In this document: positions 1 to 64,000 of the stretch, one piece after another
Layout: the number at the start of each line of letters is the position of its first letter
Position numbering within the stretch: the first letter of the stretch is position 1
Origin: Gottfriedia acidiceleris
GTDB taxonomy: Bacteria > Bacillota > Bacilli > Bacillales > Bacillaceae_G
DNA: 64,000 bases
Direction: 5' to 3'
Assembly: GCF_023115465.1 (NCBI RefSeq)
Contig: NZ_CP096034.1
Coordinates: 1,240,001-1,304,000, forward strand
Notes under the pieces: generated by a model
Database searches by the model: none
Seen by the model: the letters and a program-made list of their open reading frames with translations, nothing else
Told to the model about the DNA's origin: nothing
Made by a program: the position numbers and the translations under genes

Positions 1-52
1 TTGTGAATAGAAACAATGGATTACATATAAAAAAATAGGAGGTGAAGGTGAC

Positions 53-625
53 ATGACAGAACGTCAGGAAGAACTTTTAAATGAAGAAGTAGTGAATGAA
101 GAAACTACTGTTGAAGAACCTTCAATCTTTACAGAAGAGAATACAGAAGAGAAAACTGACAATGTGAATTCTTCTGAAGAAGAGCTTCAAAAACTTCGTG
201 CTGAAGTGGATGAGAAGGAAAATAAGTACTTACGTCTACATGCTGATTTCGAAAATTATAAACGTCGTGCACTTTTAGACCAACAATCTTTAATGACTTA
301 TCGTGCACAAAGTTTAGTAACTGATTTATTACCAGTACTAGATAATTTCGAACGTGCACTACAAGTTGAAGCTACAGACGAACAAACTGCTTCTTTCAAA
401 CAAGGTATGGAAATGGTTTACCGTTTACTTGTTGAAGCTGTAAAAAAAGAAGGTGTAGAAGAAATCCCAGCACTTGGTGAACAATTCGATCCGAATGTCC
501 ATCAAGCTGTAATGCAAGAAAGTGATGATTCTAAACCATCTAATGAAGTTTTACAAGAATTCCAAAAAGGCTATAAGCTAAAGGACAGAGTAATTCGTCC
601 ATCAATGGTAAAAGTAAACGAGTAA
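53..625 (+). CDS. grpE: GrpE nucleotide exchange factor
   Basis: GrpE releases ADP from DnaK so that the cytoplasmic Hsp70 cycle can continue. The 190-residue protein has the family layout: an acidic disordered N-terminus (about residues 1-45), a long coiled coil (about 45-90, containing [11 protein letters not shown]), and a beta-rich C-terminal head ending in [17 protein letters not shown] strong Shine-Dalgarno (AGGAGGTGA at 37-45) sits 7 bases before the ATG. The gene is followed by dnaK, as in the B. subtilis hrcA operon, so the operon repressor gene hrcA presumably lies just left of the window. Length is normal and the call is secure. Confidence 0.97.
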
Positions 626-705
626 TGTTAAGCGTCTATTTAAATCGCTAACATAAATATAAAATTTATAAAAAACTAAAATATAACTACTTATGTAAAT
701 TTTAG

Positions 706-2541
<1,836 letters not shown>

Positions 2542-2571
2542 TCTAGAAAATATATATCTACAACATTGAGG

Positions 2572-2619
2572 GAAGTCAAAGTCAGGGAAGCCTTGACTTT
2601 GACTTCTTCTTTTTCTTTT
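2572..2619 (+). terminator. Hairpin with T-rich tail between dnaK and dnaJ
   Basis: A perfect 13-bp inverted repeat (GAAGTCAAAGTCA at 2572-2584, TGACTTTGACTTC at 2594-2606, 9-base loop) is followed by a T-rich stretch. It looks like an intrinsic terminator or attenuator inside the operon, so transcription of the downstream genes may be reduced relative to dnaK or the mRNA may be processed here. Confidence 0.75.
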
Positions 2620-2677
2620 AGAAAAGGACAGGATATGTTAAAATATTCTTTATGTGAAAGGAGCGGATTGTAACACT

Positions 2678-3811
2678 ATGAGTAAACGTGATTACTATGA
2701 TGTGCTTGGTGTGAGTAAAAGTGCATCACAAGATGAAATAAAAAAATCGTTTCGTAAATTAGCAAAAACATATCATCCGGACGTTAATAAGGATCCTGAT
2801 GCAGCTGAAAAGTTTAAAGAGGTGCAAGAAGCATACGAAAATTTATCAGATGATCAAAAACGTGCTCATTATGATCAGTTTGGTCATACAGATCCAAACC
2901 AAGGTTTCGGCGGTGGCGGATTTGGCGGCGGCGGATTCGGTGGATTTGAAGATATTTTCAGTCAGTTTTTTGGTGGTGGCGGTGGACGTCGTCGTGACCC
3001 GAACGCACCAAGGGCTGGAGCTGATTTACAATATACAATGACGATCCAGTTTGAAGAAGCAGCATTCGGAATGGAAAAAGAAATCGAAATTCCAACCGAA
3101 GAAACATGTCATACATGTAGTGGTTCAGGTGCAAAACCTGGTACATCAAAAGAAACATGTAATCATTGTCATGGCTCAGGACAAATGAGTGTTGAACAAA
3201 ATACACCATTTGGGCGTATTGTGAACCGTACGACATGTTCACACTGTCAAGGTACTGGTCAAATTATTAAAGATAAATGTAATACATGTCATGGTGCTGG
3301 CCGAGTGAAAACTCGTAAGAAAATCATGGTTAAAGTACCAGCTGGTATTGATGATGGACAACAAATTCGACTTTCAGGCCAAGGAGAACCAGGTAAAAAT
3401 GGTGGTCCTGCTGGAGATTTATATATTGCATTCCATGTTCGTGAGCATGAATTCTTTGAACGTGACGGAAATGATGTTTACTGCGAGCTTCCATTAACAT
3501 TTGCACAAGCTGCATTAGGTGATGAAGTTGAAGTTCCTACATTGCATGGTAAAGTAAAAACGAAAATTCCTGCTGGAACGCAAACTGGTACTAGAATGCG
3601 TTTAAAAGGTAAAGGAATCAAAGATGTGCGTGGATATGGTCAAGGTGACCAGCACGTAATCGTAAAAGTGATCACACCAACAAAACTAACAAGCCGTCAA
3701 AAAGAATTGCTTGAAGAGTTTTACAAAATTGGCAAAGGTCAAAAAGACGACAAACACGATTCTTTCTTTACAAAGTTAAAGCGTGCAGTTAAGAATTTTG
3801 GCGAACAATAA
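2678..3811 (+). CDS. dnaJ: Hsp40 co-chaperone DnaJ
   Basis: DnaJ delivers unfolded substrates to DnaK and stimulates its ATPase. Visible domains: J domain with HPD at residues 33-35, a Gly/Phe-rich linker (about 75-105), a zinc region with four CxxCxGxG repeats ([32 protein letters not shown]), and the C-terminal beta domains. The ATG at 2678 is chosen over an in-frame GTG at 2654, because the GTG frame would begin inside the Shine-Dalgarno (GAAAGGAG) and add eight residues missing from the family. The resulting 377 residues is the normal length. Confidence 0.96.
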
Positions 3812-3883
3812 GGAAGTTATTAATTCAGTACGTTAGTTAAGGTAAAAAGTGGAAACACTAAATAGAAGAAGTAATTTAATGGC

Positions 3884-3913
3884 ACCCTCTAATTCTGACT
3901 ATGATTAGAGGGT
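3884..3913 (+). other. Intergenic hairpin between dnaJ and prmA
   Basis: A 10-bp perfect inverted repeat (ACCCTCTAAT / ATTAGAGGGT, 10-base loop) can be extended by GGC/GCC outside small bulges. No T-run follows, so it is more likely an mRNA-stability or processing structure than a terminator. Confidence 0.5.
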
Positions 3914-3955
3914 ATTGCCAAGTAAAGAAGAGAGTATGAATGGAGTTGGTAGTTA

Positions 3956-4906
3956 ATGAAATGGTCAGAATTAAGTATTCACACTACACAGGATGCGGTT
4001 GAACCGATTTCTAATATTTTACACGAAGCTGGTGCAAGTGGTGTTGTCATAGAAGATGTGTTTGATTTGACGAAGGAGCGAGCACAGGTTTACGGTGAAA
4101 TCTACCAACTTAACCCAAAAGATTATCCAGAGGAAGGTGTAATCGTTAAAGCATACCTTCCTGTGAATAGTTTTTTAAACGATACGATCGACGGTATAAA
4201 AGAAGCAATTAATAATTTAATTTCATATGATATTGATTTAGGAAAAAATACATTTGCTGTTCATGAAGTAAACGAAGAAGATTGGGCTACTGCATGGAAA
4301 AAATACTATCATCCAATTTCAATCTCAGATCGATTTACAATTGTACCTTCTTGGGAAGAGTATGAAGTCAAATCATCAGACGAATTAATTATCGAATTAG
4401 ATCCAGGAATGGCGTTTGGTACTGGTACTCATCCTACAACTGTTATGTGTATTCGTGCACTTGAGAAAGTTGTTAAACCAACTGACCGTGTAATCGATGT
4501 AGGTACTGGTTCAGGTGTATTAAGTATTGCAGCTGCTAAACTTGGCTCTACAAATATTGAAGCTTATGACTTAGACGATGTAGCTGTTCGAAGTGCAAGG
4601 GAAAACGTTGTATTAAACAAAGTTGACGATGTTATAAAAGTTGGACAAGGTAACTTACTACAAGGTATTGAAGGTCCGTTCCAAGTAGTTGTTGCAAACT
4701 TACTTGCTGAAATTATTCTTCGTTTCGTAGATGATGTGTTTAATGTTTTAGAACCAGGTGGAACATTTATTTCTTCAGGAATTATTGGTGCTAAACAACA
4801 AGACATCGAAAATGAGCTTAAACGAGTTGGTTTTGAAGTGAAGGAAGTATTACATTTAGAGGACTGGGTTGCAATTATTGCAAAAAAGCCAGAACAAGGG
4901 ATGTAA
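3956..4906 (+). CDS. prmA: Ribosomal protein L11 methyltransferase PrmA
   Basis: Cytoplasmic SAM-dependent enzyme that methylates lysines and the N-terminus of ribosomal protein L11. The SAM site is visible as [19 protein letters not shown] in the second half, with the catalytic-loop motif [10 protein letters not shown] downstream and the family motif [15 protein letters not shown] just before. The N-terminal ~100 residues form the L11-recognition part. At 316 residues it is close to B. subtilis YqeT/PrmA, and it sits in the same operon position. The next gene starts after a single intervening base. Confidence 0.95.
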
Positions 4907-4907
4907 T

Positions 4908-5660
4908 ATGCAAAGATATTTTATAGAAGATCCGCAGCTTCAAAATGATCTTGTTACAATAACTGGTGATGATGCTCATCATATAGCAAATGTTATGCGA
5001 ATGAAGCTAGATCAAGAAATCATTTGTACAGTACCAGGTTCTTCAACTGTTCGTTGTACACTTACAAATATTTCTAGTGAACAAATAACAGCAGCTGTTG
5101 TAGAATATGTTGAGAATACAAATGAACTGCCAATATCAATTACGATTGCTAGTGGACTACCAAAAGGTGATAAACTTGAATTAATCATACAAAAAGGTAC
5201 GGAACTTGGTGCTTCTGTTTTTTTACCTTTTGCAGCAGCTAGATCAATTGTTAAATTAGATGATAAAAAAGCTGGTAAAAAGGTTGACAGATGGCAAAAA
5301 ATTGCAAAAGAAGCGGCAGAACAATCATATCGGTTTATTGTACCAACCGTGGAACAGCCAGCATCTTTTCAACAATTACTTAACTCAATACAGTATTATG
5401 ATGCGTGTATTGTTGCATATGAAGAAAGTGCAAAAACAGGAGAATCAGCAGGACTTGTTCAGACATTCCAATCATTAAAGGAAGGTTCACGTTTACTAGT
5501 AGTTTTCGGACCAGAAGGTGGTTTGTCAGAGAAAGAAGTTAATCAGCTAGAAGAAAAAGGTGCTAAGCTATGTGGACTTGGACCAAGAATTCTACGAACA
5601 GAAACAGCACCATTTTATGTTTTAGCTGCTGCCTCCTTTCATTTTGAATTAATGGGGTGA
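4908..5660 (+). CDS. rsmE: 16S rRNA (uracil1498-N3)-methyltransferase RsmE
   Basis: SPOUT-class methyltransferase that modifies U1498 of 16S rRNA. The N-terminal PUA-like part begins MQRYFIEDPQLQND; the C-terminal SPOUT knot shows the SAM-binding motifs VVFGPEGGLSEKE and LGPRILRTETAP. I start it at the ATG at 4908, one base after the prmA stop, with AAGGG eight bases upstream. A longer frame from 4869 would overlap prmA and add 13 unconserved residues. At 250 residues it is normal and matches B. subtilis YqeU in position. Confidence 0.94.
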   Translation: MQRYFIEDPQLQNDLVTITGDDAHHIANVMRMKLDQEIICTVPGSSTVRCTLTNISSEQITAAVVEYVENTNELPISITIASGLPKGDKLELIIQKGTELGASVFLPFAAARSIVKLDDKKAGKKVDRWQKIAKEAAEQSYRFIVPTVEQPASFQQLLNSIQYYDACIVAYEESAKTGESAGLVQTFQSLKEGSRLLVVFGPEGGLSEKEVNQLEEKGAKLCGLGPRILRTETAPFYVLAAASFHFELMG

Positions 5661-5664
5661 AGAA

Positions 5665-6999
5665 ATGCCACAAGTAGCTTTTCATACATTAGGCTGTAAA
5701 GTTAACCATTACGAAACAGAAGCAATTTGGCAACTGTTTAAAGCAGCAGGCTATGAACGTACTGAATATGAGACAAAAGCAGATGTTTATGTAATTAATA
5801 CTTGTACAGTTACAAATACAGGTGACAAAAAAAGTAGACAAGTAATCCGTCGTGCCGTGCGCAAAAATCCAGATGCAGTAATTTGTGTAACTGGATGTTA
5901 TGCACAAACATCTCCAGCCGAAATCATGGCAATTCCTGGGGTGGATATCGTTGTTGGTACACAGGACCGTACTAAAATGCTAGATTATATCGAGCAATAC
6001 CGTGTAGAACGCCAACCAATAAATGGCGTAGGAAATATTATGAAAGCACGAGTTTATGAAGAGTTAGATGTACCTGCTTTTACTGACCGTACACGTGCTT
6101 CATTAAAAATTCAAGAAGGTTGTAACAACTTCTGTACGTTTTGTATTATTCCATGGGCACGTGGTTTAATGCGTTCTCGTGATCCAAAAGAAGTTGTAAA
6201 ACAAGCTACCCAATTGGTTGAATCAGGCTATAAGGAAATTGTTTTAACTGGCATTCACACTGGTGGATACGGTCAAGACATGAAAGATTACAACTTAGCA
6301 ATGTTATTAAAAGATTTAGAAACAGTTGAAGGATTAAAACGTGTTCGTATTTCTTCAATTGAAGCTAGTCAAATTACTGATGAAGTAATTGAAGTTCTTC
6401 GTCATTCAAATATTGTAGTTCGTCACTTACACGTACCATTACAATCGGGATCAGATTCTGTCCTAAAACGTATGCGTCGTAAATATACAATGGCTGAATT
6501 TGCTGAAAGAATTGAAAAATTACGCGAAGTATTACCAAACTGTTCAATTACATCTGATGTAATCGTAGGTTTCCCAGGTGAAACTGAAGAAGAGTTCCTG
6601 CAAACGTACAATTTCATTCGTGACAATAAATTCTCTGAATTACACGTATTCCCATACTCTAAACGCACTGGTACTCCAGCTGCACGAATGGAAGATCAAG
6701 TTGACGAAGAAATTAAAAATGAACGTGTACACCGTTTAATTGAATTATCAAATCAACTTGCAAAAGAATACGCATCAATGTTTGATGGAGATGTTCTAGA
6801 AGTTATTCCGGAAGAAAAGTATACTGAAGAAGGCGCAGAAGGATTATTAATAGGTTACACAGATAACTATCTTAAAGTCGTGTTTGAAGGAACAGATGAC
6901 ATGATCGGTAAAATTGTAAAAGTTAAAATCGCTGAAGCTGGTTATCCAGTTAATAAAGGTGAATTTGTCCGAGTATTAGAAGATGTAGCTGTTAACTAA
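5665..6999 (+). CDS. mtaB: tRNA t6A37 methylthiotransferase MtaB
   Basis: Radical-SAM enzyme converting t6A37 to ms2t6A in ANN-decoding tRNAs (YqeV in B. subtilis). The N-terminal UPF0004 domain has three cysteines (LGCKVN, NTCTV, VTGCYAQ) for one 4Fe-4S cluster. The radical-SAM core has the CxxxCxxC cluster (GCNNFCTFC), and a C-terminal TRAM-like domain follows. The gene starts 4 bases after the rsmE stop and ends the operon before a strong terminator. At 444 residues it is normal. Confidence 0.95.
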   Translation: MPQVAFHTLGCKVNHYETEAIWQLFKAAGYERTEYETKADVYVINTCTVTNTGDKKSRQVIRRAVRKNPDAVICVTGCYAQTSPAEIMAIPGVDIVVGTQDRTKMLDYIEQYRVERQPINGVGNIMKARVYEELDVPAFTDRTRASLKIQEGCNNFCTFCIIPWARGLMRSRDPKEVVKQATQLVESGYKEIVLTGIHTGGYGQDMKDYNLAMLLKDLETVEGLKRVRISSIEASQITDEVIEVLRHSNIVVRHLHVPLQSGSDSVLKRMRRKYTMAEFAERIEKLREVLPNCSITSDVIVGFPGETEEEFLQTYNFIRDNKFSELHVFPYSKRTGTPAARMEDQVDEEIKNERVHRLIELSNQLAKEYASMFDGDVLEVIPEEKYTEEGAEGLLIGYTDNYLKVVFEGTDDMIGKIVKVKIAEAGYPVNKGEFVRVLEDVAVN

Positions 7000-7012
7000 G
7001 GATAATATAAAT

Positions 7013-7057
7013 AAAAGGATAGATAATCTTGAGTTCATCTGGATTATCTATCCTTTT
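7013..7057 (+). terminator. Terminator of the heat-shock operon
   Basis: A 16-bp perfect stem (AAAAGGATAGATAATC at 7013-7028, GATTATCTATCCTTTT at 7042-7057) continues into T residues. It lies directly after mtaB. Confidence 0.9.
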
Positions 7058-7239
7058 TTGCTATAATTTGTCTTTTGATTAGATATGAATGATTGCTTCA
7101 CCAGAATTTATAAACTAAGAGCTCTTTGTCATATAGTTGAAATGGTTAAACCTTTGAAATAGGCCTAAATAATTCCCTCAAACTACCTGTAATTTAAAGT
7201 TTAATTTATACACAATATAAATACAGAGGTGAAATAATC

Positions 7240-7434
7240 ATGTCAAAAGATAATCAACCAAGAAAAACGGATGACAATCATATCCACGTTGCTACCAACT
7301 CATACTTGGACACGAGCGAAAACGATTCTAATAAAATTAATTATGACGAAGGTGGCAGTCCATACTTAGATACAAGTGAAGACGCATCTTCAGCAGCCAA
7401 CACAAGAAGAGGAGCTCCATATTTAAATACTTAA
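7240..7434 (+). CDS. Small hydrophilic repeat protein (YLDTSE repeats)
   Basis: A 64-residue protein of unknown function. It has a good Shine-Dalgarno (AGAGGTGA at 7225-7232) 7 bases before the ATG and its own hairpin downstream. It contains three similar units: SYLDTSEND at residues 21-29, PYLDTSEDA at 41-49, and a terminal PYLNT at 60-64. The tyrosines are at 22, 42 and 61, so the period is 19-20 residues. It is polar, rich in Asp, Asn and Ser, with no signal peptide or membrane segment, and is probably disordered. I recognise no family. Confidence 0.7.
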   Translation: MSKDNQPRKTDDNHIHVATNSYLDTSENDSNKINYDEGGSPYLDTSEDASSAANTRRGAPYLNT

Positions 7435-7447
7435 TGTGAGAGGAATG

Positions 7448-7485
7448 GGGGAAAGTTGAATAAATCTTTTCCCTATCCCTTTTTT
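7448..7485 (+). terminator. Terminator after the YLDTSE-repeat gene
   Basis: GGGGAAAG (7448-7455) pairs with CTTTTCCC (7466-7473) using one G-T pair and a 10-base loop; CCC and a run of six T follow. Confidence 0.55.
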
Positions 7486-7487
7486 AC

Positions 7488-8159
7488 TTATCTTTTTTCT
7501 GCAGTTCTATTAATATCATCAACCTCAATTAATGGCTTATGATAACCAGCTTTTGCAATATTGATCATTGAACGACCAATTTGTTCAGAAGTTGTTATTG
7601 AGTTTGGAAAGACTTTTTTTAATATTGGATAAATAGGTTTCGTTATGTTATAGCCGAATTGATATAGTTTAGTTTTTGATTTTATATCTTTATGTGGAAT
7701 AATTGCACCTGGTCGAAACATGTATGCAGCTTTAAACGGTAACTTTAACAAGTCATTTTCTGTTTTTCCCTTCACTCTAGCCCACATAATACGACCTTTC
7801 TCAGTACGATCGGTACCTGATCCAGTGACATATATGAAAGTCATTTGTGGATTCAATATGGATAATGTACGTGCAATGGATAATGTAAGGTCATATGTAA
7901 TCTTACGATAATCTTCCTCTGTCATTCTAAATGATGAAACACCTAAACAAAAAAAACATGCATCAAATCCAGATAACTGACTTTCAATTGGGGATAAATC
8001 AAGCAGATTAGAATGCTTAATTTCATAGAACTTTTCATGTTGAATCCCTGTAATACTACGACCAATTGAGTAAATCGAGCTAACAGAAGGATCTTGTAAA
8101 CATTCTCTTAATACACTTTGCCCAACCATTCCAGTTGCTCCAAAAAGTAAAACCTTCAT
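7488..8159 (-). CDS. NAD(P)-binding epimerase/reductase-like protein
   Basis: A 223-residue Rossmann-fold protein of the atypical/extended SDR type (NAD(P)H-binding, HTATIP2/YbjT-like). It begins MKVLLFGATGMVGQSVLREC, a glycine-rich dinucleotide-binding motif; TFIYVTGSGTD and AYMFRPGAIIP follow in the expected order. The ATG at 8159 has GGAGGTT upstream; an upstream in-frame start would add 15 unconserved residues. The catalytic Tyr-x-x-x-Lys is not evident. The substrate is unknown and the gene is monocistronic. Confidence 0.8.
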   Translation of the reverse strand: MKVLLFGATGMVGQSVLRECLQDPSVSSIYSIGRSITGIQHEKFYEIKHSNLLDLSPIESQLSGFDACFFCLGVSSFRMTEEDYRKITYDLTLSIARTLSILNPQMTFIYVTGSGTDRTEKGRIMWARVKGKTENDLLKLPFKAAYMFRPGAIIPHKDIKSKTKLYQFGYNITKPIYPILKKVFPNSITTSEQIGRSMINIAKAGYHKPLIEVDDINRTAEKR

Positions 8160-8702
8160 AATGTAACCTCCATAATTTATTTTCAACGCTAGTCTCATGG
8201 GCAAATAATAAATGATAAATCATTTTTAAGCAATTTAAAACTCAAAAATAATCGTTCAGAAATATGAAGTGAATAGTAAATAAAACCTAATAAAAAAATC
8301 GTTTCTTGAAGCGGTGAAATTTAGAACTATTCTTACGTTTCAACTGATAAATACTTCGAAATAGAAAAGTGTTGATCAAGAAATTGATTATACCTTCAGA
8401 GTGTTGAAATATAAAACGGTCATTAAGGAAAACGTACTAGTGATGATTTTTTCAGAGATTAAAAATAGTATGAGCTAATTTTTACAAACACCAATTCAAT
8501 TGTTTCGTTTATAAATTGATGTTTGATAGTAATTGACCTAAAAATTGATGAATAAACAATTGTTAATTTACTCTAAGTATAGGATATTTGATTAGGTTTT
8601 TATTGCAGACTTTTTTTGATGAATAAGTTGATTGGAACGAAAGGGGGGCTTGACTCTATGGGATAAGTGAAGAGCTAATCAAGTCAACTGATTAGCTCTT
8701 CT
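8160..8702. other. Intergenic region holding a degenerate dispersed repeat
   Basis: No gene is supported in these ~540 bases. From 8395 (TTCAGAGTGTTGAAATATAA) to about 8668 (ending GACTCTATGGGATAAG) the sequence is recognisably related, with gaps, to 31881-32246. This is a truncated copy of the same non-coding element. The rest is AT-rich sequence with no visible signal. Confidence 0.65.
8669..8701. terminator. Hairpin after the SSS transporter gene
   Basis: A 13-bp perfect stem (GAAGAGCTAATCA at 8669-8681, TGATTAGCTCTTC at 8689-8701) lies immediately downstream of the minus-strand transporter stop. The T-run is on the plus side (8698-8704), so termination of the minus transcript is inferred mainly from position. 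Confidence 0.55.
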
Positions 8703-10022
8703 TTATGACATATTTACAGACTCTCTCTTACTAAAAAATTGGATTGTAAACCCTAAAATAATCATCATAATAGAAAATAGTAAACTCAACCAAATGCTTT
8801 GAAATTCACCTACATACGGCTGAACAATATAGGAAAGTATGATACTGATTACAATACTAATTGGAATGTAGTTACCTACTCTATCCTTACTAAACACAAT
8901 AACTAAAATTGGAAATAATAATGCAGAATATACATTTCCTGAGTAAAATAATAGTTCAATGATTTTTTTTGATTGAATAATAGTAGCAAAAAAGATGATC
9001 GTACCAATTATCACGGATAGAAGATAAGCAAGCTTTATTTTTTTTTGATCATTTTTTATCGTGTGAAAGGGCTCTATTATATTGATAATGATTAAGCTAG
9101 TAAGCGAATGTAAAATAGCACCAAATGTTGATGTAATCGCGTTAAAAGCACATAAAACAAAAAGTATGAAAAAGAATGGTGTTGTAATTTTATTTGCTAA
9201 ACCTACTAAAATTGATTGAATATCTGTAAATCCACCCGTGAATATAACAATAATAAAAAGACATGAAAATGAAAGTGGGAAAATACACCATATTAATCCG
9301 GAAATTGAGAATGTTAAAGGAAGTTTTTTCGATTCAATCATAAATAATCGGTGCCATGAAGTTATGTCAAAGAAAAACTGACCTAAACCTACTAGTAAGC
9401 CTGAAAATAAAAAACCCCATAAATCATAGTGGTCAATGACTAGCATGTATGGATGGTATAGTTTAATCCCATCATATACAGGTTGAACGCCTTCTTTTAC
9501 GAAAAAATACAACGGAATTAAAATTGCCGCTGCAAACATGGTAATGACTTGAAACCCAGCTAATCCATGTATCATCTTTAATCCACCAAAACCTGCAAAA
9601 AGTACACAAAAGCTTATAAAAATGATTATTTCTATGTACAACGGTAAAGTAAAAAGAAAATGAAATAACGTAGATGCAGTCATCGACTGTATATATAATA
9701 TGTGTAAACTAGTTAATATTAAAATACAAATCATAATCCAATAACCAAGTGGGTGTAGTTTCTTCTTCAAATAATCTCCAATTGTTAAACCATCAGGGTA
9801 CTCTTGTCGAACTTTTTTCCCGATAAAACTAAATACAAATAATGCAATCGCACCTAAAAATGCATAGCCGATTCCACCAAATACGCCATATTTAATCATT
9901 GATTCTGGCGAAGATAATATCGTAGTTCCTGTTACCCAACGTGTCAAGAGAGAAATAATTCCCATACCCATTCCAATTTGAATAGGACCTTGTACGTATT
10001 CTCTAAATGAACGTGAATTCAC
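8703..10022 (-). CDS. Sodium:solute symporter (SSS) family-like membrane protein
   Basis: A 439-residue polytopic membrane protein with about 12 hydrophobic segments. The sequence layout resembles the SSS family: an early GPIQIGMGMG segment, PDGLTIGDYLKKK after helix 2, and GGLKMIHGLAGFQVITM in helix 5. It starts three bases after the response-regulator stop, so kinase, regulator and transporter form one operon. It may import the signal compound or act as a transporter-type co-sensor for the kinase. No substrate can be assigned. The family call rests on layout, not on a full set of Na+-site residues. Confidence 0.75.
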   Translation of the reverse strand: MNSRSFREYVQGPIQIGMGMGIISLLTRWVTGTTILSSPESMIKYGVFGGIGYAFLGAIALFVFSFIGKKVRQEYPDGLTIGDYLKKKLHPLGYWIMICILILTSLHILYIQSMTASTLFHFLFTLPLYIEIIIFISFCVLFAGFGGLKMIHGLAGFQVITMFAAAILIPLYFFVKEGVQPVYDGIKLYHPYMLVIDHYDLWGFLFSGLLVGLGQFFFDITSWHRLFMIESKKLPLTFSISGLIWCIFPLSFSCLFIIVIFTGGFTDIQSILVGLANKITTPFFFILFVLCAFNAITSTFGAILHSLTSLIIINIIEPFHTIKNDQKKIKLAYLLSVIIGTIIFFATIIQSKKIIELLFYSGNVYSALLFPILVIVFSKDRVGNYIPISIVISIILSYIVQPYVGEFQSIWLSLLFSIMMIILGFTIQFFSKRESVNMS

Positions 10023-10025
10023 TGT

Positions 10026-10724
10026 TTATTTTCCTTTCTCACGATACTCTTTTGGAGTAATGCCTTCAATTTTGCGGAATAAAGTACTGAAGTAATGCTG
10101 ACTATTAAACCCTGAGTTTTCTGCTACATCGGATATGTTCCAATTTGGATTATTTGTTAAATATCGCTTGGCTGCTTGTATTCTATAGTCTATTAAATAT
10201 TCTGAAAACGATACACCTACTTCTTCGTGAAATTTTCTACTTAAATAAGTATGATTTGTGTGAACTTCACGAGCAACGTCAGAAAGAGAAAGTTTTTCAG
10301 TGAAATGATCATGAATATATAAAATAGTTTGATGGATTAAACTAGAATATTGGTTCGATGTGTCGGTGTCACTATATTGAGATAAAACTTTATATAATTC
10401 ACTTTCTATAATTGGCTTAGTTAAATAGTCTAGAACGCCGATTCGGATTGACTGTTGGGCATAATCAAAACTTTGATAGGCTGTAACCATAATAATATCT
10501 ACTTCTTTATTTAGTGCTCTAAGCTCTTCACCAAACTCTAGTCCTGAACGTCCAGGTAGATTGATATCTAAAAACGCAATATTAATTTTATGATTTTGAT
10601 TAATTGTGATTGCTTGGCATGCATCAGCAGCTTTAAAAAATTTCCATAATGGAAACATATTTTTTATCAAATATTCCATCTGTTCAAGCTCTAATGGTTC
10701 ATCATCTACTAATAATACATTCAA
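10026..10724 (-). CDS. Two-component response regulator, receiver + AraC DNA-binding domain (YesN type)
   Basis: A 232-residue transcription regulator. The receiver (about 1-120) has the acidic pair in LLVDDEP, a phosphoacceptor Asp in FLDINLPG, Thr in MVTAYQSF and Lys in YLTKP. The C-terminal AraC domain has two helix-turn-helix units (LSLSDVAREVHTNHTYLSRK and WNISDVAENSGFNSQHYFST). It starts at a TTG that overlaps the kinase stop (TTGA), with GGAGGG upstream. By proximity and domain type it is the best candidate to bind the 21-bp-spaced direct repeats at 15.7, 20.5 and 22.4 kb. Confidence 0.93.
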   Translation of the reverse strand: MNVLLVDDEPLELEQMEYLIKNMFPLWKFFKAADACQAITINQNHKINIAFLDINLPGRSGLEFGEELRALNKEVDIIMVTAYQSFDYAQQSIRIGVLDYLTKPIIESELYKVLSQYSDTDTSNQYSSLIHQTILYIHDHFTEKLSLSDVAREVHTNHTYLSRKFHEEVGVSFSEYLIDYRIQAAKRYLTNNPNWNISDVAENSGFNSQHYFSTLFRKIEGITPKEYREKGK

Positions 10725-11482
10725 TTTACTTTCCCTCCTTTACTCTCATAGATAAGTGGCCAAACGACCTTAACATTTGTTCCTGATTCATTTGAAGTAA
10801 TCAGTACATGTCCACTATTACCAAAATATAGTTGTAATCTCTTTTTTATATTGTCTAATCCATGGCCTTCTTGATTAGAAAAAGAATTCGTCATTCCCAT
10901 TAAACCATTATCAATAACTTCTAAACAGACTAACTCGGAATCTTGATAAAATCGAATATGCAGTAAAGCCTCTCCAACCTTTTTTTCTAAACCGTGTTTA
11001 AATGAATTTTCTACTAAGGTTTGCAAAATAAAAGGGGGAACTAGCGCATCATATAAATCTTTTTGACAATCTAACTGTGTTTTAAGACGATCTCCAAACC
11101 GTAGATTTTGAATGTCTAAATAATATTGGGTATATTGTATTTCTTGATTTAACGGAATTAAAGGTTCTGATGATTTATATTTAAATTTTAAAAATTGAGA
11201 GAACGTTTCTAGGGCTCGGATTAATTCCGAAGTTCGATTTAAACGCGCTAAGCTTAATATGACATTAAGTGTATTAAATAAAAAGTGCGGTTGAATTTGC
11301 TGATTTAATTTATTGTATTGAGCTTCTTGTAATGCTTGTTCTAACCGAATTTCTCTATTTTTATTTTCAAGTAAATCAATTCTTTTTTCAAAGATAAACA
11401 AAAATAATAAAGCAATAGCTCCCATAATAGGAGCTAAAATAAATAGCATAATTAGTAAAGTAAAACCCTCGTAACTAAGCAT
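10721..11482 (-). CDS. Sensor histidine kinase (LytS/YesM-type)
   Basis: A 253-residue kinase with one N-terminal membrane segment followed directly by a short coiled coil and the His_kinase domain (QQIQPHFLFNTLNVIL, phosphorylated His in PHFLFN). The ATPase domain shows the N box LVENSFKHG, then VIDNGLMG and GHGLDNIKKRLQ. It has no extracellular sensor domain. The ATG at 11482 is preferred to an upstream TTG because TTGAGG itself is the likely ribosome-binding site. It is translationally coupled to the downstream regulator. Confidence 0.9.
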   Translation of the reverse strand: MLSYEGFTLLIMLFILAPIMGAIALLFLFIFEKRIDLLENKNREIRLEQALQEAQYNKLNQQIQPHFLFNTLNVILSLARLNRTSELIRALETFSQFLKFKYKSSEPLIPLNQEIQYTQYYLDIQNLRFGDRLKTQLDCQKDLYDALVPPFILQTLVENSFKHGLEKKVGEALLHIRFYQDSELVCLEVIDNGLMGMTNSFSNQEGHGLDNIKKRLQLYFGNSGHVLITSNESGTNVKVVWPLIYESKGGKVN

Positions 11483-11792
11483 GAAGAACCTCAAATAGTT
11501 TTTTTGATAATATTTTTAATTTTTTTGAAATCTATATTTATAAATGGGTGAATTGCAACTAAAGTTGCTCCAATAGAATGGTACATAATCTGATCATCCC
11601 ATTGGAGCTTCTTAGAGAAGTCTCTGGCTTTCGCACCTTTTTCCATAGGAGCCTTTGAACATCTTGAGCCAAACAACTTTCGATTTATAATCCAAGTTTA
11701 TAAGCATTTAATATTTTTAATAGAAGTAGAATTTCTACATGGCAGGATCAATTCTCTTCTTTTCCTTCACTTCATGCCTATAAGAATACTAT
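11483..11792. other. Intergenic region upstream of the kinase operon
   Basis: No convincing gene. On the minus strand this is the 5' region of the kinase operon and the 3' flank of the ABC operon. It contains several short inverted repeats: GCAAC/GTTGC at 11559-11572, CTCCAAT/ATTGGAG at 11574-11608, and CTTCT/AGAAG near 11610. A 61-codon TTG frame in this region (11491-11676) lacks a clear ribosome-binding site and is not called. Confidence 0.4.
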
Positions 11793-12779
11793 TTAATTAA
11801 TTATGTGACAAGCAACTTGATGATTTTGCTCAGATATTTTTAATTCAGGTGTTTGTGTTTTGCAAATATCAATCGCGAAAGGGCATCTTGTGTGAAAACG
11901 ACAGCCGCTTGGAGGATTGATTGGAGAAGGTACATCTCCTGTTAATATGATTCTTTCTCTTTTTTGTACCGGGTTCGGTACTGGAATAGCAGATAATAGG
12001 GCACGTGTATAAGGATGCTGCGGTTTTTCGAATATAGATTTTTTATCGGCAATCTCAACAATTTTTCCTAAATACATTACCATTACTCGGTCAGAAATAT
12101 GTCTTACTACACCTAAATCATGTGAGATAAATAGAAAGGTAAGTGAGAATTTTTTCTGTAACGATTTTAATAAGTTTAATACTTGAGCTTGGATTGAAAC
12201 ATCTAGAGCAGAAACTGCTTCATCACAAATGATTAGTTTTGGATCAACTGCAAGTGCACGTGCAATTCCGACGCGCTGACGTTGACCACCACTAAATTCA
12301 TGAGGATAACGCTCCATTGCTTCTGGTCTTAACCCAACATGTCCTAATAATTCCTCAATTCTAGCTTTACGTTCTTCTTTTGGAACGACATTTTGAATGG
12401 CTAATGCTTCACCTAAAATTTGTCCAATTGTTTGTCTAGGGTTAAGTGAGGCAAACGGATCTTGGAAGATTACTTGTAAATCCTTTCTTATTTTACGCAT
12501 TTCTTTTTTTCCTAAGCTTAATAAATCTTTTTCCTTAAAATGAATGCTTCCACTTGTAGGCTCGTCCAATCTTAGAATGGCTCTACCAGTAGTAGACTTA
12601 CCACAACCGGATTCTCCAACGATACTTAAAGTTTCACCCTCATAAATGTGGAAGCTAATATCATCTACAGCTTTTACGTGATTAACGGTTCTTCCTAAAA
12701 CGCCACCTTTAATTGGAAAGTATTGTTTTAAATGATCTACATTAAGTAGTATTTTTTTATCCACTAGTTGTAATGCCAT
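11793..12779 (-). CDS. Oligopeptide/dipeptide-type ABC transporter ATP-binding protein (DppF/OppF-like)
   Basis: A 328-residue ATPase that would sit on the inner face of the importer. Walker [10 protein letters not shown], signature [14 protein letters not shown], Walker [13 protein letters not shown] and H-loop FISHDLGVV are all intact. The C-terminal oligo_HPY extension with a cysteine cluster ([14 protein letters not shown]) is typical of peptide/nickel transporters. The ATG overlaps the stop of the preceding ATPase gene (TAATG). It is the last gene of a four-gene minus-strand operon. Substrate specificity is set by the binding proteins, not here. Confidence 0.94.
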
Positions 12780-13807
12780 TATTCAATCCCTACTTTCTCT
12801 TTGATGGTATGATCTGATTCCCATTGTGATGTGTACATCCAACAACTGACTTCAGTATTTTTGTCGAGTGTTTGTAAATCTGGTACTGATTCATGACACA
12901 TTGGCTTTGCATGTGCACAGCGTGGGGCAAAACTACAGCCCTTAGGCATATTGTATGGACTAGGTACAGTACCAGGAATTGTTGTTAATTCATCTTGATC
13001 CATATCAAGACGAGGAAGAGAGTTTAATAACCCGATTGTGTATGGGTGCTTAGGGTTATTATAAAGTTCTTTTGCTGATGTATATTCAACAATTCTTCCA
13101 GCATACATGACAGCCACTCGATCACAAGTCTCATAAACGACACCTAAATCATGCGTGATTAAGATTACGGCTGTACCTAAATCTTTTTGGAGTGATTTAA
13201 TTAATTCCAGAATTTGAGCTTGAATTGTCACATCAAGAGCGGTAGTCGGTTCATCTGCGATTAGCACTTCAGGATGACAAGCAAGTGCCATTGCGATCAT
13301 AACCCTTTGTCTCATTCCACCACTAAGTTCATGTGGTTCTTGCTTTGCACGTTTTTCAGGAGAAGGAATCCCTACCAGTCGCAGCATTTCAACTGCTTTA
13401 TCCCAGGCTTCCTTTTTGCTTAATTTTTGGTGAAGACGAATCGCTTCTGCAATTTGTTCTCCAGCTGAATAAACAGGATTTAAAGATGTCATTGGTTCTT
13501 GAAAAATCATTGAAATTTCATTACCACGAATGGAACGCATTTGCTTTTCAGTTTTTGCTAGTAAGTCTTCACCTTTAAAAAGAATACTACCACCAGTTAT
13601 TTTTCCTGGAGGAGAGGGGATTAATCGTAAAAGGGATAATGATGTAATACTTTTACCACTTCCAGATTCTCCAACTATTCCAAGTGTTTCACCTTTTTTT
13701 AATTTAAAGCTAATTCCATTAACCGCCTTACTTATTCCTTCATCTGTATAAAAGTAGGTTTGTAGATTTTTAACCTCAAGAATTGTTTCATCAAATTGTT
13801 TTTTCAT
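12779..13807 (-). CDS. Oligopeptide/dipeptide-type ABC transporter ATP-binding protein (DppD/OppD-like)
   Basis: A 342-residue partner ATPase of the DppF-like protein. Walker [10 protein letters not shown], signature [14 protein letters not shown], Walker [13 protein letters not shown] and ITHDLGVV are intact. The C-terminal region carries the [14 protein letters not shown] cysteine cluster of the family. GGAGGT precedes the ATG at good spacing. It lies between the permease gene and the second ATPase gene in the operon. Confidence 0.94.
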
Positions 13808-13819
13808 AGTAGTACCTCC

Positions 13820-14740
13820 TTAATTCAAGTCAACTCGTTTATTAAAGTAACGGTAGAGAATATCAACAGCTAGATTCATAAATACAAAGATAACCGAAGC
13901 GATTAATACGCCACCTTGAACCATAGGTAAATCCCTTGTCCTAATTGCATCAACAATTAATCTACCAAGTCCATTAATTGCAAAAACTGACTCTGTTAAA
14001 ACGGTACCACCAAGTAATGCACCAAACTGTAGACCAACAACAGTAATAACTGGTATTAATGCATTTTTTAAACCATGTTTGTAAATAATGATATGTTCCT
14101 TTAAACCTTTTGCTCTTGCTGTACGCATATAATCTTGACGAACAACTTCTAACATACTTGATCTAGTCATTCTAGCTACAATTGCAGCACCACCTGCACC
14201 TAATGTTAATGCTGGTAGTACCATATGTTTAAACGTTCCCCAACCAGCAACTGGAAATATATGAAGATTAACTGAAAAGAAGTAGATTAACATTAAACCA
14301 AACCAGAAACTTGGTAAAGAGATTCCTAGTAAAGCGACAATCATAATTGAAATATCAGCTGCTGAGTATTGTTTAGTTGCTGAAATAATTCCTGCAAGCA
14401 TACCAAGTACGACTGTAATGAAAATACTAGCTAGTGCAAGTTCAATTGTAATTGGCAAACGAATCATAATCTCATCTAATACCGGACGATTATTTCGAAG
14501 CGATTCGCCAAAATCACCTTGTAGTACATGGTATACATAATCGAAATACTGAATCACGACAGGACGATCAAGTCCAAGTTGATGACGAATCATTTCAATC
14601 GTTTGTTTCGTAGCACCTTCCCCAGCAAGTAGAGTTGCAGGATCACCAGGAACCATTTGCATAATTAAAAAAACGACTAAACTTACACCAAGTAAAACTG
14701 GAATAGTTTGTATAATTCTTCTGACAATAAATAGAAACAT
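13820..14740 (-). CDS. Peptide-type ABC transporter permease (DppB/OppB-like)
   Basis: A 306-residue inner-membrane permease with about six helices. It begins with the family hallmark RRIIQTIPVLLGVSLVVFLI and MVPGDPA. The EAA loop that contacts the ATPases lies in MTRSSMLEVVRQDYMRTARAKG. It is second in the minus-strand operon, after the DppC-like gene; the usual order is B before C. Confidence 0.93.
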   Translation of the reverse strand: MFLFIVRRIIQTIPVLLGVSLVVFLIMQMVPGDPATLLAGEGATKQTIEMIRHQLGLDRPVVIQYFDYVYHVLQGDFGESLRNNRPVLDEIMIRLPITIELALASIFITVVLGMLAGIISATKQYSAADISIMIVALLGISLPSFWFGLMLIYFFSVNLHIFPVAGWGTFKHMVLPALTLGAGGAAIVARMTRSSMLEVVRQDYMRTARAKGLKEHIIIYKHGLKNALIPVITVVGLQFGALLGGTVLTESVFAINGLGRLIVDAIRTRDLPMVQGGVLIASVIFVFMNLAVDILYRYFNKRVDLN

Positions 14741-14752
14741 TTACTTTCCTCC

Positions 14753-15655
14753 TTATTTTTTCATCCTTGGATCAAGAGCATCTCTTAGACCATCACCGAA
14801 AATATTAAATCCTAAAACTAATGTTGAAATGGCAATACCCGGAAATAAGGCAAGATGGGGTGCACTAAATAAATAATCACGCCCACTACTTAACATTGCT
14901 CCCCATTCTGGAGATGGAGGTTGAGCACCTAATCCGAGATATGACAAGCCTGCTGCTGAAAGGATAGCTGTAGCAAGTTTTAATGTAGCTTGGACAATTA
15001 TTGGTGAAAGAATATTCGGGAGTATATGTTTAAAAATGATTGTTGCATCAGTTGCACCTAAAGCGCGAATGGCATCAATATATTCAAGTTTTCTGACGGA
15101 TAACGTAGATCCTCTAACGATACGTGCAAACATTGGGACTGAAAAGATACCAACAGCAACCATAACATTAATTAGACTAGGACCTAGTGCACTAATAATT
15201 GCAAGCGCTAATAAAATACCTGGGAATGCAAGTAAAACATCAACAACCCTCATAATGATGGTGTCCATCCATTTTCCGTAATAACCTGCTATTAACCCGA
15301 GTGTGATTCCGAAAATTGCTCCAAATAAAACAGATACGAAACCGACAGAAATTGAAAGACGACTGCCATAAATGATTCTACTTAAAATATCTCTTCCTTT
15401 ATCATCTGTACCCATCCAATGCTCTAGTGATGGAGGTTGCAGCTTATGCATTAAATCAATTGCAAAAGGATCCTTGGGCGAAATGAGTGGTGCAAAAATA
15501 GCTACTAAAATATAAAAAAGTACAATATAGGCTCCAACTAGTGCCAATTTATTTTTTTTAAACTTCTTATAAAATACTTTCCATCTTCTTAGTTTTTGAG
15601 ATTCTTTTTTTTCTAATTTGATTTCATGGTTATTTAATACAATCTCTGTTTTCAT
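14753..15655 (-). CDS. Peptide-type ABC transporter permease (DppC/OppC-like)
   Basis: A 300-residue permease and the first gene of the C-B-D-F operon. It has the N-terminal OppC_N segment, the family motif HWMGTDDKGRDILSRIIYGS, and an EAA-type loop in VRKLEYIDAIRALGATD. AAAAGGGGG lies upstream of the ATG. It is transcribed divergently from the first substrate-binding-protein gene across a ~210-bp region. The plus-strand direct repeats found there have no visible counterpart facing this operon. Confidence 0.93.
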   Translation of the reverse strand: MKTEIVLNNHEIKLEKKESQKLRRWKVFYKKFKKNKLALVGAYIVLFYILVAIFAPLISPKDPFAIDLMHKLQPPSLEHWMGTDDKGRDILSRIIYGSRLSISVGFVSVLFGAIFGITLGLIAGYYGKWMDTIIMRVVDVLLAFPGILLALAIISALGPSLINVMVAVGIFSVPMFARIVRGSTLSVRKLEYIDAIRALGATDATIIFKHILPNILSPIIVQATLKLATAILSAAGLSYLGLGAQPPSPEWGAMLSSGRDYLFSAPHLALFPGIAISTLVLGFNIFGDGLRDALDPRMKK

Positions 15656-15725
15656 GTTTTTCCCCCTTTTCTTTGTTTAAATTTATTCAAAATTAGAATT
15701 GAAGTAAATATAATGCGGAAAAGCA

Positions 15726-15788
15726 GTAAAGATAATTTAAAAACGAGTAAAGATTCTGAAAATATAAAATTTTATTTTTTTTTATAAT
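15726..15788 (+). promoter_or_regulatory. Direct-repeat activator site and promoter of the first binding-protein gene
   Basis: GTAAAGAT occurs at 15726 and again at 15747, exactly 21 bp apart. TATAAT begins at 15783, 36 bp from the second box. There is no TTGACA-like -35 at the right distance. The same spacings recur at 20511-20573 and 22390-22452. Confidence 0.8.
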
Positions 15789-15864
15789 TTGAATAAGCCT
15801 ACGAACTCAAGAAAAATGGTGAACATGAGATTATAGGGAAAGTATTAAGAGGAGGAAGAAAACA

Positions 15865-17421
15865 ATGAAGAGAAAGACAGCTGGAGTATTATTTGCATCA
15901 TTATTAACAATTTCGACTGCGCTTGCAGGATGTACATCTAACCAAACAAGCAGTAGTGCAACAGGAACAAAAGCAAAAGCAGGAGGAACTTTGGTTGTAG
16001 CTAGATTATCTGATGCGACTACATTAGATCCACATTTTATTACTGATATACCATCAGCAAACGTTGTATATGAAAAGGTATATGAAACATTAGTTGAACC
16101 AGATAAAAATATGGAGCCAAAACCTCTTTTAGCAACAGAATGGAAGCAAGTAGATAATGTGACTTGGGAGTTCAAATTACGACAAGGCGTTAAGTTCCAA
16201 GATGGATCCCCATTTAATGCAGATGCAGTTAAAACAAATTTTGATCGAGTACTTGACCCAAAAACTGCATCACCTCAGGCTGGTAAATTTGAAATGATAA
16301 AAGAAGTTAAAGTGGTAGACGATTCAACTGTTCAATTTATTTTGAAATACCCATATGCTCCACTTTTATCAATTTTAATGAGTAATGAAGGAAGTATTAT
16401 TAGTCCAAAATCGATTAAAGAAAACAGTGATAAAATTGGGCGAAATCCAATTGGAACTGGTCCTTATGTATTTAAATCTTGGAAATCAGGAGAAGAAATT
16501 AAAATTGAAAAAAATAAAGATTACTGGGGTAATAAACCTAAAATTGATGGTGTAGTCTTTAAAGTTGTTCCTGAAGATGCTACAAGACTAGCAATGATTG
16601 AAACTGGTGAAGCGCATGTTACTGATCAAGTGCCTGTAACAGAAATCGATCGTATTGAAGCTTCTGACACAATGGATTTATACCGAACAGATGGACTAGC
16701 TGTTGAATATTTAAGTTTCAATGTTAAGAAAAAACCATTTAATGATGTTCGTGTCCGTAAAGCGATTGCACATGCAATTGAAGTAGATTCAATTATTAAA
16801 GGTGTGTATAACGATGTTGGAACAAAAGCGAATTCAACAATGAGTCCGAAAGTATTTGGATATGATCCGAATCTTAAAGGCTATAATTACGATATTAATG
16901 AATCTAAAAAGCTATTAAAAGAAGCAGGAATTAAAGATGGTCTTTCATTTACTCTTACAACTAGTGACCGTAAAGAAAGAATTAATATGGCTGAAGTTAT
17001 TCAATCTCAATTAAAAGGTATTGGTATTAATGTGAAAATCCAAGTTCTTGAATACGGAGCTTATATTGATGCAATCGCAAAAGGCGAACATCAAGTTGCA
17101 ATTGGTGGATGGGGTAATGCTACTGGTGATGGCGATTATAATCAATTTAACTTATTTGATAGTAAATCCCAAGGTGCAGCAGGAAATAGTTCATTCTATA
17201 GTAACCCTAAAGTTGATAAATTAATTGAATCAGCTCGACAAGAAGCAGATAGCGAAAAACGTAAAGATTTATATGCTCAAGCACAAGAAATTGAAAATGA
17301 AGAAGTACCTTATGTTCCTATTCGTAACTATGAACATTTAGCAGTTACTGGCTCATCAGTTAAAGGACTTTGGTTAAACCCAGCAAGCTATTTAATGCTT
17401 GAAGATGTAACAGTGAAATAA
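15865..17421 (+). CDS. ABC transporter substrate-binding lipoprotein (SBP_bac_5), copy 1
   Basis: A 518-residue extracytoplasmic binding protein for the divergent ABC transporter. The lipoprotein signal peptide ends in the lipobox LAGC (mature Cys at about residue 22). The body has the family features RLSDATTLDPHF, PLLATEWKQV, WEFKLRQGVKFQDGSPFNAD and GTGPYVFKSW. A GAGGAGG site precedes the ATG. It is closely similar along its whole length to the protein at 20617-22182. Family members bind peptides, glutathione, nickel or other small molecules; the ligand here is unknown. Confidence 0.92.
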   Translation: MKRKTAGVLFASLLTISTALAGCTSNQTSSSATGTKAKAGGTLVVARLSDATTLDPHFITDIPSANVVYEKVYETLVEPDKNMEPKPLLATEWKQVDNVTWEFKLRQGVKFQDGSPFNADAVKTNFDRVLDPKTASPQAGKFEMIKEVKVVDDSTVQFILKYPYAPLLSILMSNEGSIISPKSIKENSDKIGRNPIGTGPYVFKSWKSGEEIKIEKNKDYWGNKPKIDGVVFKVVPEDATRLAMIETGEAHVTDQVPVTEIDRIEASDTMDLYRTDGLAVEYLSFNVKKKPFNDVRVRKAIAHAIEVDSIIKGVYNDVGTKANSTMSPKVFGYDPNLKGYNYDINESKKLLKEAGIKDGLSFTLTTSDRKERINMAEVIQSQLKGIGINVKIQVLEYGAYIDAIAKGEHQVAIGGWGNATGDGDYNQFNLFDSKSQGAAGNSSFYSNPKVDKLIESARQEADSEKRKDLYAQAQEIENEEVPYVPIRNYEHLAVTGSSVKGLWLNPASYLMLEDVTVK

Positions 17422-17430
17422 GTAATTCAA

Positions 17431-17468
17431 TGAAACAGCATAATTAAATTATGCTGTTTCAGTTTTTA
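17431..17468 (+). terminator. Terminator after the first binding-protein gene
   Basis: A 14-bp perfect stem (TGAAACAGCATAAT at 17431-17444, ATTATGCTGTTTCA at 17448-17461) has a 3-base loop and is followed by GTTTTT. Since no separate promoter is evident before the next gene, it probably attenuates, giving more binding protein than hydrolase. Confidence 0.8.
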
Positions 17469-17496
17469 AGGAGAAATTTGTATTAGGAGGATAAAA

Positions 17497-18975
17497 ATGA
17501 TTGATTTGCTATTAGTAAATGGAACTGTTATCACAATGGACACAGAAAGAAGAATTATCGAAAATGGCTCCGTTGCTATTCACAATGGGAGAATACTAGA
17601 CATTGATTTCACCGAAAACTTGAAAACTAAGTATGAGGCGAAAAAAGTAATTGATTGTAGTCATCAATGTATTTTACCTGGATTAATAGATGTTCATGGT
17701 CATGGTGGTCATTCAATGTTTAAAACAATCGCGATGGAGAATATCGATTTTTGGATGCCGATTATGACAAATACGTATAAGCATTACGTGACGGATGATT
17801 TTTGGTATTACGAAGGAAAGCTGTCAGCACTTGAACGACTGAAAGCAGGCATAACAACAGGGGTTAGTGTTTTAGGCTCAGTACCGAGATCGGATGATCC
17901 AATATTTGCGATAAACCATGCAAAAGCTTACAACGAAGTAGGAGTTCGTGAAGTAGTATGTACTGGTCCTTGTAACCCACCATGGCCACATTCATTTAGT
18001 AGATGGGTTGATGGGAAAAGAATTGAGAAAGAAGTTACTTATGAAGAAGTGCTTAAAGGAGCAGAAGCTGTTATTGAGGCATTAAATCACGCAAATGATG
18101 ATCGAACAAGAGCCTTTATTACGCCATTTGTTATTGTAACGTCTGTTGATCCATCATATCCAACTTCTCCTGATCGACTATACGGGTTAACAAAACATGA
18201 TCTTTATCAAGCTAAAATAATAAGAGAGATTGCTAGGAAATATAATACAAGAATTCATTCAGATGCATTTGGTGGAATGATTCATTTAGCAATTCAAGAT
18301 AAAGAAAATGCGCTATTAGGTCCTGATGTTCATCTTCAGCATTGTCGAGGAATTTCATTCGATGAAGCCAAAATATTAGCTGAAACTGGTACAAATATTA
18401 GTGCTTCTCCTGGTTTTGGGCAAGTAAATGCACGTACACCAATCACAGAATTAATTGAAATGGGAGCAACTGTTGCGATTTCTACAGATGGTACTTCACC
18501 ATCTACGAGCTTTGATTTATTCCAAGCGATGAGGAAAACACAATTTGTACATCAAGCAGCTCTTAGAGACTATTACTATTTACCACCAGGTAAGCTTTTA
18601 GAAATGGTAACAATTGATGCAGCAAAATGTATAGGTTGGGATGATGAAATAGGTTCACTTGAAATGGGGAAAAAAGCAGATGTCATCACAGTTAATCTTC
18701 ATCAACCACATTTGACTCCAGAGTATATGCATGTTCATCGGTTAGTATTTCAAGCTGTGGCAAATGATGTAGACCACGTTATTGTTGATGGAAAATTAAT
18801 TATGGAAGGCAGAAATGTAAATACAGTTCATGAAAGCACAGTTTTAAATGAAGCAAATGAAGAAGCTTTTGCAACGATAAAACGCGCTGGATTAGGAAAA
18901 TATATGCAACCTACAAAGTATTTCTGGGGACATGCTCGTGCCTATATTGACGAGATGAGATATGCTGAAAAATAA
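17497..18975 (+). CDS. Amidohydrolase superfamily protein (TRZ/ATZ-deaminase-like)
   Basis: A 492-residue metal-dependent hydrolase. N-terminal beta sandwich (LLLVNGTVITMD), then the TIM-barrel metal site: HxH in GLIDVHGHGGH, further ligands in RIHSDAF and LQHCRG, and the catalytic Asp in ISTDGTSPST. The C-terminus has GSLEMGKKADVITVNL and HVIVDGKLIMEGR, typical of deaminases/chlorohydrolases. TAGGAGG precedes the ATG. It lies downstream of a binding-protein gene and upstream of a second amidohydrolase, so the two probably act on imported material. The substrate is unknown. Confidence 0.88.
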   Translation: MIDLLLVNGTVITMDTERRIIENGSVAIHNGRILDIDFTENLKTKYEAKKVIDCSHQCILPGLIDVHGHGGHSMFKTIAMENIDFWMPIMTNTYKHYVTDDFWYYEGKLSALERLKAGITTGVSVLGSVPRSDDPIFAINHAKAYNEVGVREVVCTGPCNPPWPHSFSRWVDGKRIEKEVTYEEVLKGAEAVIEALNHANDDRTRAFITPFVIVTSVDPSYPTSPDRLYGLTKHDLYQAKIIREIARKYNTRIHSDAFGGMIHLAIQDKENALLGPDVHLQHCRGISFDEAKILAETGTNISASPGFGQVNARTPITELIEMGATVAISTDGTSPSTSFDLFQAMRKTQFVHQAALRDYYYLPPGKLLEMVTIDAAKCIGWDDEIGSLEMGKKADVITVNLHQPHLTPEYMHVHRLVFQAVANDVDHVIVDGKLIMEGRNVNTVHESTVLNEANEEAFATIKRAGLGKYMQPTKYFWGHARAYIDEMRYAEK

Positions 18976-19006
18976 AATGAAATATTCAAATTCGAAGGGA
19001 GAAAAA

Positions 19007-20494
19007 ATGAAAACGAAGCTAAAGGGAAGATATGTAATTGGTTTTGACGGAACTGAACATATCATATTGGAAAATGCAGAGATTGTATATGAAAAAGATA
19101 CAATTTTGTTTGTTGGCAAAAACTATACGGAAGAAGTAGATCAAGTAATTGACGTTGGAAATGCAATCCTTAGTCCTGGTTTTATAGATTTAAATGCATT
19201 AGGAGACATTGACCATGATATTTTGCATTTAGAAGCGAAATCAATTAGACAAAAAAATCTCCTTTGGTCTGAGGAGTTTGTAAAAAATGGGCATCATGAG
19301 CTAATGAGTGAGGAGGAAGAAGCATTTAAATCTTTATATGCATATTCGCAGCTTATTTTAAATGGAATTACTACTGCAATGCCGATTACATCCGTTTTTT
19401 ACAAAAATTGGGCTGAAACTTATGAAGAATTAGAAGCTGCAGCGAATCATGCTGGAAAACTAGGGTTGAGAATTTACCTTGGACCAAGCTATCAAGCTGG
19501 AATTAGAGTGGTCGAACCAAATGGAAACATCAAAATTCATTGGGATGAAAAAGCGGGCGAGGTAGGTTTAGAAAGAGCAGTAAAGTTTGTTGAAACCTTC
19601 GAAGGTGCATTTGATGGATTAGTCAGAGGGATGTTAGCTCCAGAAAGAATCGAATCACAGACTGAAGAAATTTTGATAAAAACAAAATATTATAGTGACA
19701 AATTAAATGTTCCAATCAAGCTCCATGCCGCGCAAGGAAGTTTTGAATTTAATACAATTTTAAAAGAACACGGAGTTACACCAATTAACTATTTATATAA
19801 TCTTGGATTCTTAGGTCCAAATACAGGAATACCACACGCTCATTTTGTATCGGGCTATAGTGGAGCGAATTACAATATTGATAATGATATATCACTTCTG
19901 AAAGAAACAAATACTACTGTTATCCATTGTCCACTTATTTTAGGAAGACACGGAGAAGGGCTTGAATCGTATGCAAAATATAGGAAGGAGGGAATCAATA
20001 TTGCATTAGGGACTGATACTTTCCCTCCAGACATTTTTCAAAATGTACGCACTGGTAGTATGCTTTCAAGACTTGTAGAAAAAGATGTTGAAGGATCTAC
20101 ATACGCTGATTTCTTCAATTCGATCACTCTAGGAGCAGCGGCATTTCTTAATCGCGAAGATATAGGCCGAATAGCAGTCGGAGCAAAAGCGGATATTATT
20201 GCGATTGATTTAGATGGATTCCATATGGGCGTTATTGATGATCCAATTCGCACAATGTTCGTAAGTGGTTCAGGTAGAGATGTAAAACTATCAATTATAA
20301 ATGGAAGAATTGTGATGCAAGATCAAGTAATTCCTAATCTTGATATGGAGGTATTAAAACAAAAGGGCCAAGTGTATTTTAATAAGATGAAAAGAGGATA
20401 TATGGAAAGAGATTACGAACAACTTCCTGAAAATGATCTATTTCCACCATCTTTTAAAAGGCTTGAATCAATTAAAGAACTAGAAGCAAAGTAA
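19007..20494 (+). CDS. Amidohydrolase-like protein lacking the canonical HxH metal motif
   Basis: A 495-residue protein with the amidohydrolase layout: beta-sandwich start, PGFIDLNALGDIDHD where HxH is expected, later ligand-like positions IKLHAAQG and HAHFVSGYSG, and LGTDTFPPD for the catalytic Asp. The first metal motif reads L-N-A rather than H-x-H, while Asp and His occur a few residues later, so the metal site is altered or single. The ATG at 19007 has AAGGGAGA upstream; a longer frame from 18962 would overlap the previous gene. It is cotranscribed with the upstream amidohydrolase gene. Confidence 0.82.
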   Translation: MKTKLKGRYVIGFDGTEHIILENAEIVYEKDTILFVGKNYTEEVDQVIDVGNAILSPGFIDLNALGDIDHDILHLEAKSIRQKNLLWSEEFVKNGHHELMSEEEEAFKSLYAYSQLILNGITTAMPITSVFYKNWAETYEELEAAANHAGKLGLRIYLGPSYQAGIRVVEPNGNIKIHWDEKAGEVGLERAVKFVETFEGAFDGLVRGMLAPERIESQTEEILIKTKYYSDKLNVPIKLHAAQGSFEFNTILKEHGVTPINYLYNLGFLGPNTGIPHAHFVSGYSGANYNIDNDISLLKETNTTVIHCPLILGRHGEGLESYAKYRKEGINIALGTDTFPPDIFQNVRTGSMLSRLVEKDVEGSTYADFFNSITLGAAAFLNREDIGRIAVGAKADIIAIDLDGFHMGVIDDPIRTMFVSGSGRDVKLSIINGRIVMQDQVIPNLDMEVLKQKGQVYFNKMKRGYMERDYEQLPENDLFPPSFKRLESIKELEAK

Positions 20495-20510
20495 GATAAT
20501 TAAAAAATAA

Positions 20511-20573
20511 GTAAAGAAACTGAAAAAACAGGTAAAGATATTCAAAAATAATTATCAGAATATTTTATATAAT
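20511..20573 (+). promoter_or_regulatory. Direct-repeat activator site and promoter of the second binding-protein gene
   Basis: GTAAAGAA at 20511 and GTAAAGAT at 20532 are 21 bp apart. TATAAT begins at 20568, 36 bp after the second box start. There is no -35 consensus. The geometry is identical to 15726-15788. Confidence 0.8.
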
Positions 20574-20616
20574 TAGATAAATATTTGTAAGACAATTTAA
20601 CAGGGAGGCAGTGCCA

Positions 20617-22182
20617 TTGAAACGAAAATCGGGGATAGGTAAATTTTTTCTAGTACTATTTTCTGCTGTCACAATTACAGGATGTTCATCTAATCAAGAC
20701 GTAGGTACGAAAGCAAATGGACAAATAAATGATTCAAAAGGGGGAAGCACGCTAGTAATTGCTCGGTTATCAGATGCTGAAAATTTAGATCAGCAATTTA
20801 TGTCTACAATCAATGCAGCAAGCGTTACCCATCATAAAATTTACGAAGGTCTAGTCCAACGAGATAGTAATAACGAAATTCAACCAATGCTAGCAGAGTC
20901 ATGGAATCAAATCAATGATAAAACTTGGGAATTTAAACTACGACATGATGTAAAGTTTCACGATGGTACACCATTTAATGCAGAGGCTGTAAAGAAAACA
21001 TTTGATCGTTTATTAGATCCTAAAGTTGCTTCACCAAGAGCTGTTGTTTTCAAAATGGTAAAAGAAGTTAAAGTAGTCGACGAATATACAGTTCAATTTA
21101 TTTTAAGCGAGCCATTCTCACCACTTCTTTCAGTTTTAGCGAATCATGAAGGTGGAATAATAAGTCCTAAAACAATTGATAAATATGGTAAGAATATTAT
21201 TCAAGAACCAAACGGAACAGGTCCATTTAAATTTAAATCATGGTCCCCAGGACAGGATATTATACTAGTTAAAAATGAAGAATACTGGGGTAAAAAACCA
21301 AACATTGATAAGGTTGATTTCAAGGTTGTTCCAGAAGACTCAACAAGAATTTCAATGATTGAAACAGGAGAAGCTCAAATTGCAGAACCACTTCCAATTG
21401 CAGTTATGAATCAAGTTGAATCATCATCGGCTATGGAAGTATACCGAAGTGAAGGTTACGGAACAGAGTATATCGGATTCAATGTAACAAAAAAACCGTT
21501 TAATGACGTACGTGTACGTAAAGCTATCGCTCATGCTGTTGAGATGGATTCGATTATAAAAGGTGTATATAACAATGTTGGTAAAAAAGCGAATTCAGCA
21601 ATGGGCTCAAAAGTATTCGGATACGATGAGCAATTAAAAGCATACAATTACAATTTAAAAGAAGCGAAGAAACTATTAACAGAAGCTGGATATCCAAATG
21701 GATTTGATGCAACGATCCTAACGATGGATAGTAAAGAAAGAGTAAATTTAGCAGAAGTTATTCAATCACAATTAAAAGGAATTGGCATTAATTTAAAAGT
21801 ACAAGTGATGGAATACGGTTCGTTCGTTGAAAAAGTAAATAAAGGACAATCAGAAATGTTTATTATAAGCTGGAGAAACGCAACAGGAGATGCTGATTAC
21901 AATCAGTACAACCTATTCCACTCAGACTCACGAGGCGCTGCCGGAAACACATTCTTTTATAGCAATCCAAAAGTTGATGACTTAATTAATGCTGGAAGAA
22001 AAGAAAAAGACGAAACAAAACGTAAAGAATTTTATGCTAAAGCACAAGAAATTGAAATGGATGATTCACCGTATATTCCCGTAAGAGTAATAGAAAATGT
22101 CGCAGCAATCTCGAAAAATGTAAAAGGCTTCTCAATTAGCCCTTCAGGCTATTTAGAGATTAACGATGTAACAATTAAATAA
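20617..22182 (+). CDS. ABC transporter substrate-binding lipoprotein (SBP_bac_5), copy 2
   Basis: A 521-residue paralogue of the copy-1 binding protein, likely feeding the same permease. The signal peptide ends with lipobox ITGC. Family motifs RLSDAENLDQQF, WEFKLRHDVKFHDGTPFNAE and GTGPFKFKSW are present. I choose the TTG at 20617: GGGAGG at 20603-20608 is 8 bases upstream, whereas the GTG at 20611 would be only 2 bases away, and the TTG product (MKRKSG) aligns with copy 1 (MKRKTA). No ATPase or permease genes of its own are nearby. Confidence 0.92.
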   Translation: MKRKSGIGKFFLVLFSAVTITGCSSNQDVGTKANGQINDSKGGSTLVIARLSDAENLDQQFMSTINAASVTHHKIYEGLVQRDSNNEIQPMLAESWNQINDKTWEFKLRHDVKFHDGTPFNAEAVKKTFDRLLDPKVASPRAVVFKMVKEVKVVDEYTVQFILSEPFSPLLSVLANHEGGIISPKTIDKYGKNIIQEPNGTGPFKFKSWSPGQDIILVKNEEYWGKKPNIDKVDFKVVPEDSTRISMIETGEAQIAEPLPIAVMNQVESSSAMEVYRSEGYGTEYIGFNVTKKPFNDVRVRKAIAHAVEMDSIIKGVYNNVGKKANSAMGSKVFGYDEQLKAYNYNLKEAKKLLTEAGYPNGFDATILTMDSKERVNLAEVIQSQLKGIGINLKVQVMEYGSFVEKVNKGQSEMFIISWRNATGDADYNQYNLFHSDSRGAAGNTFFYSNPKVDDLINAGRKEKDETKRKEFYAKAQEIEMDDSPYIPVRVIENVAAISKNVKGFSISPSGYLEINDVTIK

Positions 22183-22193
22183 TCTGATTTTCT

Positions 22194-22236
22194 GCAAGTG
22201 AAAGTTCATCCTGAATTAGGGGGTGAACTTTCTTGC
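22194..22236 (+). terminator. Hairpin after the second binding-protein gene
   Basis: GCAAG plus GAAAGTTCA (22194-22208, with a 2-base bulge) pairs with TGAACTTTCTTGC (22224-22236) around a 15-base loop. The T-tail is weak. Confidence 0.55.
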
Positions 22237-22389
22237 TTGTGGACAAACATACTAAAGAACAGGTTCATGAGGAAGTCCCAGAGGATCACAGAGTAGGCTA
22301 AAAGAATCATGCCCATGAAAAGCGAGCATCCCGTAGTGGAATTAAGCTACACCTACTTATTTACAACACTAAAAATGAAATAGTAATTA

Positions 22390-22452
22390 GTAAAAATACT
22401 TTAAAAATATGTAAAAATACTAAAATCAAAATATTTCAAACAGATTTATAAT
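22390..22452 (+). promoter_or_regulatory. Direct-repeat activator site and promoter of the three-deaminase operon
   Basis: GTAAAAAT at 22390 and 22411 are 21 bp apart. TATAAT begins at 22447, again 36 bp after the second box start. No -35 consensus. This is the third copy of the same promoter layout. Confidence 0.8.
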
Positions 22453-22496
22453 TAAAAAAGAATCAAAATTTAATGTGGGATGGAAGGGTGAGGATA

Positions 22497-23744
22497 TTGT
22501 CAAAATCTTATTGGTTAACAAATGTGAGTCTGGAAAATGGTTTTACTTATAATGACAATGATGTAATCAACGGAACTGCAACTGGAAAGTACAATGTTAA
22601 AATTGAAAATGGAAAAATTGCCTCTATTCAATTAGTTAGTGATTTAATTACAGATCAATTGCCTCAATATGATGTGCAAGGCCTTCTAATGATTCCTTCA
22701 TTTAAAGAAATGCATATTCATATTGATAAAACTTATTATGGTGGACCATGGAAAGCATGTATGCCAGCAACAAATGGTGTAAAAACACGTATTGAAGAAG
22801 AGCAAATTTTATTACCAAAATTATTACCAACTGCTAAAGAAAGAGCAGAAAAGATGCTAGATTTATTATTAAGTTATGGTACGACTCACATTCGTACACA
22901 TTGTAATATTGATCCAGTTATTGGATTAAAAAACTTAGAAGCAACGCTGCAAGCTTTAGAAGGATATAAAGATAAATTAACACATGAAATTGTTGCATTT
23001 CCACAACACGGACTATTAAGAAGTCACTCTGTTGAACTAGTAAAAGAAGCGATGAAATATGGAGCAAATCTAGTAGGTGGTGTTGATCCAGCTTCAATCG
23101 ATGAAAACATCGAACGTTCTCTTGAGACGATTATGGAAATAGCAGTTGAATCAAATTCTGATATCGATGTTCATTTACATGATCCAGATCATCTTGGATT
23201 ATTTACAATGCAAAGATTAGCAACATTAACTGAAAAAGCAGGTTGGCAAGGAAGAGTTACCGTAAGTCATGCAAGTGGATTAGCGGATCTTTCTGTTCCA
23301 GATGCTACTGCGATTGCTGAGAGATTTGCTGATTTAGGCATTTCAATTACTTCTACGGTTCCAATTTTTAGAACAATTCCTATTCCTTTATTAAGTGAAA
23401 AAGGTGTAAAAGTTGAACTAGGTAATGACAGCATTACAGATCATTGGACACCATTTGGAATTGGAGATAATCTTGAAAAAGTTGGACGACTTGCTGAAAG
23501 ATTTAGATATATTGAAGAAAAAACACTTGCTAATAGTCTTGGATTTATTACAGGCGGAGTAACTCCTTTAAATAATGAAGGTGAAAGAGCATGGCCAAAT
23601 GTAGGAGATGAAGCAAACATCGTACTTGTAGAAGCTACTTGCTCAGCTGAAGCAGTTGCGAGACGAGCAAAGCGAACTGCAGTTATTTTTAAAGGTAATG
23701 TTGTAAGTGGTTCAATTTCAAGTCTTGAATCAACAACAGTTTAA
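22497..23744 (+). CDS. Cytosine-deaminase-like amidohydrolase, paralogue 1
   Basis: A 415-residue CodA/AtzC-like hydrolase. Metal and active-site positions: HxH in MHIHIDKTYYG, His in DVHLHDPDHLG, His in VTVSHASG, Asp in ELGNDSITDHWTPFG. The GTTHIRTHCNIDP and AFPQHGLL motifs match cytosine deaminases. Where CodA has the proton-shuttle Glu (HCDE), this protein has Asp (HLHD). I choose the TTG at 22497 (AAGGGTGAGG upstream); it gives MSKSYWLTNVSL, matching the starts of its two neighbours. An ATG at 22473 has no ribosome-binding site. First gene of three. Confidence 0.87.
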   Translation: MSKSYWLTNVSLENGFTYNDNDVINGTATGKYNVKIENGKIASIQLVSDLITDQLPQYDVQGLLMIPSFKEMHIHIDKTYYGGPWKACMPATNGVKTRIEEEQILLPKLLPTAKERAEKMLDLLLSYGTTHIRTHCNIDPVIGLKNLEATLQALEGYKDKLTHEIVAFPQHGLLRSHSVELVKEAMKYGANLVGGVDPASIDENIERSLETIMEIAVESNSDIDVHLHDPDHLGLFTMQRLATLTEKAGWQGRVTVSHASGLADLSVPDATAIAERFADLGISITSTVPIFRTIPIPLLSEKGVKVELGNDSITDHWTPFGIGDNLEKVGRLAERFRYIEEKTLANSLGFITGGVTPLNNEGERAWPNVGDEANIVLVEATCSAEAVARRAKRTAVIFKGNVVSGSISSLESTTV

Positions 23745-23767
23745 GTTTTATTAAAGAGAGTGATGAG

Positions 23768-25009
23768 ATGAATCAATCATATTGGCTTAAGAATGTAAAA
23801 CTTGATAGCGGATTTGTATTTGAAGATGGAAAAATTGATCGTACTGAGACGACACTATACAATGCACTAATTAAAGATGGGAAAATTGAACAATTACAAT
23901 TGGCTACTTTGCCATTACAAACAGATTTACCAGTTCAGGACGCAAAAAATTTACTGGCTTTACCGGCTTTTAAAGAAATGCATAATCATTTAGATAAGAC
24001 TTATCTTGGACTTCCATGGAAGGCTTGTATTCCTGCTGCAAATTTAGTAGAGAGATTAAATTTAGAAGCGGGTGAACTTGTTGAACTAGCCGAAACAGGT
24101 CAACATCGTGCTGAACAAATGCTTCATCTACTATTAAAAGGTGGCGCAACCCATGTTCGAACACATGTTAATATTGATCCGTATATTGGCTTGAAAAATT
24201 TAGAAGAAATTAAAAAAGCACTTTATACGTATAAAGATAAAATGACCCACGAAATTGTTGCCTTTCCTCAGCATGGATTACTTCGCACAAATAGCAAATC
24301 ATTTATGAAAACAGCGATGAGAGAGGGAGCAACGATTGTCGGAGGATTAGATCCTGGTGGTATTGATCAAAATATTGAACTTTCATTATTTGAAATGGTT
24401 GATCTAGCAGTACAGTTTGATGCTGATATCGATATTCATATTCATGACCCAGGCCATCTTGGTTTTTATACAATAGAAAAATTAGTTTCATTTATTGAAC
24501 AAGCTGGTTGGTATAATCGCGTAGCAGTAAGTCATGCATTTGCGTTAGGTGACGTACCGCAAAATGAATCAGTTGAAATGGCTAGCAAACTAGCAAGCTT
24601 AGGTGTATCAATTATGTCGACTGTTCCGATTAACAGAGTAATGCCTCCTGTTGATTTACTACATTCAAAAGGTGTACAAGTTGCTTTAGGGTGTGATGGA
24701 TTCTATGATTCTTGGTCTCCACACGGAACAGGAGATATGTTAGAAAAAGCAGGTAGATTAGCTGAGAGATACAATTGGAAAGATGAATACGGACTATCTC
24801 AAACATTGCAATTTATTACGGGTGGGTTAAGGACTCTTGATGAAAAGGGTAACCAGTTATGGCCAAATGTAGGAGATGAAGCAAGCATGGTTTTAGTAGA
24901 TGCATCATGCTCTGCTGAGGCTGTAGCAAGACGTGCAAAACGTGCTGCTGTAATTGCTAATGGAAAGATTGTTTATGGTGGACTGAATTACGAATCAGTT
25001 TTGAAATAA
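23768..25009 (+). CDS. Cytosine-deaminase-like amidohydrolase, paralogue 2
   Basis: A 413-residue tandem paralogue of the preceding protein. Active-site positions are MHNHLDKTYLG, DIHIHDPGHLG, VAVSHAFALG and ALGCDGFYDSWSPHG; again HxHD replaces the HCDE of CodA. The conserved C-terminal block (SCSAEAVARRAKRAAVI) is shared by all three copies. The gene starts 23 bases after its neighbour's stop. The differing residue after the metal Asp (Gly-Phe-Tyr rather than Ser-Ile-Thr) suggests a different substrate. Confidence 0.87.
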   Translation: MNQSYWLKNVKLDSGFVFEDGKIDRTETTLYNALIKDGKIEQLQLATLPLQTDLPVQDAKNLLALPAFKEMHNHLDKTYLGLPWKACIPAANLVERLNLEAGELVELAETGQHRAEQMLHLLLKGGATHVRTHVNIDPYIGLKNLEEIKKALYTYKDKMTHEIVAFPQHGLLRTNSKSFMKTAMREGATIVGGLDPGGIDQNIELSLFEMVDLAVQFDADIDIHIHDPGHLGFYTIEKLVSFIEQAGWYNRVAVSHAFALGDVPQNESVEMASKLASLGVSIMSTVPINRVMPPVDLLHSKGVQVALGCDGFYDSWSPHGTGDMLEKAGRLAERYNWKDEYGLSQTLQFITGGLRTLDEKGNQLWPNVGDEASMVLVDASCSAEAVARRAKRAAVIANGKIVYGGLNYESVLK

Positions 25010-25042
25010 TGTAACATTTTATGACAAGAAGGGGTGAAATAC

Positions 25043-26287
25043 ATGAAATCTAGCTATTGGATAAAAAACGCTCGATTAGAAATTGGATTTGAAAAAGAAG
25101 ACGGAAAAGTGGTCGGTACTGCTACTGATTTATTTCATCTTTTTATTGAAAATGGAAAGATTACTCGAATAACAAAAGAAGAAACGGATATTACTAGTGA
25201 ATTTTTTGTTAATGATGCAAACGGTTTACTAGTTTTACCTTCATTTATTGAAAAGCATGTACATCTTGATAAAACATTAATGGGCGATGTATGGAGAGCA
25301 TGTACTCCAACTTCTAGTGTGATAGAACGATTTGAATATGAAAAAATGGCCTTACCGACGATTGCATCAAGTACGAAGGAACGTGCAGAAGCTTTACTTG
25401 AAATCCTTTTAGCTTCAGGATCTACACATGTGAGAACGCATGTTGATATTTACCCAGAGGTTGGAATAAGAAATTTAGAGCAAGTCGAACAAGCACTAAC
25501 TACTTATTCGAACCGACTTAGTTCCGAAGTTGTTGCATTTGCTCAGCATGGTTTGTTAAGATCAAATGCGTTCAATTATGTGAGAGAAGCATTAAGAAAT
25601 GGAGCAGGAATTGTTGGATCAGTTGACCCTGCTGTTGTAGACCAAAATATTGAAGAGTCATTATATCAATTATACAATTTAGCGGTTGAAGCCGATGTAG
25701 ATATCGATATACATTTACACGATCCAGGTCATTTAGGTACATTTACGATGAAGCGTATAGTAGAATTTACTAAGCAAGCAGGGTGGGAAGGCAGAGTAGC
25801 AATCAGCCATGCTTTTGGGATAGGTGATGTTCCAAGAGAAGAAGCATACGAACTAGCAAACAACTTTAGAGACGCAGGAATTTCAATTGTCACAAGTGTA
25901 CCTATTAATAGACAAATGCCTCCAGTTGATTTACTAAATGAACGCGGAGTCGAGGTAGCTGTAGGTAATGATAATATTTTTGATGTTTGGTCTCCACTCG
26001 GCACAGGAGATATTCTTGAAAGAGCGGGAAGACTAGCTGAGCGCTTTAGATGGATTGATGAAGTATCACTAGCACAAACATTAAAATATATTACAGGTGG
26101 CAAAACTCCATTAGATACTGATGGTAACCAAGTATGGCCAAAAATAGGAGATGTGGCTAATCTAGTATTAGTAGATGCAAGCTGTTCGGCAGAGGCAGTT
26201 GCTAGACGCGCAAATCGTAAAGCAGTAATTTATAATGGGAAAGTCGTTAGTGGTTCCTTAAGTGAAGAAAGATTGATTCGTAAATAA
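25043..26287 (+). CDS. Cytosine-deaminase-like amidohydrolase, paralogue 3
   Basis: A 414-residue third tandem paralogue: KHVHLDKTLMG, DIHLHDPGHLG, VAISHAFGIG and AVGNDNIFDVWSPLG, the last closest to the CodA motif. The ATG at 25043 lies behind AAGGGGTGA; an in-frame GTG three codons earlier overlaps that site. The region where the other two have GGPWKAC/GLPWKAC reads GDVWRAC here. Last gene of the operon, followed by a 390-base spacer and terminator. Confidence 0.87.
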   Translation: MKSSYWIKNARLEIGFEKEDGKVVGTATDLFHLFIENGKITRITKEETDITSEFFVNDANGLLVLPSFIEKHVHLDKTLMGDVWRACTPTSSVIERFEYEKMALPTIASSTKERAEALLEILLASGSTHVRTHVDIYPEVGIRNLEQVEQALTTYSNRLSSEVVAFAQHGLLRSNAFNYVREALRNGAGIVGSVDPAVVDQNIEESLYQLYNLAVEADVDIDIHLHDPGHLGTFTMKRIVEFTKQAGWEGRVAISHAFGIGDVPREEAYELANNFRDAGISIVTSVPINRQMPPVDLLNERGVEVAVGNDNIFDVWSPLGTGDILERAGRLAERFRWIDEVSLAQTLKYITGGKTPLDTDGNQVWPKIGDVANLVLVDASCSAEAVARRANRKAVIYNGKVVSGSLSEERLIRK

Positions 26288-26680
26288 AGAGAGAAATTAG
26301 ATAGAATAGGATAGGAAAAAATTAAGTGGGCTTCCGCTAAACCTACTTATCTAAGATTAAAAAAGGATGCCAAAAAAGCCTCCCCAAGGAAAATAAACAT
26401 CCAAATATAGACTTTAAACTACCTATCCTGTCCGGAAAAATATGAAACAAAGCTTTATAAAAAGCCTAAAATATAAGAGAAAAAGGAACTCTAGAATTAT
26501 CTAGATTTCCTTTTTCATTTTTTCACATTAAGAAAGAATAAATTGGGAACTAGGAAGATTATTCGACGTTGTAGCCAACAATAGGAAATAAGTATAGGTG
26601 CAACTACTCCTCTGTCTTCGGCTAAAGGATCGACAGCCGACTGGTTTTCTTTAAAATAATTCGAGAAAGCAGGCTGTAAA
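26288..26680. other. Intergenic region between the deaminases and the transporter genes
   Basis: It contains the terminator at 26479-26524. Further on, 26612-26640 has two interleaved inverted repeats, CTGTC/GACAG and TCGG/CCGA, in pseudoknot order about 40 bases before the EamA start. GGATG/CATCC flank 26366-26402. No open frame of note and no known riboswitch motif was recognised. Confidence 0.45.
26479..26524 (+). terminator. Terminator upstream of the EamA gene
   Basis: A 17-bp stem with one mismatch (GAAAAAGGAACTCTAGA at 26479-26495, TCTAGATTTCCTTTTTC at 26500-26516), a 4-base loop, and T-rich sequence after it. It probably ends the deaminase transcript about 200 bases after its last stop. 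Confidence 0.8.
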
Positions 26681-27586
26681 ATGGTTCGTTCTTACCTATT
26701 ATTACTTTTTTGTGTAATCTGTTGGGGAAGTAATTTTATTTTTGGTTCAATACTAGTAAAAGAGTTTTCACCTATATTATTGTCAGCGATAAGATTGTGC
26801 TTTATATTACTATTTATGGCTTTCTTTGCCTTAATGAAGAAAAAGTGGAAAAAGATTAAGAAAAAAGATTGGTTTATGATTATTTTATTAGGATTAATTG
26901 GTACTTGTATTAATCAATGGTCATTTTATTCCGCTTTAGAAACAACCCATCCAACAACTTCTGCATTAATACTTGCGCTTGCTCCTCTTACTACATCTTT
27001 TTTAGCTTTAATATTTTTAAAGGAAAGACTAACAAAAGGTTTTGTATTAGGTTCAATTATAGCTTTTATAGGTGTATTTTTTGTCATTACAAACGGACAA
27101 AAGCTTCAAATTACAATTGGCTTGATTTGGATATTTCTAACTATGCTCACGTTTTCAATTTCAATTATTATGATTAAAAAGCTAACGGAAAACTATGAAT
27201 CCACCACGATTACGCTTTACTCGAATTTTATTGGTTTTGGAGGTTTATTACCGATTGCGCTTTTTTCAGAAACATCTGCGGTGTTGAGTAAGGAAGTGAT
27301 GCCTTGGATACTATTAATTGTAACAGCGATTGTTATGCATGGGATTTGTACTTTAATTTGGAATCACCAAATTCAAATTGTCGGAGCATCAAAAGCGGCT
27401 ATGTTTCTTAACTTAGAACCATTTATTACAATGCTAGTTGGATTGATTGTTTTAAAAAATAATATTACTTCATCTCAACTTTTCGGTGGGGCACTCATTA
27501 TTATTGGTGTTTTTCTTTCAACTTCATTAAAATGGAGAAAGGCGATTAATGACCCAGTCTATATAAAAGATACAAAGAATTTTTAA
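26681..27586 (+). CDS. EamA/DMT-family transporter
   Basis: A 301-residue inner-membrane protein with ten hydrophobic segments in two EamA repeats. The first repeat begins MVRSYLLLLFCVICWGSNFIFG, with the family motif WGSNFIFGSILVKEFSP. The second contains ENYESTTITLYSNFIG and ends SSQLFGGALIIIGVFLS. Family members usually export metabolites or amino acids. It precedes the NCS2 permease gene by 22 bases, so the two are cotranscribed; it may remove a breakdown product of the cluster. Confidence 0.88.
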   Translation: MVRSYLLLLFCVICWGSNFIFGSILVKEFSPILLSAIRLCFILLFMAFFALMKKKWKKIKKKDWFMIILLGLIGTCINQWSFYSALETTHPTTSALILALAPLTTSFLALIFLKERLTKGFVLGSIIAFIGVFFVITNGQKLQITIGLIWIFLTMLTFSISIIMIKKLTENYESTTITLYSNFIGFGGLLPIALFSETSAVLSKEVMPWILLIVTAIVMHGICTLIWNHQIQIVGASKAAMFLNLEPFITMLVGLIVLKNNITSSQLFGGALIIIGVFLSTSLKWRKAINDPVYIKDTKNF

Positions 27587-27608
27587 GCAAGAGGAGGAGG
27601 AGGAAACT

Positions 27609-28904
27609 ATGAAAAACGTGAGAGTTTCTACTACTCTTTTTTCATCGATTCAATGGCTATTTTTTATTTTTGCAAATACGATTGTAGTCCCCATATCAAT
27701 AGGAGCTGCATTTCATTTGCCTTCAGATGTTATTGAAAGTACAATCAGAAGTTCACTAATCTTTACTGGTATTGCATCCGTTTTACAAGGATGGATTGGT
27801 CATAAATATCCAGTCATGGAGGGGCATTCTGGTTTATTATGGGGAGTTATGCTTAATCTAGGATTATCAGCCTCTGCTTTTGGGTTAAGTTATACAGAAA
27901 TTGGAGGAGGAATGGCAACAGGATTTATTGCAGCAGGTATTGTTACAATACTTTTATCTGCATTGAATTTAATTTCATTTCTTCAAAAAATCTTTACCCC
28001 AATGGTTATGACAGTTTATTTATTTTTACTTTCATTTCAGCTCATATTTGTATTCTTTAAAGGAATGCTTGGAATTACGAGTAAAGGTGAAATCAGTATA
28101 TCGGTTAGTATACTTTCTTTATGCATCGTATTATTTGTTAGTATTTTAAAATTAAAAGGATCTCGTATTATCAGCAACTTTTCAATATTAATTGGCATTA
28201 TCGTAGGGTGGTTATTCTACTCGATTTTATTTGGATCAGATGCAAAAGAAGTAGGAGCAGCAAGTGCGCATTTTTCTTTATTCCCTTTAGGAGCACCGAA
28301 TTTAGAAATAGGTATCATTGCGATTTCATTTTTTGCAGGAATTATGAATTTAAGCAATACATTTGCATCAATTAAAGCTGCGTCTGATTTATTAAAGGAA
28401 GAAGCGAGTACAAAACAATATCGCTTTTCACTATTTTTCACAGGCAGCTTCACAATAATTGCTGCATTATTTGGAATTGTTCCATACACTCCATTTACAT
28501 CATCACTTGGATTTTTACAAAGTACTCAAATATATGAAAGAAAACCATTCATCTATGGGGGAGCACTGCTAGCAATAATTGGTGTACTCCCACCATTAAT
28601 TTCATTTTTAGCAACTATGCCTGTAACAGTTGGAAATGCGGTATTATTTGTTGCATATCTTCAATTGTTTGGAACAGCATTTAGTAGTACAAATGGAAAA
28701 GTATTTACATCAGATACAATTTTTAGACTGGCAGCCCCAGTTTTAGTAGGGGTAAGCTTAATGAATATCGCTCCTGGTACATTTGGAAATCTACCAATGA
28801 TTGTTCAACCATTTTTAACAAATGGACTGATTATGGGCGTAATTCTTTCAATTTTATTAGAGAAATCAATTAACTGGAATCAGTTTGAGAAGGTAAAAGG
28901 ATAA
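27609..28904 (+). CDS. NCS2-family nucleobase (uracil/xanthine-type) permease
   Basis: A 431-residue permease with 12-14 membrane segments. NCS2 features are an N-terminal SSIQWLFFIFANTIVVPI, the Gln-rich loop GWIGHKYPVMEGHSGLLWG, and SFFAGIMNLSNTFASIKAAS in the binding region. GGAGGAGGAGG precedes the ATG. NCS2 proteins import uracil, xanthine or urate. Its presence beside five amidohydrolase genes is the main reason to suspect nucleobase-like substrates for the cluster. Confidence 0.87.
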   Translation: MKNVRVSTTLFSSIQWLFFIFANTIVVPISIGAAFHLPSDVIESTIRSSLIFTGIASVLQGWIGHKYPVMEGHSGLLWGVMLNLGLSASAFGLSYTEIGGGMATGFIAAGIVTILLSALNLISFLQKIFTPMVMTVYLFLLSFQLIFVFFKGMLGITSKGEISISVSILSLCIVLFVSILKLKGSRIISNFSILIGIIVGWLFYSILFGSDAKEVGAASAHFSLFPLGAPNLEIGIIAISFFAGIMNLSNTFASIKAASDLLKEEASTKQYRFSLFFTGSFTIIAALFGIVPYTPFTSSLGFLQSTQIYERKPFIYGGALLAIIGVLPPLISFLATMPVTVGNAVLFVAYLQLFGTAFSSTNGKVFTSDTIFRLAAPVLVGVSLMNIAPGTFGNLPMIVQPFLTNGLIMGVILSILLEKSINWNQFEKVKG

Positions 28905-28909
28905 AAAAT

Positions 28910-28946
28910 GGCTCGAGGAAAATATCCTCGGGCCTATTTTAATTTT
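28910..28946 (+). terminator. Terminator after the NCS2 permease gene
   Basis: GGCTCGAGGA (28910-28919) pairs with TCCTCGGGCC (28925-28934) with one wobble pair and a 5-base loop. TATTTTAATTTT follows. Confidence 0.8.
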
Positions 28947-28996
28947 AAACCTGAGAAACGACAACCAAAGAAATCTGATTTTTTCAAGTAAAGAAA

Positions 28997-29025
28997 AAAG
29001 AACCTTCTTATATTGAAGATTCTTT
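28997..29025 (-). terminator. Terminator for the alpha/beta-hydrolase gene
   Basis: AAAGAACCTTC (28997-29007) and GAAGATTCTTT (29015-29025) pair with one mismatch. On the minus strand a T-rich run follows. It lies just downstream of the minus-strand stop. Confidence 0.55.
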
Positions 29026-29060
29026 AACTTATTATCAAATATAAGCATGACCACAAATAG

Positions 29061-29801
29061 TCAGTTTATTTTCCCTTTTTCATCGAGCCATTTGGTTGTG
29101 ACTTCAATTATTTGATCTTGTTGTTGCTTAGCTGTTATTGTAGCCTTTTTATCTCCCTTTTGATTTCCGTACATCCCAAATTGTGCATGGTTGCCACCTA
29201 ACACCTCATACATAGTAGCGTCTTTTGACAATAAATGTTTAGTTTCATTAATTTTGGACAAGGTAGATAATCCATCACGTTCTGCATATAACGATAACAT
29301 GGGTATATTAAAATTTGAAAAGTCATTCGAATTACTTGGAAACGATCCTAGAAAGATTATACCTTCAATCTTGTTCATATTCTTATAGGCATAAGAAGCA
29401 GCCGCAGCTCCTCCAAGGGAATGCCCACCAATATACCATTTCTTAATAGAAGGATAACTTTCCATTATTTGTTCAGCTTTATTGACATCAAAAATAGCAA
29501 AATTAAACTTAACTCTTGGAATAATAACCGTATAGCCATCATTTGCTAGTCCTTTTGCATAATAACTGTAAGCTTCAGGTTCAACCTTAGCTCCAGGATA
29601 TAAAATGATTCCAGTTTCTTTATTTTCCTGAGGTTTAAAAATATCCCAATGGTGTTTATTATCAATATCCACGTTACCGACTAAAGAGTACATCTCCTTT
29701 GAAGGTTTATACAACTGTTGAGACCAAATATAAAATCCCCCAAATGCGAGTATTACTAATAGAACAAAACTAATTATGCTGTACTTTATAATCGTTTTCA
29801 T
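29061..29801 (-). CDS. Membrane-anchored or secreted alpha/beta hydrolase
   Basis: A 246-residue serine hydrolase. An N-terminal hydrophobic segment (IIKYSIISFVLLVILAFGG) is followed by the alpha/beta fold. Nucleophile elbow WYIGGHSLGGAAAAS, acid-side strand LSLYAERDGLSTL and His in LGGNHAQFG give a complete Ser-Asp-His set. The lipase/dienelactone-hydrolase-like family is broad and the substrate is unknown. The ATG at 29801 has GGAG seven bases upstream and is chosen over a TTG four codons earlier. It lacks a lipobox, so anchoring by the uncleaved helix is likely. Confidence 0.83.
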   Translation of the reverse strand: MKTIIKYSIISFVLLVILAFGGFYIWSQQLYKPSKEMYSLVGNVDIDNKHHWDIFKPQENKETGIILYPGAKVEPEAYSYYAKGLANDGYTVIIPRVKFNFAIFDVNKAEQIMESYPSIKKWYIGGHSLGGAAAASYAYKNMNKIEGIIFLGSFPSNSNDFSNFNIPMLSLYAERDGLSTLSKINETKHLLSKDATMYEVLGGNHAQFGMYGNQKGDKKATITAKQQQDQIIEVTTKWLDEKGKIN

Positions 29802-29925
29802 CAATGACTCCAATTTTATTAGTTGTAGAATTGATAATATAATATCCTATCCACCATATTATATACTTGGTCACATGATCCTAACATTCGTTTTTCATGC
29901 GACACTATCGTACTTTAACAGAGAC

Positions 29926-31005
29926 TCATATAAATAAGTTAACTAATTTTTGAAGCTCTTTTGTTAGTTTAGTACTTGTATGACTAAGCCACCTTTTTGG
30001 AACAATTAGATGCTTGCAATTCTTACTATTTAAATAACTGTAAATAATTTGAGCTTCGTCGATTTCATCGCGAGTTACATCTTTAGAAGATTGGTTATTA
30101 TTAAATTTGAAGTAATCAAGTGAATTTGAATACATTTGTTCAATCAATTGATCAAATGAATCGTCTTTAATTTCTACCAATTCACAATGCAATATTTGTG
30201 TCCGATGGATCAGGAAGTACTTAAATTTATTGTTTTCTAATTGTTCAATTGTAATAATATTATGATTTTGTTCGGTAAATTCGATTAGTTTTTCTTTATT
30301 AGTTAAAGACTTAACCATTTCAATCCAATCCCTGTATTTTGCCGCAACCTCAAAATCAAATTGTTTAGATGCTGATAACATAAGCTCTTCCATTTCTTCA
30401 ATCAGACTCAAGTCAGTACGATTAAGAAATCGAATAACTTTATCAATTATTATATTGTACTCTTCAAGTGCTGATCCACCTAGACAAACTCCATTACATG
30501 TCCCTAATGAATAATTTAAACATGCGCTATTTTTAACTGCCAGATGGCCACAATTTATTTTAAAGCATTCCTTAATGCCGGTAACTGCTCTTTCAACTGT
30601 ACTTCTACTTGTAAAAGGCCCAAATAGTAATACATTTTCACTTTCAATAGGCTCGTAGCTAATTTCAAATGAAGGAACTTTTTTATTTAAGTTGATGACT
30701 AAGTAAATAAATGATTGCGGACTTTTCATCATCCGATTATACATTGGTTTAATTTCTTTAATTAAATGACATTCAAGCATGAAAGCATCGAATTCAGTAT
30801 CAGTTACTAAATAATCAAAATCCTTTAAATGGGTTACCAGTTTTTTCACTTTTGGTGAATGTCCCTTTGAATTTTGAAAATAAGATTGAACTCGTTTTTT
30901 TAAGCTTTTTGCTTTTCCGACATAAAGGATTTGACCCTTTGAATCTTTCATTAGATAAACGCCAGGGGATAAAGGCAGATATTTTACTTTTTCTTGTAGA
31001 TTAAT
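29926..31005 (-). CDS. UvrC/Cho-like GIY-YIG endonuclease, apparent ATT start
   Basis: About 359 residues, equal to the N-terminal half of UvrC, resembling Cho/YurQ-type proteins. It has the GIY-YIG domain (GVYLMKDSKGQILYVGKAKS), the Cys-rich segment ACLNYSLGTCNGVC and a UVR motif (FDFEVAAKYRDWI). It lacks UvrC's C-terminal RNase-H-like nuclease and HhH domains. The first ATG (30951) would cut into the GIY-YIG strand. The frame stays open 18 codons further to an ATT at 31005, giving NLQEKVKYLPLSPGVYLM as in the family. AAGGG lies 10 bases before that ATT. Either ATT is used or the start codon is mutated. Confidence 0.8.
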   Translation of the reverse strand: MNLQEKVKYLPLSPGVYLMKDSKGQILYVGKAKSLKKRVQSYFQNSKGHSPKVKKLVTHLKDFDYLVTDTEFDAFMLECHLIKEIKPMYNRMMKSPQSFIYLVINLNKKVPSFEISYEPIESENVLLFGPFTSRSTVERAVTGIKECFKINCGHLAVKNSACLNYSLGTCNGVCLGGSALEEYNIIIDKVIRFLNRTDLSLIEEMEELMLSASKQFDFEVAAKYRDWIEMVKSLTNKEKLIEFTEQNHNIITIEQLENNKFKYFLIHRTQILHCELVEIKDDSFDQLIEQMYSNSLDYFKFNNNQSSKDVTRDEIDEAQIIYSYLNSKNCKHLIVPKRWLSHTSTKLTKELQKLVNLFI

Positions 31006-31201
31006 AGTAGTTCATCCCTTTTCTTGTAAGTATATTCTCATTTTAACATGAGAAATGAATAAAAAGTCAGAACAATTATGTGGAATAACTTTAACAAAAC
31101 TTTATATAAAAAACATAATTTAAAGTCTTTAATACACGCATAAAAGAACAACTAAACGCGTAAAAATTGACTACAGATGATTTAAAGGAGAAGTGATCTT
31201 G

Positions 31202-31537
31202 ATGAAAACGATCTATACGACATCCTCTTTCTCCAATTGGATTCTAGCTTGTATTGTTAATGTATTAATAATTTGGTTATGCAGTTTATTTGCTCATTTA
31301 GTCAATTGGAAGTATGCTGACATGGGATTCTTCCTATACTTTGTCATTCTAGTATTCTATTTTATTTGTTTAAAACTGAATGAAGGATTCCCAGCACTTT
31401 TTCGGAAATTTGTACTCCGCAAAAAATTCGATCTAGTTAAAGTATCTGCTTATGAAGTAACTATTATTCTAGTAGCTATTTTTCATGTAGTAAGAGCGAT
31501 TGTGATTTATAAGGATGCTCTTAGTGCCGTATTTTGA
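31202..31537 (+). CDS. Small three-helix membrane protein of unknown function
   Basis: A 111-residue protein with three predicted membrane helices (about residues 12-35, 41-60 and 85-104) and a basic loop (RKFVLRKKFD). I do not recognise the family. A strong AAAGGAG (31184-31190) is followed by possible TTG (31199) and ATG (31202) starts; the ATG is used here and the difference is one residue. It is monocistronic with its own terminator. Confidence 0.7.
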   Translation: MKTIYTTSSFSNWILACIVNVLIIWLCSLFAHLVNWKYADMGFFLYFVILVFYFICLKLNEGFPALFRKFVLRKKFDLVKVSAYEVTIILVAIFHVVRAIVIYKDALSAVF

Positions 31538-31556
31538 TTCACTCTAATTGTCTAAA

Positions 31557-31603
31557 GGAGGCAATCCTAACAGTCTAACTAGTTAGGAGAACCCTCTTTT
31601 TTT
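31557..31603 (+). terminator. Terminator after the small membrane-protein gene
   Basis: Nested stems GGAGG/CCCTC (31557-31561, 31592-31596) and CCTAAC/GTTAGG (31566-31571, 31582-31587) are followed by a run of seven or more T. Confidence 0.75.
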
Positions 31604-31686
31604 ATTATGTTGGAAAAAAGGTTATAAAACAAAAAATAATATTAGTGACAATCAAAAAAAAAAGTGGTGTCAAAAAAGCTTAAGCT

Positions 31687-31795
31687 GCAAATAAGTCTTT
31701 GAGTACCGCAAATAAAAAGCCAATCTGTGCAAATAAACAGCAGACTGCAAATAAAATCTGATAATCGCAATTAAAAATAGCAAAACTGCCATTAA
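31687..31795. repeat. Six-unit GCAAATAA array
   Basis: GCAAATAA begins at 31687, 31708, 31729 and 31747, followed by variants GCAATTAA at 31767 and GCCATTAA at 31788. Start-to-start distances are 21, 21, 18, 20 and 21 bases. The spacers differ in sequence. Confidence 0.75.
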
Positions 31796-31849
31796 ATTTT
31801 AGAGAAAAAAGTTTTTAAGGATTTGTTACGAGATGATGAGTGAAACTAA

Positions 31850-32423
31850 AAAACTCAGCTCACCTATGTGAAACTGAGTTTTCAGAGTGTTGAAATATAA
31901 AGACGTCAATAGGGAAAACGGACTTTAAATGAACATTTAATAATGATAAAATTTGCATTTTTTGAATGATTTTTTAATGATTTTAAATGTTAATATGTTT
32001 GAGCAATTTCATTATTTCAATAACAATAGAAATGATTTTTTTAGACGTTAAAAATATTATAAGTTATTTTTAGAAAACAAATTCGATTGTTTAGTTTAAT
32101 AAATGTTCAATATTAATTGATCTACAATCTGATTAAAGTTAGATTACTCTAAGGAAAGGCTATTTTGATTAGGGTTTATCGTAGACATTTTTAGATGAAT
32201 AAGTTGATTGGAATGGAGGGATGCTCGACTCCTATGGGATAAGCGGGAAGGCTGAGACCCCACAGGCTTGCCGAGGAGGCTCAGGTCTCGCCCCATGGAA
32301 AGCGAGCATCCTGTAATGGAAATCAACATCACTCTACTCCTTTCACGAAAATTTGATAATTAATTGACAAGGTAGTTTTTCAACAACATGAAAACTCAGT
32401 TCACCTATGTGAAACTGAGTTTT
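31850..32423. repeat. Non-coding dispersed element bounded by duplicated hairpins
   Basis: The hairpin AAAACTCAGCTCAC-CTAT-GTGAAACTGAGTTTT (31850-31882) recurs with one base changed at 32391-32423. Just inside, GTTTTCAGAGTGTTGAAA on the left is an imperfect inverted match to TTTCAACAACATGAAAAC on the right. A truncated relative lies at 8395-8668. No open frame is present, so it is MITE-like. Confidence 0.6.
32203..32327. repeat. Palindromic Bacillus-type intergenic repeat
   Basis: Outer arms GTTGATT/AATCAAC and inner arms GGATGCTCG (32219-32227)/CGAGCATCC (32303-32311) enclose a GC-richer centre (GCTGAGACCCC and GGCTCAGGTCTCG). It is clearly richer in G+C than its surroundings. From memory, similar elements are scattered in several Bacillaceae genomes. 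A right-half fragment is at 22311-22345 and a left-half fragment ends near 8668. Confidence 0.7.
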
Positions 32424-32426
32424 TTG
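32391..32426 (-). terminator. Hairpin downstream of the DUF952 gene
   Basis: AAAACTCAGTTCAC / GTGAAACTGAGTTTT with one bulged A and a 4-base loop. It lies immediately after the minus-strand stop and doubles as the right-hand hairpin of the dispersed element. T-runs flank both sides, so it could act in both directions. Confidence 0.65.
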
Positions 32427-32774
32427 TTATTCTTGCACAATTAATTCATTAGGTAATAGAAATTGTCCATTTTCATCTGCGTGAAGATCAACAACTTTAA
32501 AAACAGCATCTAAATTTAATGGTCCATAAATATGAGGAAATAATTGACCAAAGTTTTCAGTATCTTCATATACGATTTTTGATTTTGTTTTTTCTTCATT
32601 AATACAAAGTATTTTTAAATCAGTTGCACCTTTAAAGAATAAGTTGGCGATTTCAACTGTTTGTTTAAGGGTCGAACAATGGATAAAGCCCTCGGTGTTT
32701 AAACTATCAGGTGAATATTCACCTGAATTATTTGCATTTTGCCAGTCTTTGTTTCCAATAATATGTAATATCAT
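32427..32774 (-). CDS. DUF952-family protein
   Basis: A 115-residue protein matching the DUF952 pattern: MILHIIGNKDWQNA at the start, EGFIHCSTLKQT in the middle and FPHIYGPLNLDAVFKV near the end. The family's fold has been compared to ADP-ribosyltransferases; its function is not established. The ATG at 32774 is chosen because AAAGGAG lies 7 bases before it; a start nine codons earlier overlaps that site. It follows the glycosylase-like gene after a 19-base gap, so the two are probably cotranscribed. Confidence 0.82.
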   Translation of the reverse strand: MILHIIGNKDWQNANNSGEYSPDSLNTEGFIHCSTLKQTVEIANLFFKGATDLKILCINEEKTKSKIVYEDTENFGQLFPHIYGPLNLDAVFKVVDLHADENGQFLLPNELIVQE

Positions 32775-32793
32775 TTTACTTCTCCTTTCATAA

Positions 32794-33537
32794 TTACTCA
32801 AAGTATAATTTTATTTTTCTTTTCATCTCTTCTTTATTTTCCGCAAATTGTTTATGTCGATGTCCATTCCCGCCAGATGTATGGGGAAATCCGTATAAAA
32901 TGGAGTCCGAGTTTAAATAATCATTTGTTGTTAGATAGGTTAATACTTTAGAGACATTCACTCCTAATGGGATAATAAGGGGACGTTCTAGTCTTATAAT
33001 TTCCGCTGCAAAAGTATTAACAATGTACTTTCTAAGTAGATCAGTTCTTAAAATATTCGGGGTTGAACCATTATAGTTTTTCCCTTTATAAAAAACTGGG
33101 TATTTAATGACAGAAGTCGTTTGTACTAAATGACTTGCTGTACTAAAAAGTTCGCTAGTTGAATTTAATCCAAGATAACGATGTAATTCTAATTCATCTA
33201 ACATAGCAATTAAATTTTTTCGCATCGGTCCTTCGAAGCTAGAATTCTTTTTAACTTCATGTAATATTTCTTCGTCATTCATCTCCTTATCCTTAAGCCT
33301 GATCACAGTAGAATAAGATTGTTTCATTTGATGTAAGCCGGGTGTAATCCCTACTATGATGACTTTAGCACGATCATTAATGTACTCAAAAGGAGCATAA
33401 TAAATTTCTAAATTTTTCTTTTCATCTTTATCTACTAGAAATTTTTCATTTTTTAATGTACTAGTTTCAAGTGAAGGAGATAAAGAAGATATTAACTTTT
33501 TATATTTGGTAAATTTTGAATTGGCTAATATCGCCAT
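32794..33537 (-). CDS. Uracil-DNA-glycosylase-superfamily-like protein
   Basis: A 247-residue protein with two motifs reminiscent of the UDG fold: VIIVGITPGLHQM (motif A position, GxxPG) and PHTSGGNGHRHKQF (motif B-like, HxSGxNGHR). RPLIIPLGVNVSKVL resembles the central strand before motif B. The usual catalytic Asp/Asn after GxxPG is replaced by Leu-His-Gln. It may be a divergent DNA-repair enzyme or a UDG-fold protein with another role. GGAGGAAAAAAT precedes the ATG. Confidence 0.65.
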   Translation of the reverse strand: MAILANSKFTKYKKLISSLSPSLETSTLKNEKFLVDKDEKKNLEIYYAPFEYINDRAKVIIVGITPGLHQMKQSYSTVIRLKDKEMNDEEILHEVKKNSSFEGPMRKNLIAMLDELELHRYLGLNSTSELFSTASHLVQTTSVIKYPVFYKGKNYNGSTPNILRTDLLRKYIVNTFAAEIIRLERPLIIPLGVNVSKVLTYLTTNDYLNSDSILYGFPHTSGGNGHRHKQFAENKEEMKRKIKLYFE

Positions 33538-33695
33538 ATTTTTTCCTCCATCACAACTATTTATTGTTCATTGTATCGAATGTCTGCCATTAAATCCAAC
33601 TATCTAGGAACTTGCTTTTTAAGTATAAAATAAGTCATTTATGATAAAACTGGATAGCTGATAGTAAGGGAATTTATGAAAGGCTGGAAGATTAA

Positions 33696-35156
33696 GTGGA
33701 TTATTCTAATGAACAAAAGAAGCGTTTAAGAAAATTTAATTTACGTTCTTCCGTTATTCATACTGAAGGAAATTTAATAGAAAACTTTAATATCATTCAA
33801 AAAATTTTTCCTACTTCTGATCTCGTAAAGAAAAAATTAATAATAAATGATAAATTAGCTATGTTATTTTATTTGTCAGGTTTAGTTGATGAGAAAAAAA
33901 TAGCTCATTTTATCAATACAATTAGTATAAATTCAAATTTAAATGAAACTAATTTATTTATTACAAATAATACTGAACGGACAAATCAAATACTAGAAAT
34001 TGAAAAATTCATTCTAGAAGGTAAGAGTATTCTTTTTATTGAAGGCGATCCAATTTCATTTGTTTATTCGACTGAAAATTGGCCACAAAGATCTTATATG
34101 CCTCCAAGTATTGATAATTCTTTAAAAGGTTCTAAAATATCCTTTGTGGAAACATATCAATCAAATATTGCATTACTTCGTAGACTTATTCAAAGTCGAG
34201 ATTTTCAAATTAAGCAAACCGAAGTAGGTAAAGAAAATAAAACTCTCGTAGCAATTTCATATATCGATGGTTTAATTGATGAAGATTTACTTTCAGGTAT
34301 TAATCAAAAAATAGCTTCATTAAAAATTGATAACTTACTAAGTGCAAATCATTTAGCACAATTAATGGAAGGAAATCCATTTTCACCATTTCCTCAGTTT
34401 TTAACAACTGAACGACCAGATGTAGCTGCATTATCATTGCTTGAAGGAAAAGTTGTCATAGTAGTTGATTGTTCATCTGAGGTTATTATTTTACCAATAA
34501 ATTTTGCAATATTTTTTAAAACGATTGATGATTATACATCAAGAGCGATCGTTACTTCCTTTAATCGCATACTTAGAATTTTTGCATTTTTTATAACGAT
34601 TTTTTTGCCAGGTGTTTATATTGCAATTATCTCTTTTAATTATGAAATTGTTCCTTTGAAATTACTTCTATCGATCGGTGAATCTAGAGCAAAGGTTCCA
34701 TTTGACCCTTTATTTGAAGCAATTGTGATGGAGCTTACATTAGAAATGCTAAGAGAAGCGGCCATTAGGTTACCATCCCCAATTAGTACAACAGTTGGAG
34801 TTGTGGGAGGAATTGTAATTGGGCAAGCGGCAGTACAAGCAGGTATTGTAAGTAATATTATGGTAATTGTTGTGGCTATAACAGCTATCTCATCATTTAT
34901 TATTCCGAACTATGAAATGGCATCTAGTTTACGAGTTATTCGATTTCCAGTTATGATTATGGCTTCACTATTTGGCTTAATTGGTTTGATTGTTAGTACA
35001 ATGGTTCTTATGATTCATGGGTTAAGCTTATCAAGTTTTGATAAACCGTATACATTGCCTTTCTCTCCAATTAATCGTGAGGCATTTATGGACACATTTA
35101 TAAGAGTACCTTTAAGATATCTTTGGAAAAAACATAGTAAACGTAATGAAGAATAG
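33696..35156 (+). CDS. Spore germinant receptor A subunit (GerA family), operon 1
   Basis: A 486-residue inner-membrane subunit of a nutrient germinant receptor of dormant spores. The cytoplasmic N-terminal domain (about 1-230) includes ERPDVAALSLLEGKVVIVVD. The C-terminal membrane domain has the hallmark EAIVMELTLEMLREAAIRLP and STTVGVVGGIVIGQAAVQAG. It starts at GTG with a GGAAG-type site. It is first in an A-B-C operon and strikingly similar to the A subunit at 49388-50821. The nutrient it senses cannot be told. Confidence 0.94.
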   Translation: MDYSNEQKKRLRKFNLRSSVIHTEGNLIENFNIIQKIFPTSDLVKKKLIINDKLAMLFYLSGLVDEKKIAHFINTISINSNLNETNLFITNNTERTNQILEIEKFILEGKSILFIEGDPISFVYSTENWPQRSYMPPSIDNSLKGSKISFVETYQSNIALLRRLIQSRDFQIKQTEVGKENKTLVAISYIDGLIDEDLLSGINQKIASLKIDNLLSANHLAQLMEGNPFSPFPQFLTTERPDVAALSLLEGKVVIVVDCSSEVIILPINFAIFFKTIDDYTSRAIVTSFNRILRIFAFFITIFLPGVYIAIISFNYEIVPLKLLLSIGESRAKVPFDPLFEAIVMELTLEMLREAAIRLPSPISTTVGVVGGIVIGQAAVQAGIVSNIMVIVVAITAISSFIIPNYEMASSLRVIRFPVMIMASLFGLIGLIVSTMVLMIHGLSLSSFDKPYTLPFSPINREAFMDTFIRVPLRYLWKKHSKRNEE

Positions 35157-35177
35157 GATGTTAGAAGGGATTCCTAC

Positions 35178-36275
35178 ATGATAATTACGAAATCAAAGAT
35201 TACACAATTTCAATTCATTTTAATGATTTTTGGTATTCAAGTTGGAATTGGAATGTTATCACTGCCAAGAGAACTAGCTCAAAAAGCGGGTACTAGTAGT
35301 TGGATTTCAATTCTTTTTGGGGGATTAATTTCAACTTTTATTAGCATTTTATTTATTAAATTAAGAGAAAAAGCTCCTACTTTAAATTACGTAAGTTTTT
35401 TTACTTTTTACTTAGGGAAAGTAATTGGCTCAATTGTGGTTTTTATACAGGCAATCTATTTCCTTTATGCAGGATATCTCGTGCTAGCTAGAGCGATTTT
35501 GTATATACAATCATATATACTTCAAGAAGCAAAAGTTGATGTTTTATTAGTTTTATTTCTTTTTCCAACATATCAACTGATCAGAGGGGGGATTCATCTA
35601 ATTGCAAAGTATATCGAAGCGATTTTTCCTATTGCCATTTTTACTTTATTCATGCTCCTATTCACGCTTAAAGATGCCGATCTTAATTTTATTTTACCAA
35701 TTATTAAGAATGGCTGGATGCCAATTTTTAAAACAATCCCTTTAACAACGACCTCATTTCTAGGTGTAGAATTAATTTTATTATTCTATCCATATTTACA
35801 GTCTAAGGAGAAAGCGATAAAAGGAGTTATTATTGGAAATGTTTTGACAACCTTTACTTATATATTTGTAACACTCATTTGCTTTGTTTTATATAGTCCT
35901 TATGAAATCAAAATGACATTTGAGCCGGTAATCGATCTTTTAAGTGTAATAGAATTCCAATATGTTGAGAGACTAGATTTCATTTTATTCTCTTTATTTT
36001 TAATGATTATATCGAAAACATGGGTCACGTATATTTGGGCAGGGATGAATGGGTTATCAGAGCTATTTAAATTTAAACTATTTCCAAGTGTAATTCTGAT
36101 TCTTTTTATCTTAATTATCATACTTACATTTATACAAGTCCCAACATTTACAAATACGAATAATCATTTGCATTATATTATGATTTCTGGTCTATACATC
36201 ACAATAGGTATTCCTATACTTTTATCGATTAGCGGTCTAATAAAAAATAGATTAAGTAAGGTGAAAATCAATTGA
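35178..36275 (+). CDS. Spore germinant receptor B subunit (GerB family), operon 1
   Basis: A 365-residue polytopic protein of the APC superfamily and the likely ligand-binding subunit of the receptor. About ten helices are visible. It begins with a family-typical FQFILMIFGIQVGIGMLSLP and contains GSIVVFIQAIYFLYAGYLVLAR-type helices, ELILLFYPYLQ and VIEFQYVERLDFILFSLF. The gene follows the A subunit by 21 bases and its stop overlaps the start of the C subunit gene. Confidence 0.94.
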   Translation: MIITKSKITQFQFILMIFGIQVGIGMLSLPRELAQKAGTSSWISILFGGLISTFISILFIKLREKAPTLNYVSFFTFYLGKVIGSIVVFIQAIYFLYAGYLVLARAILYIQSYILQEAKVDVLLVLFLFPTYQLIRGGIHLIAKYIEAIFPIAIFTLFMLLFTLKDADLNFILPIIKNGWMPIFKTIPLTTTSFLGVELILLFYPYLQSKEKAIKGVIIGNVLTTFTYIFVTLICFVLYSPYEIKMTFEPVIDLLSVIEFQYVERLDFILFSLFLMIISKTWVTYIWAGMNGLSELFKFKLFPSVILILFILIIILTFIQVPTFTNTNNHLHYIMISGLYITIGIPILLSISGLIKNRLSKVKIN

Positions 36276-37393
36276 AATATTTTCTAGTATGTTTACTTAG
36301 CATTTTTTTAGTAATAGGCGTTTCTGGTTGTAGAGGAAAAGTTAATATAGAAGACGTCACTTTATCGATGATTTTAGGAATTGATGTAAATGATCAAAAT
36401 AAGGTCGAAGTATATATGGCGAGTCCAGTCTTTAGTGGAGAAACGAAAGAGAAAACAGAACATTTTAATGTACAAACGCTATCAATTAAAGAATCTAGAA
36501 ATTATTTTGATTCTAAATCTAGTGGAGTAACTGCAGGTGGCAAAATTCAAGCAATCTTAATCGGATCAAAAGTACTAAAACATAAAAATTGGTTTTCGAT
36601 TATGGATATGTTTTTTCGAGATCCAAAATTTAGATTAAATGCAGATATTATTTTTGTAGATGGTCCTCTTTCGGAAGTTTATAATTTAAAAGCAAAGGAT
36701 AAACCAGAGTTACCAATCTATATTCCACAATTACTACAAACGGCTGATTTTCGAAATGTGGCCTTTAGGACGTCTGCACGAAAAATTCATCAGATGTATT
36801 ATGAAAAGGGAATAACTCCTTTTGCACCTGAGTTAGCAGTAGAAGATGAGCATTTAGTAGTTAATGGAACGACATTATTAACGAAAAATAATTTGTATAA
36901 TCGAACCTTATCATTACAAGAAACTCAGTTGTTAAAAATATTAAAAGATCATTTAGAAGGGCAATTAGTTGTTGCATTAGATTTAAAGAAATATAAAAAA
37001 GAAGTAGATGATGTTTTTACTGATGAAGAAGCTAGTTTTTATATTAAAGATGTTAAGCGAAAAATTGATAAAAAATATTCAAATGGTCGATATAGCTTTA
37101 ATGTAAACTTGACAATTCCGATCATGATTACTGAATCACCAATTGGTTTAACTAACAAAACGGAGAAAGGTTTAAAAAATGAAATAGAAAAAAAATTACA
37201 AAAACAATTGAATAATTTAATCCAATCTTTTCAAAAAGATAAAGTTGATCCAGTTGGATTTGGCATACTTGCTCATTCATTTCAATATGCTGATTGGGAA
37301 AAAAATGAGAATCATTGGCTTGATACATATCAAAAATCAAATATAAAAGTAAAAGTTAAAATTATTGTTATTGATAAAGGAATCACGATGTAA
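36272..37393 (+). CDS. Spore germinant receptor C subunit (GerC family lipoprotein), operon 1
   Basis: A 373-residue lipoprotein on the outer face of the spore inner membrane. The signal peptide ends in VSGC. The body has family features KVNIEDVTLSMILGIDV, FFRDPKFRLNADIIFVDG, LPIYIPQLLQTADFRNV and a C-terminal KVDPVGFGILAHSFQY. It starts at TTG, overlapping the B-subunit stop (AATTGA), with AAGGTG nine bases upstream. The stop codon is part of a terminator stem. Confidence 0.93.
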   Translation: MKYFLVCLLSIFLVIGVSGCRGKVNIEDVTLSMILGIDVNDQNKVEVYMASPVFSGETKEKTEHFNVQTLSIKESRNYFDSKSSGVTAGGKIQAILIGSKVLKHKNWFSIMDMFFRDPKFRLNADIIFVDGPLSEVYNLKAKDKPELPIYIPQLLQTADFRNVAFRTSARKIHQMYYEKGITPFAPELAVEDEHLVVNGTTLLTKNNLYNRTLSLQETQLLKILKDHLEGQLVVALDLKKYKKEVDDVFTDEEASFYIKDVKRKIDKKYSNGRYSFNVNLTIPIMITESPIGLTNKTEKGLKNEIEKKLQKQLNNLIQSFQKDKVDPVGFGILAHSFQYADWEKNENHWLDTYQKSNIKVKVKIIVIDKGITM

Positions 37394-37440
37394 AATAGAA
37401 AACCCACCAAATATTTTTTATTGGTGGGTTTTCTATTTTA
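37391..37440. terminator. Bidirectional terminator between convergent genes
   Basis: A perfect 20-bp stem (37391-37410 with 37421-37440) surrounds a 10-base loop. Both convergent stop codons, TAA of the C subunit gene and TAA of the MFS gene, are the outermost bases of the two arms. Confidence 0.85.
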
Positions 37441-38622
37441 TGCAGCAGCATTTTCAAAATCTATAGCCTTTCTTTGTTTACGGTCATGCAATAAATAGTA
37501 AATGACAGTCGTTGACAATACAGCAATTGCAGTTATTACGTACATAATATGGAAAGATGTTTTTGCTGATACAATTCCAAGTACGTAAGAGCCAATTCCC
37601 ATGCCGACATCAAATAACATAAAAAATGTCGCTGTCGCCATTCCCTTTTTAGCAGGGGCAGCAGTGTTAATCGCTAATGTTTGAAAACTAGGTACGATTG
37701 AACCATAGCCTAGTCCGATTAATGCAGCGGAAAACAAAAAGATTGGTGGTACAGTTGAAAAACTCAAGACAACTAGACCAATCGTAAATAAGATGATCCC
37801 AGGATAAACAATTATGTTTGCTCCTTTACGATCAAATAGTTTACCAGTGAAAGGTCTGGATCCTAAAATGAAAACTGCATAAACAATAAAAAAGAAACTA
37901 GCAACATCTACAAAACCTAAATTCTTTGCGTATAATGTGATAAATGAAATGATACCACTGTAACCAAAAGAGATAATTGCTGAAGTAATTGAGATTGGTA
38001 ATGCTGAACGCTCAATTAATTGTGATGGTTTAATTCGAGTTTTCGCTTTTAATGTTTGTTTAGGAATCGCAATGAATAGACCGAAAATAAGTGAAATAAT
38101 TGCGAAGAATCCACAAACAAAAAACAAAATATGGAAGGTGAAATGATTCATTAAATTTATACCAAGATAAGGACCAAAAACCATTGCAAGGATCATGGAT
38201 GAGCTATAATAACTCATACCTTCGCCTCTACGTGATACAGGAACTATTTCAGCTACTATTGTACCTGTCGCGGTTGTTCCTAGACCAAAAGCAATCCCTT
38301 GTGCAAAACGCAATAATAGTAATAATGCAAAATTATTTATAAAAGGATATAAAAATGTTGTTAATGTAAAGAAAACTAATGAAATGATTAGGATTTTTCT
38401 GCGACCAATCGTATCAAGCCAGATACCTGCAAATGGACGAATTGCAACTGAGGCGATAAGAAAGGATGTTACTACAAGACCAACTTTACTATCTTCTTGG
38501 CCTAAATTATCAATCACAAAAATCGGCAATGTCGCCATCAACGTATAAAATACTAAAAATACAAAAAATCCACTTAAGCTTACACTTAGAAAATCCTTTG
38601 TCCATAAACGCTCGTTTTTCAA
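37438..38622 (-). CDS. MFS transporter (drug-efflux-like)
   Basis: A 394-residue, 12-helix major-facilitator protein. The first cytoplasmic loop carries the signature DTIGRRKILI; the drug-exporter-like segment LRFAQGIAFGLGTTATGTIVAEIVP is in helix 4. The start is TTG at 38622 with GGGGG upstream. It lies two bases after the MarR-type regulator gene, so substrate-responsive derepression of the pair is likely. The substrate is unknown. Confidence 0.9.
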   Translation of the reverse strand: MKNERLWTKDFLSVSLSGFFVFLVFYTLMATLPIFVIDNLGQEDSKVGLVVTSFLIASVAIRPFAGIWLDTIGRRKILIISLVFFTLTTFLYPFINNFALLLLLRFAQGIAFGLGTTATGTIVAEIVPVSRRGEGMSYYSSSMILAMVFGPYLGINLMNHFTFHILFFVCGFFAIISLIFGLFIAIPKQTLKAKTRIKPSQLIERSALPISITSAIISFGYSGIISFITLYAKNLGFVDVASFFFIVYAVFILGSRPFTGKLFDRKGANIIVYPGIILFTIGLVVLSFSTVPPIFLFSAALIGLGYGSIVPSFQTLAINTAAPAKKGMATATFFMLFDVGMGIGSYVLGIVSAKTSFHIMYVITAIAVLSTTVIYYLLHDRKQRKAIDFENAAA

Positions 38623-38624
38623 AC

Positions 38625-39068
38625 TTATTCCCCCTGTTTAGTAACCTCCGACGCTTTCATATTGTTCATCATTTTTTGAAAAACTTGAAGTGCAATATCA
38701 AGCTCTTCATCGGGTATATCTTTCATAACATCATTCTCAAATGAGATGATTTGCTCTTTCCAACTATCAAATTGATTTATAGCTTTATCAGTTAGATGAA
38801 TCATTTTTTCTCTTTTGTCTATTCCTTCTTTACGAACAATTAAGTCTAAAACTTCCATTCTACGTAGTGTTCGTGTCAGTGTAGGTGGTTCAATATTTAG
38901 ATTAGAACAAATTGTTCGTTGAGTACAAGGTCCATGTAAATGGATATAGTGAATAACGGACCATTGTGCCAAATACAGCCCAGTAGGAACGAGATGCTCA
39001 TTAAATGATTTCGAAAACTGACGTGTAGTTTGATTTAATAAAAAAAAGAAAGGCTGCTTTTTGCGCAT
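38625..39068 (-). CDS. MarR-family transcriptional regulator
   Basis: A 147-residue winged-helix regulator. The recognition part is TQRTICSNLNIEPPTLTRTLRRMEVLDLIVRKEGIDKREKMIHLT, with the conserved D-x-R of the wing (GIDKREK). It is first gene of the MarR-MFS operon and probably represses it by binding the palindrome at 39093-39104 just upstream. Confidence 0.93.
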   Translation of the reverse strand: MRKKQPFFFLLNQTTRQFSKSFNEHLVPTGLYLAQWSVIHYIHLHGPCTQRTICSNLNIEPPTLTRTLRRMEVLDLIVRKEGIDKREKMIHLTDKAINQFDSWKEQIISFENDVMKDIPDEELDIALQVFQKMMNNMKASEVTKQGE

Positions 39069-39092
39069 AAAAAAGTCTCCTTGGAAAATTAG

Positions 39093-39130
39093 TTAGCTAG
39101 CTAATTAAAATAGTTGTCTAGCTAATTATA
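39093..39130. promoter_or_regulatory. Probable MarR operator
   Basis: TTAGCTAGCTAA (39093-39104) is a perfect 12-bp palindrome. A second half-site-rich stretch, TAGCTAATTATA, lies at 39119-39130. Both are 25-60 bases upstream of the regulator's ATG. Confidence 0.65.
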
Positions 39131-39241
39131 TTTGAACAAATTGTGAATGTCCAGTGAATGAACTTAATTAGTATAAATTGAGCATAAGAGCAAATATTAA
39201 ATGTAGGAAAATTTTACAAAACAGTTAGGACGGTATATGAG

Positions 39242-40120
39242 ATGGCAGAAGCAATACAGTCAACAAATGGAAAATCTCATAAAATGAAGATTTTACAAAG
39301 AACAATCGCTATGTTAGTCGGTGCATTACTTGTAGCGACTGGTCTTGAAATATTTTTAGTACCAAATGATGTAATCGATGGTGGAATAACAGGTATTTCA
39401 ATTATGTTTTCCCATCTTACAGGGCTTCCACTTGGCGTATTTCTTTTTGTATTAAACCTTCCATTTTTTTATTTAGGCTATAAGCAAATAGGGAAAACGT
39501 TCGCAATTTCGACGATACTTGGCATCACTGTTCTTTCCTATTTAACAAGTATGTTTCATCATATCCCTGCATTTACGGAAGATATATTACTTGCAACGAT
39601 TTTTGGAGGTATGGTTCTAGGTGTTGGAGTAGGATTAGCAATTCGATTTGGTGGAGCACTAGACGGGATTGAGATTTTAGCGATCATTATTAATAGTAAG
39701 ATTCCATTTTCCGTTGGTGAAATCATTATGGTTTTCAACTTATTTATTTTAGGAGCTGCTGGATTCATTTTTTCTTGGGATCGAGCAATGTACTCAATTA
39801 TTGCATATTTAGTCGCATTTAAAACAATTGATATCGTAGTGGAAGGATTAGAACAATCAAAATCAGCATGGATTATTAGTGACAAAAGTGAAGATATTGG
39901 AGAATCAATTCTTTTTAGAATGGGCCGTGGTGTTACATATATAAATGGTACAGGAGCATACTCAGGTGAAACTACAAAGGTTATCTATTGTGTTATCACT
40001 CGATTAGAAGAAGCAGAATTAAAAACAATTGTCGATGACATTGACCCATCTGCCTTTCTAGCAATTTCAGATATTGCAGAAGTACGTGGTGGAAGATTTA
40101 AAAAGAAAAATGTACATTAG
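39242..40120 (+). CDS. YitT-family membrane protein (DUF2179)
   Basis: A 292-residue protein with five or six N-terminal helices (PNDVIDGGITGISIMFSHLTG and FGGALDGIEILAIIIN are family motifs) and a C-terminal cytoplasmic DUF2179 domain (YSGETTKVIYCVITRLE, DPSAFLAISDIAEVRGGRFKK). B. subtilis has several paralogues of unknown biochemical function. The ribosome-binding site is weak (AGGACGG). It is divergent from the MarR gene, and the shared ~170-base spacer could place it under the same operator. Confidence 0.9.
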   Translation: MAEAIQSTNGKSHKMKILQRTIAMLVGALLVATGLEIFLVPNDVIDGGITGISIMFSHLTGLPLGVFLFVLNLPFFYLGYKQIGKTFAISTILGITVLSYLTSMFHHIPAFTEDILLATIFGGMVLGVGVGLAIRFGGALDGIEILAIIINSKIPFSVGEIIMVFNLFILGAAGFIFSWDRAMYSIIAYLVAFKTIDIVVEGLEQSKSAWIISDKSEDIGESILFRMGRGVTYINGTGAYSGETTKVIYCVITRLEEAELKTIVDDIDPSAFLAISDIAEVRGGRFKKKNVH

Positions 40121-40294
40121 GATTTAAGTCAACAAAAGCATTGTAATATGGAGGGAGGTTCAGGAATGTTGGACCTTCTTTCTTTTATTCTCTAGCTATT
40201 TGCTGTATTATTTATTTGATAACTGAAAATTTAGAAAACTATTTTTTGTAGATGATTTGATAGATTAGAAGACTTAAAAGGAGGGAGAAGTTAG

Positions 40295-41953
40295 ATGGAG
40301 AAGTTCGATGTGATTGTTGTTGGAGCAGGATTAGCTGGTTTAGTCGCAACTGCTGAAATAGCTGATGCTGGGAAAAGTGTATTGTTATTAGACCAGGAAC
40401 CGAAAGCATCAATAGGTGGTCAGGCTTGGTGGTCATTTGGTGGGTTATTTTTAGTAGATTCTCCTGAGCAACGAAGGTTAGGTATTAAAGATTCGAGGGA
40501 ATTAGCATGGCAGGATTGGCTTGGAACAGCAGGATTTGATCGAGAAGATGATGAGGATTATTGGGGAAAGAAATGGGCAGAAGCATATGTCGAGTTTGCA
40601 TCAGGTGAGAAGAGGCAATGGCTTTATGACATGGGGGTGAGATTTTTTCCAATCGTCGGTTGGGCTGAACGTGGAGGATATCTTGCAGAAGGGCATGGAA
40701 ATTCAGTGCCCCGATTTCACGTAGTATGGGGTACAGGTCCTGGTATTGTTGCTCCTTTTGAACGAAGAGTTCGAGAGCATATGAAAAAAGGTTTAGTAGA
40801 ATTCAGATCCCGACATCGGGTTGATCAACTACTTACACGAGATGGAGCGGTAGTAGGTGTAAGTGGTTCTTTATTAGAACCAAGTAAGTCAGAAAGAGGA
40901 GAAGATAGCTCTCGCGAAATAATTGGTGACTTTCAATATGGTGCAAAGGCAGTTTTAGTATCAAGTGGCGGTATTGGAGCGAACTTTGATTTAATACGCC
41001 AAAATTGGCCAAGTCGATTAGGTACCCCGCCGAAAAGGATGATATCTGGTGTACCGGCACATGTTGATGGTCGAATGCTTGCCATTACTGAAAATGCTGG
41101 TGGTCGAATTGTTAATCGTGATCGAATGTGGCACTATACTGAAGGCATAAAAAATTGGAATCCGGTATGGAGCAATCATGGAATCCGTATTCTTCCAGGA
41201 CCATCATCAATTTGGTTAGATGCACGTGGACAACGTTTTCCTGCACCTAATTTTCCTGGTTTTGATACTTTAGGTACATTACAAGCCATTCAACAAACTG
41301 GTTATGATTACTCCTGGTTTATTTTAACGAAAAAAATTATTCAAAAAGAATTTGCACTTTCAGGTTCGGAACAAAATCCTGATTTAACTGGAAAAAGCAT
41401 AAAACAGGTGATGAAAAGAGCAACTTCAGGGATACCGGCACCGGTAAAAGCTTTTATGGAAAAAGGAGAGGATTTTGTCGTTGCAGAAACATTAGAAGAG
41501 CTTGTTGAAGGCATGAATAAGATAACCGGAGAAACTTTACTAAACTATGATGAAATCCAACGTCAACTGATCGCACGTGATCGTGAAATGGATAATAAAT
41601 TTACAAAAGACTTACAAATCACAGCCTTAAGGGGCGCTCGAAATTATATTGGTGATAAATTAATTCGGGTTGCATCTCCTCATAAAATTTTAGACCCAAA
41701 AAACGGTCCGTTAATTGCTGTTCGTTTAAACATTGTAAGTCGTAAAACACTTGGTGGACTTCAAACAAATTTAGATGGAAATGTATTAAATTCTTTGGGC
41801 GATGCAATTCCTGGACTATATGCAGCAGGTGAAGTTTCTGGATTCGGCGGCGGTGGTGTACATGGTTATCGCGCGATGGAGGGAACATTTTTAGGCGGTT
41901 GTTTATTTTCAGGTAGACAAGCAGGAAGAGCGATTAGTAGAGATTTAGAATAA
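40295..41953 (+). CDS. FAD-binding dehydrogenase (KstD/fumarate-reductase-like flavoprotein)
   Basis: A 552-residue flavoprotein. N-terminal FAD site VIVVGAGLAGLVATAEIADAG, then GGQAWWSFGGLF. The C-terminal FAD motif LYAAGEVSGFGGGGVHGYRA with GTFLGGCLFSGRQAGRA is characteristic of the FAD_binding_2 group that includes 3-ketosteroid dehydrogenases. Members are often annotated simply as FAD-binding dehydrogenase. AGGAGGGAG precedes the ATG. The substrate is unknown; no electron-acceptor partner is adjacent. Confidence 0.88.
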   Translation: MEKFDVIVVGAGLAGLVATAEIADAGKSVLLLDQEPKASIGGQAWWSFGGLFLVDSPEQRRLGIKDSRELAWQDWLGTAGFDREDDEDYWGKKWAEAYVEFASGEKRQWLYDMGVRFFPIVGWAERGGYLAEGHGNSVPRFHVVWGTGPGIVAPFERRVREHMKKGLVEFRSRHRVDQLLTRDGAVVGVSGSLLEPSKSERGEDSSREIIGDFQYGAKAVLVSSGGIGANFDLIRQNWPSRLGTPPKRMISGVPAHVDGRMLAITENAGGRIVNRDRMWHYTEGIKNWNPVWSNHGIRILPGPSSIWLDARGQRFPAPNFPGFDTLGTLQAIQQTGYDYSWFILTKKIIQKEFALSGSEQNPDLTGKSIKQVMKRATSGIPAPVKAFMEKGEDFVVAETLEELVEGMNKITGETLLNYDEIQRQLIARDREMDNKFTKDLQITALRGARNYIGDKLIRVASPHKILDPKNGPLIAVRLNIVSRKTLGGLQTNLDGNVLNSLGDAIPGLYAAGEVSGFGGGGVHGYRAMEGTFLGGCLFSGRQAGRAISRDLE

Positions 41954-42105
41954 AATCATCATAAGCTGGCAGTATTAGAAGAAATTTCTTTCATGACAAA
42001 CTCGATAGAGCGGATTGATTTCAAAATTAATCGTTATACAAATCAAACGGATTTATAAAAGTATAAATAGATCAAATGAAAAATAAATAGAAATGAGGAA
42101 TTAAA

Positions 42106-42867
42106 ATGAAACTTACAGGAAATACAATCCTTATTACAGGTGGAAGTACAGGGATCGGATTAGCTTTTGCAGAACGCTTTATTAAATCTGGAAATAAAGT
42201 CATAGTTACTGGACGACGTGAAAATGTACTTGAAAATGCGAAAGAAAAATTCCCAAATCTTATTACACATGTGAGTGATTTGAGCTATGAATCAGAACGT
42301 GTATCATTGTTTGAGTGGGTAACAAAGAACTATCCAGAAGTAAATGTACTAGTAAACAATGCAGGGATACAACAACGTTTTAATATCTTAAAATCAGATG
42401 CGAAGAACGATTGGAAAAATTTTAATAAAGAAATCATAACTAATATTGAAGCACCAATCCATTTGTCAATGCTGTTTGCACCATATTTTGCTGCAAAAGA
42501 AGCGGCAACAATCATTAATGTTTCATCGGGATTAGCTTTTACTCCGTTGGTCATTGCGCCAATCTACTCAGCAACAAAAGCTGCAATCCATTCTTTTACA
42601 ATAAGTTTACGTCACCAGCTTTCCGAATCATCTGTGGAAGTAATTGAAGTTGCTCCTCCTGCAGTTAATACTGATTTAGGTGGAGCAGGATTGCATATCC
42701 AAGGAGAACCTTTAGATGAATTCGCAGATGGGATTTTCATGGGATTAAGAGAAGGGAAACAAGAAATCGGATATGGAACTTCAGTTGAACGACTTCGTAT
42801 GTCGCGAGATGAAGTCGATGAACATGTTACAAAAATGTATAATATGTTGAAAAATACAATTCAATAA
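42106..42867 (+). CDS. Short-chain dehydrogenase/reductase (DltE-like)
   Basis: A 253-residue classical SDR. The dinucleotide site is TGGSTGIG (residues 11-18), then NNAG, catalytic Ser in INVSSG and YSATK for the Tyr-x-x-x-Lys pair. The sequence INVSSGLAFTPLVIAPIYSA resembles DltE-type oxidoreductases. It is probably NADP(H)-dependent; the substrate is unknown. TGAGGA precedes the ATG and a strong terminator follows. Confidence 0.9.
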   Translation: MKLTGNTILITGGSTGIGLAFAERFIKSGNKVIVTGRRENVLENAKEKFPNLITHVSDLSYESERVSLFEWVTKNYPEVNVLVNNAGIQQRFNILKSDAKNDWKNFNKEIITNIEAPIHLSMLFAPYFAAKEAATIINVSSGLAFTPLVIAPIYSATKAAIHSFTISLRHQLSESSVEVIEVAPPAVNTDLGGAGLHIQGEPLDEFADGIFMGLREGKQEIGYGTSVERLRMSRDEVDEHVTKMYNMLKNTIQ

Positions 42868-42881
42868 CCATCTATTTTAAA

Positions 42882-42920
42882 AAAAGGACAAGTTCGTTAA
42901 TTCGAATTTGTCCTTTTGTT
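42882..42920 (+). terminator. Terminator after the SDR gene
   Basis: A 15-bp stem (AAAAGGACAAGTTCG at 42882-42896, CGAATTTGTCCTTTT at 42903-42917) with one G-T pair and a 6-base loop. Confidence 0.85.
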
Positions 42921-43043
42921 GCTTTTGTCTTGTTCATACATTATTCCATATTCCAAACAACCGTATAGCCTGTTCTATGATAGGGTACGAATAAAAAGGG
43001 TACTAAAAAAAGCTATAGATATTGGAAAAGGAGTGGGTGTGTA

Positions 43044-44762
43044 ATGGATAAAATGAAGAATACAGTCAGTCCCGACACACATGCTGATATGGCACAAAAA
43101 ACAGTTGGGCAGTTTTTGTTTGATTGCTTGAAGCAAGAAGGCATTACAGAAATTTTCGGCGTCGCAGGGGACTATAATTTTTCACTACTTGATACGTTAG
43201 AGCGATATAACGGAATCCAGTTTATAGAAGGACGGAACGAACTAAACGCAGGTTACGCTTCAGATGGCTATGCAAGAATCAAGGGGATATCTGCTCTTAT
43301 TACAACGTTTGGTGTTGGGGAATTGAATGCGTGTAATGCGATAGCTGGAGCCTATAGTGAACACGTTCCGATCATCCACATTGTTGGTTCGCCAAAAGAA
43401 AAAGATCAAAAAGAGCACAAGCTGATGCACCACACTCTAATGGATGGGGATTTTAATGTATTTCGCAATATGTATAAACAGATAACGGCCTATAGTGCGA
43501 TACTCACACCTGAAAACGCCATGATTGAAATTCCTGCTGCTATTCGCATTGCAAAAGAAAAGAAACAACCTGTTTACCTCGTTGTGGCCGATGATTTAGT
43601 GGATCAGCCGATTCTGAACCGGATAGAGCCGACACCACAACTCAAAACGTCAAACTTAAAATCTCTTCAGGCTGCGACTAATCATGTCCGACAACTACTC
43701 GAATGTGCAAAGCGGCCGGTTATTCTAGTGGATGTAAAAACAATGCGTTTTGGCCTTCAGGCTGCAGTTCTACAACTAGCAGACGCGATGAATATACCTG
43801 TTGCGTCCATGATGTTCGGTAAAGGGGCATTTGATGAAACCCATCCAAATTATATTGGAATGTACTTAGGTTCGTTTGGAAGTTCTGAAGTTCAAAGTAC
43901 AGTAGAAAACGCAGACTGTATCATTGCGATTGGCTTGGTACCCGCGGACACCAATACAGCGAATTTTACTGCAAAATTAAATTCAATGGTGACCATTAAT
44001 ATCCAATCGGACCAAGTCAAGATTGCTGAGGCGGTATATCCGAACGTTCTTGATACGGACATGCTTAAAGCAGTACAAAATGTGGGTTATAAAGGTCAAG
44101 GATTGTTTAGAAAAGTGTCATTTCCATATGATCATATTAATGTAAGTACTGAAGAACCACTTAAGGCAGCCGGCTATTATCCGCTTTTCCAACGTATGCT
44201 GAAAAAGGACGACATTATGATCGTTGAGATTGGTACATTCTACAATGGTATGGCAGAGGTTAGACTGCCAAGTAACATTACATATATTGGGCAAGGAGGC
44301 TGGGGATCAATCGGATACGCAACCCCCTCGACATTTGGTGCCTGTATTGCTGCCCCAGAACGTCGGGTGTTGCTGTTTACAGGTGATGGTTCACTACAGC
44401 TAACTGCACAAGAAATCAGCTCCATGCTCTATTACGGCTGTAAACCGATTATTTTTGTCTTAAACAATAACGGTTATACCATCGAAAAATATTTAAATGT
44501 AAAAACTAAAAATCAAACATACAACAATATCCCTAGGTGGTCTTACACTAAGTTAGCTGAGGCCTTTGGAGGAAATGCGTTTACTGCTATTGTTCGTACA
44601 TATGGAGAGCTTGAACAGGCTATAAACCAAGTTGAAATTGAATGTTCCGAAAGACTCTGTATTATTGAAATGATTGTAAAAGACCCATTGGACGCACCAG
44701 AAAATATGAAAAAGATGTACAAGTACTTGGAGAAGCAGGCAATGCAACGCAACCAAAAATAG
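43044..44762 (+). CDS. Thiamine-diphosphate-dependent 2-oxo-acid decarboxylase (pyruvate/indolepyruvate type)
   Basis: A 572-residue enzyme that would decarboxylate a 2-oxo acid to an aldehyde. The N-terminal Pyr domain has GVAGDYNFSLLD and the catalytic Glu region FIEGRNELNAGYASDGYARIKG; the central domain follows. The PP domain has the cofactor motif GDGSLQLTAQEISSMLYYGCKPIIFVLNN, ending NNNGYT. This matches pyruvate, indolepyruvate and branched-chain decarboxylases (IpdC/KdcA-like); specificity cannot be separated by eye. It looks richer in G and C than its neighbours, so transfer is possible. AAAGGAG precedes the ATG. Confidence 0.9.
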   Translation: MDKMKNTVSPDTHADMAQKTVGQFLFDCLKQEGITEIFGVAGDYNFSLLDTLERYNGIQFIEGRNELNAGYASDGYARIKGISALITTFGVGELNACNAIAGAYSEHVPIIHIVGSPKEKDQKEHKLMHHTLMDGDFNVFRNMYKQITAYSAILTPENAMIEIPAAIRIAKEKKQPVYLVVADDLVDQPILNRIEPTPQLKTSNLKSLQAATNHVRQLLECAKRPVILVDVKTMRFGLQAAVLQLADAMNIPVASMMFGKGAFDETHPNYIGMYLGSFGSSEVQSTVENADCIIAIGLVPADTNTANFTAKLNSMVTINIQSDQVKIAEAVYPNVLDTDMLKAVQNVGYKGQGLFRKVSFPYDHINVSTEEPLKAAGYYPLFQRMLKKDDIMIVEIGTFYNGMAEVRLPSNITYIGQGGWGSIGYATPSTFGACIAAPERRVLLFTGDGSLQLTAQEISSMLYYGCKPIIFVLNNNGYTIEKYLNVKTKNQTYNNIPRWSYTKLAEAFGGNAFTAIVRTYGELEQAINQVEIECSERLCIIEMIVKDPLDAPENMKKMYKYLEKQAMQRNQK

Positions 44763-44773
44763 TCAGTATAAAC

Positions 44774-44815
44774 AAAAAAGTTGGAATCAATAAAAAGATG
44801 ATCCCAACTTTTTTT
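44774..44815 (+). terminator. Terminator after the decarboxylase gene
   Basis: AAAAAAGTTGGAATCA (44774-44789) pairs with TGATCCCAACTTTTTT (44799-44814) with one mismatch and continues into T. The remaining bases to 45028 show no gene or clear signal. Confidence 0.8.
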
Positions 44816-45028
44816 GATGCTCATTGTTCTATTTATCTTATAGCTATACATTCAACAAAATGAGTGATGAAAACTTTGATCTACTTCCTTATAGCTGGTA
44901 TAAATTTAATTTGATTTTTCTCTTGATTTGAAATCCATGAACTACTCAACATCTTGAATGCTACGAAAGTTTCTCAATAAAAAGGTGATGAGATTTAATC
45001 GATTGGCTACTTCCGTTCATAAAAAAAG

Positions 45029-45058
45029 AGTCTCATAAGTTCGTTCACTTATGAGACT
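45029..45058. terminator. Bidirectional terminator of the M4 protease gene
   Basis: A 12-bp perfect stem AGTCTCATAAGT / ACTTATGAGACT with a 6-base loop. On the minus strand it is followed by seven T (plus-strand A at 45021-45027), fitting termination of the protease transcript. Confidence 0.8.
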
Positions 45059-45082
45059 TCTTTTACTTTATCAATTTAAAAT

Positions 45083-47176
<2,094 letters not shown>

Positions 47177-48307
47177 CTACATCGATATTCCTTTATCAAC
47201 AATGATAATCTTTGCTTTCACATGAATCTTTGAGTCTTTTAATGCCTCTGGCCATTTTGGTTTAACTTTTTTCCACTGTTTATGTTCGTAAGAACTTGCT
47301 AAGATTCCTAAGCCAATCGGATCAACTTCATCACCCTGTAAATTCTGGACAAATTTGTTTAAATCCTTTTCCAATGAAAGTCTAATTTCATTACTTAACT
47401 TATTAACCACTTTGTCACTTAACGGAAAAGGTGATTGTGTAATCATGATGGGGATTGTTAATGCTATTTTAAAATCAAAGTGATTATGTTCGAATTTGCA
47501 GTCTACTTTTCTTTTAATATCCTTTACATTAAAGCTTGCTTGTCTTAAGTTAATTAACTGGTTGTTTTCCTTTCCTTTCTTTTCACCTGCTATAGTAATC
47601 AACGGGATCAACTGACCAGTTTTTTTTCCTTGAAGCATGCGTAATAGTTGCGTTTCTTGTATGGAAAGAGTTCTTTTTACTAAAAAATGTCGATCTAGAA
47701 GTGCTACACCGCTAACTTCAAGTTCCCCGTCTTTAATTGACATTCTTGGTAAATAGGGTGTTATTCCTTTTTCGAACTCCATCAAATGAAACATTCGAAT
47801 CGATGTTCGAATTGTAACATTTCGAAAATCAGCAGTTTCGATTAACTGTGGGATAAAAATTGATAATCTTGGTTTATCTTTTTGTTTTATACCTTCAAGT
47901 TCCGAAACAGATCCATCGAAATAGACAAGGTCGGCATTTTGTCTAAATTTTGCATCACGATAGAATAAATCTAATAAAGATGTCCAAGTTTTGTTTTTAA
48001 TCAATTTTTTGCTAACCAAAAGAGCTTGTAGCTTTCCAGCTGTAGATACACCAGTTACCCTTGTATCAATTAAATTACGAGCTTCCCTTATGGATGTAGC
48101 ATCTACCACAATCTGTTCATTTTTTTCTTCAGCTTCTTCACTAAAAACGGGACTAGACATGAAAACTTTGAGTTGTTCGTTTTGTTCATCGGTGTCGATT
48201 CCTAATATTAGTCCCATTGTAATATCTTCAATATTTACAGTTTTTTTGCATCCTGTTAAAAGCACAAACAATAACAAGCTGACCACTGCGATTTTTATAC
48301 GTTTCAT
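47177..48307 (-). CDS. Spore germinant receptor C subunit (GerC family lipoprotein), operon 2
   Basis: A 376-residue lipoprotein, signal peptide ending in lipobox LTGC. It parallels the C subunit at 36272-37393 throughout: VNIEDITMGLILGIDT, FYRDAKFRQNADLVYFDG, LSIFIPQLIETADFRNV and EVDPIGLGILASSYEH. The ATG overlaps the B-subunit stop (ATGA). Last gene of a minus-strand A-B-C operon. Confidence 0.93.
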   Translation of the reverse strand: MKRIKIAVVSLLLFVLLTGCKKTVNIEDITMGLILGIDTDEQNEQLKVFMSSPVFSEEAEEKNEQIVVDATSIREARNLIDTRVTGVSTAGKLQALLVSKKLIKNKTWTSLLDLFYRDAKFRQNADLVYFDGSVSELEGIKQKDKPRLSIFIPQLIETADFRNVTIRTSIRMFHLMEFEKGITPYLPRMSIKDGELEVSGVALLDRHFLVKRTLSIQETQLLRMLQGKKTGQLIPLITIAGEKKGKENNQLINLRQASFNVKDIKRKVDCKFEHNHFDFKIALTIPIMITQSPFPLSDKVVNKLSNEIRLSLEKDLNKFVQNLQGDEVDPIGLGILASSYEHKQWKKVKPKWPEALKDSKIHVKAKIIIVDKGISM

Positions 48308-49386
48308 CCAATCACCTTATTCCCTAATGAACGAATCCAAATGAAAACTAGAATGATTAACATTCCGATCGAACCATACGAAGATAATAGCTGCATGTAA
48401 AGATTATTTTGTTTATATGTTGGAATGAAGAAACTTGTAAGAAATAAAAAAACACAAGATAGGCCGATAAATAAATAATCAATCCGTTTCTGTTGAAACA
48501 TTTCCGCCAAATTAGTAACACCAATCCACATATACATAATCCAAGTTTTAGATATTACCATTAAAAAAAGTGAAAATAGAATAAAGTCTAATCTTTCAAC
48601 GTATTGAAATTCAATCACACTTAAAATATCTAAAACTGGCTCAAAAATCCTGCCAATCTCATCAGGGCTGTATACAACAAAACAAATGATCGTAACGTAT
48701 AAATAGAGAAAAGTTATCATCCCATTTGCAATCATTACACCTTTAAATGCTTTTTCTTTTTCTTCTAAATAAGGATAGAGTATGAAAATAATTTCAATTC
48801 CTAAAAAGGCTGTAACTGTAGAAGGGACAGCTTTAAAAATCGGACCCCATCCATCTTTAATTATGGGAAATATGAAATGTATATTGCTTTGCTTTAAAGT
48901 GAAGAGTAGCATAATTAAAAAAAAGATAACGATTGGAAAAATAATCTCCACATATTTTCCAATAATTTGAATACCACCAGTCACGAATTGATAAGTTGGA
49001 ACTAAAAACAATACGATCAGAATAAATAACGAAGAATCTTGTAAAATATATGATTGAATAAATAGCAGGGATCGTAAAAAGACGACAAATCCGATTCCAA
49101 AAAAGAAAAGTGTAAAGAAAATCGAAAATATCGTACCAATCACTTTCCCAAAGCAATGAATTAAGTAAGTATAAAATGAGCAGTTTGGATCTTTTTCTCG
49201 TAGTTTTACAATCACAATACTAATAATTAAAGAGAGTAAACCACCTATTAATAAAGAAATCCATCCGCTTGTTCCAGCCTTTTCTTCTAATATCCGAGGT
49301 AAAGAAATCATCCCAATTCCAACTTGTACACCAAATATTAATAAAACAAATTGAACAAATGTAATTCTAGGTACAATCTGACTCAT
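48304..49386 (-). CDS. Spore germinant receptor B subunit (GerB family), operon 2
   Basis: A 360-residue polytopic subunit. It begins MSQIVPRITFVQFVLLIFGV and contains EIIFILYPYLEEKEKAFKGV and VIEFQYVERLDFILFSLF, nearly identical there to the operon-1 protein. The ATG at 49386 is two bases beyond the A-subunit stop and has AGAGG upstream; a longer frame from 49443 would overlap the A subunit gene and add 19 unrelated residues. Confidence 0.93.
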   Translation of the reverse strand: MSQIVPRITFVQFVLLIFGVQVGIGMISLPRILEEKAGTSGWISLLIGGLLSLIISIVIVKLREKDPNCSFYTYLIHCFGKVIGTIFSIFFTLFFFGIGFVVFLRSLLFIQSYILQDSSLFILIVLFLVPTYQFVTGGIQIIGKYVEIIFPIVIFFLIMLLFTLKQSNIHFIFPIIKDGWGPIFKAVPSTVTAFLGIEIIFILYPYLEEKEKAFKGVMIANGMITFLYLYVTIICFVVYSPDEIGRIFEPVLDILSVIEFQYVERLDFILFSLFLMVISKTWIMYMWIGVTNLAEMFQQKRIDYLFIGLSCVFLFLTSFFIPTYKQNNLYMQLLSSYGSIGMLIILVFIWIRSLGNKVIG

Positions 49387-49387
49387 A

Positions 49388-50821
49388 TTATTTCCTCTTT
49401 TTTTGGTTCGTAATTTGTTGATTGAAAAGAATTGATAAAGCACTGTTTTGATATTTTTTCTTTAATTGTTTAAAGTTCAATGGAGAAAAAGGTTGACTAA
49501 AGGATTCATGATAGCTAGATAATTTCAACGCGTGACCTAAAATAATCATAGTGCTTGCAATGATCCCGATAATTCCAAATAATGAAGCCATAATCATTAT
49601 AGGGAAACGTAAAATGCGTAAGCTTGAAGCCATGTCATAATTAGGAATGATAAATGATGATATAGCAGTTAATGCTACAACAATTACCATAATGTTACTC
49701 ACAATTCCAGCTTGAACTGCGGCTTGACCAATAACAATTCCCCCAACAACCCCTACAGTAGTACTAATTGGAGTAGGTAAACGAATGGCTGCTTCTCTTA
49801 GCATTTCAAGAGTTATTTCCATAATGATTGCTTCAACGAGCGGATCAAAGGGTACATTCGCACGAGACTGACCAATCGATATAATTAATTTTAATGGAAC
49901 TACATCATAGTTGAATGAAATGATTGAAATGTAGATTCCAGGTAAATAAAGAGTAATGAAAAGAGCAACTATTCGTAGGAAAAAATTAAAAAACGTTATA
50001 ACTGGCCTAGTTGATGAGTCATCGATACTTTTAAAAAATGAAATAAATGATCCAGGCAAAATTATTACTTCAGAAGATCGATCTAATACAATCACAACTT
50101 TTCCTTTTAGGATTGCTTCTGTTGCAATATCAGGTCTTTCTGTTGTGACAAGCTGTGGAAAAAACGAAATCGGATACTTTTCCATCAATTGAGCCAGTTG
50201 ACTTGCATTTAGAATCGAGTCAAATTTAATTGTAGAAAGCTTTGATTCAATCTCAGTAACTAGTTCTGGCTTAACTACACCATCTAAATATGCGAGTGTA
50301 ACAAGTGTTTTATTATCCGTACCAACTTTAGTTTCCTTGAATAGTAAATCGCGACTTTGAATAAAACGTCGAAGCAACCCTAAATTAAGTTCAATTGTCT
50401 CCACAAATGAAATCTTTGAACCTTTTATAGAATTATCGATACTTGGTGGAGAAAAAGTACGTTTAGGAAAATCTTCAACAGAATAGAGAAATGCTTTCAC
50501 TTCTCCATCAATTAAAATAACATTTTTACCTGCCAGTAATGAATGTTCTATGTCTTCTATTTTTTTTGTGGGTGTTGTATGACTATAAAAAAATTGAAAT
50601 AGATCTTCTTTATATTCAAGAATATCAGTCGCAAACTGGTCTATTTTTTCTTCATTTACTAGGCTATTAAAATAGATAAATACACCTTTTTTCTCTTTTA
50701 GCATTACATTTTTTACTTCTAAATCTGAGGTAGGAAACAATGACCGAAGAAGTTCAATGTTTGAATTTAAATTACCCTCTTGGTTAATAAAATTAGAGCG
50801 ACGTTCTGTAGTTTCCTTCAA
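49388..50821 (-). CDS. Spore germinant receptor A subunit (GerA family), operon 2
   Basis: A 477-residue A subunit, closely related to the one at 33696-35156. The membrane part EAIIMEITLEMLREAAIRLP, STTVGVVGGIVIGQAAVQAG and FIIPNYDMASSLRILRFP differs from it by only a few residues, whereas the N-terminal domain is more divergent. The start is TTG with GTGAGG upstream. First gene of the second, inverted ger operon. Confidence 0.94.
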   Translation of the reverse strand: MKETTERRSNFINQEGNLNSNIELLRSLFPTSDLEVKNVMLKEKKGVFIYFNSLVNEEKIDQFATDILEYKEDLFQFFYSHTTPTKKIEDIEHSLLAGKNVILIDGEVKAFLYSVEDFPKRTFSPPSIDNSIKGSKISFVETIELNLGLLRRFIQSRDLLFKETKVGTDNKTLVTLAYLDGVVKPELVTEIESKLSTIKFDSILNASQLAQLMEKYPISFFPQLVTTERPDIATEAILKGKVVIVLDRSSEVIILPGSFISFFKSIDDSSTRPVITFFNFFLRIVALFITLYLPGIYISIISFNYDVVPLKLIISIGQSRANVPFDPLVEAIIMEITLEMLREAAIRLPTPISTTVGVVGGIVIGQAAVQAGIVSNIMVIVVALTAISSFIIPNYDMASSLRILRFPIMIMASLFGIIGIIASTMIILGHALKLSSYHESFSQPFSPLNFKQLKKKYQNSALSILFNQQITNQKKRK

Positions 50822-51126
50822 TGTACCTCACCCCATTCAAAGTTACATTTGTTACCAGACTTAATTTGCACAATGTAGGTGAATACTATTCTGATTTAAA
50901 TGGACCTAGCAGCATTTAAAAGGCTTCCTCTACCAAAACAATTAAGAACAATTGGTGATATTTTAATCAGTATCATTAATGGAAGACATTTAAAATACGT
51001 TTTTATCAAAGAATAACTATCTGTTAGTTTATTAGCCTTGCTGATTGTTAAACAATCCTTACCAAGTATAAAATCACCCTAAAATTACCAAAATAAATAA
51101 TAAAAACTACTAAAAGGGTGAGTTAA
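50822..51126. other. Intergenic region upstream of ger operon 2
   Basis: 305 bases between divergent genes. A 38-codon ATG frame (50900-51016, ending LKYVFIKE) reads like protein but has no ribosome-binding site, so it is not called. No confident sigma-G promoter was identified by eye. Confidence 0.35.
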
Positions 51127-51309
51127 TTGAGTATCGAATTCCAGGTTGGAAAAGATTACGAAAATGGTTCAATTAAAGATGTTTTACACGATTTAGGTTT
51201 TCAAGAAGATGGTAGAGAGTTTAAAAAAGACGGAAAGAGATATAGTTATGAAGGCTGTGATAAGTATCAAAGCTATATCTTTTCTGTGACAATGAATCAA
51301 TTAAATTAA
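51127..51309 (+). CDS. Small acidic protein of unknown function
   Basis: A 60-residue soluble protein starting at TTG behind a good AAGGGTGA site, with a hairpin terminator downstream. It is charged, has one cysteine (YEGCDKYQ) and no membrane segment. I do not recognise a family. The compact transcription unit with its own signals supports a real gene, but there is no homology evidence here. Confidence 0.6.
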   Translation: MSIEFQVGKDYENGSIKDVLHDLGFQEDGREFKKDGKRYSYEGCDKYQSYIFSVTMNQLN

Positions 51310-51361
51310 AGTATTATAAATAGACCTAATGTGGCTTTTGTTTTAAATCTAGTTATGTAAT

Positions 51362-51397
51362 TCCTATTGATGTTTAAATTTCAATAGGATTTTTTTT
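51362..51397 (+). terminator. Terminator after the 60-residue gene
   Basis: TCCTATTGA (51362-51370) and TCAATAGGA (51381-51389) pair perfectly around a 10-base loop; TTTTTTTT follows. Confidence 0.85.
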
Positions 51398-51576
51398 ATT
51401 TCAATGATTTTGTCTCCAAACTTACACAAATTTTTGCACATTTCTCTATCGAAAATAGTCGAAAGTGGTCTATTTTTTTAAAAAGTGTTGATGTTACTAC
51501 ACTAAAATAACCCGTTTGACCTCCGAATGAATTTTCAGAATAATTGATAACGTAGTCGGAAAATAGGAGGAAGAAG

Positions 51577-54500
51577 ATGGGGAGTAACTTATACAAAGGA
51601 AATATTCTAAAAGGTATGACTGCCGTGGCGCTATCGTCAAGCTTAATTTTGACCTCTTTTGGAAATGTAAATCATGTTTCAAAAGCTGATAGTTATTCAA
51701 AAGCAGAAGATATTCTTGCAAAATTAACACCAACGCAAAGGGCAGCTTTAAATGAGCTATCAACAAATGAGTCGAAAGGTCTGCAAATATCGAAATTGGA
51801 TTTAAATTCGAATGAACAAACAAATGTAATCGTTGAGTTTTCCAATAAACCGGCAAAGGTTGCACAAATTGAGGGAAGTTCAGAAGGTAAGCAGCTTTCT
51901 AAGACGGAAGCTTCTAAACTAGTAGATCAAGATCATGAGGATTTCCAGGCAGATGTAAATAAGGTTTTAATTGACGGGAAAAAATCAAAAGTAAATTTTA
52001 GAATTAATCGCTCATATAAGCATGCGTTCAATGGTGTAGCGATGAGCTTACCAGCAAATCAAATTAAAAACCTTTTAAAATCAAAAGCGGTTAAAGCAGT
52101 TTGGAAGAATGAAATGTTTTCAATTGATCCACCTAAACAAGCAGAAAATAATGACCAGTTAAAGGCTGATGAGTTTAATATCACTAATTATACACCGTAT
52201 GATGGATTGGATCGTTTACACGAAGAGGGTTTTACAGGAAAAGGAATCAAAATCGGAATACTTGATACAGGAATTGATTATAACCATCCTGACTTAAAAG
52301 ACGCTTATAAAGGTGGATATGATTTTGTTAACAATGATAATGATCCGATGGAAACAACGTATGCGGATTGGAAAAAATCTGGGCAACCAGAGCTTTCAGG
52401 CTCAAATACATATTATACAGAACACGGTACACATGTTGCTGGAATCATCGGTGGGCGTGGAGTAGCAAATAATGAATATAAAACTCTTGGAGCAGCACCC
52501 GAAGCTGATCTTTATTCTTACCGAGTATTAGGACCATATGGTAGTGGGACAACTGCTAATATTATTGCTGCATTAGATAAAGCTGTTGCAGATGGAATGG
52601 ATATTATAAACATGTCGTTAGGAGCATCAATTAATGATCCTCTTTATGCTACATCAGTTGCTGTTAACAATGCAGTTTTAAGTGGTGTAACGACTGTAGT
52701 TGCTGCGGGCAATAGTGGAGATCAAATGTATACTCTTGGCTCTCCAGGTGCATCAGCTTTAGCATTAACTGTTGGAGCCTCCTCAACTGCGATCAATATG
52801 TTTCAGTTTACTGGGTTACAAAATGGCAAAAATTATGCTGTAAGAGAAATGGCAAGAAATTATACAGATGATTTGACATCTTTAAAAGGAAAAACAATTA
52901 AATTAGTAGACGTTGGGCTAGGTAAAGCAACAGATTATAACGGTAAAGACGTAAATGGAAAAATAGCTTTTATCTCTCGTGGAGACACTGCATTTGTAGA
53001 TAAAATTAAAGTAGCGAAAAGTAAAGGCGCAGCTGGAGTAATTATTTATAACAATGAAGTGAATAAAGCAGAAGGACTAATCCAAGCGTATTTAGGTGAA
53101 TCGGTCAATTCAATTCCTAGTTTTTCAGTTTCATATGAAGACGGATTGGCAATTTTAACAGCGATGAAAGCTGGAGATACTGATTTTACATACGGTGATT
53201 TTACAAAAGTAAAAACTGCAGATGATGAATTAGCTGTTTTTAGCTCAAGAGGTCCTTCGAGGGTAAATTATGATATTAAACCAGAGATTACTGGACCTGG
53301 TGTTGCTGTACTTTCAACTGTTCCATTTTATGTTAATAATAAAACAGCTGATGGAACGAAACCGGAAGATTATAAAATAGCTTACGAACGCTTATCTGGT
53401 ACATCGATGGCAACTCCTTTTGTTGCAGGGGTTTCAGCATTATTACTCCAATCTAATAAAGATCTTCAACCAGCAAACGTAAAATCAATCTTAATGAATA
53501 CGGCTGATTCATTATCGAAAGATTACAGTGTTTATGAGATTGGGAGCGGAAGAGTAGACGCGTATGAGGCTATTCATTCAAATGTTGAAATTAGTGTTGT
53601 TGATAAAACACAAATGATTATTGATGGAAAAGAAAAATCTATTAGCGAGTTAACGGGTGCAATGAGCTTTGGATCAATTAGTTTTAATGATTTAGATCAA
53701 TCTTCAACACGAAATATTACTTTGAAAAATAGAAGTGAAAAAGCGAAAATCTTTAGTATTGAAGCCAAATTTCAAACTGGACTTAGAGGTTCAAAAGATG
53801 CTGCAAAAAATAATGTAACAATTTCAGGTCCAACATCCGTTAAGTTAAATGGCATTAGTTCAAAAACAATAAAAATGAATTTAAACATTCCTAAATCTGC
53901 TGAAAAAGGAATTTACGAAGGCTATATTGTTTTTACAAATAATGCCGATCAAACTGAAAAATATCAGATTCCCTTTGGCGTACATTATGTAGAAGAAGGC
54001 TTTAATTCAATGGCAACTTACAATAAGATGCAGACTTCAGACTACAATAATTACTATCCCTTATTAAATTACGCGACAGGTGTCGTTTTTAATGCTAGAT
54101 CGAGTATGAATACAATTGATTTTGTTTTATTGGACAGTGAAACTGAAAAAGAAATTGGCTATTTAGGAAAACTAAATACGTCTCAATACAATGAAAATAT
54201 AGATTATTATATTGATGGTGCTTTTACAGGATACTATTTACCGTTCACTGGAAATCCAAAGCAACCAATTTCAACTACAAAGGTTAAGGTACCGTATGGT
54301 CCAGGGCATTATAAAATAAAAATAATTGGGACAAATCGAGAAGGTAAAACATTTACGATGATAGATCATACAATGATTGATATTACAGGTCCCAAATTTA
54401 CTACAGATGTAGAAGAAGGTGTTATTGAGTACAAAGCAGGAGCGACATCATATCCAATTTCAGGTAGAGTGTTTGATAAAACGCAAGATGACTATAGAAA

Positions 54501-55686
54501 ACAAGGGATTTCTATTGATCAATCTGGTAACTTCGTAATGGAGAAGAATAATAGTTCAATGTTTACAAACGGATTTTATGTCGATGCAAACGGAAGCTTT
54601 ACATACAATATTCCAATAAACGCGAGAAGCTTTAATGTAGAACTTGCAGGATATAACTCAGCAGCGATCGGTGACCGTTACAAATACTATACTTTTATTC
54701 CAGAAGGCACTCCAAATGTATATGGTAGTGTAAATAAAAAAATTGTGAATCAAGGTGAAACTGTTAAAGTTACTTTAAAAGCTAGTAATCTAACAGATGC
54801 GAAAAAACTAATAACGAGCTTTGGATTTACTACTAGCCAACTAGAGTTAGTAGATGTAAAACTGAATCCAGCTATTGAAAAATTCGGAACCGCTAAACTT
54901 ACAACAACTTCAGTTCCAGCGGGTGCTCTAAAAGTAAATGTGGAAATGACAGAAGGTAAAATGACTGGTGATGTACCTTTTGCAGAAGTCACATTAAAAG
55001 TAAAAAATGACTCATTTAATATGCTATCAACTTTCAAATCTCCAACAGCTTCTTATGAAAATGATACGAATCAAACTATCTCGATGTTTTCAGCGATTAC
55101 TCCAATTTGGAGCAAACCTACCTATTCCAAAATTACTGGCGGTATTGGAATTCCAGAATCATTAAAAAGAGAAGGTAGAGAAGGTTGGAGGGTAGATCCA
55201 TCTAAAATCGGTGCAGTGCTAACAGTAAAAGACCAAAGTGGAAATATATATCCAGGAGTAATCTCTTCATACGGCTCGCCAACTGTAGAAAAACTACCAG
55301 TTACTATTGAGGAATTGGAAGCGTCACTTGATCTACCGGGTCATTTTACAATGTATGTACCATTCCATGTTGGCTTTTTAAATGACGAAGGGATGCCAAC
55401 TGCACATTGGAACCCCGAAATCAGCTTTAAAGCACCAATTGCGGGAGATGTAAATAAAGATAATGTAATCGACATAAAGGATGCATTATCTATTCAAACA
55501 TATTGGGGTACGAATAAACGAAGCGCAGATATTAATTTTGATAATACCGTTGATGCAAAAGATTTTGTTTTCTTTGAGAAAAATTACTTAATGCAAAATC
55601 CTACGGTTGTGGATGCACCAAAACCGGTTAAAAAATATAAGGGCAACACGATTGATGATATTAAAGTAGAGTTAGGGATTAATTAA
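51577..55686 (+). CDS. Large secreted subtilisin-like protease (Vpr-like) with cohesin- and dockerin-like C-terminus
   Basis: A 1369-residue cell-wall or extracellular serine protease. Signal peptide about 1-37; I9 propeptide about 83-187; S8 catalytic triad Asp230 (ILDTGIDYNH), His283 (EHGTHVAGI) and Ser610 (LSGTSMATPF). A PA domain is inserted at about 430-540 (KIAFISRGDTAFVDK). Beyond the Vpr-like core lie beta domains. A region at about 1047-1170 resembles cohesin (NQGETVKVTLKASNL, FGFTTSQLELVDVKL). A dockerin-like pair of calcium loops spans about 1290-1340 (GDVNKDNVIDIKDAL, ADINFDNTVDAKDF). B. subtilis Vpr is about 800 residues, so this is much longer. AGGAGGAAG precedes the ATG. Confidence 0.92.
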   Translation: MGSNLYKGNILKGMTAVALSSSLILTSFGNVNHVSKADSYSKAEDILAKLTPTQRAALNELSTNESKGLQISKLDLNSNEQTNVIVEFSNKPAKVAQIEGSSEGKQLSKTEASKLVDQDHEDFQADVNKVLIDGKKSKVNFRINRSYKHAFNGVAMSLPANQIKNLLKSKAVKAVWKNEMFSIDPPKQAENNDQLKADEFNITNYTPYDGLDRLHEEGFTGKGIKIGILDTGIDYNHPDLKDAYKGGYDFVNNDNDPMETTYADWKKSGQPELSGSNTYYTEHGTHVAGIIGGRGVANNEYKTLGAAPEADLYSYRVLGPYGSGTTANIIAALDKAVADGMDIINMSLGASINDPLYATSVAVNNAVLSGVTTVVAAGNSGDQMYTLGSPGASALALTVGASSTAINMFQFTGLQNGKNYAVREMARNYTDDLTSLKGKTIKLVDVGLGKATDYNGKDVNGKIAFISRGDTAFVDKIKVAKSKGAAGVIIYNNEVNKAEGLIQAYLGESVNSIPSFSVSYEDGLAILTAMKAGDTDFTYGDFTKVKTADDELAVFSSRGPSRVNYDIKPEITGPGVAVLSTVPFYVNNKTADGTKPEDYKIAYERLSGTSMATPFVAGVSALLLQSNKDLQPANVKSILMNTADSLSKDYSVYEIGSGRVDAYEAIHSNVEISVVDKTQMIIDGKEKSISELTGAMSFGSISFNDLDQSSTRNITLKNRSEKAKIFSIEAKFQTGLRGSKDAAKNNVTISGPTSVKLNGISSKTIKMNLNIPKSAEKGIYEGYIVFTNNADQTEKYQIPFGVHYVEEGFNSMATYNKMQTSDYNNYYPLLNYATGVVFNARSSMNTIDFVLLDSETEKEIGYLGKLNTSQYNENIDYYIDGAFTGYYLPFTGNPKQPISTTKVKVPYGPGHYKIKIIGTNREGKTFTMIDHTMIDITGPKFTTDVEEGVIEYKAGATSYPISGRVFDKTQDDYRKQGISIDQSGNFVMEKNNSSMFTNGFYVDANGSFTYNIPINARSFNVELAGYNSAAIGDRYKYYTFIPEGTPNVYGSVNKKIVNQGETVKVTLKASNLTDAKKLITSFGFTTSQLELVDVKLNPAIEKFGTAKLTTTSVPAGALKVNVEMTEGKMTGDVPFAEVTLKVKNDSFNMLSTFKSPTASYENDTNQTISMFSAITPIWSKPTYSKITGGIGIPESLKREGREGWRVDPSKIGAVLTVKDQSGNIYPGVISSYGSPTVEKLPVTIEELEASLDLPGHFTMYVPFHVGFLNDEGMPTAHWNPEISFKAPIAGDVNKDNVIDIKDALSIQTYWGTNKRSADINFDNTVDAKDFVFFEKNYLMQNPTVVDAPKPVKKYKGNTIDDIKVELGIN

Positions 55687-55758
55687 ATGTTTAAGACAAT
55701 CTCTACTGTTAGAGGCTAAAGTAGTCTATTTGAGAATCTAGGTAATAGATAACTAATC

Positions 55759-55788
55759 GGGGGAGTGAGTTTTTCTCTCCTTTTTTTA
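55759..55788 (+). terminator. Terminator after the large protease gene
   Basis: GGGGGAGTGAG and CTCTCC form an imperfect stem around a T-rich loop, followed by seven T. Confidence 0.6.
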
Positions 55789-55880
55789 CTATATTTACTC
55801 ATAGTACCAATGAATGGTGAGGTTTCAAACAAATAAAACTTTAGAGGTATAATTAGTAGACATGCTAAATAGAATGATAC

Positions 55881-55928
55881 AAAGAACTAGTCCTAAGTAA
55901 GTTTTAATTATAGGACTAGTTCTTTTTA
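55881..55928 (+). terminator. Strong hairpin terminator in the leader of the 76-residue gene
   Basis: A 15-bp perfect stem (AAAGAACTAGTCCTA at 55881-55895, TAGGACTAGTTCTTT at 55911-55925) with a T-tail. It lies upstream of the next gene rather than after a gene. GGTATAAT at about 55851-55858 could be a promoter -10, so this may be an attenuator. Confidence 0.7.
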
Positions 55929-55965
55929 CGAAAATCGTTGTTCTATACAAGTAGGAGGGGCAATT

Positions 55966-56196
55966 ATGAACTTTACAGATTATCTAATAAATGTAAAAAA
56001 ACTAAATGAAGTAAAAGCGAGTCAATATAATTATAGACTTTCAACTTTAAAAAAATATAGAATTTATAATAATGAAAAAGTATTAAGTGTTCATATGCTA
56101 AAGAGGATTAAAAGTCTTTCCAAAGATACAACAAAACAATATTTAAGGACAATTAATTATCATATTGAATTTTTAAATGACAACTATAGGATGTAA
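55966..56196 (+). CDS. Small basic protein, weakly like a tyrosine-recombinase core-binding domain
   Basis: A 76-residue Lys/Tyr-rich protein with a strong AGGAGGGG site before the ATG. The start, MNFTDYLINVKKLNEVKASQYNYRLSTLKKY, and the end, TKQYLRTINYHIEFLND, recall the helical SAM-like N-terminal domain of phage-type integrases. No catalytic domain (R-H-R-Y) follows in any frame. It is either an independent small DNA-binding protein or an integrase relic. The resemblance is weak. Confidence 0.55.
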   Translation: MNFTDYLINVKKLNEVKASQYNYRLSTLKKYRIYNNEKVLSVHMLKRIKSLSKDTTKQYLRTINYHIEFLNDNYRM

Positions 56197-56323
56197 CAAA
56201 TGTTTATTACTTCTAAAATTAGTTTATCTGCTCAAAATAATGTTTGAAAGGGCACTCTAAAGGATAAAATCCTGATAGATTGTCTTTTTTTATGAAACAG
56301 TTTTTAAAGGGGATGTAGTAAAC

Positions 56324-56830
56324 ATGAAGAATTTGTATAGAGGAAGTATTTTATTTATTTTAATGCTTTTTATCATGAGCGGATGTAATGGGAATACACT
56401 GAATACAACTAAAATTTCAGATGAGACAAAGGTGGCGAATGGTACAATGAATCCTTCTTTTTTTGTAGATCCATCAATCGATTTTTCAACTAATCAAATG
56501 ACTTCGATTATTATTGAATTCAAAACAAAGCCTGCTGTGGTAGCTGTAAAGGAAGCAGAGGCAGCTGGAAAACAACTTACTTTGGAAGAAGCAACTAAGG
56601 AAGTAGAAGAAAGTCATGCAAAATTTCAAGAAGAATTAAAAACTCTGCTAGAGGATCAACATGTACCGTATAAGATTAGGCATGTTTATAAGACTGCATT
56701 GAATGGTGTATCAATGGAGATACCTGGTAAGGATATTAAACGTTTATCTCAATCAACAGTGATTGCAAGAATCTATCCGAATAAAAAAGTACATATTATG
56801 CCTCCAGTTACACCGTTTAATCAGAAATAA
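56324..56830 (+). CDS. Lipoprotein consisting of a free-standing subtilisin propeptide (I9-like) domain
   Basis: A 168-residue lipoprotein: signal peptide with lipobox IMSGC (Cys at about residue 21), a linker, then an I9-like domain. Its segments line up with the propeptide of the large protease upstream: IIIEFKTKPAVVAV with VIVEFSNKPAKVAQ, AAGKQLTLEEATKEVEESH with SEGKQLSKTEASKLVDQDH, and YKTALNGVSMEIPGKDI with YKHAFNGVAMSLPANQI. There is no protease domain. I infer a membrane-anchored inhibitor or folding aid for the neighbouring protease. Confidence 0.8.
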   Translation: MKNLYRGSILFILMLFIMSGCNGNTLNTTKISDETKVANGTMNPSFFVDPSIDFSTNQMTSIIIEFKTKPAVVAVKEAEAAGKQLTLEEATKEVEESHAKFQEELKTLLEDQHVPYKIRHVYKTALNGVSMEIPGKDIKRLSQSTVIARIYPNKKVHIMPPVTPFNQK

Positions 56831-56846
56831 TAATTCACTTATGAGT

Positions 56847-56884
56847 GCCTCAAAAGTTTACATACTTTTGAGGCGTTTTTTTTT
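56847..56884 (+). terminator. Terminator after the propeptide-like lipoprotein gene
   Basis: An 11-bp perfect stem GCCTCAAAAGT / ACTTTTGAGGC with a 6-base loop and a run of nine T. Confidence 0.9.
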
Positions 56885-57030
56885 AGAAGCAAAATTTGAA
56901 ATTTAAAAATCACTTCAAATTTATCAATTACTATTTCATTAAAAACGATTAATTAAGTGTTTTTAATCTACAAAAACAAAATAAATTTGCTATTATGATA
57001 TAAAAAAGCTAGAAGTGATGGTGAAACACG

Positions 57031-58497
57031 ATGGATATTCATTTAGTTGCAAAAGATGAGTTAGAAGCTTCAGGGATTAGGTGGGTCGTGGAATCGCACT
57101 TTACTGGTATTAACCTTGTTTCTTGGAAAACGATGGGAGAATTCGAAAAGGCTATTCAAAAGCAGCAACCCGACCTTGTCATATTTGATATGGATCATTG
57201 GAAAAATGAGAATGAAAGATTTGGTGATTTAATCCATAAATTTTCAATTCGTTGGTTAGGTATTTCATCCGAGCGAATTTTTCAAACTGCCTATCTTGCA
57301 TTACAATATCGAGCGGAGGATGTATTGTTTAGACCGTTTTCTCCTACGGATTTAATTAAGCATATTCAACAATTACGCTATCAAATTCGTAATAAAGAAC
57401 GATACTTTACTAGAAACATTAATGAAGAAATAAACCCTTTTAATATAGATTATCCTGACCTTTTTTTGAATGAACGAATGTATGATGGTCCCATTACGAT
57501 GGTTGCACTTTTGACACCGAATTCAGGGACACTTCCTCTTGTCTATAAAGCATTAGAACGAAATCCCTTTACCGGGAAAAATCGTTTATTCGTAGGATCT
57601 GACTTTATTTTAAGTGTACATGAAGTTGATGAAGTATTATTGCAGGACGAATATAATGCATTTCTTGCTCGCTGGAAGGAAATGATGGATGAGCCTCTTG
57701 CAATCGTCATGAAGGTTGGAGCTCAGGAAGAAACATTAAAAGATATTTTCGAGCAAACACTTCAGTTAACACGGAGAATCTTCTTTGAAGGTTATGATAT
57801 TATTTTGGCCGAAAACGAACCCATGCCATTTCAAGAGAAGGATCCATTCCTTACACCTCTAGAGCAACGCCACTGGATTGAAATGCTAGAAAAAAGAGAT
57901 GCAAAAGCAATTCGAGACTGGATGGAACGAGAATTTTTAACCTTCCAGCAGCCTTACCCAGATCCTGAAATTGTTCGAATTCGATTAACTAGTGTACTTG
58001 CACAAATAAGAAGATATATGAAATCAAATAATCTTCAAAATGCATCATGGGAAGGAACTTATTATGACATTTTCCAAAAAATTGTACATGGACCAATCAT
58101 CTACCAAATTGTTCAAGAATTGCTTGATTTTACAACAAGGCTATTGCTACAAGGACATGATTCTTCCCAAGAAGGCCACCGTACTTTAGTTGAGAAAACA
58201 AGGGAGTTAATTGAATCGAATTATTGGGATGCCGGATGGAGTTTAACAGATTGCGCTGAGGCGCTTCGGATTAATAAAAGTACACTAAGCCGTCGCTTTG
58301 CCGCCGAATCAAATCAATCGTTTAGAGAGACGCTCCATGAAGTGCGAATTCGAGAAGCAAAACGATTATTAGATGAAACTGACTTACCATTAGATGAAAT
58401 TTCAAGATTAATTGGCTATTCTCACCAATCATATTTTAATGCAAAGTTCAAACAACTTGAGGGGTGTACTCCTTTAGTTTATCGATCAGGATTGTAA
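57031..58497 (+). CDS. Large AraC-family regulator with an atypical receiver domain
   Basis: A 488-residue transcription regulator. Residues 1-125 look like a receiver: LVIFDMDHW supplies a possible phosphoacceptor Asp. However, the usual acidic pair is replaced (HLVAKDELEA), the switch Thr is Ser (LGISSER) and the conserved Lys is Arg (VLFRPFSP). A ~250-residue middle region is followed by a C-terminal AraC domain with two helix-turn-helix units (WSLTDCAEALRINKSTLSRR and LPLDEISRLIGYSHQSYFNA). No kinase gene is adjacent. Its targets are unknown; the neighbouring amine-oxidase gene is one candidate. Confidence 0.87.
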   Translation: MDIHLVAKDELEASGIRWVVESHFTGINLVSWKTMGEFEKAIQKQQPDLVIFDMDHWKNENERFGDLIHKFSIRWLGISSERIFQTAYLALQYRAEDVLFRPFSPTDLIKHIQQLRYQIRNKERYFTRNINEEINPFNIDYPDLFLNERMYDGPITMVALLTPNSGTLPLVYKALERNPFTGKNRLFVGSDFILSVHEVDEVLLQDEYNAFLARWKEMMDEPLAIVMKVGAQEETLKDIFEQTLQLTRRIFFEGYDIILAENEPMPFQEKDPFLTPLEQRHWIEMLEKRDAKAIRDWMEREFLTFQQPYPDPEIVRIRLTSVLAQIRRYMKSNNLQNASWEGTYYDIFQKIVHGPIIYQIVQELLDFTTRLLLQGHDSSQEGHRTLVEKTRELIESNYWDAGWSLTDCAEALRINKSTLSRRFAAESNQSFRETLHEVRIREAKRLLDETDLPLDEISRLIGYSHQSYFNAKFKQLEGCTPLVYRSGL

Positions 58498-58501
58498 AAG
58501 A

Positions 58502-58532
58502 AACGGTTCAGTTTAGCTGAACTGTTTTTTTA
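58502..58532 (+). terminator. Terminator after the AraC-family regulator gene
   Basis: AACGGTTCAG (58502-58511) pairs with CTGAACTGTT (58517-58526) with one G-T pair; more T follow. Confidence 0.8.
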
Positions 58533-58678
58533 TGAATCTATTTAACTAAGAATCATTGAAAAATTTAGTAGAGTAATAAAACAAATGACCTAGAAGTAAC
58601 GTGACAAAAGGATAATTCTAAATAAATGATTTTATGAATAAATTTTAAGAATGAAAACTTTAGAAAGAGTTGATTTTT

Positions 58679-60142
58679 ATGAACTCAAGAATAAAGCTTC
58701 CAACGAATCAAATGATATCAATTATTAGAAATGGACTAAAAAAAACAAATAATCCAAAACGAATCACCATCGTTGGCGCAGGAATGTCTGGATTAGTTGC
58801 CGCATCCTTATTGAAAAATGCGGGTCATAATATAACTATTTTAGAAGCGACTCAACGATTAGGAGGAAGGGTATACACAAAAAGAAAGCCATTTATTTCG
58901 GGCCAATATCTTGAAATGGGGGCAATGCGAATTGCATCGACTCATTCACTAGTTTTTGAGTATATTAAAAAATTTAATTTACCTGTAAATGAATTTATTA
59001 ATAGTACTCCGAATGATTTAATTTACGTAAATGATATTAAATTAACTCAAAAAGAATATGAAACGAATCCTGATTTATTGGGATTTCCTGTAAATCCATC
59101 AGAAAAAGGATTAAATGCTGATCAATTAATAGAAAAAGCCATTCAACCTTTATTGGAATTTATAAGTCAAAATCCAGATGAAAATTGGGAAACTGTTGTT
59201 AAATATTATGATAAGTATTCAATGGATTCTTTTTTAAGATATAATCCTGTAGGACAGCCGTTGTCAAAAGATGCTATCGAGCTTATTAAAGTTATTCAAG
59301 GTTCAAGAGGATTTCCAGAGCTAGGTTTTACTTCAATTTTAAGAGAATTTACAGTCCTATTTTCTAAAGATATAAAGCTTTACGAAATTACTGGTGGAAA
59401 TGATCAATTACCAAATTCTTTCTTACCTGAATTAAAGGAAAATCTTTTCTTTGGACAGAGATTGATAGGGATTATACAAGAAAGTAATCAAGTTACATTA
59501 CAAACGGAAAATGTAAATAGTTTTGAAAAGTTTCAACTACCTAGTGATCTTGCAATCATTACGATTCCATTTTCTGTTTTAAACTTTGTTCAAGTTGTTC
59601 CACAGAATTCTTTTTCCTACAATAAGTGGAAAGCCATACGAACTCTTCATTACTTGTCATCCACTAAAATAGGTCTACAATTTAAATCGAGATTTTGGGA
59701 AAAGTCTGGACAGTTCGGCGGTAAGACAACTACAGATTTACCAATCCGATTTTCTTATTTTCCAAGTAACCAATTAGGTTCTGATGGTCCAGGAGTATTA
59801 TTGGCAAGTTATACATGGGAGGATGATGCCTTATATTGGGATAGTTTGTCTGAAGAAGATCGGATAAGATATGCATTAAGAGACTTAGCGATTATTTATG
59901 GAAATCAAGTTTATACAGAGTTTATTATTGGCACTTCGCACAGCTGGACGCAAGATCCTTTTGCGGCAGGAGCTTTGGCAATGGGTAAGCCTGAACAGGA
60001 AATTGATTTAGGACCATATATTCCTACACCAGAAGGAAGAGTACACTTTGCTGGCGAACATACTTCATCAAGTCCTGGTTGGATAGAAGGTGCCATTGAA
60101 TCTGGAGTTAGGGTTGCTCTGGAAGTTAATAATGTTGAATGA
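58679..60142 (+). CDS. Flavin-dependent amine/L-amino-acid oxidase-like protein
   Basis: A 487-residue FAD oxidase. The dinucleotide motif ITIVGAGMSGLVAASLLKNAG (after a ~28-residue N-terminal extension) is followed by LEATQRLGGRVYT. The C-terminal FAD motif VHFAGEHTSSSPGWIEGAIESG is typical of monoamine and L-amino-acid oxidases. These oxidise an amine to an imine, producing H2O2. The ATG at 58679 is used in preference to a TTG three codons earlier. No Tat or Sec signal is visible, so it appears cytoplasmic. Confidence 0.88.
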   Translation: MNSRIKLPTNQMISIIRNGLKKTNNPKRITIVGAGMSGLVAASLLKNAGHNITILEATQRLGGRVYTKRKPFISGQYLEMGAMRIASTHSLVFEYIKKFNLPVNEFINSTPNDLIYVNDIKLTQKEYETNPDLLGFPVNPSEKGLNADQLIEKAIQPLLEFISQNPDENWETVVKYYDKYSMDSFLRYNPVGQPLSKDAIELIKVIQGSRGFPELGFTSILREFTVLFSKDIKLYEITGGNDQLPNSFLPELKENLFFGQRLIGIIQESNQVTLQTENVNSFEKFQLPSDLAIITIPFSVLNFVQVVPQNSFSYNKWKAIRTLHYLSSTKIGLQFKSRFWEKSGQFGGKTTTDLPIRFSYFPSNQLGSDGPGVLLASYTWEDDALYWDSLSEEDRIRYALRDLAIIYGNQVYTEFIIGTSHSWTQDPFAAGALAMGKPEQEIDLGPYIPTPEGRVHFAGEHTSSSPGWIEGAIESGVRVALEVNNVE

Positions 60143-60191
60143 TTTTTTTGAAAAATAGAAAGTTAATCTATTTCTCTTTTGGAAATAGAAA

Positions 60192-60226
60192 GAAGCAGTT
60201 CAGTTTATGCTGAGCTGTTCTTTTTA
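60192..60226 (+). terminator. Terminator after the amine-oxidase gene
   Basis: GAAGCAGTTCAG (60192-60203) pairs with CTGAGCTGTTC (60210-60220), imperfectly, before TTTTT. The remaining ~200 bases to the next gene show no signal. Confidence 0.65.
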
Positions 60227-60430
60227 TACCCGTTTTTAAATTAAATGGTTTATTAATTAAGGAGTGTAAAGATGCTTTAAAAATGAGGGTAATTTACAAG
60301 GTTATTTATTTCAGAGTAATTGCTTAAAAAACATCGGCTTCATACTAATGCATCATCATTAACTTTTTTCTATTGATTAATTATTATAAAATTAAATTTT
60401 GTGTAGAAAAAAGTGAAAGAGGTTGCAACT

Positions 60431-60958
60431 ATGTACGAATGGAACAAATTACTATTAGTTGGAGAGCAAGATGGCGTAAAAGGAGATTTCAACACATTAA
60501 CTTCTATGATGAATTATGTAAGATATACAACATGGGAAGCTATTAAAGATATTACAGTGGAGGAGTTAGATTATTTGCACACCCCAACAGGTAATACCAT
60601 TGGGATGTTATTAACTCATATGGCCGGAGTTGAATATTGGTATCAGCTTAATACATTTGAAAATCGAGATTTAAATTCCGAAGAAGAAGAGAGATGGTTA
60701 CCTGGTTTAGATTTAGATGATTTTGCTAGAAAAACGATTAAAGGCAATGATGCAGACTATTATATTAATCTTTTAAACTCGGTTCGAGATGAAACTTATG
60801 CAAAATTTAATACCCTTTCAGATGAGTGGTTATATGAGCAGACAGAGTTTGGTAGAGCAAAAGCTACAAACTATTTTAAATGGTTTCATGTATTTGAGGA
60901 CGAAATCAATCACCGAGGCCAAATCAGAATGATCCGTAAATTATTTAAAATAGCTTAA
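60431..60958 (+). CDS. DinB/DUF664-family protein
   Basis: A 175-residue four-helix-bundle protein. It has the expected pair of His-containing helices: IGMLLTHMAGVEYWYQ, and WFHVFEDEINHRGQIRMIRK near the end. DinB-fold proteins bind a metal through such histidines and include bacillithiol- or mycothiol-dependent transferases; the function here is unknown. The ATG at 60431 follows AGAGGTTG; an in-frame GTG six codons earlier overlaps that site. Confidence 0.85.
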   Translation: MYEWNKLLLVGEQDGVKGDFNTLTSMMNYVRYTTWEAIKDITVEELDYLHTPTGNTIGMLLTHMAGVEYWYQLNTFENRDLNSEEEERWLPGLDLDDFARKTIKGNDADYYINLLNSVRDETYAKFNTLSDEWLYEQTEFGRAKATNYFKWFHVFEDEINHRGQIRMIRKLFKIA

Positions 60959-60963
60959 AAATA

Positions 60964-61001
60964 GCCTGTGTCATCGAATGATATCTATCGATGATACAGG
61001 C
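60964..61001. terminator. Bidirectional terminator between DinB and VOC genes
   Basis: GCCTGTGTCATCGA (60964-60977) and TCGATGATACAGGC (60988-61001) form a 14-bp stem with one wobble pair between two convergent genes. Confidence 0.8.
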
Positions 61002-61036
61002 TTGAATATTACATTTTACTCGACTTCTCTCTCATA

Positions 61037-61420
61037 TTAACTAGCACAGATCATTAATACATTCCCATCCAAATCTTCAAAGTTGAAATAGGCAAATTCT
61101 CCAATGCGTTCAATTTCTTTTACGATTGTAATATTATTTTTTTTCATAAAGTTATAAGCAGCGTCTATATCTTCAGTGTGGAAATTAAATAACACATTAC
61201 TTGAAGGTTCAAACTTAAAATTAGGATCAAACGTATGATCATCTAATGTAAGTCCAGTAGTACCTGTTACTGGTATGTTGAAAACTGGGGATTTAATCTG
61301 GCTATCATCGAGCGTAATACCAAGGAGTTTACAATACCAATTAACTGATTTTTTTAGATCCTTAACATGGATAAAAACATAGTTAACTTTACTAGCAATT
61401 GGGGAAACAGTTGATTTCAT
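61037..61420 (-). CDS. VOC-family (glyoxalase/bleomycin-resistance-like) protein
   Basis: A 127-residue protein with the vicinal-oxygen-chelate layout: KVNYVFIHVKDLKKSVNWYC at the start, then LLGITLDD, and YFNFEDLDGNVLMIC at the end, where the FxDxDGN motif is family-typical. The fold serves metal-dependent isomerases, dioxygenases and antibiotic-binding proteins; which applies here is unknown. The ATG at 61420 has AAGGTGG at good spacing and is used instead of a start nine codons upstream. Confidence 0.85.
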   Translation of the reverse strand: MKSTVSPIASKVNYVFIHVKDLKKSVNWYCKLLGITLDDSQIKSPVFNIPVTGTTGLTLDDHTFDPNFKFEPSSNVLFNFHTEDIDAAYNFMKKNNITIVKEIERIGEFAYFNFEDLDGNVLMICAS

Positions 61421-61579
61421 GACAATACCACCTTTCGATTTATTCAATTAAGAATTTCAACAACATTGATTTTAAACCTCTTTTATATTCATAGTTTTCT
61501 TTTAAGATAGTCTAATTAATTAAAAGAAAATGAGATAGTTTATAAAAATAAAAATTAAAGTTAAGGAATGTGGAATAAA

Positions 61580-61604
61580 TTATAAAATAATCATTATTTT
61601 ATAA
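61580..61604. promoter_or_regulatory. Perfect palindrome over the hutU promoter
   Basis: TTATAAAATAAT-C-ATTATTTTATAA is a 12-1-12 perfect inverted repeat. A TATAAT (61600-61605) overlaps its right arm, about 58 bases before the hutU ATG. The centre AATAATCATTATT resembles Fur/PerR-family half-sites, but the outer bases do not fit either consensus exactly. Confidence 0.5.
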
Positions 61605-61662
61605 TAAAATATCGGAAAATTCGTGTTAGACTGAAAATATCACAACAAGGGGGTATTAAATT

Positions 61663-63339
61663 ATGAATACGGTTACAGTTGATAAAGTAGTTAGATATAG
61701 AGGTACGGAATTAAATACAAAAGGCTGGCAACAAGAAGCAGTTCTTCGTATGTTAATGAATAATTTAGATCCAGATGTAGCGGAGCGTCCAGAGGATCTT
61801 GTTGTATATGGTGGAATTGGTAAAGCAGCTCGTAATTGGGAGTGCTTCGATGCGATTGTTGATTCTTTAAAGAATTTAGAAAATGATGAAACATTATTAG
61901 TTCAATCTGGTAAACCAGTAGCGATTTTTAAATCTCATGCTGATGCGCCACGTGTTTTAATTGCTAACTCAAATCTAGTACCTGCTTTTGCTAATTGGGA
62001 TACTTTCCATGAATTAGATAAAAAGGGTTTAATGATGTACGGTCAAATGACAGCAGGTAGCTGGATTTATATCGGTTCTCAAGGTATTGTTCAAGGGACT
62101 TACGAAACATTTGCTGAATTAGCAAAACAACATTTCAATGGCTCACTTGCAGGTACAATTACTGTTACTGCTGGTCTAGGTGGAATGGGTGGAGCTCAAC
62201 CACTTGCTGTTACAATGAATGGCGGAGTTTGTATCGGAATCGATGTAGATGAAACGAGAATCGATCGTCGTATTGAAACTAGATATACAGATGTAAAAAC
62301 AGATTCATTAGATGAGGCAATTCGTCTTGCTGAAGAAGCGAAAAAAGAAGGAAAAGCATTATCAATCGGTCTTGTAGGAAATGCTGCCGATATTTTACCA
62401 GAAATGATTGCTAGAAACTTTATTCCAGAAGTTTTAACTGACCAAACTTCAGCACATGATCCATTAAATGGGTATACACCATCTGGAATGTCATTAGAAG
62501 AAGCTGCAGAATTAAGAGCTTCAAACCCAGAACATTATGTTGTTCGCTCAAAAGCTTCAATGGCAAATCATGTAAAAGCAATGCTTGAAATGATGGAAAA
62601 AGGGTCTGTGACATTTGATTACGGTAATAACATCCGTCAAGTTGCGAAGGATGAAGGAGTAGAAAATGCATTTGATTTCCCAGGATTCGTTCCAGCTTAT
62701 ATTCGTCCACAATTCTGTGAAGGTAAAGGACCTTTCCGTTGGGTAGCGTTATCAGGTGATCCTGAAGATATTTACAAAACTGACCAAGCTATTTTACGTG
62801 AATTTGCTGATAATGAGCATTTATGTAATTGGATTCGTATGGCTCAGGAAAAAGTTCAATTCCAAGGCTTACCTTCTCGCATTTGCTGGTTAGGTTATGG
62901 AGAGCGCGCTCGTTTCGGTAAAATCTTAAATGACATGGTTGCAAGTGGCGAATTAAAAGCTCCAATCGTAATTGGACGTGACCACTTAGATTCAGGTTCA
63001 GTTGCATCTCCAAATCGTGAAACTGAAAGCATGATGGATGGATCTGATGCAGTAGCAGACTGGCCAATCTTAAATGCAATGATTAATGCAGTTGGTGGAG
63101 CTACTTGGGTATCAGTTCACCACGGTGGTGGAGTAGGAATGGGTTACTCTTTACACGCTGGTGTTGTAATTGTTGCAGATGGTACGAAAGAAGCAGAAGC
63201 ACGCATTGAGCGAGTATTAACAACAGATCCTGGAATGGGTGTAGTTCGTCACGCTGATGCGGGTTATGAGTTAGCTAAACAAACTGCTCGTGAAAGAGGA
63301 GTAAATATTCCAATGCTAGATAAAGGGACTGATAAGTAA
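61663..63339 (+). CDS. hutU: Urocanate hydratase
   Basis: HutU converts urocanate to 4-imidazolone-5-propionate, step two of histidine degradation, using NAD+ as a tightly bound electrophile. The 558-residue sequence shows the NAD-binding region [31 protein letters not shown], and the C-terminal GDRHLDSGS-like motif [19 protein letters not shown]. Length is normal. Its stop overlaps the hutI start (TAATG). In B. subtilis hutH precedes hutU; here no hutH lies directly upstream, so histidase must be elsewhere. Confidence 0.96.
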
Positions 63340-64000
63340 TGACAAAACCAATTTGGATTAAAAATGCAGCTCAATTAGCAACGCTTGCTTCTGAAGTGAA
63401 TGGACCTCGCTCAAAGGAAGCAATGTCAGAGCTTGGTTTAATTGAAGATGGTAGCTTATGGATTGAAGATGGAGTAATCCAAGCTGTTGGTACAACAAAA
63501 GAAATTCAAGATCGCTATGCAGAAAAAATTCATGAAGCAGAAGTAGTTGATGCATCAAACCAACTGGTTACTCCTGGTCTAGTGGATCCACATACACATG
63601 TTGTGTATGGTGGAAGCCGTGAGCGTGAATTTGAAATGCGTCTTGAAGGTGCAACATATATGGATATTATGAATGCGGGTGGCGGAATTCATGCGACTGC
63701 CCGCATGACTCGTGAAGCGACTGAAGAAGAATTGATGGCACAAACGATGCGTCGTCTAGATTCATTCATTGCACATGGCGTTACTACTGTAGAAAGTAAG
63801 AGCGGTTATGGTATGGATTTAGAAACCGAGCTAAAGCAGTTGAGAGTTATGAAAAAATTAAAATATATGCATGCAGTTGAATTAGTTCCTACTTTTATGG
63901 GTGCACATGCAGTGCCGAAAGAGTTTAAAGGACGAGAAGATGAATTTGTTGATCACTTAATTAACGACATGCTACCAATCATTGCAGAAGAAAAACTAGC
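63339..64000 (+). CDS. hutI: Imidazolonepropionase, 5' part (runs off the window)
   Basis: HutI hydrolyses 4-imidazolone-5-propionate to N-formimino-L-glutamate, step three of histidine degradation. The frame is open from the ATG at 63339 to the window edge (about 220 codons of an expected ~420). Visible are the amidohydrolase metal motif HxH in LVDPHTHVVYGGSRE, the family motif MNAGGGIHATARMTREA, and VESKSGYGMDLETELK. Translation is coupled to hutU through the TAATG overlap. Confidence 0.93.
   Translation, partial: MTKPIWIKNAAQLATLASEVNGPRSKEAMSELGLIEDGSLWIEDGVIQAVGTTKEIQDRYAEKIHEAEVVDASNQLVTPGLVDPHTHVVYGGSREREFEMRLEGATYMDIMNAGGGIHATARMTREATEEELMAQTMRRLDSFIAHGVTTVESKSGYGMDLETELKQLRVMKKLKYMHAVELVPTFMGAHAVPKEFKGREDEFVDHLINDMLPIIAEEKL

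Follow-up and report, generated by a model that had tools for sequence, protein, structure and literature searches.

CphR, which controls the 4-chlorophenol operon of Rhodococcus, is described as an AraC-type activator of catabolic genes, and its site, which lies between -35 and -69, consists of two imperfect direct repeats, each with two sub-motifs that two HTHs reportedly read (PMC6205950). In Clostridium cellulolyticum the histidine kinase XydS and the AraC-type response regulator XydR (532 amino acids) activate neighbouring catabolic genes; according to the 2013 account of that system, the effector domain of XydR binds upstream DNA and direct and inverted repeats are common to two upstream regions, with no site consensus settled there, and the AraC/XylS family is stated to have no identifiable consensus binding site (PMC3572039). 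Finally, in the description given by a recent review, CbrA and CrbS/MxtR carry an SSF-like membrane part and a histidine kinase in one protein and control catabolism (PMC7918813). A full-text literature search gave, among the matches listed, no title or abstract on the gene cluster treated here, on a Gottfriedia regulon or on its motif.

The cluster lies in a 64,000-nucleotide stretch of DNA from Gottfriedia acidiceleris, a soil-dwelling relative of Bacillus; this whole stretch is called the window below. We propose that three sites in it are class II operators at which a response regulator encoded nearby would act as activator and jointly induce catabolic genes, a reading to which we give a probability of about 85% on the sequence comparisons that follow. 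Its features are these:

8703 to 10022, minus strand: SSF-like (sodium/solute symporter) membrane protein, 439 amino acids; weak matches, below curated cut-offs
10026 to 10724, minus strand: response regulator; Response_reg at 1e-22, HTH_AraC at 2.8e-25 in two stretches
10721 to 11494, minus strand: sensor kinase, His_kinase/HATPase_c, one N-terminal hydrophobic segment
11793 to 15655, minus strand: oppF, oppD, oppB and oppC, dipeptide-type ABC permease and ATPases
15681 to 15692, minus strand: conserved stretch spanning -45 to -34 relative to site 1; many relatives have TTTTGATAAT as its reverse complement
15704 to 15709, plus strand: additional GTAAAT element, 22 bp ahead of site 1
15726 to 15788, plus strand: site 1 (unit 1 15726-15743, unit 2 15747-15764, -10 TATAAT 15783-15788), in the oppC/SBP1 divergent region; predicted promoter of SBP1 and two Amidohydro_1 genes
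15865 to 17421, plus strand: SBP1, SBP_bac_5 lipoprotein; proposed site 1 target
17497 to 20494, plus strand: two Amidohydro_1 proteins; proposed site 1 targets
20511 to 20573, plus strand: site 2 (unit 1 20511-20528, unit 2 20532-20549, -10 20568-20573); predicted SBP2 promoter
20611 to 22182, plus strand: SBP2, SBP_bac_5; proposed site 2 target
22390 to 22452, plus strand: site 3 (unit 1 22390-22407, unit 2 22411-22428, -10 22447-22452); predicted promoter of three Amidohydro_3 genes
22473 to 26287, plus strand: three Amidohydro_3 proteins, PRK06846; proposed site 3 targets

The first Amidohydro_1 protein resembles AtzA and 5'-deoxyadenosine deaminase and the second belongs to the PRK06151 chlorohydrolase family; the first Amidohydro_3 protein resembles AtzC and cytosine deaminase (PDB match), and its true start is likely a TTG at about 22497. 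The proposed regulator of the sites has a receiver domain and an AraC-type DNA-binding domain with two HTHs. Its gene is overlapped by 4 bp by that of the kinase, and the SSF-like gene starts 3 bp after it. The pairing of a PF06580 His_kinase with a Response_reg-HTH_AraC protein in adjacent, overlapping genes is that of YesMN-type systems. YesM-like kinases have an extracytoplasmic sensor/HAMP part, whereas this kinase has a hydrophobic segment at residues 2-39 and a His_kinase domain that begins at residue 58, and at E 0.001 only PF06580 and HATPase_c were matched in it, with no recognised sensor domain. With tblastn, an SSF-like gene was detected next to the regulator in 29/47 regulator loci; its product may be a transporter or a co-sensor.

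The sites were first read as pairs of GTAAARAW boxes 21 bp apart, with the second box 36 bp before TATAAT, and all nine coordinates and both spacings proved correct (the 21-bp half-site spacing is present in 3/3 window sites). The absence of a -35 box also held up: the best TTGACA match at a spacer of 15-19 has 3-4 mismatches, which rules out a separate -35 box. The belief that only A-richness is kept outside the boxes did not survive, since AAA recurs almost without exception 13-15 bp from the start of each box, and the repeat unit is longer than first read, GTMAARAT plus the AAA block. The comparison covers 23 non-redundant sites of several genera; as they were picked by a matrix, the conservation figure for AAA is inflated. 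They include one site without a -10 that is probably no promoter site (L095 +8070) and one with TATAAT one base out of place (L116 +5169). Within this matrix-picked set each half-site is bipartite, with two conserved blocks per unit, and GT at unit positions 0-1 and T at position 7 are among the conserved positions. The AAA block of unit 2 falls on the -35 position. A third full unit 21 bp further upstream found no support as a general feature, another element being present at -22 instead, and no Rfam family was found across the window at gathering thresholds that would indicate structured RNA in the leaders.

The exact pattern occurs three times in the window and still three times when up to 3 mismatches are allowed, while shuffled windows at that tolerance give a mean of 0.16 and none of 100 reaches 3. 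A genome-wide search, which the original prediction had suggested as a check, returned only these three exact sites, all inside 6.8 kb of the 4.69-Mb genome, and none at one mismatch; with up to 3 mismatches there are 28 matches (3 exact, 0 one-, 3 two- and 22 three-mismatch) against 24 for a reversed-pattern control. Further regulon members elsewhere in this genome were sought by rescoring the two- and three-mismatch matches and rejected: the best, L004, scores 23.5, and the three window sites, at 46.6-55.1, lie far above it. Boxes paired without TATAAT number 61 genome-wide at no more than 1 mismatch, compared with 95 for the reversed control (4 of the 61 are exact, and three of those 4 are the window sites). 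The repeat pair alone is not enriched, so the signal is the combination of boxes, spacing and -10.

Among Gottfriedia genomes of the family sample, the exact patterns of site 1 and site 2 are each retained in 12/13. Site 3 is exact in this genome only; at the same place, 5/5 other fetched Gottfriedia loci with AH3 genes have matrix scores of 33.8-44.6, and the 25 bp upstream of the site differ by eye among those loci.

Across 397 genomes of the order there are 40 exact matches in 18 genomes, and the pattern is present in 16/56 genomes that have an ortholog of the regulator versus 2/341 that do not (Fisher p 4e-13, in a test that ignores phylogeny and treats related genomes as independent, which they are not). 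All but two of the 40 matches (38/40) lie in the 16 ortholog-bearing genomes, on the same contig as the ortholog and within 12.6 kb of it; the remaining two, in genomes without the ortholog, have poor units. Against such linkage stands G012, an assembly of 800 contigs with two exact sites and no ortholog at E 1e-40; the first of its sites is on a 6.75-kb contig, 20 bp short of the end. This distribution bears on whether the repeats might be phased A-tracts or an UP element, strengthening the promoter by curvature or alpha-CTD contact without any dedicated protein. The boxes are indeed A-rich, in helical phase and without a -35, but conservation of the non-A positions (in matrix-picked sites), the concentration of exact matches in regulator-bearing genomes and the retention of site 3 where its upstream flank is not retained make this explanation extremely unlikely.

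A matrix trained on 5 Gottfriedia sites was applied at a score threshold of 22 to 46 non-Gottfriedia ortholog loci. At the 21/36 spacing, 35/46 loci score at least 22, while 0/230 Markov-shuffled loci do so (maximum 16.0). Of the 11 loci below threshold, five (16.3-19.9) slightly exceed the shuffle maximum and six (1.3-10.0) do not reach it. The count leaves aside 11 Gottfriedia genomes, the named loci L080-L091 and L099 (G020, ortholog at E 1e-44), in whose scanned locus no site was found; it includes G003 (L092), added from the family sample, while the rest of that contig (L093) was scanned and left uncounted. The mean best score is 32.5 at 21/36; with fourteen other box spacings it is 10.4-20.1, and with twenty other -10 offsets 18.1-24.7. 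Wrong box spacings still bring 1-22 loci to the threshold, and varying the -10 offset alone brings 14-27 loci there, because a good unit plus TATAAT, or two good units by themselves, are nearly enough. The mean score and an anchored test are the cleaner evidence: when unit 2 and TATAAT alone served as the anchor (35 anchors, 47 loci), the best upstream unit lay at -21 in 34/35, although some of these units are poor (0.5 in L131, 1.4 in L127). The motif is above chance frequency, and the 21 and 36 bp are kept while other sequence diverges.

The oppC-divergent region holds a site in 30/30 non-Gottfriedia genomes that have both the regulator and an SBP1 ortholog, with a lowest score of 23.7. Where the ortholog stands beside other genes, the sites precede those genes instead (in L136, L137 and L139 the downstream genes are known from the tblastn table only). 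The cluster comes and goes as a whole, regulator and targets together, so that co-occurrence alone does not tell the two apart; the exception is loci with such a changed neighbourhood, and there several of the sites are weak or deviate in the -10. Relatives were scanned over about 20 kb or less each, a span in which distant targets would be missed. In the sample, G189 alone has SBP1 but lacks the regulator, and the 20 kb fetched from it hold no site. A change of recognition helix as the cause of missing sites gave a mixed picture: four site-less loci have SSQNYFT in common, the site-bearing loci L132, L135, L140 and L143 also differ from FNSQHYFS, and helices do not sort cleanly with sites.

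These results bear on the idea that another factor, AraC-type or a nitrogen regulator, binds the sites in trans and that the neighbouring regulator controls something else. The genome has 16 HTH_AraC domain matches, in several other AraC-type proteins, binding by the neighbouring regulator is itself a prediction, and recognition helices sort poorly with site presence. Set against this are the position of 38 of the 40 exact sites near the ortholog, the sites that precede different genes where its neighbourhood differs, and the site-less G189. TnrA/GlnR-type boxes are palindromic, whereas those in the window are direct repeats. We consider control by another factor unlikely. The linkage, geometry and conservation of the sites, as computed, instead support the original prediction of one regulon under the receiver/AraC protein, in that the motif follows orthologs of that protein across genera. 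Since the same site accompanies the regulator in other genera, it very probably turns on the uptake and breakdown genes for nitrogen-rich ring/amide compounds as a group, with the regulator as the activator.

The divergent side of site 1 may also carry signals. At oppC-divergent or equivalent sites, GTAAA is found at exactly -22 in 17/32 and TTTGT at -22 in 10/32. In the 32 promoters ATTATC occurs 13 times, always at -43, and TCAAAA 17 times, always at -39, and the block at 15681 to 15692 may serve the divergent opp-HK-RR-SSF operon as its -10, to which the window sequence is the poorer match. The -22 element and the divergent operon would permit looping or autorepression, and AraC-type proteins can repress according to the cited account (PMC4486848), so the regulator might bind as proposed and repress basal transcription until a signal relieves it, or do both. 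Such basal transcription is not supported where a -35 is missing, and the units end before the -10, as for class II activation, so that a repressing role seems very unlikely.

For activation, we infer binding by the regulator, its phosphorylation and the kind of substrate as follows. Each unit, GTMAARAT plus AAA, would take one monomer, whose two HTHs would read successive major grooves, and a regulator dimer, presumably phosphorylated, would cover both direct units 21 bp apart. As unit 2 lies over the place of the missing -35, the protein would substitute for that element and recruit the housekeeping RNA polymerase to TATAAT from a promoter-overlapping, class II position. Phosphorylation would come from the adjoining kinase, itself devoid of any recognised sensor domain and perhaps under the control of the SSF-like membrane protein or the ABC importer. 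Two solute-binding proteins and five amidohydrolases/deaminases would then be induced jointly and may scavenge nitrogen-rich ring or amide compounds. More tentatively, the separate SSF-like permease could be the input subunit of the kinase, a split Gram-positive transporter-sensor of the CbrA type, with one half-site array firing both the catabolic operons and, through the -22 element and the divergent -10-like block, the opp-kinase-regulator-SSF operon; we hold this to be possible and somewhat doubtful.

Several genera show the bipartite half-site and the rigid promoter geometry next to one AraC-type response regulator, and target genes become directly predictable from the two. Uncharacterised amidohydrolases, amidases and ABC importers are thereby tied to one signal, and the sensorless kinase beside a transporter-like protein is a testable case.

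The AraC-type layout that had been predicted, in which a 21-bp repeat adjoins the -10, is that of araI1/araI2 at E. coli araBAD: there AraC binds two direct half-sites with a spacing of 21 bp, and the second borders on the -35 region. Measured on the araBAD sequence, I2 starts 37 bp before the -10, and the second box here 36 bp. Unlike AraC, the regulator here has a receiver instead of a sugar-binding domain and a Gram-positive host, and its units, unlike araI, are A-rich (GTMAARAT...AAA). With CphR the system shares two direct repeats, a sub-motif per HTH and catabolic targets, whereas CphR, in the account cited, is not reported as a response regulator, senses 4-chlorophenol or phenol and has another site sequence (PMC6205950). 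As with XydS/XydR, a kinase and an AraC-type response regulator stand beside catabolic genes; unlike what that account gives for XydR, a site logo across genera and a fixed geometry are seen here (PMC3572039). As in CbrA and CrbS/MxtR an SSF-like part is linked with a kinase, here by the operon alone: unlike the fusions in the review cited, the SSF-like protein (8703-10022) and the sensorless kinase (10721-11494) are encoded by separate genes of one operon in a Gram-positive bacterium (PMC7918813). New here are the logo across genera, the conserved -22 element that faces the divergent opp-kinase-regulator operon, and the neighbouring position of a sensorless kinase and an SSF-like permease.

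The original prediction held that three promoters share two direct-repeat boxes (units 1 and 2) 21 bp apart, with the second starting 36 bp before a TATAAT -10 element, and that one receiver/AraC response regulator runs all three. The layout GTAAARAW-N13-GTAAARAW-N28-TATAAT is borne out on the + strand at 15726, 20511 and 22390, in the following setting.

oppC-B-D-F, then a His_kinase-type kinase (10721-11494), the receiver/AraC regulator (10026-10724) and an SSF-like membrane protein (8703-10022), - strand
15726-15788, + strand, site 1
15865-17421, + strand, SBP1
17497-20494, + strand, two Amidohydro_1 genes
20511-20573, + strand, site 2
20611-22182, + strand, SBP2
22390-22452, + strand, site 3
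22473-26287, + strand, three Amidohydro_3 genes
beyond these, + strand, EamA and xanthine/uracil-type permeases

The regulator and kinase genes overlap by 4 bp, and the SSF-like gene lies 3 bp beyond the regulator. The first Amidohydro_1 protein resembles AtzA/5'-deoxyadenosine deaminase, the second PRK06151, and all three Amidohydro_3 proteins PRK06846, the first of them also with AtzC/cytosine deaminase PDB matches. Among the best matches listed (up to 25 per protein), PRK06151 and PRK06846, both subfamily models, were the only ones above cut-off, and no model's equivalog cut-off was reached. Translation of the first Amidohydro_3 gene probably begins not at the ATG 22473 but at a TTG near 22497, which follows a likely ribosome-binding site. 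A further AraC-type regulator (488 aa, 57031-58497) adjoins a flavin amine oxidase gene (58670-60142).

The genome-wide pattern search proposed with the prediction returned the same three exact matches only (one contig of 4,690,333 bases, of which the window covers 1240001-1304000) and none with one mismatch; 25 more matches carry two or three mismatches, against a total of 24 for the reversed-pattern control. Without the -10, the two boxes show no enrichment in the genome (61 versus 95 in the reversed control, at most one mismatch), so it is the combined layout that carries the signal.

We built a matrix from five Gottfriedia sites and applied it to 46 non-Gottfriedia regulator loci. At the 21/36 spacing 35 of them score at least 22 (mean best 32.5), while mean best scores are 10.4-20.1 at fourteen alternative box spacings and 18.1-24.7 at twenty alternative -10 offsets; none of 230 shuffled loci reaches 22. 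When only unit 2 and TATAAT served as anchors, the best upstream unit lay at 21 bp in 34/35 anchors. Of the 35 loci that score at least 22, two (L140 and L143) have TAAGAT in place of TATAAT. Eleven loci fall below 22 (L097, L123, L132, L136, L137, L138, L139, L142, L144, L145 and L146). The site was also found in all nine named loci L080-L088 (Rossellomorea, Peribacillus, Metasolibacillus, Bacillus ndiopicus and Bacillus sp.; lowest score 21.4), and not in L089-L091, where the regulator is matched over part of its length, at 30-37% identity.

Across 397 genomes of the order, regulator orthologs occur in 56 (E 1e-45) and the exact pattern in 18, of which 16 have an ortholog and two do not (Fisher p 4e-13, phylogeny ignored). 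All 38 exact matches in those 16 genomes lie within 12.6 kb of the ortholog on the same contig (distances computed for six genomes and read off coordinates for the rest); the two in ortholog-less genomes have poor units (scores 6.7/-1.6 and -0.4/-3.2). SBP1 orthologs occur in 42 genomes, 41 of which also have the regulator; in the other, G189, the 20 kb fetched contain no site. All 30 genomes outside Gottfriedia that have the regulator together with SBP1 carry a site in the oppC-divergent region. In the family sample, 12 of 13 Gottfriedia genomes hold two or three exact copies; the remaining one, G007, has none and also lacks the regulator (E 1e-40) and SBP1 (E 1e-170). One assembly, G012, has two sites, the first at a contig end, and no regulator was found in it. 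Among the Gottfriedia sampled, exact site 3 is restricted to the present genome; in all five other fetched Gottfriedia loci with Amidohydro_3 genes site 3 is kept (scores 33.8-44.6), though the 25 bp preceding it are dissimilar. Since the sites follow regulator orthologs and keep the 21/36 spacing across genera, the one-regulon reading is supported: judged from sequence, they very probably form a real regulon, conserved in several genera, under the AraC-type response regulator.

Where orthologs lie away from this opp cluster, the site often still precedes other genes. In L132, L135, L140 and L143 these are an acetamidase/formamidase family gene (tested in L132 and L140, by resemblance in L135 and L143) and then an APC-type permease; in L134, L136 and L138 they are a different SBP/opp operon. 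L132, L136 and L138 score 18.1-19.9, which barely exceeds the maximum of the shuffled loci, and at the L138 site the expected position holds no proper -10. An additional site at L118:15828 (- strand; -10 TACAAT) precedes an operon of an allantoinase-like amidohydrolase (Amidohydro_1) with, by resemblance, putative allantoate amidohydrolase and ureidoglycine aminohydrolase genes, a hint that nitrogen from ureides or purines is used. Scanning found no site in six ortholog loci (L097, L123, L142, L144, L145 and L146), four of which have SSQNYFT as their second recognition helix sequence, where many site-bearing loci have an FNSQHYFS-like one; this comparison is suggestive at most, since L132, L135, L140 and L143 have sites yet also depart from that helix. 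By eye, a differing 21-bp repeat containing TTGCAAA lies near the regulator orthologs L097:11645 and L123:8364, perhaps a diverged operator.

Upstream of site 1, at 15681-15709, a conserved block and a GTAAAT element stand at a distance fixed across genera, possibly as a divergent opp promoter. The comparison took in 32 promoters that are oppC-divergent or equivalent; many of them are closely related, and thinning leaves 19. Of the 32, 17 have GTAAA and 10 have TTTGT at precisely -22, and a block resembling ATTATCAAAA keeps to -43, where all 13 occurrences of ATTATC fall. On the opposite strand this block reads TTTTGATAAT, a plausible candidate -10 for the divergent operon of opp, kinase, regulator and SSF genes, so the array may serve both directions. 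The kinase has a single hydrophobic segment and lacks any recognised sensor domain, and an SSF-like gene (here 439 aa, in the kinase operon) lies beside the regulator in 29/47 loci, which together suggest a split transporter-sensor. This odd pairing, the predicted targets and a clear logo and geometry are what the system offers.

In 23 non-redundant matrix-picked sites each unit consists of two conserved blocks, GTMAARAT and an AAA starting 13 bp after the first. An AraC-type DNA-binding domain contains two HTHs, so one unit would suit one monomer and the pair a direct-repeat dimer. We infer that the regulator would be phosphorylated, bind and activate in class II mode, a mechanism of already known type. 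This reading follows from unit 2 spanning the position of the absent -35, from the E. coli araBAD promoter, in whose fetched sequence I1 and I2 are 21 bp apart and I2 lies 37 bp from the -10, and from CphR, a published activator with a similar site layout (PMC6205950).
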